From assembly GCA_017455525.1 (NCBI GenBank), contig JAFTAP010000020.1, forward strand, positions 1 to 41,211: 41,211 nt of DNA. The letters run 5' to 3'. The notes beneath the pieces were generated by a model. The model ran no database searches and had not been told where the DNA came from. It saw only the letters and a list, made by a program, of their open reading frames with translations. Position 1 is the stretch's first letter, and each line of letters opens with the position of its first letter. This DNA is from Lachnospiraceae bacterium (GTDB lineage: Bacteria > Bacillota > Clostridia > Lachnospirales > Lachnospiraceae). A program made the position numbers and the translations under genes. This document shows positions 1 to 41,211 of the stretch, in pieces.

Positions 1-102
1 CAACTGATAAAGGAATACAGAGCTGTAGGAAATGATGGACGGCGACTCATTGATGAGGTAATCACGTACATCGTAAAAGCTAAGGAAGGGGGAAAGGGTT
101 GA
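1..102 (+). other. Unassigned reading-frame end, cut by the window edge
   Basis: Frame 1 is open from the first base to a TGA at 100-102 and encodes about 33 residues, including RRLIDEVITYIVKAKE. The same frame resumes straight after the stop and runs into the Rpn-family remnant. This could therefore be the end of an upstream gene, or an N-terminal part of the same decayed gene cut by a nonsense mutation. I do not recognise the peptide, and the window does not show its start. Confidence 0.25.
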
Positions 103-713
103 CCGTCGGAAACTGACGAAAAACCCACACTCTTAGATGAATATGGCGAGTTCAAGCCCGTAAGGATGATAGTCATCTACACGGCGGACGTGAGGAAGGG
201 CAGCACGAAGCCAATACTTGACCTAGCAGGCATGACCCTCAGCATAACGGAGGGGTTTCTGTCTGAGCTGAAGTCAAAGGAGATAAGGGACGAGCTAACG
301 ACCAAGATAGAGGCGGGGGAGCCCTTCACGGAAGAGGACATGATGAAGCTTGCCATATATCCTCTGACATACAGGGTAAGAAGCGCAAGCAGAAAGCCGT
401 GAGCGAGGCAATAGATATAGCAGAGTGCATAGTGGATGAGAAGATGCTTATAGATGCTATAAGTGGCATCCTCGTTTTTTCGGATAAAGTGATATCGGAT
501 GATGATGCAGAAAGGATAAAAAGGAGACTTAGGATGACTAAAATTGAGAGACTATATGAAGAAGAAAAAGAGCAGGCAGTAAGGACAGCAGCTAAAAAAG
601 AGAAAAAGAATATCGCAAGCAATTTGTTAAGAGATGGAATCACTATAGAGAAAGTAATTCAGTTCACGGGCCTCTCTCGCAGGACAGTTCAAGGATTGGC
701 TGCAAAAATTTGA
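103..713 (+). pseudogene. Rpn-family / PD-(D/E)XK transposase-like remnant, frameshifted
   Basis: Two adjoining frames together give a C-terminal piece of an Rpn-type protein. The first part contains LLDEYGEFKPVRMIVIYTAD and FLSELKSKEIRDELTTKIEA and runs in frame 1 to a stop at 400-402. The second, from about 374, continues with QGKKRKQKAVSEAIDIAE in the +2-shifted frame and ends with a helical, charged tail and RDGITIEKVIQFTGLSRRTV, the small helix-turn-helix-like end typical of this family. One lost base near 373 explains the break: adding one base gives a continuous 203-residue reading. No start codon or N-terminal nuclease motif is visible, and an in-frame TGA lies at 100-102. Rpn proteins are recombination-promoting nucleases related to transposases. 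I read this as a dead element fragment next to the glycan locus. The family call rests on remembered consensus. Confidence 0.6.
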
Positions 714-989
714 CAAAAGGATAACATGCTGATCTGAACAACATTAGCAAATATAGGACATATAATACGCCCTGACGGCAGAATTAACAACCTTAACCGT
801 CGAGGCGTATTAAATTGGCGAAAATTAAAGTATGAACACTAAATGGAAAGGAGAGTTGAGAGTATTTTCCCAGTGTATGCAAAATGACTGATAACCAAGA
901 GAAATTATTTGAAAATATGCTCTGATGTACGACCTTGATGGAACAATTAACACTTTTTATAGAGGAGAAAGGTGATTAGGTAGAAGAGA
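714..989. other. Non-coding gap before the glycan operon
   Basis: This stretch contains a long inverted repeat (764-811) and three micro reading frames that touch one another: 843-887 (MERRVESIFPVYAK), 884-925 (MTDNQEKLFENML) and 925-975 (MYDLDGTINTFYRGER). The last resembles a HAD motif I (DLDGT), so the set may be a decayed gene, but each is too short to call. An AGAGGAGAAAGG sequence at 961-972 lies upstream of the ATG at 990. I see no clear sigma-70 promoter, although the operon promoter is expected here. Confidence 0.4.
764..811. repeat. 15-bp imperfect inverted repeat (hairpin)
   Basis: The left arm AATACGCCCTGACGG (764-778) faces the right arm CCGTCGAGGCGTATT (797-811) across an 18-nt loop, with 13 of 15 positions pairing. 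No U-run follows, so it is not a standard intrinsic terminator. Its left arm shares the 13-mer AATACGCCCTGAC with the complement of 24916-24928, in another hairpin just before a glycan gene. It may be a regulatory hairpin or the relic of a small mobile repeat. Confidence 0.65.
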
Positions 990-1927
990 ATGAACGAAAA
1001 AAATCATAGAAAGAAAATATGTGCTGATAGGAGTGAAGAATTAAAGCGGCGGCTTGGTATAAGTGAGTTTAATGAATATCAGATGTTTCCTAAATACTTC
1101 ATGGTGGGGACTGTGAATTATTGCAATGCTCATTGCACCATGTGTCCCCATCGTAATGGAAACTATGGGGGCATGATGATGGAAGATAAGTTATTCGTTA
1201 AGATAACCCAAGAGATGTCTGGATATAATGATTGGATTGAGCAGGTAGCTCTTTATTGGTTTGGTGAGCCGACACTTGATAAAAAAATCGTGGAAAGAAT
1301 ACGGCGATTAAAAGATGCTGGAATAAGGAGTATTCAATTGTCAACTAATGCAGAGCTTTTGAATGAGGAGCTTGCGGTAAGTTTATTATATGCTGGATTA
1401 GATGATTTAAGATTATCTATTGATGCTTTTTCTAAAGAAACATACAAAAAAATAAGGTTAGGGTTAGACTACAATAAAGTGATTGAAAATGCAAATTCGG
1501 TAATAAACATAAGAAATAATAGCTATTCGAGTGTGAAAATTCAGGTCAGATTTGTGGAACAAGATTTCAATCACGATGAGGTAGAGGATTTTAGGGAGTA
1601 TTGGGAGAATCGATTGAACCCGAAAGAAGATAAGGTAGTTATAATCAGACAACATACACATAGCGGATGGGATAGTGCGGACATGACAAGAATAAATATT
1701 GACGATTTAGCTTGTGTCTCCTTATTTTCTACCATGGTTATAGATTCTGACGGGAAAGTGCCGCTATGCTGCCTAGATACATCGAAGAAGATTTCATTCG
1801 GTGATTTAAATGATCAAACAATCAAGGAAATTTGGGGGGGTGTCTGTGGGAGGAGATTCGTAAGATGCATTTAAGTAGTGGGAGAGGAGCATATGAAACT
1901 TGTAAGGGATGTGATATGTGGGAATAG
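990..1927 (+). CDS. Radical SAM/SPASM protein, frameshifted at a G7 tract
   Basis: The protein has a radical SAM core: CNAHCTMC gives the CxxxCxxC iron-sulfur motif at C45, C49 and C52, and WFGEPTL stands for the SAM-binding GGE motif. A SPASM-like second half follows, with DGKVPLCC and KISFGDLNDQTIKEIW. As sequenced, the reading frame leaves the family pattern after about residue 284 at the G7 run 1834-1840 and stops at 1872-1874 (294 residues). Adding one G restores CLWEEIRKMHLSSGRGAYET then CKGCDMWE, ending at 1927 (312 residues) with the final CxxC expected of a SPASM cluster. It opens the packed operon. Such enzymes perform radical chemistry on peptides or small molecules; the substrate is unknown. 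The break may be phase variation or a read error. Confidence 0.8.
1834..1840 (+). repeat. G7 homopolymer at a frameshift
   Basis: Seven G residues lie exactly where the radical SAM protein loses its SPASM frame. Eight (or five) G residues would restore the frame to the stop at 1925-1927. This is a candidate slipped-strand contingency tract, or a sequencing length error. Confidence 0.75.
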
Positions 1928-2003
1928 AAATATCAAAGATTACAAAATGAAGCAATTAGGTGTAAACGTAAATAAAACTAGGTTTTTAAAGGAGAAAAAG
2001 ACG

Positions 2004-2787
2004 ATGTTTACAAATGATGTGTTACTAAGAACCTTGCAGATTTTGAAGGCAAATGGGGGGGACTGACAAAAGTTTTTTAATGCTAGGAAAGCAGGAGATG
2101 CATCTCAGAGAAGAGATTTTAGGATTACTGGATGAAGCAGGGCTGATAGAAAATAAGAGCAGATTCGGGAAAACGGAACTGGGGGATTCTGTTAAATTCT
2201 TCAGGACATGGGGATTTGATGAAGTACATGCACTGGATGTCTCAGGATATGAGGGCGCTGATATAATATTTAACTTGAATGATGAACTTCCGGAAGAGCT
2301 TGAGGGAAAATTTGACGTAGTATACGACGGTGGGGTTATAGAGCACGTATTCAACGTTAGTATTGCATTAATGAATATTTGCAGACTTGTAAAGAAAGGT
2401 GGATTGATTTTCAACTTAAATCCCGTTTACAATTATCTTCATAATATCTATTGGAACATTTCCCCGGAGCTATTTATGGATTTTTATTCAGCAAACGAAT
2501 ACAAAATCCTGGATTGCAGCATAGTGGCATTTCTTAGCGAGACCGAAGAAAAAAGATCATGGGCTGACCGGCCTGTAATATGGTCGCCTGACTGCAGGCT
2601 TATGGATTTTCAGCATCCTTTACAGACAGGAAGATTCGTAAGTTCTTTGAATAATTTATGTACAAACCCACATCCGCATACTTTTATTGTGGCTCAGAAG
2701 ACCCATGATGGGAAATTTAATTATCCGACAACCAGGGAATACGCACGACGGCATGAGATGTATATAGAAAGACAGAATAATTCGTGA
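2004..2787 (+). CDS. SAM-dependent methyltransferase, frameshifted near its start
   Basis: The likely true start is ATG 2004, because AAAGGAG lies at 1988-1994 with 9-nt spacing. The first codons (MFTNDVLLRTLQILKANGG) run into a G7 tract at 2055-2061 and then reach a stop at 2064. With six or nine G residues the frame joins the long reading TDKSFLMLGKQEMHLREEIL, giving a 260-residue protein. The downstream part has the Rossmann features of a class I methyltransferase: FLMLGKQ in place of the usual glycine loop, FDEVHALDVSGYEGADIIF, then FDVVYDGGVIEHVFN and LVKKGGLIFN. As sequenced, translation could only begin at ATG 2053 inside the G run, which has a poor ribosome site. The gene overlaps the next by four bases (GTGA). 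The methyl acceptor is probably a glycan intermediate, by context only. Confidence 0.75.
2055..2061 (+). repeat. G7 homopolymer breaking the methyltransferase frame
   Basis: Seven G residues lie 17 codons after the best start codon. Six or nine G residues restore the full-length methyltransferase, while seven or eight give early stops. With the tract at 1834-1840 this makes two off-frame G7 runs about 220 bases apart. Confidence 0.75.
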
Positions 2788-3686
2788 AAATTCTCATAAT
2801 AGGCTCTACGGGGTTTATAGGAACATACATATACAATCAGTGTGTTGCACAGGGAATCCCCGCACTGGGAACTTCTACAAAGGGGGAAGAGAGCAACACG
2901 ATAAAGTACCGTTTAGGAGACGATCCCGGTGAGATCATAAAAATCATTACCTCAGAAAAGGATGACAATTTATCAGCAATTATCACGGCATCGATTTCTA
3001 AAATCAGCGAATGTGAAATAAATGCTAAGGAGACAAGAAAGGTCAATGTCGAGGATACGGTTGAATTAATCAATCATCTTGTTGATACACGTGCAAGGAT
3101 TATATTCCTGTCAAGTGATGCAGTATTTGACGGAATCAAAGGAAATTACAAAGAAATAGATGACATTAATCCTATTAACGAATATGGAAGGCAAAAGGCA
3201 GAGGTTGAAGAGTATCTCAAAAACTTATCAGACAGCTTAGTTCTTAGAATATCAAAGCAATATGACATTGATATAAAGAAAAGACATCTGATAAGTGACA
3301 TATATAATCAGGCACAGAGTAATCAGAGGGTTAAGTGCATAAAAGGGATGTGTTTTAACCCGACATATGTGGCAGACACAGCATCCGGCATAATCGAATG
3401 CTGTAAGAGAGGGCTTAGCGGGATATATCATTTGGCTTCGCCTTGCTCAATGTCTAGATATGATGCAGCAATCAAGGTCGTGGATAAGCTTGATATGCCA
3501 AAGGAAATCGTGGAATGTGTTGAACCCGAGGAACTAAATCTGACATATAGGATTCCGCTTAATACATCCATGGATGTAAGTAAGCTGAAGGCGGTATTAA
3601 AACATGATTTTAAGACCATGGACGAAGTGCTGTCGGAATGGCATATAGATAGTCATGATTCTTACGGAGAATATAAAAATAGATGA
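2784..3686 (+). CDS. RmlD-like NAD(P)-dependent sugar reductase/epimerase (SDR)
   Basis: A 300-residue extended short-chain dehydrogenase. It begins with MKILIIGSTGFIGTYIY, carrying the GxxGxxG dinucleotide loop at residues 7-13. IIFLSSDAVFDG holds the catalytic Ser region and INEYGRQKAEVEEYL supplies the YxxxK pair. LVLRISKQYD and GIYHLASP match the substrate half of RmlD/dTDP-4-dehydrorhamnose reductases. The start is GTG, coupled to the upstream stop by a 4-nt overlap, and the stop overlaps the next gene as ATGA. The probable role is reduction of a 4-keto nucleotide sugar such as dTDP-6-deoxy-4-ketohexose. No RmlA, B or C is present in the window, so the donor would be made elsewhere or the enzyme has another nucleotide-sugar substrate. 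Confidence 0.8.
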   Translation: MKILIIGSTGFIGTYIYNQCVAQGIPALGTSTKGEESNTIKYRLGDDPGEIIKIITSEKDDNLSAIITASISKISECEINAKETRKVNVEDTVELINHLVDTRARIIFLSSDAVFDGIKGNYKEIDDINPINEYGRQKAEVEEYLKNLSDSLVLRISKQYDIDIKKRHLISDIYNQAQSNQRVKCIKGMCFNPTYVADTASGIIECCKRGLSGIYHLASPCSMSRYDAAIKVVDKLDMPKEIVECVEPEELNLTYRIPLNTSMDVSKLKAVLKHDFKTMDEVLSEWHIDSHDSYGEYKNR

Positions 3687-4789
3687 AAGACGTCATTTTA
3701 TACGGGAATGTCCGAGATAAATCATTTAAGGCTGTAACGGAATATTATTTTATTAATGAGGGATATAATATTCTTTTTTATGCAGATGACAATATCCCGT
3801 CCGGTCAGAAAAAGGAAGCGGTGAGCTTTGAGGGACTTGGAGTAAGGAAAATCTGTAATCCTGATATCATAAAAGATTATCCTGATGCATTGATAATAAT
3901 TATGGTTAGCATGTCGTATAAGAAAATTATCAGCCGTCTAAGGAATCAAGGCATAAGAAATGAAATAATGCTGGCACCGCTGCTTGGATGGCGTTTTATA
4001 ATCGATGACTTTGTCCCGCCGGAAAAACTAATAAATGATATTCCGGATTGGATAAATAATAACAAGAGCGAGCTGCTTAATATATATGAAAAGGACGATT
4101 ATTATACTAAAGATTTATTAAACGATATAATAAAAGAACGGTCACAGTTTACGCCGATTGACTATTCAAAATATGAATGCCTGAGTAATCAACAGTATTT
4201 CGGAGAAGAAGCCTTATCACCAGATGGGGGGATTATATTCGTAGATGGAGGGGCATATATAGGTGACAGCATAGAGGAAATGGAGCTAACCAAACGGAAA
4301 AATCTGATTTTTTCAATAGGCTTTGAGCCCGACGCGGATAATTGGAAAATAGCCACGAAAAAAATGGTGGAGCTTGGAATTGATAACAAAGTAAAGCTTG
4401 TCAACAAGGGAATGTACGATAAGGACGGGATTTTGAGGTTTCGTAAGGTTGGTGATGAATATAGCATAGACAAGGAGGGCGATATAGAGACAGACGTATG
4501 CAGACTTGACGGTTATATATCAGATATAGATGAAGCTTTTAGAAAAAGCAGAAATAGAAATCCACAGTTATGCATTAAGATGGATCTTGAAGGCAGCGAG
4601 GTTCAGGCATTGCTTGGTTCAAAGGATACCATCGGAAGGTATCATCCATATATGGCAATCTGTCTTTATCACAGGATGAAGGATATATTAGATGTTCCCA
4701 AAACCATCATGGGAATGAGAGATGATTATAAGTTTTATCTAAGAGCAGGGGTGCATACAGAAATGTATGCAGTGCCGCAAATAGGGTAG
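3683..4789 (+). CDS. FkbM-family methyltransferase with N-terminal Rossmann-like module
   Basis: A 368-residue protein. Residues 1-110 (VILYGNVRDKSFKAVTEYY ... FYADDN) resemble a degenerate copy of the PglD-like module shared across this locus. A linker follows, then an FkbM methyltransferase domain from about residue 180: GGIIFVDGGAYIGDSIEEME, SIGFEPDADNW, VNKGMYDKDGILRF, and the late FkbM signature CIKMDLEGSEVQALLG. FkbM enzymes O-methylate sugars or small molecules. A G6 run at 4226-4231 encodes the first two glycines of the SAM loop. The gene overlaps its upstream neighbour by four bases, and the ribosome site of the next gene covers its stop. The acceptor is inferred to be a sugar of the local glycan. 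Confidence 0.8.
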   Translation: MKDVILYGNVRDKSFKAVTEYYFINEGYNILFYADDNIPSGQKKEAVSFEGLGVRKICNPDIIKDYPDALIIIMVSMSYKKIISRLRNQGIRNEIMLAPLLGWRFIIDDFVPPEKLINDIPDWINNNKSELLNIYEKDDYYTKDLLNDIIKERSQFTPIDYSKYECLSNQQYFGEEALSPDGGIIFVDGGAYIGDSIEEMELTKRKNLIFSIGFEPDADNWKIATKKMVELGIDNKVKLVNKGMYDKDGILRFRKVGDEYSIDKEGDIETDVCRLDGYISDIDEAFRKSRNRNPQLCIKMDLEGSEVQALLGSKDTIGRYHPYMAICLYHRMKDILDVPKTIMGMRDDYKFYLRAGVHTEMYAVPQIG

Positions 4790-4801
4790 GAGGGTGACAC
4801 T

Positions 4802-5560
4802 ATGGCTGATTTTGATGGATTCAGAAAATTCTCAGCGGATGAGGAAATAGAGAGGAAGCTAGCAGAGCATTGTAATAAATATGGCATAAATTCTTTGGAT
4901 GCGATAAAGCTTTTTCCGGTGCTTGCTAGGAGGCAATGGCTGAAGCGTTTCCTTGCTCATCATGAGATGTTCATAAAAACGCTTGAAGTGCCGGGCGACA
5001 TAGCCGAGCTTGGAGTGTTCAGAGGACAGGGGCTTATGACATGGGCGAATTTTCTCGAAAGCTACTGTATATCTGACAGGACTAAGGTCGTATATGGCTT
5101 TGATAATTGGCGTGGATTCGTAAAAATGTCTGAGCAGGATGGAGAGGACGAGGAGGATTTTAATAAAAAGCTGGGCGGGTTTTCGCCGGAAAAATACTAT
5201 GATGAGCTTAAAGATGCAATAAAGATTTACGATGGGGATCGGTTTATACCATGGAAGGCCCGTATTGAGTTGATTGAAGGAAATATAGAAGAGACTGCCT
5301 TAAAATTCGTACAGGATAATCCGGGGGTTCGATTTTCTTTAGTCCATTTCGATTGTGACCTTTACGAGCCGACAAAGGCTGCACTGGAGGCATTTTGGCC
5401 GCGACTTTCGAGGGGAGGAGTGTTTCTCTTTGATGAATACGCAATGAAGGCATGGCCAGGGGAAACGCAAGCTGTAGATGAATTCTTCGCGGACAAGGAT
5501 GTACGAATAAAGAAGCTTCAGTGGAACAATGTGCCTGCGGGATATATAGTTAAGGAGTAA
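4802..5560 (+). CDS. TylF/MycF-family O-methyltransferase
   Basis: 252 residues, matching the size of TylF (macrocin O-methyltransferase) family enzymes. The SAM-binding strand and loop is GDIAELGVFRGQGLMTWANF. VVYGFDNWRGF is the acidic second strand, and VHFDCDLYEPTKAALEAFWP followed by GGVFLFDEYA carries the family's metal-binding Asp cluster. A strong GGAGG ribosome site overlaps the upstream stop, 9 nt before ATG 4802. Characterised relatives use Mg2+ to methylate sugar hydroxyls on antibiotics, and many homologues lie in surface-glycan clusters. Here it probably methylates a glycan sugar hydroxyl. The next gene begins four bases after its stop. Confidence 0.88.
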   Translation: MADFDGFRKFSADEEIERKLAEHCNKYGINSLDAIKLFPVLARRQWLKRFLAHHEMFIKTLEVPGDIAELGVFRGQGLMTWANFLESYCISDRTKVVYGFDNWRGFVKMSEQDGEDEEDFNKKLGGFSPEKYYDELKDAIKIYDGDRFIPWKARIELIEGNIEETALKFVQDNPGVRFSLVHFDCDLYEPTKAALEAFWPRLSRGGVFLFDEYAMKAWPGETQAVDEFFADKDVRIKKLQWNNVPAGYIVKE

Positions 5561-5563
5561 GAG

Positions 5564-6562
5564 ATGTATTCTGAGAAGAAAAAGTTGCATGAAAGAGAGC
5601 GAAATCATAGGGCGGGCGAGCTTCGGACCATAGCTCTTGATGTTACGGGTAAGTGTAATATGAGGTGCAAGTTCTGCTATGCAGAGACATTTACGGATAA
5701 AACTCCGGTGAGCTTGGATGTGCTAAAGAAAGCATTGGATGAGGCGTATGAGATGGGGGTATGCCATTATATCCTACAAGGCGGAGAAGTGTGTGCCGAC
5801 TATGACAGGCTGAAAGCAATTATAGAGATGATTTACCCTGATGAGACATACATAAATATAGTATCGAATGGCTGGCTTATGACGAGGGATAAGATAGAGG
5901 AGCTTAGAGACCTGCAGGTAGACCGTATTACTTTTTCATTAGACTCCGGAATAGAGCAAGAGCATGATGCAAGCAGGATGATGGGGGGGTACAAAAGAGT
6001 GCTTGAGGCTATTGATAATGTCAAAGCAGCAGGTATGCTATCCGGTATATCCACTGTGGTCACGCATCAGAGCCTGCATAGCGAAGGATTTAAGGAGGCG
6101 TATAAAATAGCTGAGGAGAAAGGAATAAAATTCGATGTCCAGATAGCGGAACCCGTCGGTAAGCTGGATGGAGAAAGGGAATGTCTGATAACGAAGGAGG
6201 ATGCTGAGTTTATCTATGATATGTATATAAATTCGCCTATTTCTTCGAATGGGCAGCGGATGGTAAAGAGGGATCTGTTCAGGGGAGATGAGGTTAAGTG
6301 TCCTGCCGGAAAAGAATTCATGGCTATAACCGTAGATGGTAACGTTATGCCTTGTAATTTCATACAGGCAAGTCTTGGAAACATCAAGGATAGGTCTCTT
6401 AGAGAAATGAGAAATGAACTGCTGAAGTCCAGGTGGTTTAATCAGGACTATGCATATTGTTTGGTTGGCGAAAGTAAGGAGTACTTCGATGAAATAGTAT
6501 ACCCTAATAAGGACAAGGTAAAGCCACTGGATGCTTATGAAATATTTGAATTATATGATTGA
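5564..6562 (+). CDS. Radical SAM/SPASM-domain protein
   Basis: 332 residues. CNMRCKFC gives CxxxCxxC at C31, C35 and C38. LQGGEV is the SAM-binding GGE, and IVSNGWLM and ITFSLDSG follow the standard radical SAM barrel order. The C-terminal half has CPAGKEFMAITVDGNVMPC and NFIQASLGNIKDRSLREM, the heme-biosynthesis/SPASM type of auxiliary cluster region, with a late Cys in YAYCLVGES. AAGGAG lies 6 nt before ATG 5564. A G7 run at 5983-5989 (codons ATG GGG GGG) is in frame here. The substrate is unknown. In a glycan operon with many methyltransferases it may modify a sugar nucleotide or an attached amino-acid or peptide group. It is clearly distinct from the first radical SAM protein of the operon. 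Confidence 0.85.
   Translation: MYSEKKKLHERERNHRAGELRTIALDVTGKCNMRCKFCYAETFTDKTPVSLDVLKKALDEAYEMGVCHYILQGGEVCADYDRLKAIIEMIYPDETYINIVSNGWLMTRDKIEELRDLQVDRITFSLDSGIEQEHDASRMMGGYKRVLEAIDNVKAAGMLSGISTVVTHQSLHSEGFKEAYKIAEEKGIKFDVQIAEPVGKLDGERECLITKEDAEFIYDMYINSPISSNGQRMVKRDLFRGDEVKCPAGKEFMAITVDGNVMPCNFIQASLGNIKDRSLREMRNELLKSRWFNQDYAYCLVGESKEYFDEIVYPNKDKVKPLDAYEIFELYD
5983..5989 (+). repeat. In-frame G7 tract
   Basis: Seven G residues encode the end of Met and two Gly codons in the second radical SAM protein. A one-base slip would truncate it. It is listed because identical G7 runs break two genes upstream. Confidence 0.6.
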
Positions 6563-6583
6563 GAAATAAAAGGGGGATTATGT

Positions 6584-7273
6584 ATGTGTAATACAGATGA
6601 GGAAAGATGGAATATCGCACGCAAAACGATGATAAAGTCGGACTTTATACTGGGGGAATATCTTAAACATGCAATGTTGAGTGATATAAAGCATTTGGGA
6701 TTTTCATTAAGCAGATATAAGTTTGCAGCTAAAATGCTAATGTATAAACCATTATTACGAGTATGTGAACTAGGCTGCTCTGAGGCAATTGGGGGGGTAA
6801 TGCTTAAGCAGAATACCCAACTATTGAGGTATGTAGGAATAGACTTAGATAAAGAAGCTATTAAATGGAATAGAGAAAATCTATCAGATGAGGAATTTGT
6901 TTTTATTAATGGGAATTTCTTAGACGAAAAGTGTACAGAGGAGAGGTTTGATGCAGTTATTAGTTTGGATGTGATAGAACATATCAAGCCCGATAATGAG
7001 GATCTTTTTTGCAAGAGAATGGTTGATAAACTTGAAGATGAGGGTGTGGCAATAATAGGAACGCCTAATGTATCTATGAGACCTTATGCTAATGAGTCAG
7101 CAAGAATAGTTCATATTAATAATTATGATCAGCAAAGATTATATGAGACAATGACAAAGTATTTCAGAAATGTCTTTATTTTTGGAATGAATGATGAAAT
7201 AGTAAATACTGGATTTGAACCGATGGCATGTTATTTATTCGCCATATGCACGGGTAGGAGAATAATATATTGA
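6584..7273 (+). CDS. Class I SAM-dependent methyltransferase
   Basis: 229 residues with a clear class I methyltransferase core: LLRVCELGCSEAIGGVML (motif I), YVGIDLDKEAIKW (motif II acidic strand), FINGNFLDE, FDAVISLDVIEHI (motif IV, common in UbiE/BioC-like enzymes), then LEDEGVAIIGTPN. A G7 run at 6791-6797 codes the glycines of motif I and is in frame here. A GGGGG ribosome site precedes ATG 6584, and the stop overlaps the TTG start of the next gene (TTGA). The tight coupling to a glycosyltransferase suggests a sugar or glycolipid acceptor. The exact acceptor cannot be read from sequence. Confidence 0.82.
   Translation: MCNTDEERWNIARKTMIKSDFILGEYLKHAMLSDIKHLGFSLSRYKFAAKMLMYKPLLRVCELGCSEAIGGVMLKQNTQLLRYVGIDLDKEAIKWNRENLSDEEFVFINGNFLDEKCTEERFDAVISLDVIEHIKPDNEDLFCKRMVDKLEDEGVAIIGTPNVSMRPYANESARIVHINNYDQQRLYETMTKYFRNVFIFGMNDEIVNTGFEPMACYLFAICTGRRIIY
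6791..6797 (+). repeat. In-frame G7 tract in methyltransferase motif I
   Basis: Seven G residues span the SAM-binding glycine loop of the methyltransferase at 6584. The frame is intact at length seven. Confidence 0.6.
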
Positions 7274-8829
7274 AAACTGTTATTTTTGGAAGTGGTCACG
7301 AGGGTATAAATTACTTTCTGGACACAAAGGATGAAGTAGTTGCTTTTTTAGACAATGCAAGAGAGAAGCAGGGAAAATACATATTAGACGTACCTATTCT
7401 TCCTGCTAAGGCTGTTGTTGATTTAGTGTATGACAGGATTTATGTTGCCATTATAGATGGTGAGCAGTCATTAGCAGCAAGAAAACAATTAAGAGCAATG
7501 GGAATTTCTCCTGATGTCGTAGATTACTGGGAACAGGAAACAACTGATGAGTCAATTATTATCAGAACGAATTGTTATGAGTCAGCTAGAGCAGTTGGCC
7601 AAATGTATTGCGAGTTATCATATAGATCGCAAATAGAAAGATTTGAAAAGCAGTGGAGATCTATAAAAAAATCATATAAAGGAGTAAGGCTTCTTCGCAT
7701 ATCAGTGTGTAATATAGGAGAGTTCATTGTACGATATAATGTTATTTTGCATTGTGAAGACTTTCATGATAAAGATATATATACAATATGTATACCAGAT
7801 GGGAAAGCGTATGCAGGTCTAAGGCATAGCGTATGTAATCATAAATTATTAGAGTATGTATCGAAAGATATAAATTTGATATATAAAAAAGACGAACTTT
7901 TATTTTGGAGTTATGTGATTAGTGTTCATGCATATGAACTTATTCTAATTGATTACGAGAAATATATTAATCGTGGAAATGAGCCAACTTCATATCTCAC
8001 GAATGCATATAAAGATCGAATCCTTTTTACTGCTGAAGAGAAGAACCGGTGGCAACAAAAGTCAGATAAAATGGGGATCACAGGAAAGTATATATGTTTT
8101 GCGGCTAGATCATCTGATTATCATAACAAAGAGTTTGGCACTGATTTAACCGCTGAGGGAAGAAATATGCCATTTTCTGACTATGATAAATCAATCATTT
8201 ATTTACGAAAGCAAGGTATACAATCTGTGCGTATAGGACGCGGAACGCCATTAAAGAATGCAGTGGACGGGTGCGTGGATTACGCCGGGAACTATGCTGA
8301 TGAATGTTATGATTGGTATTTGATAGCTAACGGCTTATTCATGGTAAGTAGTGAGTCAGGGATAACATGCATGGCAGGATTTGTTAGACGCCCTTTATTG
8401 GTTGTGAATATTCATTATTTTGCCATAGGGGGAAGTGGCTTGGAATTTACAGAATATGATTTGTTTATCCCTCAAAAGGTTTATTCAAGAGACAAGCACA
8501 GACTTCTAACGCTTTCAGAAAGAATCGCCCTTGAACCGAATCTTTTTTTTAAATTAAATCAAGAAAATCTAGATAAATATGAGATAGAATTCATTCCTAA
8601 TACGCAGGAAGAAATTTTGGAAGCAACTAGTGAGATGCTGTTACGTATAGAGGGCAAATGGGAAGAGTCAGAAAAGGATATATCGGATAGAAACAGATTT
8701 AATGAAATTTTGAAGGAAGAAAGCGATAAGTTGAGACTGAACAAAGATATAGCATGGGCTTTTGGACCGATGAAGTACATTTCTATTGCCAGCTCATACT
8801 TACGGAAAAATGCGTATTTATTGGATTAG
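7270..8829 (+). CDS. TIGR04372-like glycosyltransferase with N-terminal Rossmann-like module
   Basis: 519 residues. Residues 1-95 form the shared module: TVIFGSGHEGINYFL, then VVAFLDNAREKQGKYILDVP and VYDRIYVAI. The rest resembles the TIGR04372 putative glycosyltransferases: VRLLRISVCNIGEFIVRYN, KYICFAARSSDYHNKEFG, QGIQSVRIGRGTPLKNAVDG, and the donor-side pattern WYLIANGLFMVSSESGITCM. These proteins have a GT-B-like layout and occur in polysaccharide clusters, but their donors are mostly undefined. The start is TTG 7270, with GGTAGGAG at 7254-7261 and a 4-nt overlap with the upstream stop. A charged helical tail (residues 455-490) is present. No transmembrane segment is visible. Confidence 0.7.
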   Translation: MKTVIFGSGHEGINYFLDTKDEVVAFLDNAREKQGKYILDVPILPAKAVVDLVYDRIYVAIIDGEQSLAARKQLRAMGISPDVVDYWEQETTDESIIIRTNCYESARAVGQMYCELSYRSQIERFEKQWRSIKKSYKGVRLLRISVCNIGEFIVRYNVILHCEDFHDKDIYTICIPDGKAYAGLRHSVCNHKLLEYVSKDINLIYKKDELLFWSYVISVHAYELILIDYEKYINRGNEPTSYLTNAYKDRILFTAEEKNRWQQKSDKMGITGKYICFAARSSDYHNKEFGTDLTAEGRNMPFSDYDKSIIYLRKQGIQSVRIGRGTPLKNAVDGCVDYAGNYADECYDWYLIANGLFMVSSESGITCMAGFVRRPLLVVNIHYFAIGGSGLEFTEYDLFIPQKVYSRDKHRLLTLSERIALEPNLFFKLNQENLDKYEIEFIPNTQEEILEATSEMLLRIEGKWEESEKDISDRNRFNEILKEESDKLRLNKDIAWAFGPMKYISIASSYLRKNAYLLD

Positions 8830-8857
8830 CAGATACTCTTCGGAGCCTTTTTAGAAA

Positions 8858-9820
8858 TTGAAAGCCTATATTTCAAAGATTCAGCATTTCAATGTACATG
8901 ATGGCAATGGCTTTCGGACTACGGTCTTTTTTCAGGGATGTAATTTAAGATGTAAGTGGTGTCAAAATCCGGAGCTTCAAAACCCTACTCCGATCATGAT
9001 GTATGACAAAGCCTTATGTACCGGATGTGGTGCATGTATGGAAGCATGCACGAATAAAGCTTTGGAGCCATGCGGTGAAGGAATATATTTTCATGCTTTT
9101 GAATGTACACTATGCATGAAATGTGAGGAGCAATGTTTTAATGGAGCAAGATTTTTTAGCTCTCATAAATGCACCTTAGAATATGTATTAAAAGAATGTC
9201 TTAAGGATGAGGCGTTCTACGTATATCATGGTGGTGGAGTGACTTTAAGTGGCGGAGAGCCTTTGCTACAAAGTGATTTTTGCTTTAGCTTGTTACATAG
9301 TCTAAAAAGTATCGGAATATCGACTGCAGTTGAAACGGCGGGGTATGTAAATTACGAAGCGATAGAAAAAGTCATAGAGGATACGGATGTTTTCTACTAT
9401 GATGTTAAGCTCATAGATAGAGGAAAACGGAAGAAATATCTTGGAAGCGATAGCAATCTTATGCTGGATAATTTAGTAAAGCTCTCCCGTTTACATGATA
9501 GAATAGTGATTCGTATTCCTCTGATACCAGGCGTGAATGACAGCGAGACTGAATACATAAGAATTATGAAATACATTAAAAGCCTGGGGAATATAAGATA
9601 TGTACAAATTATGCCTTTTCATCAGCTGGGAATGAGAAAGTATGAGCTGGCTGATATCAATTACGAGATGAAGGATATAGATGCAGAAAACACGATAAAG
9701 ATAAATAAGTGTAGCGATATAGCAAAGAGCTATGGCTTTGAAGTAAACATAGGCGGAGGAGGTTTTGTCTACGAGTTACGAGCTGTCTCCAAGGTTAAAG
9801 AGACTGGAATGCCGACTTAA
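8858..9820 (+). CDS. Glycyl radical enzyme activating protein (radical SAM, with two extra 4Fe-4S sites)
   Basis: 320 residues. CNLRCKWC gives the radical SAM cluster at C28, C32 and C35, and WCQNPE follows as in known activases. A ferredoxin-like insert has C54/C57/C60/C64 and C83/C86/C89/C93, so two additional 4Fe-4S clusters are expected. This is typical of activases for dehydratase, decarboxylase and lyase GREs, and is absent from the short pyruvate formate-lyase activase. GGVTLSGGEPLLQ carries the SAM-binding GGEP at 132-135; later motifs include YYDVKLID and VIRIPLIPGVND. The start is TTG 8858 with only a weak GGAG 12 nt upstream, and the first in-frame ATG is far inside. Its end overlaps the start of the GRE. 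The role is to abstract hydrogen from the GRE glycine using SAM and an electron donor. Confidence 0.92.
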   Translation: MKAYISKIQHFNVHDGNGFRTTVFFQGCNLRCKWCQNPELQNPTPIMMYDKALCTGCGACMEACTNKALEPCGEGIYFHAFECTLCMKCEEQCFNGARFFSSHKCTLEYVLKECLKDEAFYVYHGGGVTLSGGEPLLQSDFCFSLLHSLKSIGISTAVETAGYVNYEAIEKVIEDTDVFYYDVKLIDRGKRKKYLGSDSNLMLDNLVKLSRLHDRIVIRIPLIPGVNDSETEYIRIMKYIKSLGNIRYVQIMPFHQLGMRKYELADINYEMKDIDAENTIKINKCSDIAKSYGFEVNIGGGGFVYELRAVSKVKETGMPT

Positions 9821-12134
9821 GTCTAAGGACTATAAGCAGCCTAAACCTTGGTATTTTGAAAATGTGAATATATTGAATATCCCTGAGAACGAGTACCTGA
9901 AGAAGGAATCCATAGTAATAAGGAAGGCATATGCAATAAGATACGTTGCAGAACATATACCTACTCCGATTTATGAGGATGAACTCATAGTCGGAGTTCC
10001 TAACCAAAGCTCTGTGGAATTTGGTATGTGCATGCCCAGGTATCTTACAGAAGACGAAAGAGATTATTTCAGGCGCCTTGGTTTAAGCGAACTTTCCCTT
10101 TCGGGTCATCATCCGCCGGATTGGTCGAGAATAATAGAAAAGGGAATATCAGGGCTTAGGGAAGAGGTTTCGAAGCAACTGCTAGCAATGACAAAAGTAA
10201 GAGATACTAATAATGAGGCGGAAGTAGAAAATGAGACAGATGAGCTGAGGGCAATGCTGTTATCGCTTGATGGATTGGAAACGCTTGCAATACGTTATGC
10301 AGATAAGGCTTTGGAACTTGCCGTAAAGGAGAAGGGAAAGACACGTAAGCAAGAATTGTTGAAAATCTATGAGACTTTATGCCACGTTCCTGATAGACCG
10401 GCCGATACATTACAGGAGGCTGTTCAGTCATTTTGGATAACATATACCTTATTAGCGAGTTGCGGGGAATTTCTTCCTTTGGGACGTATAGATCAATATT
10501 TAATAAAATACTATCTTGATGATATTCATTTGAGAAGAATTGATGACGAACAGGCTAGAGATATTATAGGATCATTCTTAATAAAATGTAATGAAAGAAA
10601 TGTGCTGGATGCGAAGAAGTTCATACCACACATGGAATATGGGACTTTTTCGGGAGTCATACACTATGTGAGCAGAGAAGATACGCTAATATATGAAAAT
10701 AAAAACAGAGAGCACTTTTATCACGACGATGAACCGGAAGATTCAGTCCATAATAAATATTTCGGACAGGAAGCTAATAACAGGATGATGACTTGCGTCG
10801 TCGGCGGAACAGACTCTAATGGGAATGATGCAGCTAATCGCCTTTCCGGGATGATAATTGAGTTGATATCAGAAATGAGGCTTTTGTTTCCTACTGTTGG
10901 CGTCAGGATGAGCAAAAACACAAAGGATGAGCTTCTTAACATAGTCGCTGACGCAATTCGGAGTGGGCAGGGTGAGCCTGTAATATATAACGATGAATCC
11001 ATATTAAAATCTTTTTCTAAATTAAGCATAACAGCAGACGAAGCAAGAAATTACAGCAGCGATGGCTGTTGGGAAACAATAATACCGGGAGTAACAAATT
11101 TCAGCTATTCTCTTGTAAACACATTACAGTGCTTGGAATATGTTTTTAACCACGGTCATCTCTTAAAGACAGGGGCCATGAATGGCTTGGATTGCGGAGA
11201 CATTCGCAATCTGACTACATATGATATGTTTTATACGGTATTTCTAAAAGAGCTTTATTATGTCATGGACGCTTTATGGAGAATTAATATAGAGAACAGG
11301 GGAATTTCATCTTTATCTGCACCTGATCCGTTATTGTCTGTACTTTGTGATGATTGCATAGAATCAGGAAGAGACTTCTACGGAGACGGTGCTAAATATC
11401 ACCTGAGGTGTCTTCTTTTGACGGGTTTTGCAGATACAGTTGATTCGCTTAATGTCATAAAAAAGCTTGTATATGAAGATAGAAAGATAACTATTGAAGA
11501 GTTACATGGTGCAATGCTGGATAATTGGAAGGGGCATGAGAGATTACTGGCATACATAAGGAACAGGATTCCTAAATATGGAGACAACGATGTAACGACT
11601 GATTCGACGGGGATCAGACTTATAAAAGATTTTTCATCTAAAATCATAGAGTTAAGGAAACGTAGCTATTCTATACAATTAACGGGCGGTATAGGAACTT
11701 TCCATATGTATGCACTATGGGGAGATACGGTTCATGCATCGGCTAACGGAAGACAGGCGTATGATGCTCTTGCACCCAACTATTCCCCGGTGCCCGGGAA
11801 TAGTGAAAAGGGACCATTAGCGGCTATAATGAGTGCCACCAGAGCGGATTTATCAGAAATGACAACGGGAACGCCATTGGATTTGTCAGTAAATTCAAAT
11901 GAGTTTGAGGAAGAGTCGGGAAGAGAGAGGCTGAAAGACCTCATCAGAGGATTTATTGACATGGATGGTCAGATATTGACAATTACCGCAACGAGTGCAG
12001 AAGAATTGAAGGAGGCTATGCTTTATCCTGAAAAGCACAAGGATCTGAGAGTTAGGATGGGAGGATTATCAGCATATTTTATTCAGCTGGCACCTGCTCA
12101 ACAGGAAAAGATAATCGAAAGGTTTGTGCCCTAA
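9765..12134 (+). CDS. Glycyl radical enzyme of the dehydratase/lyase type, substrate unknown
   Basis: 789 residues, the usual size of glycerol-dehydratase-like GREs. The N-terminus (SPRLKRLECRL ... IRYVAEHIPTPIYEDELIVG) matches the start of PFL-like domains. The thiyl-radical loop is SSDGCWE, with C435 and the acid E437 two residues on. This Cys-x-Glu pattern is that of eliminating or decarboxylating GREs, not the Cys-Cys pair of pyruvate formate-lyase. The C-terminal radical loop is VRMGGLSAYF with R764 and radical glycine G767; the usual aromatic after the glycine is Leu here. The start is TTG 9765, which overlaps the activase by 56 nt. AGGAGG sits only 2 nt before it, so a slightly different start is possible. 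Downstream is an RgpF-like glycosyltransferase one base away. A GRE in a glycan operon is unusual. GCWE rather than GCVE hints at a separate subfamily. Confidence 0.9.
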   Translation: MSTSYELSPRLKRLECRLKSKDYKQPKPWYFENVNILNIPENEYLKKESIVIRKAYAIRYVAEHIPTPIYEDELIVGVPNQSSVEFGMCMPRYLTEDERDYFRRLGLSELSLSGHHPPDWSRIIEKGISGLREEVSKQLLAMTKVRDTNNEAEVENETDELRAMLLSLDGLETLAIRYADKALELAVKEKGKTRKQELLKIYETLCHVPDRPADTLQEAVQSFWITYTLLASCGEFLPLGRIDQYLIKYYLDDIHLRRIDDEQARDIIGSFLIKCNERNVLDAKKFIPHMEYGTFSGVIHYVSREDTLIYENKNREHFYHDDEPEDSVHNKYFGQEANNRMMTCVVGGTDSNGNDAANRLSGMIIELISEMRLLFPTVGVRMSKNTKDELLNIVADAIRSGQGEPVIYNDESILKSFSKLSITADEARNYSSDGCWETIIPGVTNFSYSLVNTLQCLEYVFNHGHLLKTGAMNGLDCGDIRNLTTYDMFYTVFLKELYYVMDALWRINIENRGISSLSAPDPLLSVLCDDCIESGRDFYGDGAKYHLRCLLLTGFADTVDSLNVIKKLVYEDRKITIEELHGAMLDNWKGHERLLAYIRNRIPKYGDNDVTTDSTGIRLIKDFSSKIIELRKRSYSIQLTGGIGTFHMYALWGDTVHASANGRQAYDALAPNYSPVPGNSEKGPLAAIMSATRADLSEMTTGTPLDLSVNSNEFEEESGRERLKDLIRGFIDMDGQILTITATSAEELKEAMLYPEKHKDLRVRMGGLSAYFIQLAPAQQEKIIERFVP

Positions 12135-13256
12135 TTGAACAGGATAGCAATATTCTCATTTTATAATTCGTCAGGTATTGTGGAGGACTATGTATTATTT
12201 TTGATAAAGGAGCTAAATTCGGTTGCTGACATAGTCTATATTGTCATAAATGGGATTATATCTGATGATGGCCTACAGATTCTTGAAAAAAATGCGGATC
12301 ATATAATAGTACGCGATAATGCCGGATTTGATGCGGGAGCCTATAAATCTGTTATATCATCCGAAAAATATATTCACGAAATAGAGAATGCAGATCGACT
12401 GATATTATGCAATGATACTTTTTTCGGCCCCTTTGTTCCATTTGCCCAGATATTCAATAAAATGCCTGATCACATAGATTTCTGGGGCATGAATTATGTG
12501 GGAAACTGCCCTTTCGACCATCTTCAATCCTATTTTCTTGTAATGGAAAAAGAGGCTATACATGATACTTTAGTTTATTTTAATAATTATGTTCATGAAT
12601 CAGAATCAGATATCAGAGAAATATATGCAACATTGGAAACGGGGCTGTTTAATTATTTGTGTAGCATGGGACATAGATGGGGAAGCTATGTGGAGTCTGA
12701 GGATATAGACATCTATAAATCCGGTGACTTGGCAATAATAAAATATGGGTTGCCGATACTAAAGAAGAAATTTTTTCTTGAAGCCGATAGCATTAATAAT
12801 GTGAAAACAGCTTTGAGCTACATACGTAATCGTACAAACTATAACATATACCTCGTACTGGACTGTATCCGTCATGAATACGGGGTAGAGCTGAAGGAGA
12901 GAGATCTAAGTGAGTCAGAGACAGAGTATATGACGTCAGACGCAGTATATATGAGTCATAGAAATGTGTCTGAGGAGGCATTGTCTGATTTCTTCAAAAA
13001 TGAAAATGTGTACATTTATGGCGAGGGAATAATCGCTCGTAAAGTATACAATCTGTATTCGCATTTTAATTGCTTCAGGGGTTTTGTGGTCACTGATAAT
13101 ACAAAATTAAACCGTAGGATATTATATGGTCTTCCAGTGGATGAGTATGATGGAAGATATGACAGTAAAAATGTGATAGTGGCACTTAATAAAAACAATA
13201 CCGCAGAATTGATAAATCAAATAGGGCATAAAATAAATTGGATGTATTTATGGTAG
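12135..13256 (+). CDS. RgpF-like (rhamnan synthesis F) glycosyltransferase with C-terminal Rossmann-like module
   Basis: 373 residues. The first 250 resemble the rhamnan synthesis protein F family: RIAIFSFYNSSGIVEDYV, IIVRDNAGFDAGAYKSVI, RLILCNDTFFGPF and HIDFWGMNYVG. These proteins transfer sugars in rhamnose-containing cell-wall polysaccharides. From about residue 292 the shared module follows: NVYIYGEGIIARKVYNLY, then FVVTDNTKLNRRILYGLPV and NVIVALNKNN. The TTG start at 12135 follows directly on the GRE stop, so translation is coupled. Conserved DNAGFD and NDTFFGP support a GT-A-like fold. With the RmlD-like enzyme upstream this weakly supports a deoxyhexose (rhamnose-like) residue in the product. 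Confidence 0.78.
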   Translation: MNRIAIFSFYNSSGIVEDYVLFLIKELNSVADIVYIVINGIISDDGLQILEKNADHIIVRDNAGFDAGAYKSVISSEKYIHEIENADRLILCNDTFFGPFVPFAQIFNKMPDHIDFWGMNYVGNCPFDHLQSYFLVMEKEAIHDTLVYFNNYVHESESDIREIYATLETGLFNYLCSMGHRWGSYVESEDIDIYKSGDLAIIKYGLPILKKKFFLEADSINNVKTALSYIRNRTNYNIYLVLDCIRHEYGVELKERDLSESETEYMTSDAVYMSHRNVSEEALSDFFKNENVYIYGEGIIARKVYNLYSHFNCFRGFVVTDNTKLNRRILYGLPVDEYDGRYDSKNVIVALNKNNTAELINQIGHKINWMYLW

Positions 13257-13265
13257 AGGTGGCTG

Positions 13266-14189
13266 ATGAGTATGGATAATAAAATCGTGTTATATGGCGG
13301 AGGAAAGACAGCGGATTATATATACAGCAAATACAAGGACAGTATTATAGGCGTAATTGACAACTATAAAAGCGGAATGTTCAGAAGGAATGTTCCATAT
13401 CTGTCATTGGAGGATTTTCAAAAAAGATATTTTAATACTTGCGTCTATATTTCCTCCATAAAGTATGCAGATCAAATGAGGAAGGAACTTGAGGAAGCCG
13501 GAATAAAATACAAGCTTCCCGATGAGCTGTTTGAGGATCCTAATGTCCATAAGGACGAGGAAATCTGTCATGAGAATTGGATGGAATATATCAGGCATTT
13601 AGCAGACTTTGAAGGCGCGCGTATTCTTGAGGTGGGAAGCAGGGTTCAAACAGGGACAAATCTGCGCGGACTATTTAAGAAGGCTACGTATATAGGTTTT
13701 GACTATTATAACGGAGAGAATGTGGATGTTGTCGGAGATGCACATAAACTGACAAGCTATTTTGATGATAAATTTGACCTGATTTTTTCATCTGCTGTCT
13801 TTGAGCACCTCGCAATGCCATGGATTGTTTCAACTGAAATCATAAAATTACTGAAAATGGGGGGGCATGTTTTTGTAGAGACTCATTATTCATATTCAAG
13901 TCATGAGAGACCTTGGCATTTCTTCCAATTTAGTGAGAATGCGCTTAATGTACTTTTTCCGGAATGCTTTGGCATAGAATGCATAAAGAAGGGGTGCAGC
14001 AACTTGATAAGGAATGGAGAATTTTCAGAAACTGCATCTGATGAATTAAAGGGTAAAATGGTATCTGGACTATACTGCCATTCGGAGTTATTAGGCAAAA
14101 AAGTCAAGGAGTTAGACGAAGAGGAATACGACTGGCGGAGATGTAGTTTGGATGATGTTGTTGGTGCAACCAGATATCCATACCATTAA
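13266..14189 (+). CDS. Methyltransferase with N-terminal Rossmann-like module
   Basis: 307 residues. Residues 5-95 are the shared module: KIVLYGGGKTADYIYSKY, then IIGVIDNYKSGMFRRNVPYL and VYISSIKYADQM. A class I methyltransferase-like domain follows from about residue 117: ARILEVGSRVQTGTNLRGLF, YIGFDYYNGENVDVVGDAHK, FDLIFSSAVFEHLAMPW and LKMGGHVFVETHYSY. A G7 run at 13859-13865 encodes MGG and is in frame. AGAGGTGG is upstream of ATG 13266; ATG 13272 is an alternative start. The late segment HERPWHFFQFSENALNVLFP resembles acceptor-binding regions of sugar methyltransferases in surface clusters. The acceptor is unknown. Confidence 0.78.
   Translation: MSMDNKIVLYGGGKTADYIYSKYKDSIIGVIDNYKSGMFRRNVPYLSLEDFQKRYFNTCVYISSIKYADQMRKELEEAGIKYKLPDELFEDPNVHKDEEICHENWMEYIRHLADFEGARILEVGSRVQTGTNLRGLFKKATYIGFDYYNGENVDVVGDAHKLTSYFDDKFDLIFSSAVFEHLAMPWIVSTEIIKLLKMGGHVFVETHYSYSSHERPWHFFQFSENALNVLFPECFGIECIKKGCSNLIRNGEFSETASDELKGKMVSGLYCHSELLGKKVKELDEEEYDWRRCSLDDVVGATRYPYH
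13859..13865 (+). repeat. In-frame G7 tract
   Basis: ATG GGG GGG codons (Met-Gly-Gly) in the methyltransferase at 13266. A one-base slip would remove the last third of the protein. Confidence 0.6.
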
Positions 14190-14196
14190 CATACTT

Positions 14197-15585
14197 ATGA
14201 TTAAGACAGTAATATTCGGGTTTGGAGAATACTATAGAAAATACAGTGAGACATTATTCTATACTTCTGAGGTTGTAGCAATATGCGTTAGTGACAGCAG
14301 TAAATATGAATCAGAAATTAACGGAGTTCCGATAATAGAACCCAGAAACTTAAAGGATATTTTCTACGACAAGATTGTAATACTTGTAAAGGAACAAGAT
14401 GATATAAGGAATTATTTAGTTTCTAATGGAGCTGTATTGCAAGATATTGAAGATATATTTGAGTATAGGAAAAAACATCTGGATGGAATACGAAGATGCA
14501 TAGTAAAAACATATGATCGAAAAAAAGGAACTGTTTTGGTAATAAGCGATAATCTTGAGCTAAGCGGAGCTCCCATATCGGCAGTGTATTTGTCAATCGC
14601 TTTATATGAGGAAGGGTATGAAGTTGTGCTTGCTGCACCTGTTATAGATGATAGGTTGGTATCCGAGTTTTCAGGCAAAGAGATAGGTCTTGAACAAGTT
14701 TTCTCATTACCATATATCCGGAATGAGGATCTTAAATGGGTTTGTACTTTTGATCATGTAATCGTGAATTCCTATACAATGATTCAGAGTGTGTATGATA
14801 TATCAGAAACAAGGAAAGTAATATGGTGGCTTCATGAGAGCGGAGAGAGGCATGACAAAGTATATAGCGAGATGTCGAAACGCTTCAATGTTACATTTAA
14901 TGAGGAACGCATAACAAACATAAGAGCATTAGCTGTATCATCTATAGCCAAACGTGCATTTCTTATGCATCATGGTAGTAAGAACTGGAATGTCGGGGAA
15001 TTGTTATTAGGAATGCCTGACACATACCAATCAATAGAGAATAAAAATAATGAAAAGATTATATTCGCATTGATTGGAGGCATAATAGAATTAAAAGGAC
15101 ATGATATTCTGCTCGATGCCATCGACCTGCTTTCAGATGACGAGAAAGAAAGATGCGAATTTTGGTTCATTGGAAAGAAATTTAACACAGAGTATTGCAG
15201 GGGAATAACGGAAAGAATACTAGCTTATAGTAATGTCGTTATAAAGGGGGAGTTTTCCCGGGAGGAAATGTCTGAGGCATATACATATATTGACTGTGTT
15301 ATATGTGCCTCGAGAGAAGAGACATTATCGATTACGGTAGTAGAGGGGCTTATGCATGGCAAAATCTGCATAGTATCGGATGCAACAGGCGTAGCAGAGT
15401 ATATCAATAACGGAAGGAACGGATTCGTGTTTAAGAATCAGGACGCAGGCATGCTTTCCATACATATAAAGAATTTTATATCAGATAAGTTCAGGACTGA
15501 TTACATAAGAGCAAATGCCAGAGAAACATATAATAGCTTTTTTTCTATGAAAGCGTTTGAAAAAAGGGTAAGAGAATTAGTGTAA
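14197..15585 (+). CDS. GT4-type glycosyltransferase with N-terminal Rossmann-like module
   Basis: 462 residues from ATG 14197, chosen over an upstream ATG at 14152 because MIKTVIFGFGEYYRKY begins the shared module directly and the gene then starts 7 nt after the previous stop. Module features are VVAICVSDSSKYESEINGVP and KIVILVKEQDD. A GT-B fold follows from about residue 110: GTVLVISDNLELSGAPISAV (the glycine-rich N-lobe entry), VIWWLHESGERHDKVY, IIFALIGGIIELKGHDILLD (start of the donor lobe) and CVICASREETLSITVVEGLM, which holds the family 4 ExxxxxxxE pair. A retaining GT4 enzyme is expected. Its stop overlaps the next ATG by one base, and the next gene is another GT4. Confidence 0.85.
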   Translation: MIKTVIFGFGEYYRKYSETLFYTSEVVAICVSDSSKYESEINGVPIIEPRNLKDIFYDKIVILVKEQDDIRNYLVSNGAVLQDIEDIFEYRKKHLDGIRRCIVKTYDRKKGTVLVISDNLELSGAPISAVYLSIALYEEGYEVVLAAPVIDDRLVSEFSGKEIGLEQVFSLPYIRNEDLKWVCTFDHVIVNSYTMIQSVYDISETRKVIWWLHESGERHDKVYSEMSKRFNVTFNEERITNIRALAVSSIAKRAFLMHHGSKNWNVGELLLGMPDTYQSIENKNNEKIIFALIGGIIELKGHDILLDAIDLLSDDEKERCEFWFIGKKFNTEYCRGITERILAYSNVVIKGEFSREEMSEAYTYIDCVICASREETLSITVVEGLMHGKICIVSDATGVAEYINNGRNGFVFKNQDAGMLSIHIKNFISDKFRTDYIRANARETYNSFFSMKAFEKRVRELV

Positions 15586-17219
15586 TGAATATTATTTTTG
15601 CTTCAACCGCATATATCGAACCGGGGAGAGTGGCCACAGGACTTCCCAATTACCTTAGGCATATATCGCATTCCTTGGCTAAAATGGGACACGATGTCAC
15701 TATAGTGTATAGTGCCAACTATAATCAAATCAGAAACGAAAATGGCGTCGAAGTTATCGCCGTACACGTACCAAGACTTACTGCCGATGATGAGCTAGAA
15801 ACTAGCAGAGTACGTGGGGTGGCGGATGCTTATTATATAAATCGTAAGATTGAGGAAATGATGCGAGACAGATTGTTTGACATCATACAATTTTCATCGC
15901 TGGAAGGTATAGGAAGACTCTATAGAAAAGATGTGCCGGCAGTTATGAGGCTGTCTTCTTACCATAAAACATACTTCGCATCCGGAATCACGATATGCGC
16001 TGAGTTAAGAGATGCACGAGCCGAGGAAGAAAGAAAGGCAGCACGGGGAATGGATGGTGTATTTGCACCTTGTCAAATAACAGCTCAGGCATTCAGTATG
16101 GACACAGGAATAGATGTAGATATTATAGAGAGTCCATTTGAGAATGACGTTCAAGAAATGGATAAGACGGTTTATGAAGAAAGAATCAGTGGAAGGAAAT
16201 ACTTTCTTTTTTTTGGAACACTTTATGCAGAGAAGGGAATTCTGATAATAGCGAAAACTTTGCATGATTTTTTAGGGAAGCATGAGGACTATTATTTTGT
16301 TGCTGCTGGTGATGTGACAAATATAGGTGGCATAGGTGCAGATAAGATATTATTGGATGGTGCAGGAGAATTCGCTGAAAGAGTAATCATACTTCCGGCT
16401 CTTCCGCACAAGTGTCTTTATCCCGTTATTGAGGGAGCAGAATTCGTAGTGCTACCATCTCTTATGGATAATCTACCGAATGCTTGCATAGAGGCAATGT
16501 ACTTTGGAAAAATCGTTATCGGAACAGATGGGGCAAGCTTTGAACAGCTTATTGATGATGAAAAAAATGGCTTTCTTTGTGGGATAGGTGATGCCGTAAG
16601 CCTGCTTAACAAAATGGAAAAGGTAGCTACATTAGACGCAATAACAAAAAAACGCATGGAGAAGCTGGCTCATCAGAGAATAACGAAGTTGGATTCAGAA
16701 AAAGTAGCACAGAATCTTATTGAATATTATAAGGACATTATTGCAAATAAAGGAAATAATAAAGCCTATAGAGAGGAGGCGGATCAGGCTTATAAGTCTG
16801 CTGAGAAATTTATAAATGACAGGCTAAATGAAATAAAAAAGGCATATATGGAAGAAGCAGATAAGAGATTTCTGCAGTCTAGGGTTTTGCTCAGATGGGT
16901 GGATATTCTAAGAAAAGGATCAGATTACAAAGGCTTTTTTAGTAAAAGAGAATATAAAAGCATAGTTATTTATGGAGTTTATGATATAGGGAAAATGCTT
17001 ATAGAGGATCTTATAAATAATGGACTCAATGTAGTATATGCTATTGACAGGATTCACCGAAATACCTGTGTAAAAATATATACGCCGGATTCAGAGCTGC
17101 CTGATGCAGATGTAATGGTGGTCACTCCGATAAGCAGTTTTCAGGAGATCAAATCCTCGTTGTCGAGGAGATTTAAGGGCAGTATAGTTTCACTAGAAGA
17201 TGTATTATTTGATGAATAG
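15585..17219 (+). CDS. GT4-type glycosyltransferase with C-terminal Rossmann-like module
   Basis: 544 residues. The GT-B core fills residues 1-385: MNIIFASTAYIEPGRVATGL, GLPNYLRHISHSLAKMGHDV (acceptor lobe), YFLFFGTLYAEKGILIIAKT (donor lobe entry) and FVVLPSLMDNLPNACIEAMY, holding the family 4 acid pair. A helical charged linker (about 385-450) leads to the shared module near 465: SIVIYGVYDIGKMLIEDLIN, VVYAIDRIHRNTCVKIYTP and ADVMVVTPISS. It starts at ATG 15585 within the stop of the preceding gene. It differs from the preceding GT4 by carrying the module at the opposite end, which argues against a simple tandem duplication. Confidence 0.85.
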   Translation: MNIIFASTAYIEPGRVATGLPNYLRHISHSLAKMGHDVTIVYSANYNQIRNENGVEVIAVHVPRLTADDELETSRVRGVADAYYINRKIEEMMRDRLFDIIQFSSLEGIGRLYRKDVPAVMRLSSYHKTYFASGITICAELRDARAEEERKAARGMDGVFAPCQITAQAFSMDTGIDVDIIESPFENDVQEMDKTVYEERISGRKYFLFFGTLYAEKGILIIAKTLHDFLGKHEDYYFVAAGDVTNIGGIGADKILLDGAGEFAERVIILPALPHKCLYPVIEGAEFVVLPSLMDNLPNACIEAMYFGKIVIGTDGASFEQLIDDEKNGFLCGIGDAVSLLNKMEKVATLDAITKKRMEKLAHQRITKLDSEKVAQNLIEYYKDIIANKGNNKAYREEADQAYKSAEKFINDRLNEIKKAYMEEADKRFLQSRVLLRWVDILRKGSDYKGFFSKREYKSIVIYGVYDIGKMLIEDLINNGLNVVYAIDRIHRNTCVKIYTPDSELPDADVMVVTPISSFQEIKSSLSRRFKGSIVSLEDVLFDE

Positions 17220-17231
17220 GAAAATATAAAG

Positions 17232-18389
17232 ATGTATAGAAAAACAGAATTATTCTATGAACCGCTAAAAGAACCATATGATATCATGAAACCGATTGAG
17301 GAGGGATTCCCTGCCGGAGAGATGAGTAAGGAAGAGCAGGCTTTTCTGTGTGGGCTTATAAGAGCGAATTCCCCAAAGAAGCTTTTAGAGATTGGAGTAG
17401 CTGCCGGAGGAACTACAGCCGTGATAGGGAACTGTTTATCTAAGGTTAGTCCTGATGCCAGGATGTATTCAGTAGATATAAGCAGCAGATATTACAGAGC
17501 ACCTGAGAAAGAGAGTACGGGTTATCTTTATAACCAAGTGAATGAACGATTGAGGTTTGCAAATTTTCATAAGTTCATGCTGGGCAGAAGCATACCATTT
17601 TGGATAGATGAGATTGGGGCTGGAATAGATTTTCTTGTTTTAGATACTGTTCATAGTCTCCCGGGAGAGGTTTTAGACTTTCTGTGTGTCTTGCCATATC
17701 TCTCAGATGGAGCGATAGTTGTCATGCATGATATAAATTATAATTTGCTGTCTACGTACTCTAATGGTGTAAATTCATATGCAACTAAGGTTTTATTTTC
17801 CTCTGTGCGGGCAGGAGAAAAGTATTATGACTTTGATAGCCCGAGAACAAATATTGCGGCTTTCAGAGTTAATTGCGATACCCGTGAGGACGTATGGAAT
17901 GTGTTTTCATCTTTGTCAATCACATGGGAATATATACCGACAATGGTTGATATAAAAAAGTATACCAGTATATTCCTTAGACATTATGGAATTACTGAAG
18001 CGCTGGAGGAGTGGTTGAAATCGCTTCTGTATCTACAGGAAAAGGCGCAAGCAAAAAAGATAGGAAATGTGGATAAGGAGATTGAACACATAAGAGAAAC
18101 GGTAAAAAAGCATAATAGCACCTATATATACGGAACCGGACTAAAAGGAGCAAGAATGGTCGATCTACTTGATAAAATACAGATCAGCGGTTTTTGTGTC
18201 TCCGATAATTATCCGACTGAAGGTGAATACTTGGGTAAAAGTGTGCGGCATATAAGTGAGGTATCCGTCGGCGAAGGCATCGTTGTGCTGGCATCTGATT
18301 CAGAGGAATGCTTATGGCATATTTATGAAAATGAGATTCCTCATGTTGTTGTTTCTGACAGACTGTGGAAAACATATAATTGCCTATAG
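17232..18389 (+). CDS. Class I methyltransferase-like protein (CmcI-type) with C-terminal Rossmann-like module
   Basis: 385 residues. KKLLEIGVAAGGTTAVIGNC (motif I), ARMYSVDISSRYYRAPEKES (motif II), IDFLVLDTVHSLPGEVLDF and LSDGAIVVMHDINYNL resemble the Methyltransf_24/CmcI-like family, where acidic residues bind a metal and assist methylation. From about residue 296 comes the shared module: TYIYGTGLKGARMVDLLD, then GFCVSDNYPTEGEYLGKSV and IVVLASDSEE. The ribosome site is weak (AGGAAAA). The stop is followed after 9 nt by a GT2 gene. The metal and acceptor are not established. Similar proteins in surface clusters methylate sugar hydroxyls. Confidence 0.78.
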   Translation: MYRKTELFYEPLKEPYDIMKPIEEGFPAGEMSKEEQAFLCGLIRANSPKKLLEIGVAAGGTTAVIGNCLSKVSPDARMYSVDISSRYYRAPEKESTGYLYNQVNERLRFANFHKFMLGRSIPFWIDEIGAGIDFLVLDTVHSLPGEVLDFLCVLPYLSDGAIVVMHDINYNLLSTYSNGVNSYATKVLFSSVRAGEKYYDFDSPRTNIAAFRVNCDTREDVWNVFSSLSITWEYIPTMVDIKKYTSIFLRHYGITEALEEWLKSLLYLQEKAQAKKIGNVDKEIEHIRETVKKHNSTYIYGTGLKGARMVDLLDKIQISGFCVSDNYPTEGEYLGKSVRHISEVSVGEGIVVLASDSEECLWHIYENEIPHVVVSDRLWKTYNCL

Positions 18390-18398
18390 CGCATAGAT

Positions 18399-19328
18399 AT
18401 GAGTAGAACAGACGAAAGATTAGTCAGCATACTTATCCCGGTATATAATGGGGCGACGTTCATAGAAGAACTGTTGGAATCAATTAAGAGCCAATCTTAT
18501 GAAAATAAGGAGCTTATAATAATGGATGATTGTTCTGAGGACAGTTCGTATTCAATATGTCAGGAGTGGTGTCAGTCTAATTCAGGTTATTTTTCGGATG
18601 TTCGTGTTTATAGGAATGATGTGAATTATGGACTAAGTAAAAATACTGAGGCTCTTTTTCGGGAGGCAAAAGGCAAGTATCTCTTTCTAGCCGACCAGGA
18701 TGATATATGGAAACCGGAAAAGATTAGAATTCAAACAGAATATATGGAAACCAGACCTAACTGTATGATTTGTCTTTCGGACAGGAGCATTGCAGATGAG
18801 AGACTGAATATAAAGGCAGAGTCTGAGTTCGAACTTAACAAATATTCAATTAAAGCAATGAATTTTGATGAATTTATAAAGCACAGGCGACATGGATGTT
18901 CTGCAAATAAAATGTGCATTCGAAATGGTAACCTTAGCATTTTAGAAGTGCCGGACGGTATTTTCGAACAAGATCTTTTTATAGCATCAATGGCTGTATG
19001 CTGTGGAACGATTGATTATATATACAAACCACTGGTTTTATACCGTATACATAGTAGCAATATATCAGGAAATTACAGTATTCAGTTTGCAGCAAGCGCC
19101 TTGGATTGTTTTCTTAAATTATATTACTCTAAAAGAAAAGCATACAAAAGGCGGTATATGGATATAAATATCATAAGACAAGAGATGAATAAACGTTTTG
19201 GAATTAATACAGATATATACAATGATTCTCGGTTCTTTGCAGATAATAGAGAAGACCCTGCGTTCATTGATGCATTAAAGCTTACATGGAGTTCATACCG
19301 AAACAAAACAATAGGTGCGTGGAGATAA
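18399..19328 (+). CDS. GT2 family glycosyltransferase
   Basis: 309 residues with a complete GT-A core: VSILIPVYNGATFIEELLES, ELIIMDDCSEDSSYSI (nucleotide-binding acids), NYGLSKNTEALFREAKGKYL, then FLADQDDIWKPEKI, with the metal-binding DQDD at 99-102. Residues 100-235 include a typical GT2 acceptor region with LYRIHSSNISG. It resembles rhamnosyltransferase-like inverting enzymes, although the donor cannot be fixed from sequence. Unlike most neighbours it has no appended Rossmann-like module. The next gene's likely start, with an AAGGAGG site, lies about 30 nt after the stop. Confidence 0.85.
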   Translation: MSRTDERLVSILIPVYNGATFIEELLESIKSQSYENKELIIMDDCSEDSSYSICQEWCQSNSGYFSDVRVYRNDVNYGLSKNTEALFREAKGKYLFLADQDDIWKPEKIRIQTEYMETRPNCMICLSDRSIADERLNIKAESEFELNKYSIKAMNFDEFIKHRRHGCSANKMCIRNGNLSILEVPDGIFEQDLFIASMAVCCGTIDYIYKPLVLYRIHSSNISGNYSIQFAASALDCFLKLYYSKRKAYKRRYMDINIIRQEMNKRFGINTDIYNDSRFFADNREDPAFIDALKLTWSSYRNKTIGAWR

Positions 19329-19359
19329 GGACAACAAAGAATCATATTCAAGGAGGCCA

Positions 19360-20688
19360 ATGAGCTGTAGTATTATTAATTCGAAAAAAATAGGCGTTTT
19401 TGTACCTACTTATAGGCGCGCTGATGTGATAGAAGATCTGCTAGAGCAGATATGTGATGTATTTTATAATTATGATATTGATATCACAATATGCGATTCA
19501 AGTGATGACGATAAGACAGAAGGTGTCGTGAAAAAATATACCAAGGCATATGATAACGTGTATTATCTCCGTCTTGATCCTTCAATACATAGCAACAGTA
19601 AAGTTTATTTAATATATAAAACATACGATTTTCAGATTAGGTATAGTTATATATGGATTATGTCGGACCGGATAAGACCGACAGAATATCTGCTGGAAAT
19701 GATTCATAGTTATTTATCTAACTACTATGATTTGATCGTGATAGGCAGAAAAAAGATGGAAGGTGGAGCAGATAAGGAGTATAGTGATTATGATTCTCTT
19801 TTGAGCGAAGTAGCTTGGGAAATGACCTCATATGGTTCCACAATAGTCAATTCAAGATCCATGTTATATGATGCTGACTGGATGATGCTGGAGGATAAAT
19901 ACCTTGTAGATCGGAAAGTAAACCACTCTCATGTGGCGTTATATTTTGAGCAATTGTATAAAAAAGAAAGCTTTAGAGTATTAAGGATTGACTTTAGGGC
20001 AGGGTTTTACAGCAGGTCTAAAATGAAGATAGAATCAGGCTGGTTGCGTGATACTTTTCCAATATGGGTGGATTATTGGCAGGAAACAATTTTCTCATTG
20101 CCTGGAGATAATTCAGCAAAGAAGGTGGCAATAAGGTCACACGGTGTCAACAGCGGTCTGTTTTCCAATGACAGACTTATTGTTTTAAGGAAAAAAAAAA
20201 TATTGAATTTATCTGTATCATTAAGATATTTTATCAGATGGAGATACCTGTCAGATGTTCCCAGATGGCTCTTTTTGTTGATTTCTATATGGCCTGCCAA
20301 GAAACTTATGTACTTACCAATCGATACAGCAAAAATTGAGAATAAGAGATTACGTTGTATAAGGAATTTATATATACATTTTCCAAAAATATATATATAT
20401 GGACATGGAAGAATTGCTGAAAAATACACAGAATATTTGGACTATCTTAATATTCCATGCAACGGATATATTGTGAGCAAGCTAAGTCATGATGATTATT
20501 TGCAGACTGAGCATATGATCATAGAGTACGACGAGGAGATAGTCCGAGATAAAAGGGTGGGAATAATTATGGGAATGAATAGGAAGAACACGGTCGCAGT
20601 AATGGAAAGCATGGCGCTTTGGAGATATGGCGACAGGATTTTCAACGAGGATATAGACAGCTTGGACTTTATAACCAGGTCGGAATAA
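19360..20688 (+). CDS. GT2-like glycosyltransferase with C-terminal Rossmann-like module
   Basis: 442 residues from ATG 19360, chosen because AAGGAGG at 19350-19356 precedes it and MSCSIINSKKIGVFVPTYRR opens the GT-A fold at once; an in-frame ATG at 19315 would add 15 residues and overlap the upstream gene. ITICDSSDDDKTEGV and YSYIWIMSDRIRPTEYLL fit GT2 nucleotide-binding and acidic positions, although the DxD is atypical (SDR). WLFLLISIWPAKKLMYL (about 303-320) is a short hydrophobic stretch that may touch the membrane. The shared module starts near 344: KIYIYGHGRIAEKYTEYLD, GYIVSK and VGIIMGMNRKN. An A10 run at 20191-20200 lies in frame upstream of the module. This is the last gene of the AT-rich block. 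Confidence 0.72.
   Translation: MSCSIINSKKIGVFVPTYRRADVIEDLLEQICDVFYNYDIDITICDSSDDDKTEGVVKKYTKAYDNVYYLRLDPSIHSNSKVYLIYKTYDFQIRYSYIWIMSDRIRPTEYLLEMIHSYLSNYYDLIVIGRKKMEGGADKEYSDYDSLLSEVAWEMTSYGSTIVNSRSMLYDADWMMLEDKYLVDRKVNHSHVALYFEQLYKKESFRVLRIDFRAGFYSRSKMKIESGWLRDTFPIWVDYWQETIFSLPGDNSAKKVAIRSHGVNSGLFSNDRLIVLRKKKILNLSVSLRYFIRWRYLSDVPRWLFLLISIWPAKKLMYLPIDTAKIENKRLRCIRNLYIHFPKIYIYGHGRIAEKYTEYLDYLNIPCNGYIVSKLSHDDYLQTEHMIIEYDEEIVRDKRVGIIMGMNRKNTVAVMESMALWRYGDRIFNEDIDSLDFITRSE
20191..20200 (+). repeat. In-frame A10 homopolymer
   Basis: Ten A residues encode Lys-Lys-Lys plus the first base of Ile in the GT2-like gene. Slippage here would remove the hydrophobic stretch and the C-terminal module. It is the longest homopolymer I noticed in the window. 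Confidence 0.7.
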
Positions 20689-20729
20689 AAAGATTATAGT
20701 ATACAGATTTTTTTGGAAAGGCTTAATTT

Positions 20730-21827
20730 ATGATAATGGAAGAGGTTAGGCATCTGTATATGCCTGACGGTAAGGTAAATCCGGAGATAGCGGACAGGAA
20801 GATAATCATATGGGGGTGCGGAGACAGGGGGAAAGGACTACTGAAGCATTTCTCCGACATCGGAGGAGAGATAGAGTGCTTCTGCGATACGAATTATGAT
20901 GGATTGGGGGGGTCATTCTGTGGAAAGCAGGTCATCGCCCCAGAGAGTCTTGCCGAATATATCGGCAGGAACATAGTTGTAACATTTACCTTCTGGCCAC
21001 AGATACTGCACTATATACCTTCGGATAAGGATGTGTGCATGTATGCCAATTATCCGTATTGGACAAACAGTGGGGACAGATGCGTACTCTGCGGCAGTAC
21101 CCGCACGGTATCGTGCGAAGCCAGGTTCGTGGAGTTCCTTGATGACAGGATGTTCAACATGAACCCGCCAGTGACGAGATGGGTACATTGCGAGGACTGC
21201 GAGTTCTCGTTTTCGTCCTACCGTCCTGACGACGAAGAGATGAGCCGGTTTTATATGGACTACCGTGGAGAAGGATATAACAGGCAGAGGATGAAATACG
21301 AGCCGGACTACTCGGATGAAGCCATGTTCGGTGAAGAGTCGATAAGATATAGGAGGAGCCTGACTTCGAATTTCATAGGATCTGCCATAGGGAGTGCTGG
21401 ATCATATAGGAACGTGCTTGATTATGGCGGTGACAAGGGGCAGTTTATCCCTGAACTGTTTGAGGATACCTCAAGATATGTATACGACATCTCGGGGAAG
21501 GAGACAGTGTCTGGGGTGAAGCGTCTTGAAAGCTTGGAGGAAGCGGCTTCCCATGATTGGGACATCATTATGAACTGCTGCACCCTTGAGCACGTATCGT
21601 ACCCTGATGAGATACTGGATACGATTGTATCGATGATGGGCAGGGACACGCTATTCTACCTAGAACTGCCCTGCGAGTGCTACGGCATGAACGTGAGCGT
21701 GCACGAGCATATAAACGAGTTCACCCATCAAACGCTGAAGACGATTGGCGATAGATTCTCTCTGGAGATACTTGAGATTGGAGATATTGGCACATTCGGC
21801 ATAGCGGCATTGTACAGGAAACGCTGA
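20730..21827 (+). CDS. Zinc-ribbon methyltransferase with N-terminal Rossmann-like module
   Basis: 365 residues. Residues 18-110 are the shared module: KIIIWGCGDRGKGLLKHF, then IECFCDTNYDGLGGSFCGK and NIVVTFTFWPQ. CVLCGS and CEDCEF (two CxxC pairs about 40 residues apart) form a zinc-ribbon-like knuckle as in sugar C-methyltransferases of the Methyltransf_13/23 type. A SAM domain follows: RNVLDYGGDKGQFIPELF, YVYDISGKETVSGVKRLES, WDIIMNCCTLEHVSYPDEI and DTLFYLELPCECYGM. A G7 run at 20906-20912 is in frame. This is the first gene of the GC-richer block; 41 nt separate it from the AT-rich block. TylC3-like C-methylation of a nucleotide sugar is possible, but the catalytic residues were not checked. 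Confidence 0.78.
   Translation: MIMEEVRHLYMPDGKVNPEIADRKIIIWGCGDRGKGLLKHFSDIGGEIECFCDTNYDGLGGSFCGKQVIAPESLAEYIGRNIVVTFTFWPQILHYIPSDKDVCMYANYPYWTNSGDRCVLCGSTRTVSCEARFVEFLDDRMFNMNPPVTRWVHCEDCEFSFSSYRPDDEEMSRFYMDYRGEGYNRQRMKYEPDYSDEAMFGEESIRYRRSLTSNFIGSAIGSAGSYRNVLDYGGDKGQFIPELFEDTSRYVYDISGKETVSGVKRLESLEEAASHDWDIIMNCCTLEHVSYPDEILDTIVSMMGRDTLFYLELPCECYGMNVSVHEHINEFTHQTLKTIGDRFSLEILEIGDIGTFGIAALYRKR
20906..20912 (+). repeat. In-frame G7 tract
   Basis: Seven G residues encode Leu-Gly-Gly within the Rossmann-like module of the gene at 20730. The frame is intact at length seven. Confidence 0.6.
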
Positions 21828-21838
21828 GGCAGGCGGGA

Positions 21839-24112
21839 GTGTTATACAGCTTCGACATATTCGACACGCTCATAACCCGAAAGGTGGCGACACCTGACGG
21901 CATATTCGCCCTCATGCAGCGTGAGCTCATAAGCAGCGATGAGTACAGTGACCTGTCGGATCACATCATAGATAACTTTTATACTCTCAGACAGCGGGCA
22001 GAGAGGGATGCAAGGGCAGTGTGTTGTGACGCGGAGCATGATGAGGTAACCCTTGAGCAGATCTATAGAATCCTTGGACTCACGGGCTGTAATGACAATC
22101 AGGCACGGAGACTCATATCTCTTGAGAAGAGAACCGAGCTGGAAAACATAATCGGAGTACGAGGCAACATGGAGCGCTATTTCGGGCTTAAGGAAGCGGG
22201 GGAGCGTGCCGTGCTCATATCCGATATGTATCTTGAGGAAAGTGACGTAAGGAAGATGCTTGTCAAGGCTGATCCGAGGTTCAGCGACGCTGTCATATAC
22301 ATGTCATCCGCATATAAGAAAAGCAAGTCAACGGGCAGGCTCTATTCACTCGTGAAAGAAATGGAGGGTGCCGAGTATTCCAAATGGGAGCATAGAGGTG
22401 ACAATCCCGTATCGGATATGGAGATACCGTCAAGGCTTGGCATAAAAGCAGATGGGATTGCCGGTAAGGTACTTCTCCCGATCGAGGAGCATGCGATCAG
22501 ATATCTCAGGCATGACAGCAATGCCCAGCTCATCATAGGAGCTTCGGCTAACGCTCGTATGAACCGCAGAGATGATGCAGTGCGAGACGGGAGGAAGTAT
22601 GATTACGGGACGTCGCTCATAGCCCCAGTCGTCACAGGCTACACACGGTGGTTACTGTCGCAGGTCATGGAGAGGGGCATAAGGAAGCTCTATTTCATAG
22701 CAAGGGATGGATATCTGCTGAGGGAAACTGCTGATAAGATGATATTGCAGGAGGGACTTCCCATAGAGACGCATTATATTTACGGATCAAGAAAGGCATG
22801 GAGACCTGCATTGTTCATCGACGGCGGTTTCGACGTGGCGGATTTCTTCAAGCGGACGGATGACGACGACATGAGCCTTGAGGGGATGGCCCGAAGATTC
22901 GGGATAAGTGCGGATGAGCTGGTCGGCTTCCTGCCGGAGGGCTATGGGAGTGACAGTTATCCTGCACAGCGGAAGCAGCGGGAGGAGATAATAGGGCTGC
23001 TTCAAGGAAATGAGGACTTCAGGTCATGTATCAGCAGAAGAACCGAGACGGAGCGTGAGCTCATCCGTGAATACCTAACTCAGAGCATAGACCTTGAGGT
23101 AAGGGATTATGCCTTTGTCGAGCTTGTTGGGAGCGGGTACACACAGTTCGCCTTGTCTAAGATAATGAGGGAGATCACGGACTATCCAATGCTGACGTTT
23201 TATTATCATATAGATGGGGGATATGGTGATGACATGTGCAAGTTCCTTAGCTATTGCCCAGGGATGATGAACAGGAAGGCTATGGAGCCGCTCTTTTCTG
23301 CACCGCATGGATGTACGTCAGGCTATCAGAATGATCCGTTGGGACGTGTCATGCCTATGCTTGATGATGCCGGGAGGGTGTTTGAGGAGAATGGCATGGA
23401 TGACTTTCAGAAAGGCTTTCTAGCTTTCCTTGATAATATAGACATCAGGGTATCGGGAAACCTGATGATGGAGAGTCTCTATGATAGGTATATATCGGAC
23501 ACACCGGACACGGAGCTTATGGATTTCATAGGAGACAATATCTTCTCCAACAGTGGCAGGGATGAGGCTGCTCACAGGTTCGCGCCGAAGTTAAGCGAAG
23601 AGGACCTGAACTATATGTTCAGGCTGAGACTCATGGAACCTATTCTGCTCTTCTATCATGGTGCGGATTATCAGTATTCCCTTCAGAGACTCACCGAGGC
23701 TGAAAGGGCCAATATAGAGAGGCTTAAGGAGGAGAGGGGGCTTGCAAGTACGCAGAAGGACAGGATAGCTTTCTGGAGAAAGAGCCCGGTGCCTTGGGTA
23801 CAGGCTGCCGGATGCGAAGTACTGATGAGCCGTGCCGGTCGCAGGATCGCCTTGTACGGCGCAGGGAATGTCGGTAGGATGCTCTCGGGGATCATAGAAC
23901 TTGATGAGGACAAGGAGCTTGCTGTCTGGGTTGACAGAGGCTATGAGAGACTCAGTAAGGATGGTTGGCCCGTGGAGCCGGTAGAGAAGCTGTATAGTAC
24001 AGATTACGACAGCGTGATCATAGCTATAGCAAATCCCGGGGTTGCGAAGGATATAAGGAGATACCTCATATCAAACGGTGTGGAGAGGGATAGGATAGTT
24101 ACCTATGCTTAA
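21839..24112 (+). CDS. Large HAD-like protein with C-terminal Rossmann-like module
   Basis: 757 residues from GTG 21839, with GAGG 9 nt upstream. The N-terminal HAD-like domain (about 1-215) begins LYSFDIFDTLITR. D6 is the motif I nucleophile position, but the second Asp of DxDGT is Phe8, a pattern of dehalogenase-like rather than classical phosphatase HADs. Motif II is AVLISDMYL, and the late acidic motif is HRGDNPVSDM. Residues 215-620 match the large second domain often joined to such HADs in glycan clusters (IRKLYFIARDGYLLRETADK, FVELVGSGYTQFALSKIMRE). The C-terminal module is RIALYGAGNVGRMLSGII (near 667), VWVDRGYERLSKDGWPV and SVIIAIANPGV. The precise reaction is unknown; a role in glycan assembly is inferred from context. 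Confidence 0.78.
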   Translation: MLYSFDIFDTLITRKVATPDGIFALMQRELISSDEYSDLSDHIIDNFYTLRQRAERDARAVCCDAEHDEVTLEQIYRILGLTGCNDNQARRLISLEKRTELENIIGVRGNMERYFGLKEAGERAVLISDMYLEESDVRKMLVKADPRFSDAVIYMSSAYKKSKSTGRLYSLVKEMEGAEYSKWEHRGDNPVSDMEIPSRLGIKADGIAGKVLLPIEEHAIRYLRHDSNAQLIIGASANARMNRRDDAVRDGRKYDYGTSLIAPVVTGYTRWLLSQVMERGIRKLYFIARDGYLLRETADKMILQEGLPIETHYIYGSRKAWRPALFIDGGFDVADFFKRTDDDDMSLEGMARRFGISADELVGFLPEGYGSDSYPAQRKQREEIIGLLQGNEDFRSCISRRTETERELIREYLTQSIDLEVRDYAFVELVGSGYTQFALSKIMREITDYPMLTFYYHIDGGYGDDMCKFLSYCPGMMNRKAMEPLFSAPHGCTSGYQNDPLGRVMPMLDDAGRVFEENGMDDFQKGFLAFLDNIDIRVSGNLMMESLYDRYISDTPDTELMDFIGDNIFSNSGRDEAAHRFAPKLSEEDLNYMFRLRLMEPILLFYHGADYQYSLQRLTEAERANIERLKEERGLASTQKDRIAFWRKSPVPWVQAAGCEVLMSRAGRRIALYGAGNVGRMLSGIIELDEDKELAVWVDRGYERLSKDGWPVEPVEKLYSTDYDSVIIAIANPGVAKDIRRYLISNGVERDRIVTYA

Positions 24113-24139
24113 ATTATGACTATAAATATTAGTTTGGAA

Positions 24140-24168
24140 TTGACAGATGTAATTGACAGTTATAAAAT
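24140..24168 (+). promoter_or_regulatory. Sigma-70-type promoter of hicAB
   Basis: TTGACA (24140-24145) and TAAAAT (24163-24168) are separated by exactly 17 nt in an AT-rich gap after the HAD-like gene. A perfect palindrome follows the -10 box at once. This is the clearest promoter in the window and suggests hicAB is transcribed independently of the glycan operon. Confidence 0.7.
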
Positions 24169-24188
24169 GCAACTAGAAAATAGTTGCA
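24168..24188. promoter_or_regulatory. Perfect 8-bp palindrome, likely HicB operator
   Basis: TGCAACTA (24168-24175) and TAGTTGCA (24181-24188) form a perfect inverted repeat with a 5-nt spacer, overlapping the end of the -10 box and the transcription start region. HicB antitoxins with a ribbon-helix-helix domain repress their own operon through such sites. Binding is inferred. Confidence 0.65.
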
Positions 24189-24200
24189 ATGAGGCGAGAG

Positions 24201-24458
24201 ATGGCAAGCAAGGAAGCCCTAATTAAAAAACTTATTTCCAAGCCAGCACCATCGAACTTTACTATGAGAGAACTGGACGCCCTTATGAAGAAATGTGGAT
24301 GCCGGAAATTCTCAGGAGGAAGGGGCTCAGGAGTGGGATATATGCATGAAAAGACGGGGAGGATTGTCCAGTTCGATGCCCCTCATCCTGGGAACGAATT
24401 GTACAGATACCATGTGAATATGGTGAGGAAGTTTTTGGAAGACATAGGGGAGGCGTAA
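24201..24458 (+). CDS. hicA: HicA-family toxin of a type II toxin-antitoxin system
   Basis: 85 residues from ATG 24201. The site GAGGCGAGAG lies just upstream, and an earlier in-frame ATG at 24189 is less likely. KEALIKKLISKP and NFTMRELDALMKKCGC match the HicA helix, followed by the beta-sheet part GRGSGVGYMHEKTGRIVQF and PHPGNELYRYHVNMVRKFL. This is the Firmicutes HicA subtype with PHP...EL..Y rather than the classical GSH motif, so the catalytic His assignment is uncertain. HicA toxins cleave mRNA in the cytoplasm. The antitoxin follows after two bases. The pair has its own promoter, and may stabilise the surrounding variable locus. Confidence 0.85.
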   Translation: MASKEALIKKLISKPAPSNFTMRELDALMKKCGCRKFSGGRGSGVGYMHEKTGRIVQFDAPHPGNELYRYHVNMVRKFLEDIGEA

Positions 24459-24460
24459 TA

Positions 24461-24814
24461 ATGAGTTCTATAATGGAATACAATGGATACCATGCCAAAG
24501 TCGAGTTTGATGATAAGGATAACATTTTCGTGGGCACGGTCATAGGACTGAATGACATGCTGGGGTTCCATGGCAAATCAGTGGACGAACTCGCAGCTTC
24601 ATTTAGGGATTGCATTGAGAATTATCTTAGCTGGTGCATGGAAAGCGGGAAAAAGCCAGAGAAGGAATTCAGGGGCGTGTTCAATGTCAGGATTGTTCCG
24701 GAGTCACACAGGGAAGCGGCTATTGAGGCTGCCAAAGACGGCATAACGCTAAATCAGTTCGTAGCCGATGCGATAGACGAGAAGCTGGCACGGAAAAGGG
24801 CTGTGATGGTCTAA
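24461..24814 (+). CDS. hicB: HicB-family antitoxin
   Basis: 117 residues. The N-terminal part MEYNGYHAKVEFDDKDNIFV and VGTVIGLNDMLGFHGKSVDE is the partly degraded RNase H-like HicB fold, which blocks HicA. The C-terminal part ESHREAAIEAAKDGITLNQF and VADAIDEKL is an Arc-type ribbon-helix-helix DNA-binding domain. It begins two bases after hicA; toxin-first order is normal for hicAB. The likely operator is the palindrome at 24168-24188. The antitoxin both neutralises HicA and represses the operon in characterised systems; here both roles are inferred from the family. Confidence 0.88.
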   Translation: MSSIMEYNGYHAKVEFDDKDNIFVGTVIGLNDMLGFHGKSVDELAASFRDCIENYLSWCMESGKKPEKEFRGVFNVRIVPESHREAAIEAAKDGITLNQFVADAIDEKLARKRAVMV

Positions 24815-24895
24815 TGTCTGCCAGCAATTAATCTTTAGATACTGATATCATACTTAAGATACGTCCAAGGAAAATCATTAATTAAGCATATGGTT

Positions 24896-24927
24896 ATGCG
24901 CCGTGATGGTTAGCTGTCAGGGCGTAT
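24896..24927. repeat. Hairpin sharing a 13-mer with the 764-811 repeat
   Basis: ATGCGCCGTGA (24896-24906) and TCAGGGCGTAT (24917-24927) form an imperfect hairpin with a 10-nt loop: one mismatch and one G-U pair in RNA. The right arm, read on the other strand, contains AATACGCCCTGAC, identical to 764-776. It sits between hicB and the next glycan gene. No U-run follows, so it is probably not a plain terminator. Confidence 0.55.
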
Positions 24928-24965
24928 TTATATTGGAGAATTCGGATTAGTCATGAGGGAAGTTG

Positions 24966-26726
24966 ATGCGGGAATGGCTGCATGAAGTTTTTACGTGGTG
25001 GGATAATTTCATAAGACGTAACGAGGTACTCACAGAAGACATAGTTGTAGTGCACATGGCCTGTGACACCGACATGCTTGACGTTCTGCTGGATGAGGCG
25101 GTAAGGCTGCATGATGCGGGGATGTGCGAGAATGTTCATGTGCTGACGGCGGATGACATCGAGATAAAGATTTTTGGACAGGCTGGTAACACATACAAGC
25201 TTGCATATGCCAGCTTACGAGCCATACAAGATATAGCAAGGCTTTACAGCATTTATCCTTTTTTTGACAGGATTTATTTTGATTCGTATTCCGTTGCCTC
25301 GGACTACGACGTGATGACGTTTCGGGGTGTTAATGGTTTTTCCGACAGGGAGATCGCATGTATAGCTGTATATGACATGCCGGAGCTCCTGAATCTTGTA
25401 GAGGCTAAGCCACAGTGCTCTGAGCATGAGGCACGGTTCGTGGACTGGGAGAGGCTGGGAATCAGGGAAAAGCTTAGAGGTTGCGAGGACAGCACCGACA
25501 TAACAGTAAGGCTCAAGCAGGACGTGATCAAGCCGGAGGACGACATAGTGCTGTTCGCGGTAACCATCACTATGAGAAGCGTACTTGAAAACTTTAAGGA
25601 ATATAGTATCAGAGCGGTAATAGACAATGATTCTTCTCTTGAAGGAGAAGAGATAGAAGGCATCCCGATCCATACACCGGAATATCTTAAGAGCCTCCGA
25701 AAAAGCGTGAAGATAATCGTGACATCAAGGAGGTACCGTCAGATATGCGAGCAGCTGCAGGCCATGGGATACCGCACGGGGGAGCAGGTATTCATTGCCC
25801 ATGCATCCGTGCTAAATGAGAAGCCACTAAGCGTCATAGAGGAGACGCTGGACGGCAGGATAGTCAGGGGTGAGGAGATATATTACGACTTAAGGAAGCA
25901 TTATGGCAGTATCCCCGTTTATATCGACCCCCATACCGGGACTGGCGACGTGTATTTCTCATGGCTCTACCTTGATAAGAACGAGGAATTCATCCTTATC
26001 GTTCCGACTGAGAGCTGCAGGAAGCTCGCAGAGCATCTGGGGATCAAGTCCGTCCTGATGTCCGGAGAGGATATATCGGCACTCGCCGCATATGGCAGGG
26101 CTAAAGGTCTCAGTGATATTGGCATGAAGATACTTAATTACTCATTTGACCAATACGTGACAGGGAGGATCAGAGGATACAAGGGTCTGGATTATAATAT
26201 GATGCTTCAGAGGACGGTGTTCGGGGCTAAGGAAAGAGCCGTCCCCATAAGGATACCGCAGAGGGACTCGGATTGCTTGTTCGCTGAATACGGCATAAGA
26301 AAAGGACATACAGTGCTGCTCTCGCCATACGCTGGGCATGCTGAAGACATACCGATGCTTTTCTGGAGAAAACTCGCAGAATGGCTTAAAAGGGAGGGAT
26401 ACTGCGTATGTACCAACATAAGCGGGGAAGAGAAATCCATAGAAGGGACAAAAGGACTGAGCTTAGACTATTCTGAGGTGATTGACTTCGTGGACAAGGC
26501 GGGGGTCTTCATAGGTTTGAGGAGCGGACTTTGCGACATCATCGCTCCGACTTCGGCGAGAATGGCTGTAATCTATCCCAATCAGATGTTCACGAGGAGC
26601 GTGGACTACTACAACTATTTCAGTCTTGAAAAGATGGGGCTGAGAGAGGAGAACCTGCTTGAGATGATATGGAGTAGGGGGGATGAGAACTATTACATGG
26701 AGAAGATAGCATCGTTCCTATGCTAG
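24966..26726 (+). CDS. GT-B-like (GT9-like) protein with internal Rossmann-like module, paralogue 1
   Basis: 586 residues from ATG 24966 (GAGGGA at 24954-24959); a TTG one codon earlier is possible. The N-terminal 190 residues are unassigned. In the middle, a degenerate shared module (DDIVLFAVTITMRSVLENF, AVIDNDSSLEGEEIEGIPI, VKIIVTSRRYRQICEQL) spans about 195-280. The C-terminal half resembles GT9/heptosyltransferase-like GT-B folds: DPHTGTGDVYFSWLYL, ILIVPTESCRKLAEHLGIK, TVLLSPYAGHAEDIPMLFW and FIGLRSGLCDII. The last motif recurs exactly in the next gene. It overlaps the next gene by seven bases. Activity is unproven; a glycosyltransferase role is inferred from fold-like motifs and context. 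Confidence 0.65.
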   Translation: MREWLHEVFTWWDNFIRRNEVLTEDIVVVHMACDTDMLDVLLDEAVRLHDAGMCENVHVLTADDIEIKIFGQAGNTYKLAYASLRAIQDIARLYSIYPFFDRIYFDSYSVASDYDVMTFRGVNGFSDREIACIAVYDMPELLNLVEAKPQCSEHEARFVDWERLGIREKLRGCEDSTDITVRLKQDVIKPEDDIVLFAVTITMRSVLENFKEYSIRAVIDNDSSLEGEEIEGIPIHTPEYLKSLRKSVKIIVTSRRYRQICEQLQAMGYRTGEQVFIAHASVLNEKPLSVIEETLDGRIVRGEEIYYDLRKHYGSIPVYIDPHTGTGDVYFSWLYLDKNEEFILIVPTESCRKLAEHLGIKSVLMSGEDISALAAYGRAKGLSDIGMKILNYSFDQYVTGRIRGYKGLDYNMMLQRTVFGAKERAVPIRIPQRDSDCLFAEYGIRKGHTVLLSPYAGHAEDIPMLFWRKLAEWLKREGYCVCTNISGEEKSIEGTKGLSLDYSEVIDFVDKAGVFIGLRSGLCDIIAPTSARMAVIYPNQMFTRSVDYYNYFSLEKMGLREENLLEMIWSRGDENYYMEKIASFLC

Positions 26727-28582
26727 AGGATTTCTTCAGCTATGGCAGTGAATGCACGGCTGACGACTTGTGCGATGCACTGGATGCGATGAATGAACTC
26801 TGGGGCAGGATCCTCTATGACAGTCGGCGGCACATGCTGGTGATGTCATCGGAGGACGACGAGGTGACCCGGCTCACGCTAAGATATCTAGCGCCATTCG
26901 CTAAAGCAAGGAGGGTGAGGTGTGGGTTCATACTCGTGGCATCAGACAGAAGGATTGGGGAAATGGCAAGGAGATATGCTACAGCCCCATACAGGATAGA
27001 ATACTGCGACAGGGATATCATAGAAAAGCTTGGCAGGGTGCTGTCCGTATCAACCTATTCTTCCATTCTGTCATTTAACTCGCTCGACCTCACCACGGAT
27101 AACGATGCATATGAGCTGGTTAGGAGGGGATTGCTCTCGAAGGAGGAGGTGCTCGCTCTCGCATGCCTGCAGCTTGATTATGTACCTGACGAGAGGGAGA
27201 CAGATGAGAGCAGGAAAGAGTTCGAAAGAACATTCCCGGGTGAGGATGCCATAGACTGGAAGTTGTATCCGCCGGCTCCGTACAGGGGCAGCACGACTGA
27301 CATATTCGAGAGGATCCTTGAGAACCCCGGCATCGGTAAAGACGACCAGGTGTTCATAAGCGGGGCTGTCAGGTCAAGCATCATGCTGGCTGAGCGCATG
27401 CATAACTTCAATATCTTTGGGATAATAGACAATAACAAAGCAAAACAGGGTACAGAATACGAAGGCCTTATGGTATATGCCCCGGAGGAGCTTGATGAAA
27501 AGTTCGGACGTGATATCAGGATAATCGTCCATACGAGGCACTTCAGGGAGATATGCGAGCAGTTGAGCAGACTGGGGTACGAGATGGGGAAGCAGGTATT
27601 TCCGGCATACGTGGCAGACGATCCGTACTTCCGCACAGAGATGCTTAAGAGCAGCATCCGGTGTATATATAAATCTGGTAAGGCGGTATATGACAGAGTT
27701 AGGGAGAGATGTCCTGACGAGCTTCTCATTCATCTGCCATACTCTGGAACAGGGGATGCCTATCTAGCGGGAATGTACATGGAAGACATGATCCGCATAC
27801 ATCATCTTCCGGATTCTATTTTCATAGTCAGATCGGAAGCCTGCAGGAAAATACTGGGGCTTTTCGGGTATGAGAGCGAAGTTCTGGACGAAGCAGGCTC
27901 TGATTCCTTAATAAAATATGCCAGGATAGTCGGATTCAAGACAGCGAACTACATAATGCTGAATGACAGCTATGACTTCAGGACATCCATAAGGCTCAGG
28001 GGCATAAACGGCATAGATTTTCATACGATGTTTCAGATCAGTGTATTCAAGGTTCCTGAAAAACGTAGAATACCTGTAGGTATAAGACAGGATAATGCGG
28101 ACGATCTGATAGAGGAGCATGGGCTTGAGCCGGGGAACACCGTCATCATTTCTCCCTATGCCACAACTGCCGACAGCCTGTCAGATGAGGTATGGGAAAG
28201 CATGGTTAAAGATCTTGATGATATGGGTTTCAAGGTCTGTACGAATGTCGCATCAGGTAACGAGAAGCCTATAGATGGAACTACGGGCGTGTTCATACCT
28301 TATGCGAAGCTTAAAGACTTTGTGAATAAATGCGGATATTTTATAGGGCTCCGCAGCGGACTGTGCGACATCATATCATCAACTTCAGCAAGAAAGATAG
28401 TCATATATCCCAGCTTCATAGGGAACGAGATGCATACGCCGCATTTTGCCCTGATCTATTTCGGGCTGAAGAATATGGCGCTGTGCGGGGAGGAGATATA
28501 CGAGGCAGAATTTGATCGTGACGGGGAAAGGGAGTTCGGAAATAAAATAAGCAGATACGTTAGAAAGGAATGGAGGCAATAG
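26720..28582 (+). CDS. GT-B-like (GT9-like) protein with internal Rossmann-like module, paralogue 2
   Basis: 620 residues and clearly a tandem paralogue of the preceding gene, with the same three-part order. Its module is better preserved: DQVFISGAVRSSIMLAERM, FGIIDNNKAKQGTEYEGLM, VYAPEELDEKFG and RHFREICEQLSRLGYEMGKQ (about 210-300). The C-terminal half repeats LPYSGTGDAYLAGMYM, SIFIVRSEACRKILGLFGYE, NTVIISPYATTADSL and FIGLRSGLCDII. The N-terminal 190 residues are only weakly like those of the first copy. Low identity outside the motifs suggests an old duplication with divergence, perhaps for a different acceptor. The start is an ATG inside the upstream stop region. Confidence 0.65.
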   Translation: MLEDFFSYGSECTADDLCDALDAMNELWGRILYDSRRHMLVMSSEDDEVTRLTLRYLAPFAKARRVRCGFILVASDRRIGEMARRYATAPYRIEYCDRDIIEKLGRVLSVSTYSSILSFNSLDLTTDNDAYELVRRGLLSKEEVLALACLQLDYVPDERETDESRKEFERTFPGEDAIDWKLYPPAPYRGSTTDIFERILENPGIGKDDQVFISGAVRSSIMLAERMHNFNIFGIIDNNKAKQGTEYEGLMVYAPEELDEKFGRDIRIIVHTRHFREICEQLSRLGYEMGKQVFPAYVADDPYFRTEMLKSSIRCIYKSGKAVYDRVRERCPDELLIHLPYSGTGDAYLAGMYMEDMIRIHHLPDSIFIVRSEACRKILGLFGYESEVLDEAGSDSLIKYARIVGFKTANYIMLNDSYDFRTSIRLRGINGIDFHTMFQISVFKVPEKRRIPVGIRQDNADDLIEEHGLEPGNTVIISPYATTADSLSDEVWESMVKDLDDMGFKVCTNVASGNEKPIDGTTGVFIPYAKLKDFVNKCGYFIGLRSGLCDIISSTSARKIVIYPSFIGNEMHTPHFALIYFGLKNMALCGEEIYEAEFDRDGEREFGNKISRYVRKEWRQ

Positions 28583-28590
28583 GCTAAACA

Positions 28591-29817
28591 ATGGTCTTTT
28601 ATCTCAAGGTTAACCGTGACACTGGCTACTCTTTAAGCAATCTCAGGGCATGGCTCGACGCAGCATCATGCATGGAGGGTAGTACCGTATATATAGTGTG
28701 CGACAATGAGTCGCTATGGAAAAAGACAGAGGGAATTCTGGAAGAATATCAGGGAATGGAGGTGTCCCTGATCGGATCCGACAGGGAAACACCGGCATTA
28801 AAGGAGATAGCCGAAAGAGTGATAGTCCCGGAGTGGCGTAACTGCGCATACTCGCATCTTACCACGTTCTTCCATTCCAAGGAGAACGGATATAAGGAGT
28901 TCTGGAACATAGACGCTGATGATACCTTTTTCTGTGTTTCAAAGGAACGGCTGGCGGAGATACTTAATGAGACGAAGGATTATGCAATGAAGCATGGCAT
29001 GGGATGCTTCTCGCTTGATATGTGGTCGTCAAGGAACCATGGTGCGGCGTGGAGCTTCGGGGTGACTTATACTGATAACAGTAAGCCATGGATCGAGGCA
29101 ATGACAGGGCATTCTTCAGACAGGGATCTGCCTAGTTTCTTTCCGGGGCATACGAGAAACCTCGACTGGTATTTCACCTACCTGCGTGATACGTATGAAG
29201 AGCTTGGCATAGGGTCATTCTATGTGGAGAACCTCCGATTTGTGCATTACGCCGACGACATGTACAGGAAGCCGCTAGGCTCGGGGTTCTTCCACTGGAA
29301 GGACGGGATGCTCCGCTACCCCCTGCTGTTCTTCTTCTACGGGAGCAAGGCTTTCAGCAAGTACGTCATACCTGAGGAGATAGCAAGGATTGACATCGGG
29401 ATCACGGACAGGGAGAGCTATTCGCTCATAGGGGAGTATGAGAGTCTTTATGACGGATCAGCTGAGCCGTTCTTCAAGGACCGTGCCTATTTTGACAATG
29501 CCGGTGATACGAGGAACGTAGGCCTGCTCTTCAACAGGAACGCCAGGTTCATTCTCTTCGGTGCAGGGCAAGAGGGAAGGAATATCATGGAGTTCCTCGG
29601 GGCGGACAAGGTAAAATGCTTCGTTGACAACGGTCGCCACGGTACGACCGTTAAAGGCAAGCCAGTTTTATCCTTTGAAGAGCTTAAAGGTATGGATTTC
29701 AGGGAATTCATACTGCTCGTGACGGTGATAAGAGGCTTCGAGAGCATAACGAGACAGCTGGAGGAGAACGGGATATGCAATTACCTCATGCTGCCTTACA
29801 TAGAGGATTATATCTGA
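28591..29817 (+). CDS. Putative GT-A glycosyltransferase with C-terminal Rossmann-like module
   Basis: 408 residues. EFWNIDADDTFFC contains D108-A-D110, a DxD-like metal and nucleotide site. MGCFSLDMWSSRNHGAAWSF and DLPSFFPGHTRNLDWYFTYL suggest an acceptor-side fold. I do not recognise a named GT family with certainty; the order of hydrophobic strands and the DxD are GT-A-like. From about residue 320 the shared module is very clear: RFILFGAGQEGRNIMEFLG, VKCFVDNGRHGTTVKGKPV, LSFEELKGM and EFILLVTVIRG. The stop overlaps the next ATG as TGATG, so translation of the two is coupled. Confidence 0.65.
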   Translation: MVFYLKVNRDTGYSLSNLRAWLDAASCMEGSTVYIVCDNESLWKKTEGILEEYQGMEVSLIGSDRETPALKEIAERVIVPEWRNCAYSHLTTFFHSKENGYKEFWNIDADDTFFCVSKERLAEILNETKDYAMKHGMGCFSLDMWSSRNHGAAWSFGVTYTDNSKPWIEAMTGHSSDRDLPSFFPGHTRNLDWYFTYLRDTYEELGIGSFYVENLRFVHYADDMYRKPLGSGFFHWKDGMLRYPLLFFFYGSKAFSKYVIPEEIARIDIGITDRESYSLIGEYESLYDGSAEPFFKDRAYFDNAGDTRNVGLLFNRNARFILFGAGQEGRNIMEFLGADKVKCFVDNGRHGTTVKGKPVLSFEELKGMDFREFILLVTVIRGFESITRQLEENGICNYLMLPYIEDYI

Positions 29818-31196
29818 TGGCTAAGGTATCTGTCATAATGCCATCGCTTAATGTCGCCGCATACATAGATGAGGCGGTGGAGTCTGTCCTTAGACAGACG
29901 TTAGAGGATATAGAAGTTATATGCGTGGATGCGGGGTCTACAGACGGCACATGGGAGAAGCTGGAAGGATATGCCTCATCCGATGGTAGGTTGAAGCTAA
30001 TAAGATCTGATAAGAAGAGCTATGGCTATCAAATGAACCTCGGCATATCAGAGGCAGCCGGTGATTACATAGGCATAGTTGAGACTGACGACTATATAGA
30101 GCTTGATATGTATGAGAGGCTTTATGATGCAGCGATTGAGACCAATGCAGACATAGTGAAGTCCGACTTTGATATGTTCATAACGGGTGACAACGGGCAG
30201 AGGATATATGTGCCGTACTCGTTGCGTAAGCTTAACAGGGTGAAGTATGGCAGAACTTATTCCTCTGAAGACTACATGAATGGGACATTGAAGCCGGAGT
30301 GTTACATATGGAATGCCATCTATCGGAAGGGCTTCCTGACGGAAAAAGATATATGTTTCAATGAGACCCCGGGAGCATCGTTCCAGGACTTCGGGTTCAG
30401 ATATCAGGTGACGTATCTTGCTGACAGGATAGTCGCAGTAGATCATATCTGTTATCACTACCGCAGAGATAATATGAATGCTTCGACCTACAATCCAATG
30501 ACAGCTGAATACAACCTGCGCGAGACGGAGTACATTCTGGGTATCCTTAAGAAGAGATTTCCAGATGCGGATCGTGTGCTTGAAGCTTTTGCAAAGGAAG
30601 TCATTGAGTATGCTTTCTGGCCGTACTTCGAGGTATTGAAATGGTCTCATCCCGCTGAAGGAACGGCGAAGGCCTTTGAAGGGTTCAGGGAGATAATAAG
30701 CGGCTTCCTGGAGAAAGGATACGTGAAGGAGGGGGACATAGACGGCGGCCTGTGGCTTGCGGCGAACCTGCTTGCAGACGGCGTGGAAACATTTCTGGGA
30801 TATGCGAGAGTGGTATCAAGGCTTGACACTGAAAGGATATCGGCATACCTGAGCAGGGTGAGGGAAGCTTCGGATGTGATCGTGTTCGGGTCAGGATTAA
30901 GGGGAAATAATATCTATGCATTCCTCGTTTCGAATGGCATAAACAGCATCAGGGCATTCTGTGATAATGACACAGGGCGGCAGGGAGACAGCAGGTACGG
31001 GGTTGGCATAATGGCTCCCGAAGAAGCGGCAGGAAGATATGCGGAAGCCATATATATTATCACGGTGTCGTTACATGAGCAGGAGATAAGAGAACAGCTT
31101 GAAAACACAGGTGTAGCGGAGGAGAGGATTCTGTCGTATGCACTGCCAATAGACCCGCATTTTTGCACGAATTCTATGATGAAGAAGCGTATGTGA
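29817..31196 (+). CDS. GT2 family glycosyltransferase with C-terminal Rossmann-like module
   Basis: 459 residues from ATG 29817, chosen over an upstream ATG at 29775 because MAKVSVIMPSLNVAAYIDEA begins the GT-A fold and the TGATG overlap gives coupling. EVICVDAGSTDGTWEKL, YGYQMNLGISEAAGDYIG and VETDDYIELDMYERL (D91-D92) are standard GT2 motifs. The acceptor side includes ETPGASFQDFGFRYQ and VDHICYHYRRDNMNAST, the latter typical of GT2 enzymes from Firmicutes capsule clusters. The module follows near residue 354: VIVFGSGLRGNNIYAFLV, IRAFCDNDTGRQGDSRYGV and AIYIITVSLHEQE. It is likely an inverting transferase; the donor is unknown. Confidence 0.85.
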   Translation: MAKVSVIMPSLNVAAYIDEAVESVLRQTLEDIEVICVDAGSTDGTWEKLEGYASSDGRLKLIRSDKKSYGYQMNLGISEAAGDYIGIVETDDYIELDMYERLYDAAIETNADIVKSDFDMFITGDNGQRIYVPYSLRKLNRVKYGRTYSSEDYMNGTLKPECYIWNAIYRKGFLTEKDICFNETPGASFQDFGFRYQVTYLADRIVAVDHICYHYRRDNMNASTYNPMTAEYNLRETEYILGILKKRFPDADRVLEAFAKEVIEYAFWPYFEVLKWSHPAEGTAKAFEGFREIISGFLEKGYVKEGDIDGGLWLAANLLADGVETFLGYARVVSRLDTERISAYLSRVREASDVIVFGSGLRGNNIYAFLVSNGINSIRAFCDNDTGRQGDSRYGVGIMAPEEAAGRYAEAIYIITVSLHEQEIREQLENTGVAEERILSYALPIDPHFCTNSMMKKRM

Positions 31197-31218
31197 TACA
31201 TAGGGGAGGTTATACGGG

Positions 31219-33807
31219 ATGTACAGGAATGAGAAGAAGACTCTGATTGACATATGTGATACTTTGAAGGAGATACATATAGCCCTGGTTAAAGGAGCGG
31301 GCCAGGAGGAAGCCGCTGAACTGTGTGATGCGGCGCAACAGGGTGCGATAAGGATAGGAGAGAGTCTTGAGAATGAGGATGCGGAGAGATATGCTGGTAC
31401 TGTTCATAAGCTTGAGGAGTACTGTGAGCACGTTTATGAGCTTTCAGAAGAAGAAACGGTGTCGAATGAAGATATAGAAGAACTGGATCATATAGTGCAT
31501 CAAACAGAGGAAAAGCTTAAAGGTATAAGATGCCGGCTTAAGATCGTATTCTTTCCTTATAAGGCTGAGATGTGGGACTCGCTCGAGTCTTTTTATCTTG
31601 CCGCGAGGGATGACCCTGAATGTGACGCATATCTCGTGCCTATACCATACTATGAGATGGATGAGAACGGGGGAGAGGCAAGGGTCAGATATGAGATCGA
31701 CAGGTTCCCCATGGAAGAGAAGCCTATAATGTATTCCGATTTTGATCATACTGATGGCTCGATAGACATAGCTTATGTCCATAACCCTTATGATGACCAT
31801 AACCTGGTCACGTCCGTTCATCCTTCATACTATTCGCGCGAGCTTAAGAAGCATGTGGGGAAGCTCGTGTATGCGCCGTATTTCGTCACCGCGGGTATGG
31901 TAGTCGATGAGCAGCTCATGCTTCCTGTATACGAGAACATGGATTACTTTGTTATTCAGAGCGAATTGGCGAAGAAATGCTGTGAAGGCATGCCTTACTA
32001 TGACAAGATCTTGGCCTTCGGATCTTCGAAGTTCGACATGATAATAAACAAGAACAGGAAGGGCGGAGTGATGCCTGAGGGATGGGCGGAGGTGCTGGGT
32101 GACAGGAGAAAGCTTCTGCTGAATTCGTCTATCAATGACCTGCTTCAGACCGACGAGGCGGCCCTTGATAAGTTGGAGTATTTCTTTGACCTCATACGGG
32201 GCAACAAGAAGGTGGCAGTCATATGGAGACCGCATCCTCTCTATGAGTCAACGCTCAGGGCAATGAGACCGCAGCTTTTGCAGAGGTATGAGAAGATAAA
32301 GGCAAGGTTCCTTGAAGACAGGATAGGGGTTTATGATGAGACTCCGGATATCTCAAATACCATAGCTTTATGTGACGGATACATTGGCTCCGGTCACAGC
32401 TCAGTAATAAATATGGTTTGCGTCACCGGCAAGCCGGCTTATATGTTCAATAATATACTTCGGGAAAAGATTAGTAGGGATGATAGACGCGTCTTGAGGC
32501 TATCAGGGATGTCTTATTATAGAGGCAGACTGTATATGTATCCGATTAATATGAATGCAATTTTTTCAGTAGATGCGAAAAATGTCCAATCACCATTAAA
32601 GTATGAAGGGAGTATACCGAATATAAAGAATTGGACACGATCTCTTGTTGGCTTAGTGGAACTAGATGGAAAAATGTATCTTAGTCCTTTATTTGCCGAT
32701 GATGCCGTGTGCTATGACCCTATCATGAAGAGCGTAGAAAAGCTTGAGATGGTGGGAAGAAAGATGGATATACGGTATGTAGGAATAGCTCAGTCATCCT
32801 CAGGGAAATCGCTCTATTATATTCCGGATAGAAAATATTTAATGATTGAATACGTGGTAAAAACGGGGGAATGGATCTATCATAGTCAATGTATATCGGA
32901 TTTGTATGAGGGATTGAACCGACCACCTTATATAGGTCTTTTGTATGGTGCATCATCTTATGACGATGTTCTTTATTTTTCAACGGGTCTGTGTAATAGA
33001 ATACTAGGATTAAAAGCAGGAACGGATGAATATAGAATACTTCATATAGGACAGGAAAGCTTTACAGAAAAATTACGTATAGTCATAAAGAGTGCATCTA
33101 GCAGAGGATTATGGCTGTCTATGGGAGGAGAGACTGATTTATATTTAGCCCCTTGGGATAACCTCTCAGATATTAATAAATGGACTATTATACATATGCC
33201 CGAGGATTTATTGTTTTTTCATGACGATGTAGGAGATCCCTTTGGTTTTCATGGAGGAATAGTTGAATATGGGTCATATGCGTTCATAATGCCACTAAAA
33301 ACTCCTCATATGCTTAGAATAGATTTGAGAACCGGTGAGGTCGGCTATATTGCGGAAGACTTCTTCAAGGACTCGGATAAAAAAGGTATAGAGTATGATA
33401 TTAAATATTCAAGTATAGGAGGTGTTGTTTGTTCTATTGGAAATAATAAGGTAGTAATACAGCGCATGCGAGACCTTCACATTGCTATCATAAATCTTGA
33501 TGATGGAAGCTACGAGGAGTTCGTGCCGGAGATACCGGAGGAGATCTTTGACCGGATAGTTCCTGAGGATGGAGGATTTTATAAAGGAGACAGATATGAT
33601 TATTTCCGCATGGACGAGTCTCGATTATTCCCCCTTGAGCATTTCCTCGATGTCTTCGCAAGGGATGGCTACAGGAACGTGAAGGAGAGGCAACTCAATG
33701 AGCTAGAAACGCTGGCAGCCAACCTTGACGGCACATGCGGGGTGAAGACGCATGAGTTCCTGAAGAGGGTGATTGAGGAAGAGGATAGAAGGGAGTTTAA
33801 TGGATAA
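31219..33807 (+). CDS. CDP-glycerol-transferase-like protein carrying an AT-rich beta-propeller-like segment
   Basis: 862 residues; GGGGAGG precedes ATG 31219 by 9 nt. Residues 1-110 are charged and helical (coiled-coil-like). Residues 110-410 resemble the CDP-glycerol glycerophosphotransferase GT-B fold: LKIVFFPYKAEMWDSLESFY, AYVHNPYDDHN, GKLVYAPYFVTAGM, KVAVIWRPHPLYESTL and CDGYIGSGHSSVINMV. From about residue 414 to 757 (32460-33490) the base composition turns clearly AT-rich and the protein becomes repetitive beta-strand sequence: GMSYYRGRLYMYPINMNAIF, LVELDGKMYLSPLFADDAV and GGIVEYGSYAFIMPL. This looks like a kelch-like beta-propeller. The last 105 residues return to the local composition. 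The mosaic suggests a domain-sized transfer. A polyol-phosphate or sugar-phosphate transfer role is inferred. Confidence 0.72.
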   Translation: MYRNEKKTLIDICDTLKEIHIALVKGAGQEEAAELCDAAQQGAIRIGESLENEDAERYAGTVHKLEEYCEHVYELSEEETVSNEDIEELDHIVHQTEEKLKGIRCRLKIVFFPYKAEMWDSLESFYLAARDDPECDAYLVPIPYYEMDENGGEARVRYEIDRFPMEEKPIMYSDFDHTDGSIDIAYVHNPYDDHNLVTSVHPSYYSRELKKHVGKLVYAPYFVTAGMVVDEQLMLPVYENMDYFVIQSELAKKCCEGMPYYDKILAFGSSKFDMIINKNRKGGVMPEGWAEVLGDRRKLLLNSSINDLLQTDEAALDKLEYFFDLIRGNKKVAVIWRPHPLYESTLRAMRPQLLQRYEKIKARFLEDRIGVYDETPDISNTIALCDGYIGSGHSSVINMVCVTGKPAYMFNNILREKISRDDRRVLRLSGMSYYRGRLYMYPINMNAIFSVDAKNVQSPLKYEGSIPNIKNWTRSLVGLVELDGKMYLSPLFADDAVCYDPIMKSVEKLEMVGRKMDIRYVGIAQSSSGKSLYYIPDRKYLMIEYVVKTGEWIYHSQCISDLYEGLNRPPYIGLLYGASSYDDVLYFSTGLCNRILGLKAGTDEYRILHIGQESFTEKLRIVIKSASSRGLWLSMGGETDLYLAPWDNLSDINKWTIIHMPEDLLFFHDDVGDPFGFHGGIVEYGSYAFIMPLKTPHMLRIDLRTGEVGYIAEDFFKDSDKKGIEYDIKYSSIGGVVCSIGNNKVVIQRMRDLHIAIINLDDGSYEEFVPEIPEEIFDRIVPEDGGFYKGDRYDYFRMDESRLFPLEHFLDVFARDGYRNVKERQLNELETLAANLDGTCGVKTHEFLKRVIEEEDRREFNG

Positions 33808-34168
33808 CATGGTGATGTCCACGCTCCCGAAGACATGGATCTTTGATCTGGACGGGACGATAGTAAAGCATAACGGATATAAGATTGACGGGCATGACAC
33901 GCTGATTGCAGGGGCTAAGGAGTATCTTGACGGACTGCCGGAGGAGGATAAGATAGTCATTCTTACTTCAAGGACGGATGAGTATAAGGAAGAGACGATC
34001 AGATTCCTGTCGGAGAATAAGATAAGGTATGACGAGATACTCTTCAACATGCCGATGGGTGAGAGGATAGTCGTGAATGACAGGAAGCCATCGGGGATTG
34101 ACATGGCGTATGCAGTAAACCTTGACAGGGACAGCTTTGAGATGCCGGAGATAATAAGAGAATTATAG
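33800..34168 (+). CDS. Small HAD-superfamily phosphatase
   Basis: 122 residues from ATG 33800, which overlaps the upstream stop by eight bases and has GGGAG just upstream. WIFDLDGTIVKHN holds HAD motif I with D16 and D18. IVILTSRTDEYKEETIRFL supplies motif II (Thr/Ser), and ERIVVNDRKPSG holds the late Asp (motif IV). No cap domain is present, similar to minimal phosphatases such as KdsC- or GmhB-like enzymes, although it is shorter than either. In this neighbourhood it may remove a phosphate from a sugar phosphate before activation. The substrate is inferred only. Confidence 0.75.
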   Translation: MDNMVMSTLPKTWIFDLDGTIVKHNGYKIDGHDTLIAGAKEYLDGLPEEDKIVILTSRTDEYKEETIRFLSENKIRYDEILFNMPMGERIVVNDRKPSGIDMAYAVNLDRDSFEMPEIIREL

Positions 34169-34182
34169 GCACTGATAAGTGC
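34169..34182 (+). terminator. Weak hairpin after the HAD phosphatase
   Basis: GCACT and AGTGC form a 5-bp stem with a 4-nt loop directly after the stop codon, followed by GTTAGTTTTC. It is too short and the T-run too poor for confident termination. The next 120 nt to 34303 are AT-rich with no gene, so a transcription break and a promoter for the downstream activation genes are plausible but unproven. Confidence 0.25.
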
Positions 34183-34303
34183 GTTAGTTTTCAAAATTAA
34201 ATTCCAATACAACAAACATAAGATAATAGATTATTAATGACGATCGCATCTGTGGTTTTATTTTATTGCAAAAAAATCAGATAGTAAGAAACAGGAAAAC
34301 GGA

Positions 34304-35863
34304 ATGGAAGTAAAACATATAATCGTCCAGGCAGGAGGTAAGGGTACGAGGATGGAGCACCTTACGCATAATAAGCCTAAGGCGCTCGTGCCGATAGACA
34401 ACCTGCCGATGATCTTCCACCTCTTCAGGAAGTTTCCTGACAGGGAGTTCCTTATAATAGGGGACTACAAGTATGAGGTGCTTGAAAGGTATCTTGCGGC
34501 TTTTTCAGATGTTAGCTACAAAATGATAGATGCAAGAGGCAAGAAAGGCACCTGCGCCGGGATAGGAGAGGCAATGTCGCATATTCCTGATGGGGAGCCG
34601 TTCATGCTCACATGGTGCGACCTGATCCTGCCTGACGAGTACGAGATACCCTCGGGTGTAGGGAACTATATAGGGATATCCAAAGGCTTCAGGTGCAGGT
34701 GGAGCTACGAGGAAGGAAAGCTTGAAGAAAGCCCGAGCGACGAACACGGAGTTGCGGGGCATTTTTTATTTGCGGAGAAAGCGGAGATAGCGGACGTGCC
34801 GAAAGAGGGCGAGTTCGTTAGGTGGCTGAGGGATGCTGGGATATCGGGCAGACACGGTAAGGACAGCACTTTCAGGGAGCTCCCGCTGGACCGCACGAAG
34901 GAGTACGGGCTCATATCGGAGTACCCCGAGCAGAAGGGTGGCAGATGCAGGCCGTTCAACAGGATAACCATAGATGGGGACAGGCTGATAAAGGAGGGGA
35001 TAGACGAGCAGGGCAGGAAGCTCGCAGTGAGGGAGCGGGCGTGGTATGCGAAGGTGAAGGACGAGGGCTTTACTAACATACCGAAGATATACGAGACAGA
35101 CCCGCTAATCATGGAAAGGATAGATGGAAAGAACATTTTCGAGTACGAGCTCTCCTATGAAGAGAAAAAGGAAGTTCTGGGACAGCTCGTGGGGTGCCTG
35201 AGAAGGCTCCATGAGATGGATGGGTGCAAGGCAGATGAAGCAAGCTACTACGAGGCGTACATAGGTAAGACCTTCGACAGGCTCTCGAAGGTCAGGGGAC
35301 TCGTCCCTTTCGCAGACGATGAATATGTGACCATAAATGGGATAAGTTGCAGGAACGTCTTTTACTGCAGGAAAGAGCTTGAGGATGCGGTCATGGGATA
35401 TATGCCGAAGGAGTTCCGCTTCCTGCACGGCGACTGCACGTTCAGCAACATGATGCTGCGGTCTGACGGTACTCCGGTGATGATAGACCCGAGGGGATAC
35501 TTCGGGAACACGGAGCTTTACGGCGACCCCGCCTATGACTGGGTTAAGCTGTATTATTCCATAGCCGGGAACTATGACCAGTTCAACCTCAGGCGGTTCC
35601 GTCTGGATATCAGGGAGAAAGATGTTACGCTCAATATAGACTCCAATGGCTGGGAGGATATGGAAGACGAGTTTTTCAGATTGCTTAACGAAGAGGTCAC
35701 AAGACATCAGATGAAGCTGCTGCACTCGATAATCTACCTGTCGCTTACGACCTACGCATGGGAGGACTATGACTCTGTATGCGGGGCGTTCTATAAGGGG
35801 CTGCAGCTTCTTGAAGAAGCTATGAGCGGAATCGGATCAATGAGAAAAGGAGAGAGGAAATGA
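34304..35863 (+). CDS. Sugar nucleotidyltransferase fused to an APH/choline-kinase-like kinase
   Basis: 519 residues with two enzyme domains. Residues 1-230 are a MobA/RmlA-type NTP transferase: IIVQAGGKGTRMEHLTH with KPKALVPIDNLPM (the GGxGTR...K signature) and GTCAGIGEAMSHIPDG. The metal-site region is FMLTWCDLILPDEYEIP. Residues 245-500 resemble APH/choline kinases: LIMERIDGKNIFEYELS and FLHGDCTFSNMMLRSDG with H375, D377 and N382, then VMIDPRG with D395. Such fusions can phosphorylate and activate a small molecule in one polypeptide, as LicA and LicC do separately for choline. The stop overlaps the next start (ATGA). The substrate (sugar, polyol or amino alcohol) is not determined. Confidence 0.8.
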   Translation: MEVKHIIVQAGGKGTRMEHLTHNKPKALVPIDNLPMIFHLFRKFPDREFLIIGDYKYEVLERYLAAFSDVSYKMIDARGKKGTCAGIGEAMSHIPDGEPFMLTWCDLILPDEYEIPSGVGNYIGISKGFRCRWSYEEGKLEESPSDEHGVAGHFLFAEKAEIADVPKEGEFVRWLRDAGISGRHGKDSTFRELPLDRTKEYGLISEYPEQKGGRCRPFNRITIDGDRLIKEGIDEQGRKLAVRERAWYAKVKDEGFTNIPKIYETDPLIMERIDGKNIFEYELSYEEKKEVLGQLVGCLRRLHEMDGCKADEASYYEAYIGKTFDRLSKVRGLVPFADDEYVTINGISCRNVFYCRKELEDAVMGYMPKEFRFLHGDCTFSNMMLRSDGTPVMIDPRGYFGNTELYGDPAYDWVKLYYSIAGNYDQFNLRRFRLDIREKDVTLNIDSNGWEDMEDEFFRLLNEEVTRHQMKLLHSIIYLSLTTYAWEDYDSVCGAFYKGLQLLEEAMSGIGSMRKGERK

Positions 35864-36456
35864 TAAGCTATTTTGAGGAAGTCTTTGAAGTAATAAGAGA
35901 TTCAGTGGAATCAATAGATGAAAACGTTTATAACGAGCTCGTGGACCAGTGCGAGGAGACGATAAGGAAGGGACATAAGATAATAGCGAGCGGACTCGGT
36001 AAGAACGTGCCGATATGCGAGAAGTTCGTGGGAACGCTGAACTCGCTCGGGATAGACGCGAGGTTCCTGCATACGAACACTGCAGTGCACGGAGACTTGG
36101 GCATGGTAGGAAAGGACGACCTCGTGATACTGCTCTCAAAGGGAGGCAACACGGTTGAGACTGTAGCACTTGCGGAATACCTTAAGGAGAGGGGGACCAA
36201 TACCTGGCTCTTCGCCTTTGCGGAAAAGTGCAAGAGCGCGGAGGTCGTGGAGCAGAGACTTATATTGAGGCTGAAAGACGAGGGTGACGAGTGGAACATA
36301 GTCCCCAATAACTCGACAACGGTGAACCTCATAGTATTACAGGGCATAGCGATAGAACTCGGGAAGAGGCTCGGGGTAACGCTCGACGACTTCCGTGTGA
36401 ACCATCCTGGAGGAGGCATAGGGGCAAGGCTCAGGGGAGAGCAGATATGGAAGTAA
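35860..36456 (+). CDS. SIS-domain sugar-phosphate isomerase, KdsD-like
   Basis: 198 residues made of one SIS domain. KIIASGLGKNVPICEKFVGT, AVHGDLGMVGKDDLVILLSK with GGNTVETVALAEYLKERG, NIVPNNSTTVNLIVLQGIAI and FRVNHPGGGIGARL match D-arabinose-5-phosphate isomerases (KdsD/KpsF), including the family's HGDLGM and HPGG motifs. The C-terminal CBS pair of classical KdsD is missing, as in stand-alone forms. It would interconvert a ketose and an aldose phosphate, such as ribulose-5-phosphate and arabinose-5-phosphate. Neighbouring HAD phosphatase, kinase/nucleotidyltransferase and cytidylyltransferase genes suggest the product enters a nucleotide-activated donor. The kind of sugar is an inference. 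Confidence 0.85.
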   Translation: MISYFEEVFEVIRDSVESIDENVYNELVDQCEETIRKGHKIIASGLGKNVPICEKFVGTLNSLGIDARFLHTNTAVHGDLGMVGKDDLVILLSKGGNTVETVALAEYLKERGTNTWLFAFAEKCKSAEVVEQRLILRLKDEGDEWNIVPNNSTTVNLIVLQGIAIELGKRLGVTLDDFRVNHPGGGIGARLRGEQIWK

Positions 36457-39401
36457 GCTCCATAGGGGAGATAATAAGGAGCCTTCCGTGGGGACTCGTA
36501 GGCTGGTATGGGTTCGACAGGAAGGATAGGATACTCTGTATAGGCAGAGAAGAAGACCCACTGGCGGGCTTTTTTCATGTCGGGGGATATGACTTTGAAT
36601 ACTTGAGCATTGAGGAGCTTACAAGTGATGTCGCCAAAGAGAGATATGATAGATACGGATACATAGTGTGTGTCGCATATCCGGAGCAGACGGATGATCC
36701 CGTGGGATGCCTTAAGGCATTGAAGACGATGCTTAAGCCTGACGGTCATCTGCTCCTTGGTATGAATAACAGATTAGGTATCAGGTACTTTTGTGGGGAC
36801 ACTGACCCTTACACAAAGCGGGAGTTCGACGGGATAGAGGGATACTTACGGACAGGCTTCGGGGAGAGCGGTATCGGGGGTGTGGAGACTCCGGATGGGA
36901 ATGCGGATGCCGGAGGGAGAGCATTAGGCAGGTGCTACAGCAGGAGTGAGATAAAGAAGCTTCTGGAGGAAGCAGGATTATCACGGAATAAGTTCTACTC
37001 TGTACTTCCGGGGCTTGACGATGCGACGATGCTGCTCTCAGAGGGATACGTACCCAATGAGGATCTGTCTAACCGTGTATTTCCGTCTTATAACAGCCCG
37101 CAGTCCGTCTTCATGAAAGAGGAGAGCCTTTATCCTACGCTCATAAGGGAAGGACTTTTCCATGGGATGGCTAATGCCTATCTCATAGAGTGCTCGCCAG
37201 AGGGGGAACTGTCGGACGTACTGCAGATAACCTCATCGCTCCCCAGGGGAAGGGAGAACGCCACATACACTGTCATAAGGGGAGACGGCACCGTGGAGAA
37301 GAGGGCGGCGTGGCCTGAGGGAAGGGAGAAGCTCGCCGGTATAGTGGCGCATGACGAGGATCTCAGATTGCATGGTATCAGGGTGGTTGACTCGCAGATA
37401 ATAAACGGCGCATACGTGATGCCTTATATAGAGGGCGAGACAGCACAGAACTACCTTAAGCGGCTCCTATACGAAGACAGGGAGAGGTTCCTCGCTGAGA
37501 TGGACAGGTTCAGGGAGACGGTTCTTGAATCATCGGAAATAAGGACAGCGGACGATTGCACTGAAGTATTCGTGAAGGGCTACTTCGACCTCGTGCCGCT
37601 GAACAGCTTCGTCATAGACGGCGAGTTCGTCTTCTTCGATCAGGAGTTCTGCATAGAGGGACTGCCCGTGAAAGTAATGGCGTGGAGGCAGATAGCTTCT
37701 TTCTATTTCGGTGATCCTGCCGCGGAGAAGGAGCTTCCCATGCAGGCGCTGCTCGACAGGTACGGCCTTACGGAGGAGCTTCAAAGATGGCAGGGCATAG
37801 AATGGGGATACCTTGACGGCTTCCTCAATAATAAGGAGCTCAGGGCTTACCGTGAGGACCGCAGGACAAATGAGGATATGATAAGGAAGCGCAGAGAGGC
37901 GCTTGACTGTGGGGAAGGCAGCGGAAGGAAACCATATCACACAGGCTATGTCGCAGGAGCCTTCGATATGTTCCATATAGGGCACCTGAACCTGCTCAGA
38001 CGCGCGAAGGACAGGTGCGACTACCTCATAGCAGGAGTCATGTCCGATGAGAGGATGTATGACCTTAAGAAGAAGTACCCGATAATCCCATGCAATGAGA
38101 GAATGCAGGTAGTGGCGGGATGCAGGTACGTGGATCAGGTGGAGGAGCTCCCGGCTGACAGGGCAGGGATAATGGATGCTTATAACATGTTCCATTTCGA
38201 CTGCATGTTCTCGGGAGACGACCATGCGGAGGATGCGGGTTGGCTTGCCGAGAGGGAGAGACTAAGGAAGCACGGGTCCGACATAGTCTTCGTCTCGTAC
38301 ACCAAGGAGACCAGTTCCAGCGAGATAAGGCAGAAGATGAAGGATGATGCAGAGAAGGTCCTTTCGGGTGACAGCAGGCTCCTTACGGATAAGAACCACC
38401 GTTGGATATACACATATGACTATGCGCCGGACTCGGTATGGGAGGAATGGCGGTCTGCGGTCTATGCGTCGGATGGTGATAAAGAGAGTGGGGACGGCCC
38501 GGTTCCCTCATGGATCGCGCAAGAAGCTGATACTGTGGCAGGGAGATTGCATTGTGCGGGAGATGATACGGGCAGGGAAGATCTTCCCGCTTATGTTCTG
38601 CTATCTGATTCCCATTTTGCATACAACGGAACATGGGACGACACAGTGGCTTCCATGAAGGCAATATCAGAGCGGGTCAGGCTTGACGGCATCATACATC
38701 TGGGCGACCTGACTGACGGGCTTCTTCCTCTGACTGAAACCATGAAGATAGAGGGTAAGGTGCTGTCTGATATGAGGAGCCTTGGGGTTCCTGTCCATGT
38801 TATGCCCGGAAACCATGACTACAATTATTTCAGGGACAACCCGGACATAAGGTATCCTGAAAACCCAAGATATTTTGTTGATGATGAGAAGCATAAGCTT
38901 AGGCTTATATTCATAGATTCGTTCGACCCGAAAGAGGAAGTCCGGTACGGCTTCTCCGGGGAGTGCGCGTCCTGGCTTGATGAGGGCTTAAGCAGCATGT
39001 CGGAAGGATACAGATCGATAGTGTTTTCTCATGTGCCGCCGCTTGTCCGGCTTCAGGCATGGACCAAGGACATAAGGAACAGGGCAAAGCTGATAGAAGT
39101 CCTTGACCGCCATGCTGATAGGATAATGGCTCTTATCTCAGGGCACAGTCACTGCGACTTACTTTTCAACGACCTTCATAACGGCAAGTTTCCAATAGTT
39201 CTTATCAACTGCGCCAAGTGCGAGTACTTCCTTGAGCATAAGCCGAAGGATGCCGTGGTTTCTTTCCGCAGGCTCGGCGACAGGACGCAGGAGAGCTTCG
39301 ACATAATGCAGGTTGACACCGCTAATAATGAGATATATTTCACGAGGTTCGGTGCGGGGAGCGACAGGATCGTACGTGATCATATGGCAGAGTGGGCATA
39401 G
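36447..39401 (+). CDS. Four-domain protein: methyltransferase-like, kinase-like, cytidylyltransferase and metallophosphoesterase
   Basis: 984 residues. Residues 1-225 resemble a class I methyltransferase-like domain (YIVCVAYPEQTDDPVGCLKA, LKPDGHLLLGMNNRLGIRYF, CYSRSEIKKLLEEAGL). Residues 230-480 form a middle domain with FVKGYFDLVPLNSF and FVFFDQEFCIEGLPVKVM, perhaps kinase-related but unproven. Residues 495-640 are a TagD-type cytidylyltransferase: YVAGAFDMFHIGHLNLLRRA with HIGH at 510-513. Residues 715-905 are a calcineurin-like phosphoesterase: LLSDSHF (D721, H723), HLGDLTDG (D754), MPGNHDYN (N789-H790-D791), FSHVPP and SGHSH (H900, H902). The start overlaps the SIS gene by ten bases. A protein that both forms and may cleave nucleotide-linked phosphates is odd. 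It may make a CDP-polyol or remove a phosphate from it. Confidence 0.8.
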   Translation: MEVSSIGEIIRSLPWGLVGWYGFDRKDRILCIGREEDPLAGFFHVGGYDFEYLSIEELTSDVAKERYDRYGYIVCVAYPEQTDDPVGCLKALKTMLKPDGHLLLGMNNRLGIRYFCGDTDPYTKREFDGIEGYLRTGFGESGIGGVETPDGNADAGGRALGRCYSRSEIKKLLEEAGLSRNKFYSVLPGLDDATMLLSEGYVPNEDLSNRVFPSYNSPQSVFMKEESLYPTLIREGLFHGMANAYLIECSPEGELSDVLQITSSLPRGRENATYTVIRGDGTVEKRAAWPEGREKLAGIVAHDEDLRLHGIRVVDSQIINGAYVMPYIEGETAQNYLKRLLYEDRERFLAEMDRFRETVLESSEIRTADDCTEVFVKGYFDLVPLNSFVIDGEFVFFDQEFCIEGLPVKVMAWRQIASFYFGDPAAEKELPMQALLDRYGLTEELQRWQGIEWGYLDGFLNNKELRAYREDRRTNEDMIRKRREALDCGEGSGRKPYHTGYVAGAFDMFHIGHLNLLRRAKDRCDYLIAGVMSDERMYDLKKKYPIIPCNERMQVVAGCRYVDQVEELPADRAGIMDAYNMFHFDCMFSGDDHAEDAGWLAERERLRKHGSDIVFVSYTKETSSSEIRQKMKDDAEKVLSGDSRLLTDKNHRWIYTYDYAPDSVWEEWRSAVYASDGDKESGDGPVPSWIAQEADTVAGRLHCAGDDTGREDLPAYVLLSDSHFAYNGTWDDTVASMKAISERVRLDGIIHLGDLTDGLLPLTETMKIEGKVLSDMRSLGVPVHVMPGNHDYNYFRDNPDIRYPENPRYFVDDEKHKLRLIFIDSFDPKEEVRYGFSGECASWLDEGLSSMSEGYRSIVFSHVPPLVRLQAWTKDIRNRAKLIEVLDRHADRIMALISGHSHCDLLFNDLHNGKFPIVLINCAKCEYFLEHKPKDAVVSFRRLGDRTQESFDIMQVDTANNEIYFTRFGAGSDRIVRDHMAEWA

Positions 39402-39476
39402 CCGGAGGCGTGGGATGCATAGGAGATACACCCTGACACATGGGTGGAATACAGGGCGGGATAGGAGGTACTAGAA

Positions 39477-40490
39477 TTGATTGACAACTTGACTAAGCTT
39501 AGGGAGGTCCAGCTCGAGCTATTAGAGACATTCGCATTGACCTGTGAGGCACACCAGCTAAAGTGGTATGCCTTTTTTGGTACACTGCTGGGAGTAGTAA
39601 GAAACGAGGGATATCTGCCGTGGGATGACGACATAGATGTGGTCATGCCCATGAGGGACTACATACTGCTCTGCGAGCATAGGGAGTGGTTCAATACTGC
39701 CAAATACCTGCTCCAGACGCCGCTTGACTACGGATGCAGCAGGTTCGCCAAGCTCAGGAAAAACGGAACGACCGCTTTCAGAGATGATTTCATAGAGGAA
39801 CTTAGGACAGAGGGGCATCACGGTATCTCCATAGACATCATACCTCTTGCGGAGATACCGGGTGCAGACTGCTATCATACACCTACGCTCATGGAACCTG
39901 AGAAAAAAGAGGCAGTATATCTGAAGTCGTGGTTCGAGCCTGCGGGAATCGGGAAGTTTGAGTATATGCAGGTATACATACCTGCTAACCCCCGTAAGAT
40001 AATGAATGAAGTATATGAGGACTGGGCATGGCCGCATGGAGCTAAGGAGAGCAAACCGTCTTATTGGTTCTTTGACACGGAGGTAGGGTATGAACTCTAT
40101 GTCAGACGGTATACGGGGATGCTGAACGGCATAAAGGACAAGAAGATATACCTGTTCGGAGCCGCCGACTCGCTCCGCATATGGCTGGAGAAGTTTGGAT
40201 TAAAGGATCATGTCGTATGCACCTTTGACAATGACCCTGATAAGTGGGGAAAGAAGATCTTCGATGTGGAGGTGCGAGACCCTTTGGAATTGCCTGGATT
40301 TCTTGATGATAAAAGCCGAGTAATCATAGTAAGCCTATGGCATCAGGAGATAGGCAGGCAGTTAGAGAGGATGGGTATAGACGATTACTGCGTGTATCTT
40401 GATGACTACTATGATGACAACATCGGTAATAAAGTCACCAGAAGAGAGGATTTCGAGAACGGCGACAACAAGATCCCTAAGTGGGAATAG
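39477..40490 (+). CDS. LicD-family phosphotransferase with C-terminal Rossmann-like module
   Basis: 337 residues. LREVQLELLETFALTCEAH, YAFFGTLLGVVRNEGYLP and WDDDIDVVMPMRDY (residues 49-62) are the core LicD motifs. LicD proteins transfer phosphocholine or other phosphate groups from CDP-activated donors to surface glycans. SRFAKLRKNGTTAF and HGISIDIIPLAEIPG also fit. The module follows near residue 222: KIYLFGAADSLRIWLEKFG, VVCTFDNDPDKWGKKIFDV and VIIVSLWHQEIG. TTG 39477 is the start, with AGGAGG 8 nt upstream. Its position after a cytidylyltransferase fits a CDP-donor to glycan transfer. A hairpin lies about 20 nt after the stop, so this is probably the end of a transcript. Confidence 0.85.
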   Translation: MIDNLTKLREVQLELLETFALTCEAHQLKWYAFFGTLLGVVRNEGYLPWDDDIDVVMPMRDYILLCEHREWFNTAKYLLQTPLDYGCSRFAKLRKNGTTAFRDDFIEELRTEGHHGISIDIIPLAEIPGADCYHTPTLMEPEKKEAVYLKSWFEPAGIGKFEYMQVYIPANPRKIMNEVYEDWAWPHGAKESKPSYWFFDTEVGYELYVRRYTGMLNGIKDKKIYLFGAADSLRIWLEKFGLKDHVVCTFDNDPDKWGKKIFDVEVRDPLELPGFLDDKSRVIIVSLWHQEIGRQLERMGIDDYCVYLDDYYDDNIGNKVTRREDFENGDNKIPKWE

Positions 40491-40509
40491 ATTAAGATAA
40501 AGTTCTTTA

Positions 40510-40536
40510 AGGCTTCCGTCACAGTATCGGAAGCCT
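40510..40536 (+). terminator. Probable terminator hairpin after the LicD gene
   Basis: AGGCTTCCG (40510-40518) and CGGAAGCCT (40528-40536) form a perfect 9-bp stem with a 9-nt loop. ATTAAATT follows, which is AT-rich but not a clean U-run. It lies 20 nt after a stop codon and 90 nt before the next gene, so intrinsic or partial termination is likely. Confidence 0.55.
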
Positions 40537-40625
40537 ATTAAATTGAGAAAGCAAATTGGGAAATACGGGCGAATTTATAAAAGAGAAGGATATAACGGGC
40601 AGGAATAGGAAAGAGGGAACGGATA

Positions 40626-41211
40626 ATGACGGGAAATGACGGAAGAGCAGATATCTCCGTGATAATAACAACCATGAACAGCGCACGGTATATCAGAGAA
40701 TGTATGGATAGCTTAGAGGCGCAGTTTATGGACAGGATTGAGGTCATAGTTGTGGACAGGGGATCCACGGACGGCACTCAGGGGATACTGAGGGAGTATG
40801 CAGACGGGAGATGGCGGTTCAGGATCATGACGGATCGGATGGGAAGCGCGGGACATGCGAAGAACCTCGGACTTGATAAGGCTTCCGCACCATATGTCAT
40901 GTTCCTTGAGCCTGAGGACTGTATAATGAGCGGCACGCTTGAAACGCTCCTGAGGCTCGTCATGGAGAGAGAGGAGAATGACATGGCGGTCGCTCCTGTA
41001 GGGTATTTTGAGCATGACGATACAGTCAGGACATGGTACATGGAAGGAGAGCCGGAGGAGACATTCGAGAGGAAGGCTTCGCCTGATCTCTCGGATCACG
41101 AACAGACATACAGGTGGCTTGCGTTCGAGTGCGAAGCAATTTACAGCACAGATTTCCTGAGGGAAAGAGAGATTCGGTACTATGACCAGCCGGGCATAGG
41201 CCGGCAGAGCG
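40626..41211 (+). CDS. GT2 family glycosyltransferase, cut by the window end
   Basis: Open from ATG 40626 to the last base, 195 codons with no stop, so the gene continues outside. DISVIITTMNSARYIRECMD, IEVIVVDRGSTDGTQGILRE, AGHAKNLGLDKASAPYVMFL and EPEDCIMSGTLETLL give an ordinary GT2 GT-A core up to the acidic metal site. Later visible residues (RWLAFECEAIYSTDFLRERE) reach the acceptor region. The first 195 residues carry no appended module; whether the missing C-terminus has one cannot be seen. AGGAATAGGAAAG upstream is a modest ribosome site. Confidence 0.85.
   Translation, partial: MTGNDGRADISVIITTMNSARYIRECMDSLEAQFMDRIEVIVVDRGSTDGTQGILREYADGRWRFRIMTDRMGSAGHAKNLGLDKASAPYVMFLEPEDCIMSGTLETLLRLVMEREENDMAVAPVGYFEHDDTVRTWYMEGEPEETFERKASPDLSDHEQTYRWLAFECEAIYSTDFLREREIRYYDQPGIGRQS

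Follow-up and report, generated by a model that had tools for sequence, protein, structure and literature searches.

A glycyl radical enzyme and its activase within a surface-glycan gene cassette of a Lachnospiraceae bacterium

The cassette and the enzyme pair

The window analysed here is a stretch of 41,211 nucleotides from a Lachnospiraceae bacterium (contig JAFTAP010000020.1). At exactly positions 8858-12134, the range given in a preliminary description of this DNA, it carries an intact pair of genes for a glycyl radical enzyme (GRE) and a radical SAM activase, set among closely spaced glycan genes. The features that concern us are the following.

990..1874, + strand: radical SAM/SPASM protein
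2053..2787, + strand: methyltransferase-like protein, below the Pfam cut-offs
2784..3686, + strand: RmlD-like NDP-sugar reductase (GxxGxxG, YxxxK)
3683..4789, + strand: FkbM family methyltransferase
4802..5560, + strand: TylF-type O-methyltransferase
5564..6562, + strand: radical SAM/SPASM protein
6584..7273, + strand: class I methyltransferase
7270..8829, + strand: TIGR04372 family glycosyltransferase (151.8 bits, cut-off 45), immediately upstream of the activase; N-terminal Rossmann-like part, judged by eye
8858..9820, + strand: GRE activase, 320 aa, TTG start; radical SAM CX3CX2C and two 4Fe-4S sets
9765..12134, + strand: glycyl radical enzyme, GCWE clade, 789 aa, TTG start; Cys435, Glu437, His115, Gly767
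12135..13256, + strand: RgpF-type protein (RgpF 105 bits, cut-off 25), whose first base directly follows the GRE stop
13266..14189, + strand: methyltransferase; N-terminal Rossmann-like part, judged by eye
14152..15585, + strand: GT4 glycosyltransferase
15585..17219, + strand: GT4 glycosyltransferase
17232..18389, + strand: methyltransferase (Methyltransf_24)
18399..20688, + strand: two GT2 glycosyltransferases (18399-19328 and 19315-20688)
990..20688, + strand: low-GC3 glycan cassette including the GRE pair (GC3 0.29-0.46)
34304..40490, + strand: activated-alcohol/sugar module with a nucleotidyltransferase plus APH-type kinase, an SIS isomerase, a cytidylyltransferase/metallophosphoesterase protein and LicD

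The glycan-operon setting claimed in the preliminary description is borne out by the two flanking families, both above their cut-offs. Its phrase "translationally linked" suits the 56-nt overlap of activase and GRE and the 0 nt between the GRE stop and the RgpF-type start, but is loose for the 28-nt gap that precedes the activase. No gap in the run 2053-20688 exceeds 28 nt. We found no terminator-like site on the + strand in 6500-14300 and two on the - strand; because shuffled sequence leads one to expect 3.4 sites, this absence is weak evidence. The GC3 of the pair (0.36 and 0.38) is that of the surrounding cassette of about 20 kb, while genes from 20730 onward range from 0.45 to 0.67. The genome is in 110 contigs, and one might suspect an assembly chimera of two unrelated contigs, but both junctions would then lie exactly between tightly packed genes and a single GC3 range runs across 990-20688, and we regard such an artefact as scarcely plausible.

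Both proteins carry the motifs that the preliminary description had read from them. In the activase these are the CX3CX2C motif (C28/C32/C35) and two ferredoxin-type sets (C54/C57/C60/C64 and C83/C86/C89/C93), and the protein scores 301.9 bits against the model for GRE-activating proteins, TIGR02494 (curated cut-off 174.35). The GRE has GCWE at 434-437 and VRMGGLSAYF at 763-772, and passes the cut-offs of the Pfam PFL-like (PF02901, 385.5 bits) and Gly_radical (PF01228, 53.1 bits, cut-off 22.2) models; Gly767 and Cys435 are invariant in a 33-row alignment (A3). The radical-glycine motif, the barrel cysteine and the adjacent cognate activase together place it in the GRE superfamily, and the Cys435/Glu437 pair with a His164-type residue, His115, agrees with the elimination or dehydration type of active site proposed earlier. 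A Pfam scan of 30 reading frames of the window recognised no catabolic partner for the GRE.

Relatives and their gene neighbourhoods

The preliminary description had also suspected a separate subfamily, and the tree agrees. The markers GCWE and R[ML]GG[LW]SAYF occur together in 15 of 134 panel rows (13 of them distinct) and are both absent from the other 119, and the 13 rows form one clade with an SH-aLRT support of 99, whose sister (L014) has ACWE instead. Judged from sequence, the window GRE thus belongs to a monophyletic GCWE clade that has no curated family. Its identity to the other clade rows is 30-46%, and it groups with five GREs from sugar-type operons (support 100). No member of the clade has, to our knowledge, an assigned substrate.

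Within this group the window GRE is constrained but diverged. Its end branch is 1.25, where the five nearest relatives have 0.15-0.5 and the clade reaches 0.81, and it has altered 99 of the 331 residues that are invariant in those five. It nevertheless keeps 88 of the 95 residues invariant in the 12 other clade rows, where the same test applied to the other rows gives 88/88 to 88/96. The long branch and the seven altered clade-invariant residues, which include G421S and T685L, could be taken as signs of a decaying, inactive gene without function, but the frame is open over all 789 codons, the four catalytic residues Cys435, Glu437, His115 and Gly767 are kept along with those 88, and the activase retains every cysteine motif; we consider decay very unlikely.

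The neighbourhoods of the relatives point elsewhere than to glycans. At 13 of the 15 other clade loci read there are genes of sugar import or of sugar and aldehyde metabolism, namely sugar ABC importers, split transketolase, aldehyde/alcohol dehydrogenases and AFOR, as well as ROK or Dak kinases, an SDR epimerase and GH1. Twelve glycan proteins from the window were compared with the 93 GRE loci fetched, the 15 other clade loci included, and none of these loci held a match (E 1e-4). The preliminary description had named homologues never lying next to glycan genes as a result that would count against it; this is what the loci read show, and the clade's gene neighbours suggest sugar catabolism instead.

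Wider searches, in which the best two candidates were scored per genome, gave the same picture. Among the 47 remaining genus genomes, many of which are incomplete, none showed a clade GRE. Among 396 other genomes of the family six have one, each time with sugar-type catabolic genes as neighbours. A second family search, run around another genome (G232), returned the same six relatives and nothing new among the matches listed. The class sample added one further carrier and the phylum sample none, so that across genus, family, class and phylum searches the association of a GRE with glycan genes is confined to one genome. Peptide patterns from the window GRE alone found no close relatives in genome_contigs or viral_contigs; a three-row alignment (A2) found 88 in genome_contigs, of which 80 were kept, and none in viral_contigs. 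Plasmid GREs reached 24-30% among the matches listed (20 of 102 records). Used as a probe for related cassettes, the neighbouring TIGR04372 protein had a match in one of the 47 other genus genomes, and a family draw of 259 further genomes gave none at E 1e-40. The stretch read of a comparable island from the same genus (G042, L145) lacks a GRE.

Because the association with glycan genes was not seen again, some weight must be given to the idea that the pair is a passenger: a catabolic sugar or polyol dehydratase and its activase that recombined into the cassette and still serve fermentation, with transporters and dehydrogenases coded elsewhere. The single occurrence, the catabolic neighbours at 13 of the 15 other clade loci and the absence of matches to glycan proteins of the window at any of these loci would be expected on this account. 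Partners could act in trans, since the source genome has three strong matches to transketolase halves and 13 to Peripla_BP_4, the sugar-importer binding proteins, outside the window. On the other hand, the pair fits exactly between two glycan genes, brought no recognised partner gene with it, has the composition of the cassette, and lies on a long branch, having changed many residues that its nearest relatives hold constant. On balance we think a passenger rather unlikely, but not negligible.

The active site and characterised GREs

The enzymes nearest in expected chemistry are the B12-independent glycerol and propanediol dehydratases (1r8w, 5i2a), with which the window GRE has in common the Cys, the Glu and, by alignment, the His164-type residue (His115), and presumably the dehydration of a diol. 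It is nevertheless not one of them. Asp447, His281, Ser282, Tyr339 and Tyr640, residues with roles in those enzymes and at positions that fit the alignment numbering, are not kept: in the alignment, His281-Ser282 correspond to Glu-Phe, Tyr339 to Met and Tyr640 to Gly, and Asp447 is deleted. The GCWE pocket thus appears to be unlike those of known dehydratases, despite its dehydratase-type Cys, Glu and His.

No close homologue of known function, which could have undercut the earlier reading, came to light. HypD is excluded by the GRE score (331.9 against a cut-off of 1100 for NF043068) and by its position in another clade, although the HypD activase model NF043069 is the best curated match to the window activase (310.9 bits, missing its cut-off of 425). 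Choline TMA-lyase, CutC, is the best solved-structure match by sequence (9f3w), but the score of 299.7 falls short of the TIGR04394 cut-off of 1050, and CutC chains have Asp in place of His115. The curated cut-off for PFL is missed by a wide margin. Papers listed on sulfoquinovose combine GREs with transketolases; we make no such assignment, since the score of 302 bits falls well below the 1000 that the sulfopropanediol dehydratase models require.

The preliminary description had listed fermentation, nucleotide reduction, and choline, glycerol and sulfonate metabolism as the roles of characterised GREs, and had known of none that edits a surface glycan. The second statement stands, in that our literature search found no paper on a GRE that makes a surface-glycan building block. 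The list itself omits sugars: GREs that act on sugar phosphates are already known, E. coli YbiW and PflD being reported in a review (PMC12441222) to convert 1,5-anhydrohexitol-6-phosphates (1,5-anhydroglucitol- and 1,5-anhydromannitol-6-phosphate) to a deoxy sugar phosphate. These two have Cys-x-Glu, as does the window GRE, but they are catabolic, have GCIE/GCVE and VRVAGYS where it has GCWE and VRMGGLSAYF, and are placed by the tree outside the GCWE clade. The GCWE GREs of sugar-type operons, for example those in Faecalicatena faecalis (L137) and Diplocloster agilis (L063), are closer, with the clade, the motifs, the His and the Gly/Ala pocket positions in common; unlike the window GRE, they have catabolic neighbours.

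A possible role in glycan building

Because the relatives found lie mostly in sugar-breakdown operons, the window GRE appears to be a sugar-dehydrating enzyme that was taken over for building the cell coat. We consider it just probable that the pair is a working dehydratase and activase, drawn from a clade of sugar or polyol dehydratases of fermentative operons and recruited into the surface-glycan cassette. In favour of recruitment we count the retained catalytic Cys, Glu, Gly and His, the clade of sugar-type operons, the different pocket, a sequence constrained yet diverged, the lack of a recognised catabolic partner in the window, the cassette-like GC3, the RmlD-like reductase and the precedent of YbiW and PflD on sugar phosphates (PMC12441222). 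Against it stand the lack of a second case in the searches, the comparable island in which no GRE was seen and the possible catabolic partners in trans.

From what is known of the family, the activase would place a radical on Gly767, which would oxidise Cys435 to a thiyl radical. The thiyl would abstract a hydrogen atom at a carbinol carbon of a polyhydroxylated substrate, and Glu437 and His115, both present and with roles assigned by analogy to glycerol dehydratase, may help water to leave from the neighbouring carbon, giving a deoxy-keto sugar or deoxy-aldehyde. In the cassette the substrate would probably be a precursor, whether a sugar phosphate, an alditol phosphate or an NDP-sugar. The RmlD-like reductase is a candidate for reducing the keto product, and together with the methyltransferases it could finish a deoxy or O-methyl unit for the flanking glycosyltransferases. 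The preliminary description had proposed deoxygenation of a sugar or of a glycan side group; the relatives make a sugar the likelier substrate, while it is the position in the cassette that suggests a biosynthetic role. The fuller proposal, a surface-glycan GRE from an unnamed catabolic sugar-dehydratase clade that dehydrates a sugar phosphate or NDP-sugar by radical chemistry to a deoxy-keto sugar, without the usual nucleotide-sugar dehydratases, we put forward tentatively, as somewhat short of probable.

The glycan role might instead concern a non-sugar group, the GRE making or trimming some small molecule (a polyol, diol or amino-alcohol) for attachment by the module at 34304-40490. That module's LicD, APH-type kinase and two nucleotidyltransferase-type domains would suit such a group, as would the glycerol, diols and choline on which known GREs act. 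The module, however, lies 22 kb away in the higher-GC part of the window, genes related to its kinase/nucleotidyltransferase and SIS genes are present again in the same-genus island, where no GRE was seen, and the glycerol pocket residues are not kept, which leaves this version quite improbable in our estimation.

The GRE functions known to us lie in central metabolism, nucleotide reduction or catabolism. A surface-glycan GRE, if that is what this is, would put radical chemistry to a new use and offer an anaerobic route to deoxy sugars. The GCWE clade is of interest by itself as a defined group of sugar-operon GREs with no curated family and a pocket unlike those of known dehydratases, and its presence in named strains, Faecalicatena faecalis AGMB00832 and Diplocloster agilis ASD5720 among them, allows a direct search for its substrate.

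The glycyl radical enzyme and its activase in the window

The source genome of the window comprises 2.72 Mb in 110 contigs, of which the window is one. Between 990 and 40490 the + strand carries nearly all of the long frames not nested in larger ones, encoding glycosyltransferases, methyltransferases, two radical SAM/SPASM proteins and an RmlD-like reductase, with nucleotidyltransferase/kinase, SIS isomerase, cytidylyltransferase/phosphoesterase and LicD products further down; a Pfam scan gave no match for a number of large frames beyond the midpoint. A 984-aa protein (36447-39401) combines a cytidylyltransferase domain with a metallophosphoesterase domain, and its N-terminal stretch of about 500 residues lacks a Pfam match; a HicB-type antitoxin-like frame (24461-24814) has glycan genes on both sides.

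Frames discussed in the text
990-1874, + strand, radical SAM/SPASM protein, in the low-GC3 cassette
2784-3686, + strand, RmlD-like reductase, GxxGxxG and YxxxK present
5564-6562, + strand, radical SAM/SPASM protein, in the low-GC3 cassette
8858-9820, + strand, activase, mid first half of the window
9765-12134, + strand, glycyl radical enzyme (GRE), mid first half of the window

Distant relatives (22-24%) of the radical SAM/SPASM protein at 990-1874 occur in L145, a glycan island from the same genus.

The residues named in the preliminary description are correct: C28/C32/C35 and two ferredoxin sets in the activase, and Cys435, Glu437 and Gly767 in the GRE. Neither protein is truncated, and both score strongly against their families. 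The gaps around the two genes are 28, -56 and 0 bases, and every intergenic gap in the run 2053-20688 is at most 28 bases. No terminator-like sites were found on the + strand of 6500-14300, where the chance expectation is also low, and promoter-like matches there were at the shuffled level (29 vs 30.0 in shuffles). Third-position GC is 0.36 for the activase and 0.38 for the GRE, like the surrounding glycan genes (0.29-0.46 across 990-20688). Overall GC in six other loci of the source genome is 43-50%. Since third-position GC in ten related GREs spans 0.39-0.83, base composition links the pair with the cassette but leaves the donor unnamed. The placement of the pair is not due to chance or artefact; for an intact GRE from a clade that lacks a curated family, it is real and unusual.

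Third-position GC shifts sharply between 20688 and 20730, reaching 0.45-0.67 beyond 20730. The first 20 kb of the window have the look of a cassette that was imported and now adjoins a resident glycan module.

A clade outside the curated families

At least 861 other genomes, incomplete ones among them, were searched with the window GRE; in the family, class and phylum searches only the best two candidates per genome were scored. In the first search, which covered 98 other genomes (47 from the same genus), the top score was 224.6 bits, for a match with 32% identity across the C-terminal half; short stretches of the N-terminal part reached 39% among the matches listed. The family search (396 other genomes) yielded six relatives that are full length and 33-46% identical; between these and the next GREs, scores drop from 395.6 to 230.2 bits. 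A class sample (391 genomes, own included) added one carrier genome with two copies, and a phylum sample (398 genomes, own included) yielded no further relative. With a three-row alignment, named genomes gave 88 relatives, of which 80 were kept and ten are clade-type (loci L059-L065, L128, L135 and L137), three of the ten coinciding with L053, L054 and L056.

The window GRE scored 331.9 bits for HypD (cut-off 1100), 299.7 for CutC (1050) and 302 for sulfopropanediol dehydratase (1000). In a panel of 134 GRE rows drawn from the fetched loci and limited to 600-1000 residues (136 matches before the length filter), GCWE and R[ML]GG[LW]SAYF occur together in 15 rows (13 distinct), and the other 119 have neither. 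We built a tree from 52 of the 134 rows and one CutC-like row by a quick method with a single outgroup row and no bootstrap, and the program flagged three long branches. The separate subfamily suggested by the preliminary description is borne out in this tree, as the 13 distinct two-motif rows form one clade (SH-aLRT 99) that includes the window GRE, and the window GRE falls far short of the cut-off of each curated GRE family it was scored against. The window GRE lies inside a six-row group (support 100), beside four of those rows (support 88). This clade without a curated family is a firmer result than recruitment of the enzyme into glycan building.

L014/L152, from another genome of the family, has ACWE and VRVWGWSGYF and branches, on a long branch, as the sister of the clade; this short GRE (G058:C60, 10891-12984, about 700 aa) adjoins a sugar ABC importer. 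Plasmid-borne GREs include one from Hymenobacter, which the annotation splits into two adjoining frames, and one from Acinetobacter with an activase, flanked within a few kb on either side by transposase genes.

Neighbours of the clade enzymes

Neighbours were read at 15 distinct loci (L053-L058, L060, L061, L062, L064, L065, L128, L135, L143 and L144). In L064 and L065 the two motifs sit in different frames, and L128, which ends before the motifs, was counted on likeness to the window GRE alone (38-40% over the first part). Flanks were annotated with Pfam at three loci (ten genes each), L058 (nine) and L057 (one), and contained no glycosyltransferase families; the remaining loci were compared by BLAST with those genes and the window proteins. 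We counted sugar importer parts, transketolase halves, aldehyde/alcohol dehydrogenases, aldehyde ferredoxin oxidoreductases, ROK/Dak kinases, SDR epimerases and GH1. The 4.3-kb contig L064 has none of these, and at L143 the matches were left out, since they covered just the ATPase domains in a pair of large ABC proteins. An activase is at or near the GRE at 12 of the 15 loci, with none seen at L128, L143 and L144.

The preliminary description had looked to surface glycans for the role of this enzyme, and among the loci read no homologue was seen beside glycan genes: 13 of the 15 clade loci have at least one sugar-type catabolic gene, and 12 window glycan proteins had no match at E 1e-4 in the 93 GRE loci fetched (1.38 Mb), a comparison that detects relatives of those 12 proteins only. 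Three of the 93 duplicate clade places, and in another two pairs the midpoint sequence is shared. In L145 the same test did give at least one match.

Aldehyde ferredoxin oxidoreductase genes are near clade GREs at L060, L061, L053 and L065, the last a frame adjoining a GRE broken in the record, on a contig named for the archaeon Candidatus Methanosuratincola. L060 and L061 also have frames resembling, by eye, tungstate uptake and molybdopterin genes, which suggests that the GRE makes an aldehyde for a tungsten enzyme to oxidise.

Active site and possible substrate

GRE dehydratases use an activase-made glycyl radical to form a Cys thiyl, which abstracts hydrogen, and water is then lost. In an alignment to the solved glycerol dehydratase and the panel, the clade keeps the equivalents of Cys433, Glu435 and His164 (Cys435, Glu437 and His115 in the window GRE). 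Asp447 falls within a two-residue deletion, and in the window GRE His281-Ser282 is replaced by Glu235-Phe236, Tyr339 by Met341 and Tyr640 by Gly644 (Gly or Ala in 13/13 clade rows). These residues have roles in the dehydratase, and their numbering agrees with the alignment. The pocket probably takes something larger than glycerol. The family chemistry, mapped onto the residues found, would have the activase generate the radical on Gly767, the Cys435 thiyl abstract hydrogen from a carbinol carbon, and water leave the adjacent carbon with help from Glu437 and His115; return of the hydrogen would give a deoxy-keto or deoxy-aldehyde product, which the RmlD-like reductase could reduce.

The operons of the relatives point to a sugar or polyol substrate. 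The argument for a glycan precursor comes entirely from position, shared composition, divergence and the absence of recognised catabolic partners, none of which appeared among the 30 window frames scanned with Pfam. Of 331 positions fixed in its five nearest relatives, the window GRE has changed 99, with E647H and N343T, both close to the presumed pocket, among the changes; of the 95 residues that never vary in the remaining 12 clade rows it retains 88. Against a glycan precursor, transketolase halves and sugar-binding proteins are coded elsewhere in the source genome, and L145, a similar island from a related species, shows no GRE within the 19.5 kb read. Because the association of a GRE with glycan genes is seen only once, the main rival is that the enzyme is a passenger in the cassette. 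Recruitment into glycan building is our best single reading, held with as much doubt as confidence.

According to a passage in a review, PMC12441222, which cites Ma et al. 2024, YbiW and PflD convert 1,5-anhydrohexitol-6-phosphates to 1-deoxyfructose-6-phosphate, so by that account GREs acting on sugar phosphates already exist, in catabolism. Part of PMC11574389 mentions eliminases and decarboxylases among the GREs, in addition to RNR and PFL, and notes that no function is known for many of the GREs abundant in the gut. Of the open-licence papers listed in our searches, judged by title and the start of the abstract, none links a GRE to glycan building. Another sugar-carbon enzyme does occur in a glycan locus, as L145 (G042:C14) encodes a transketolase pair as two halves at 16836-18575.
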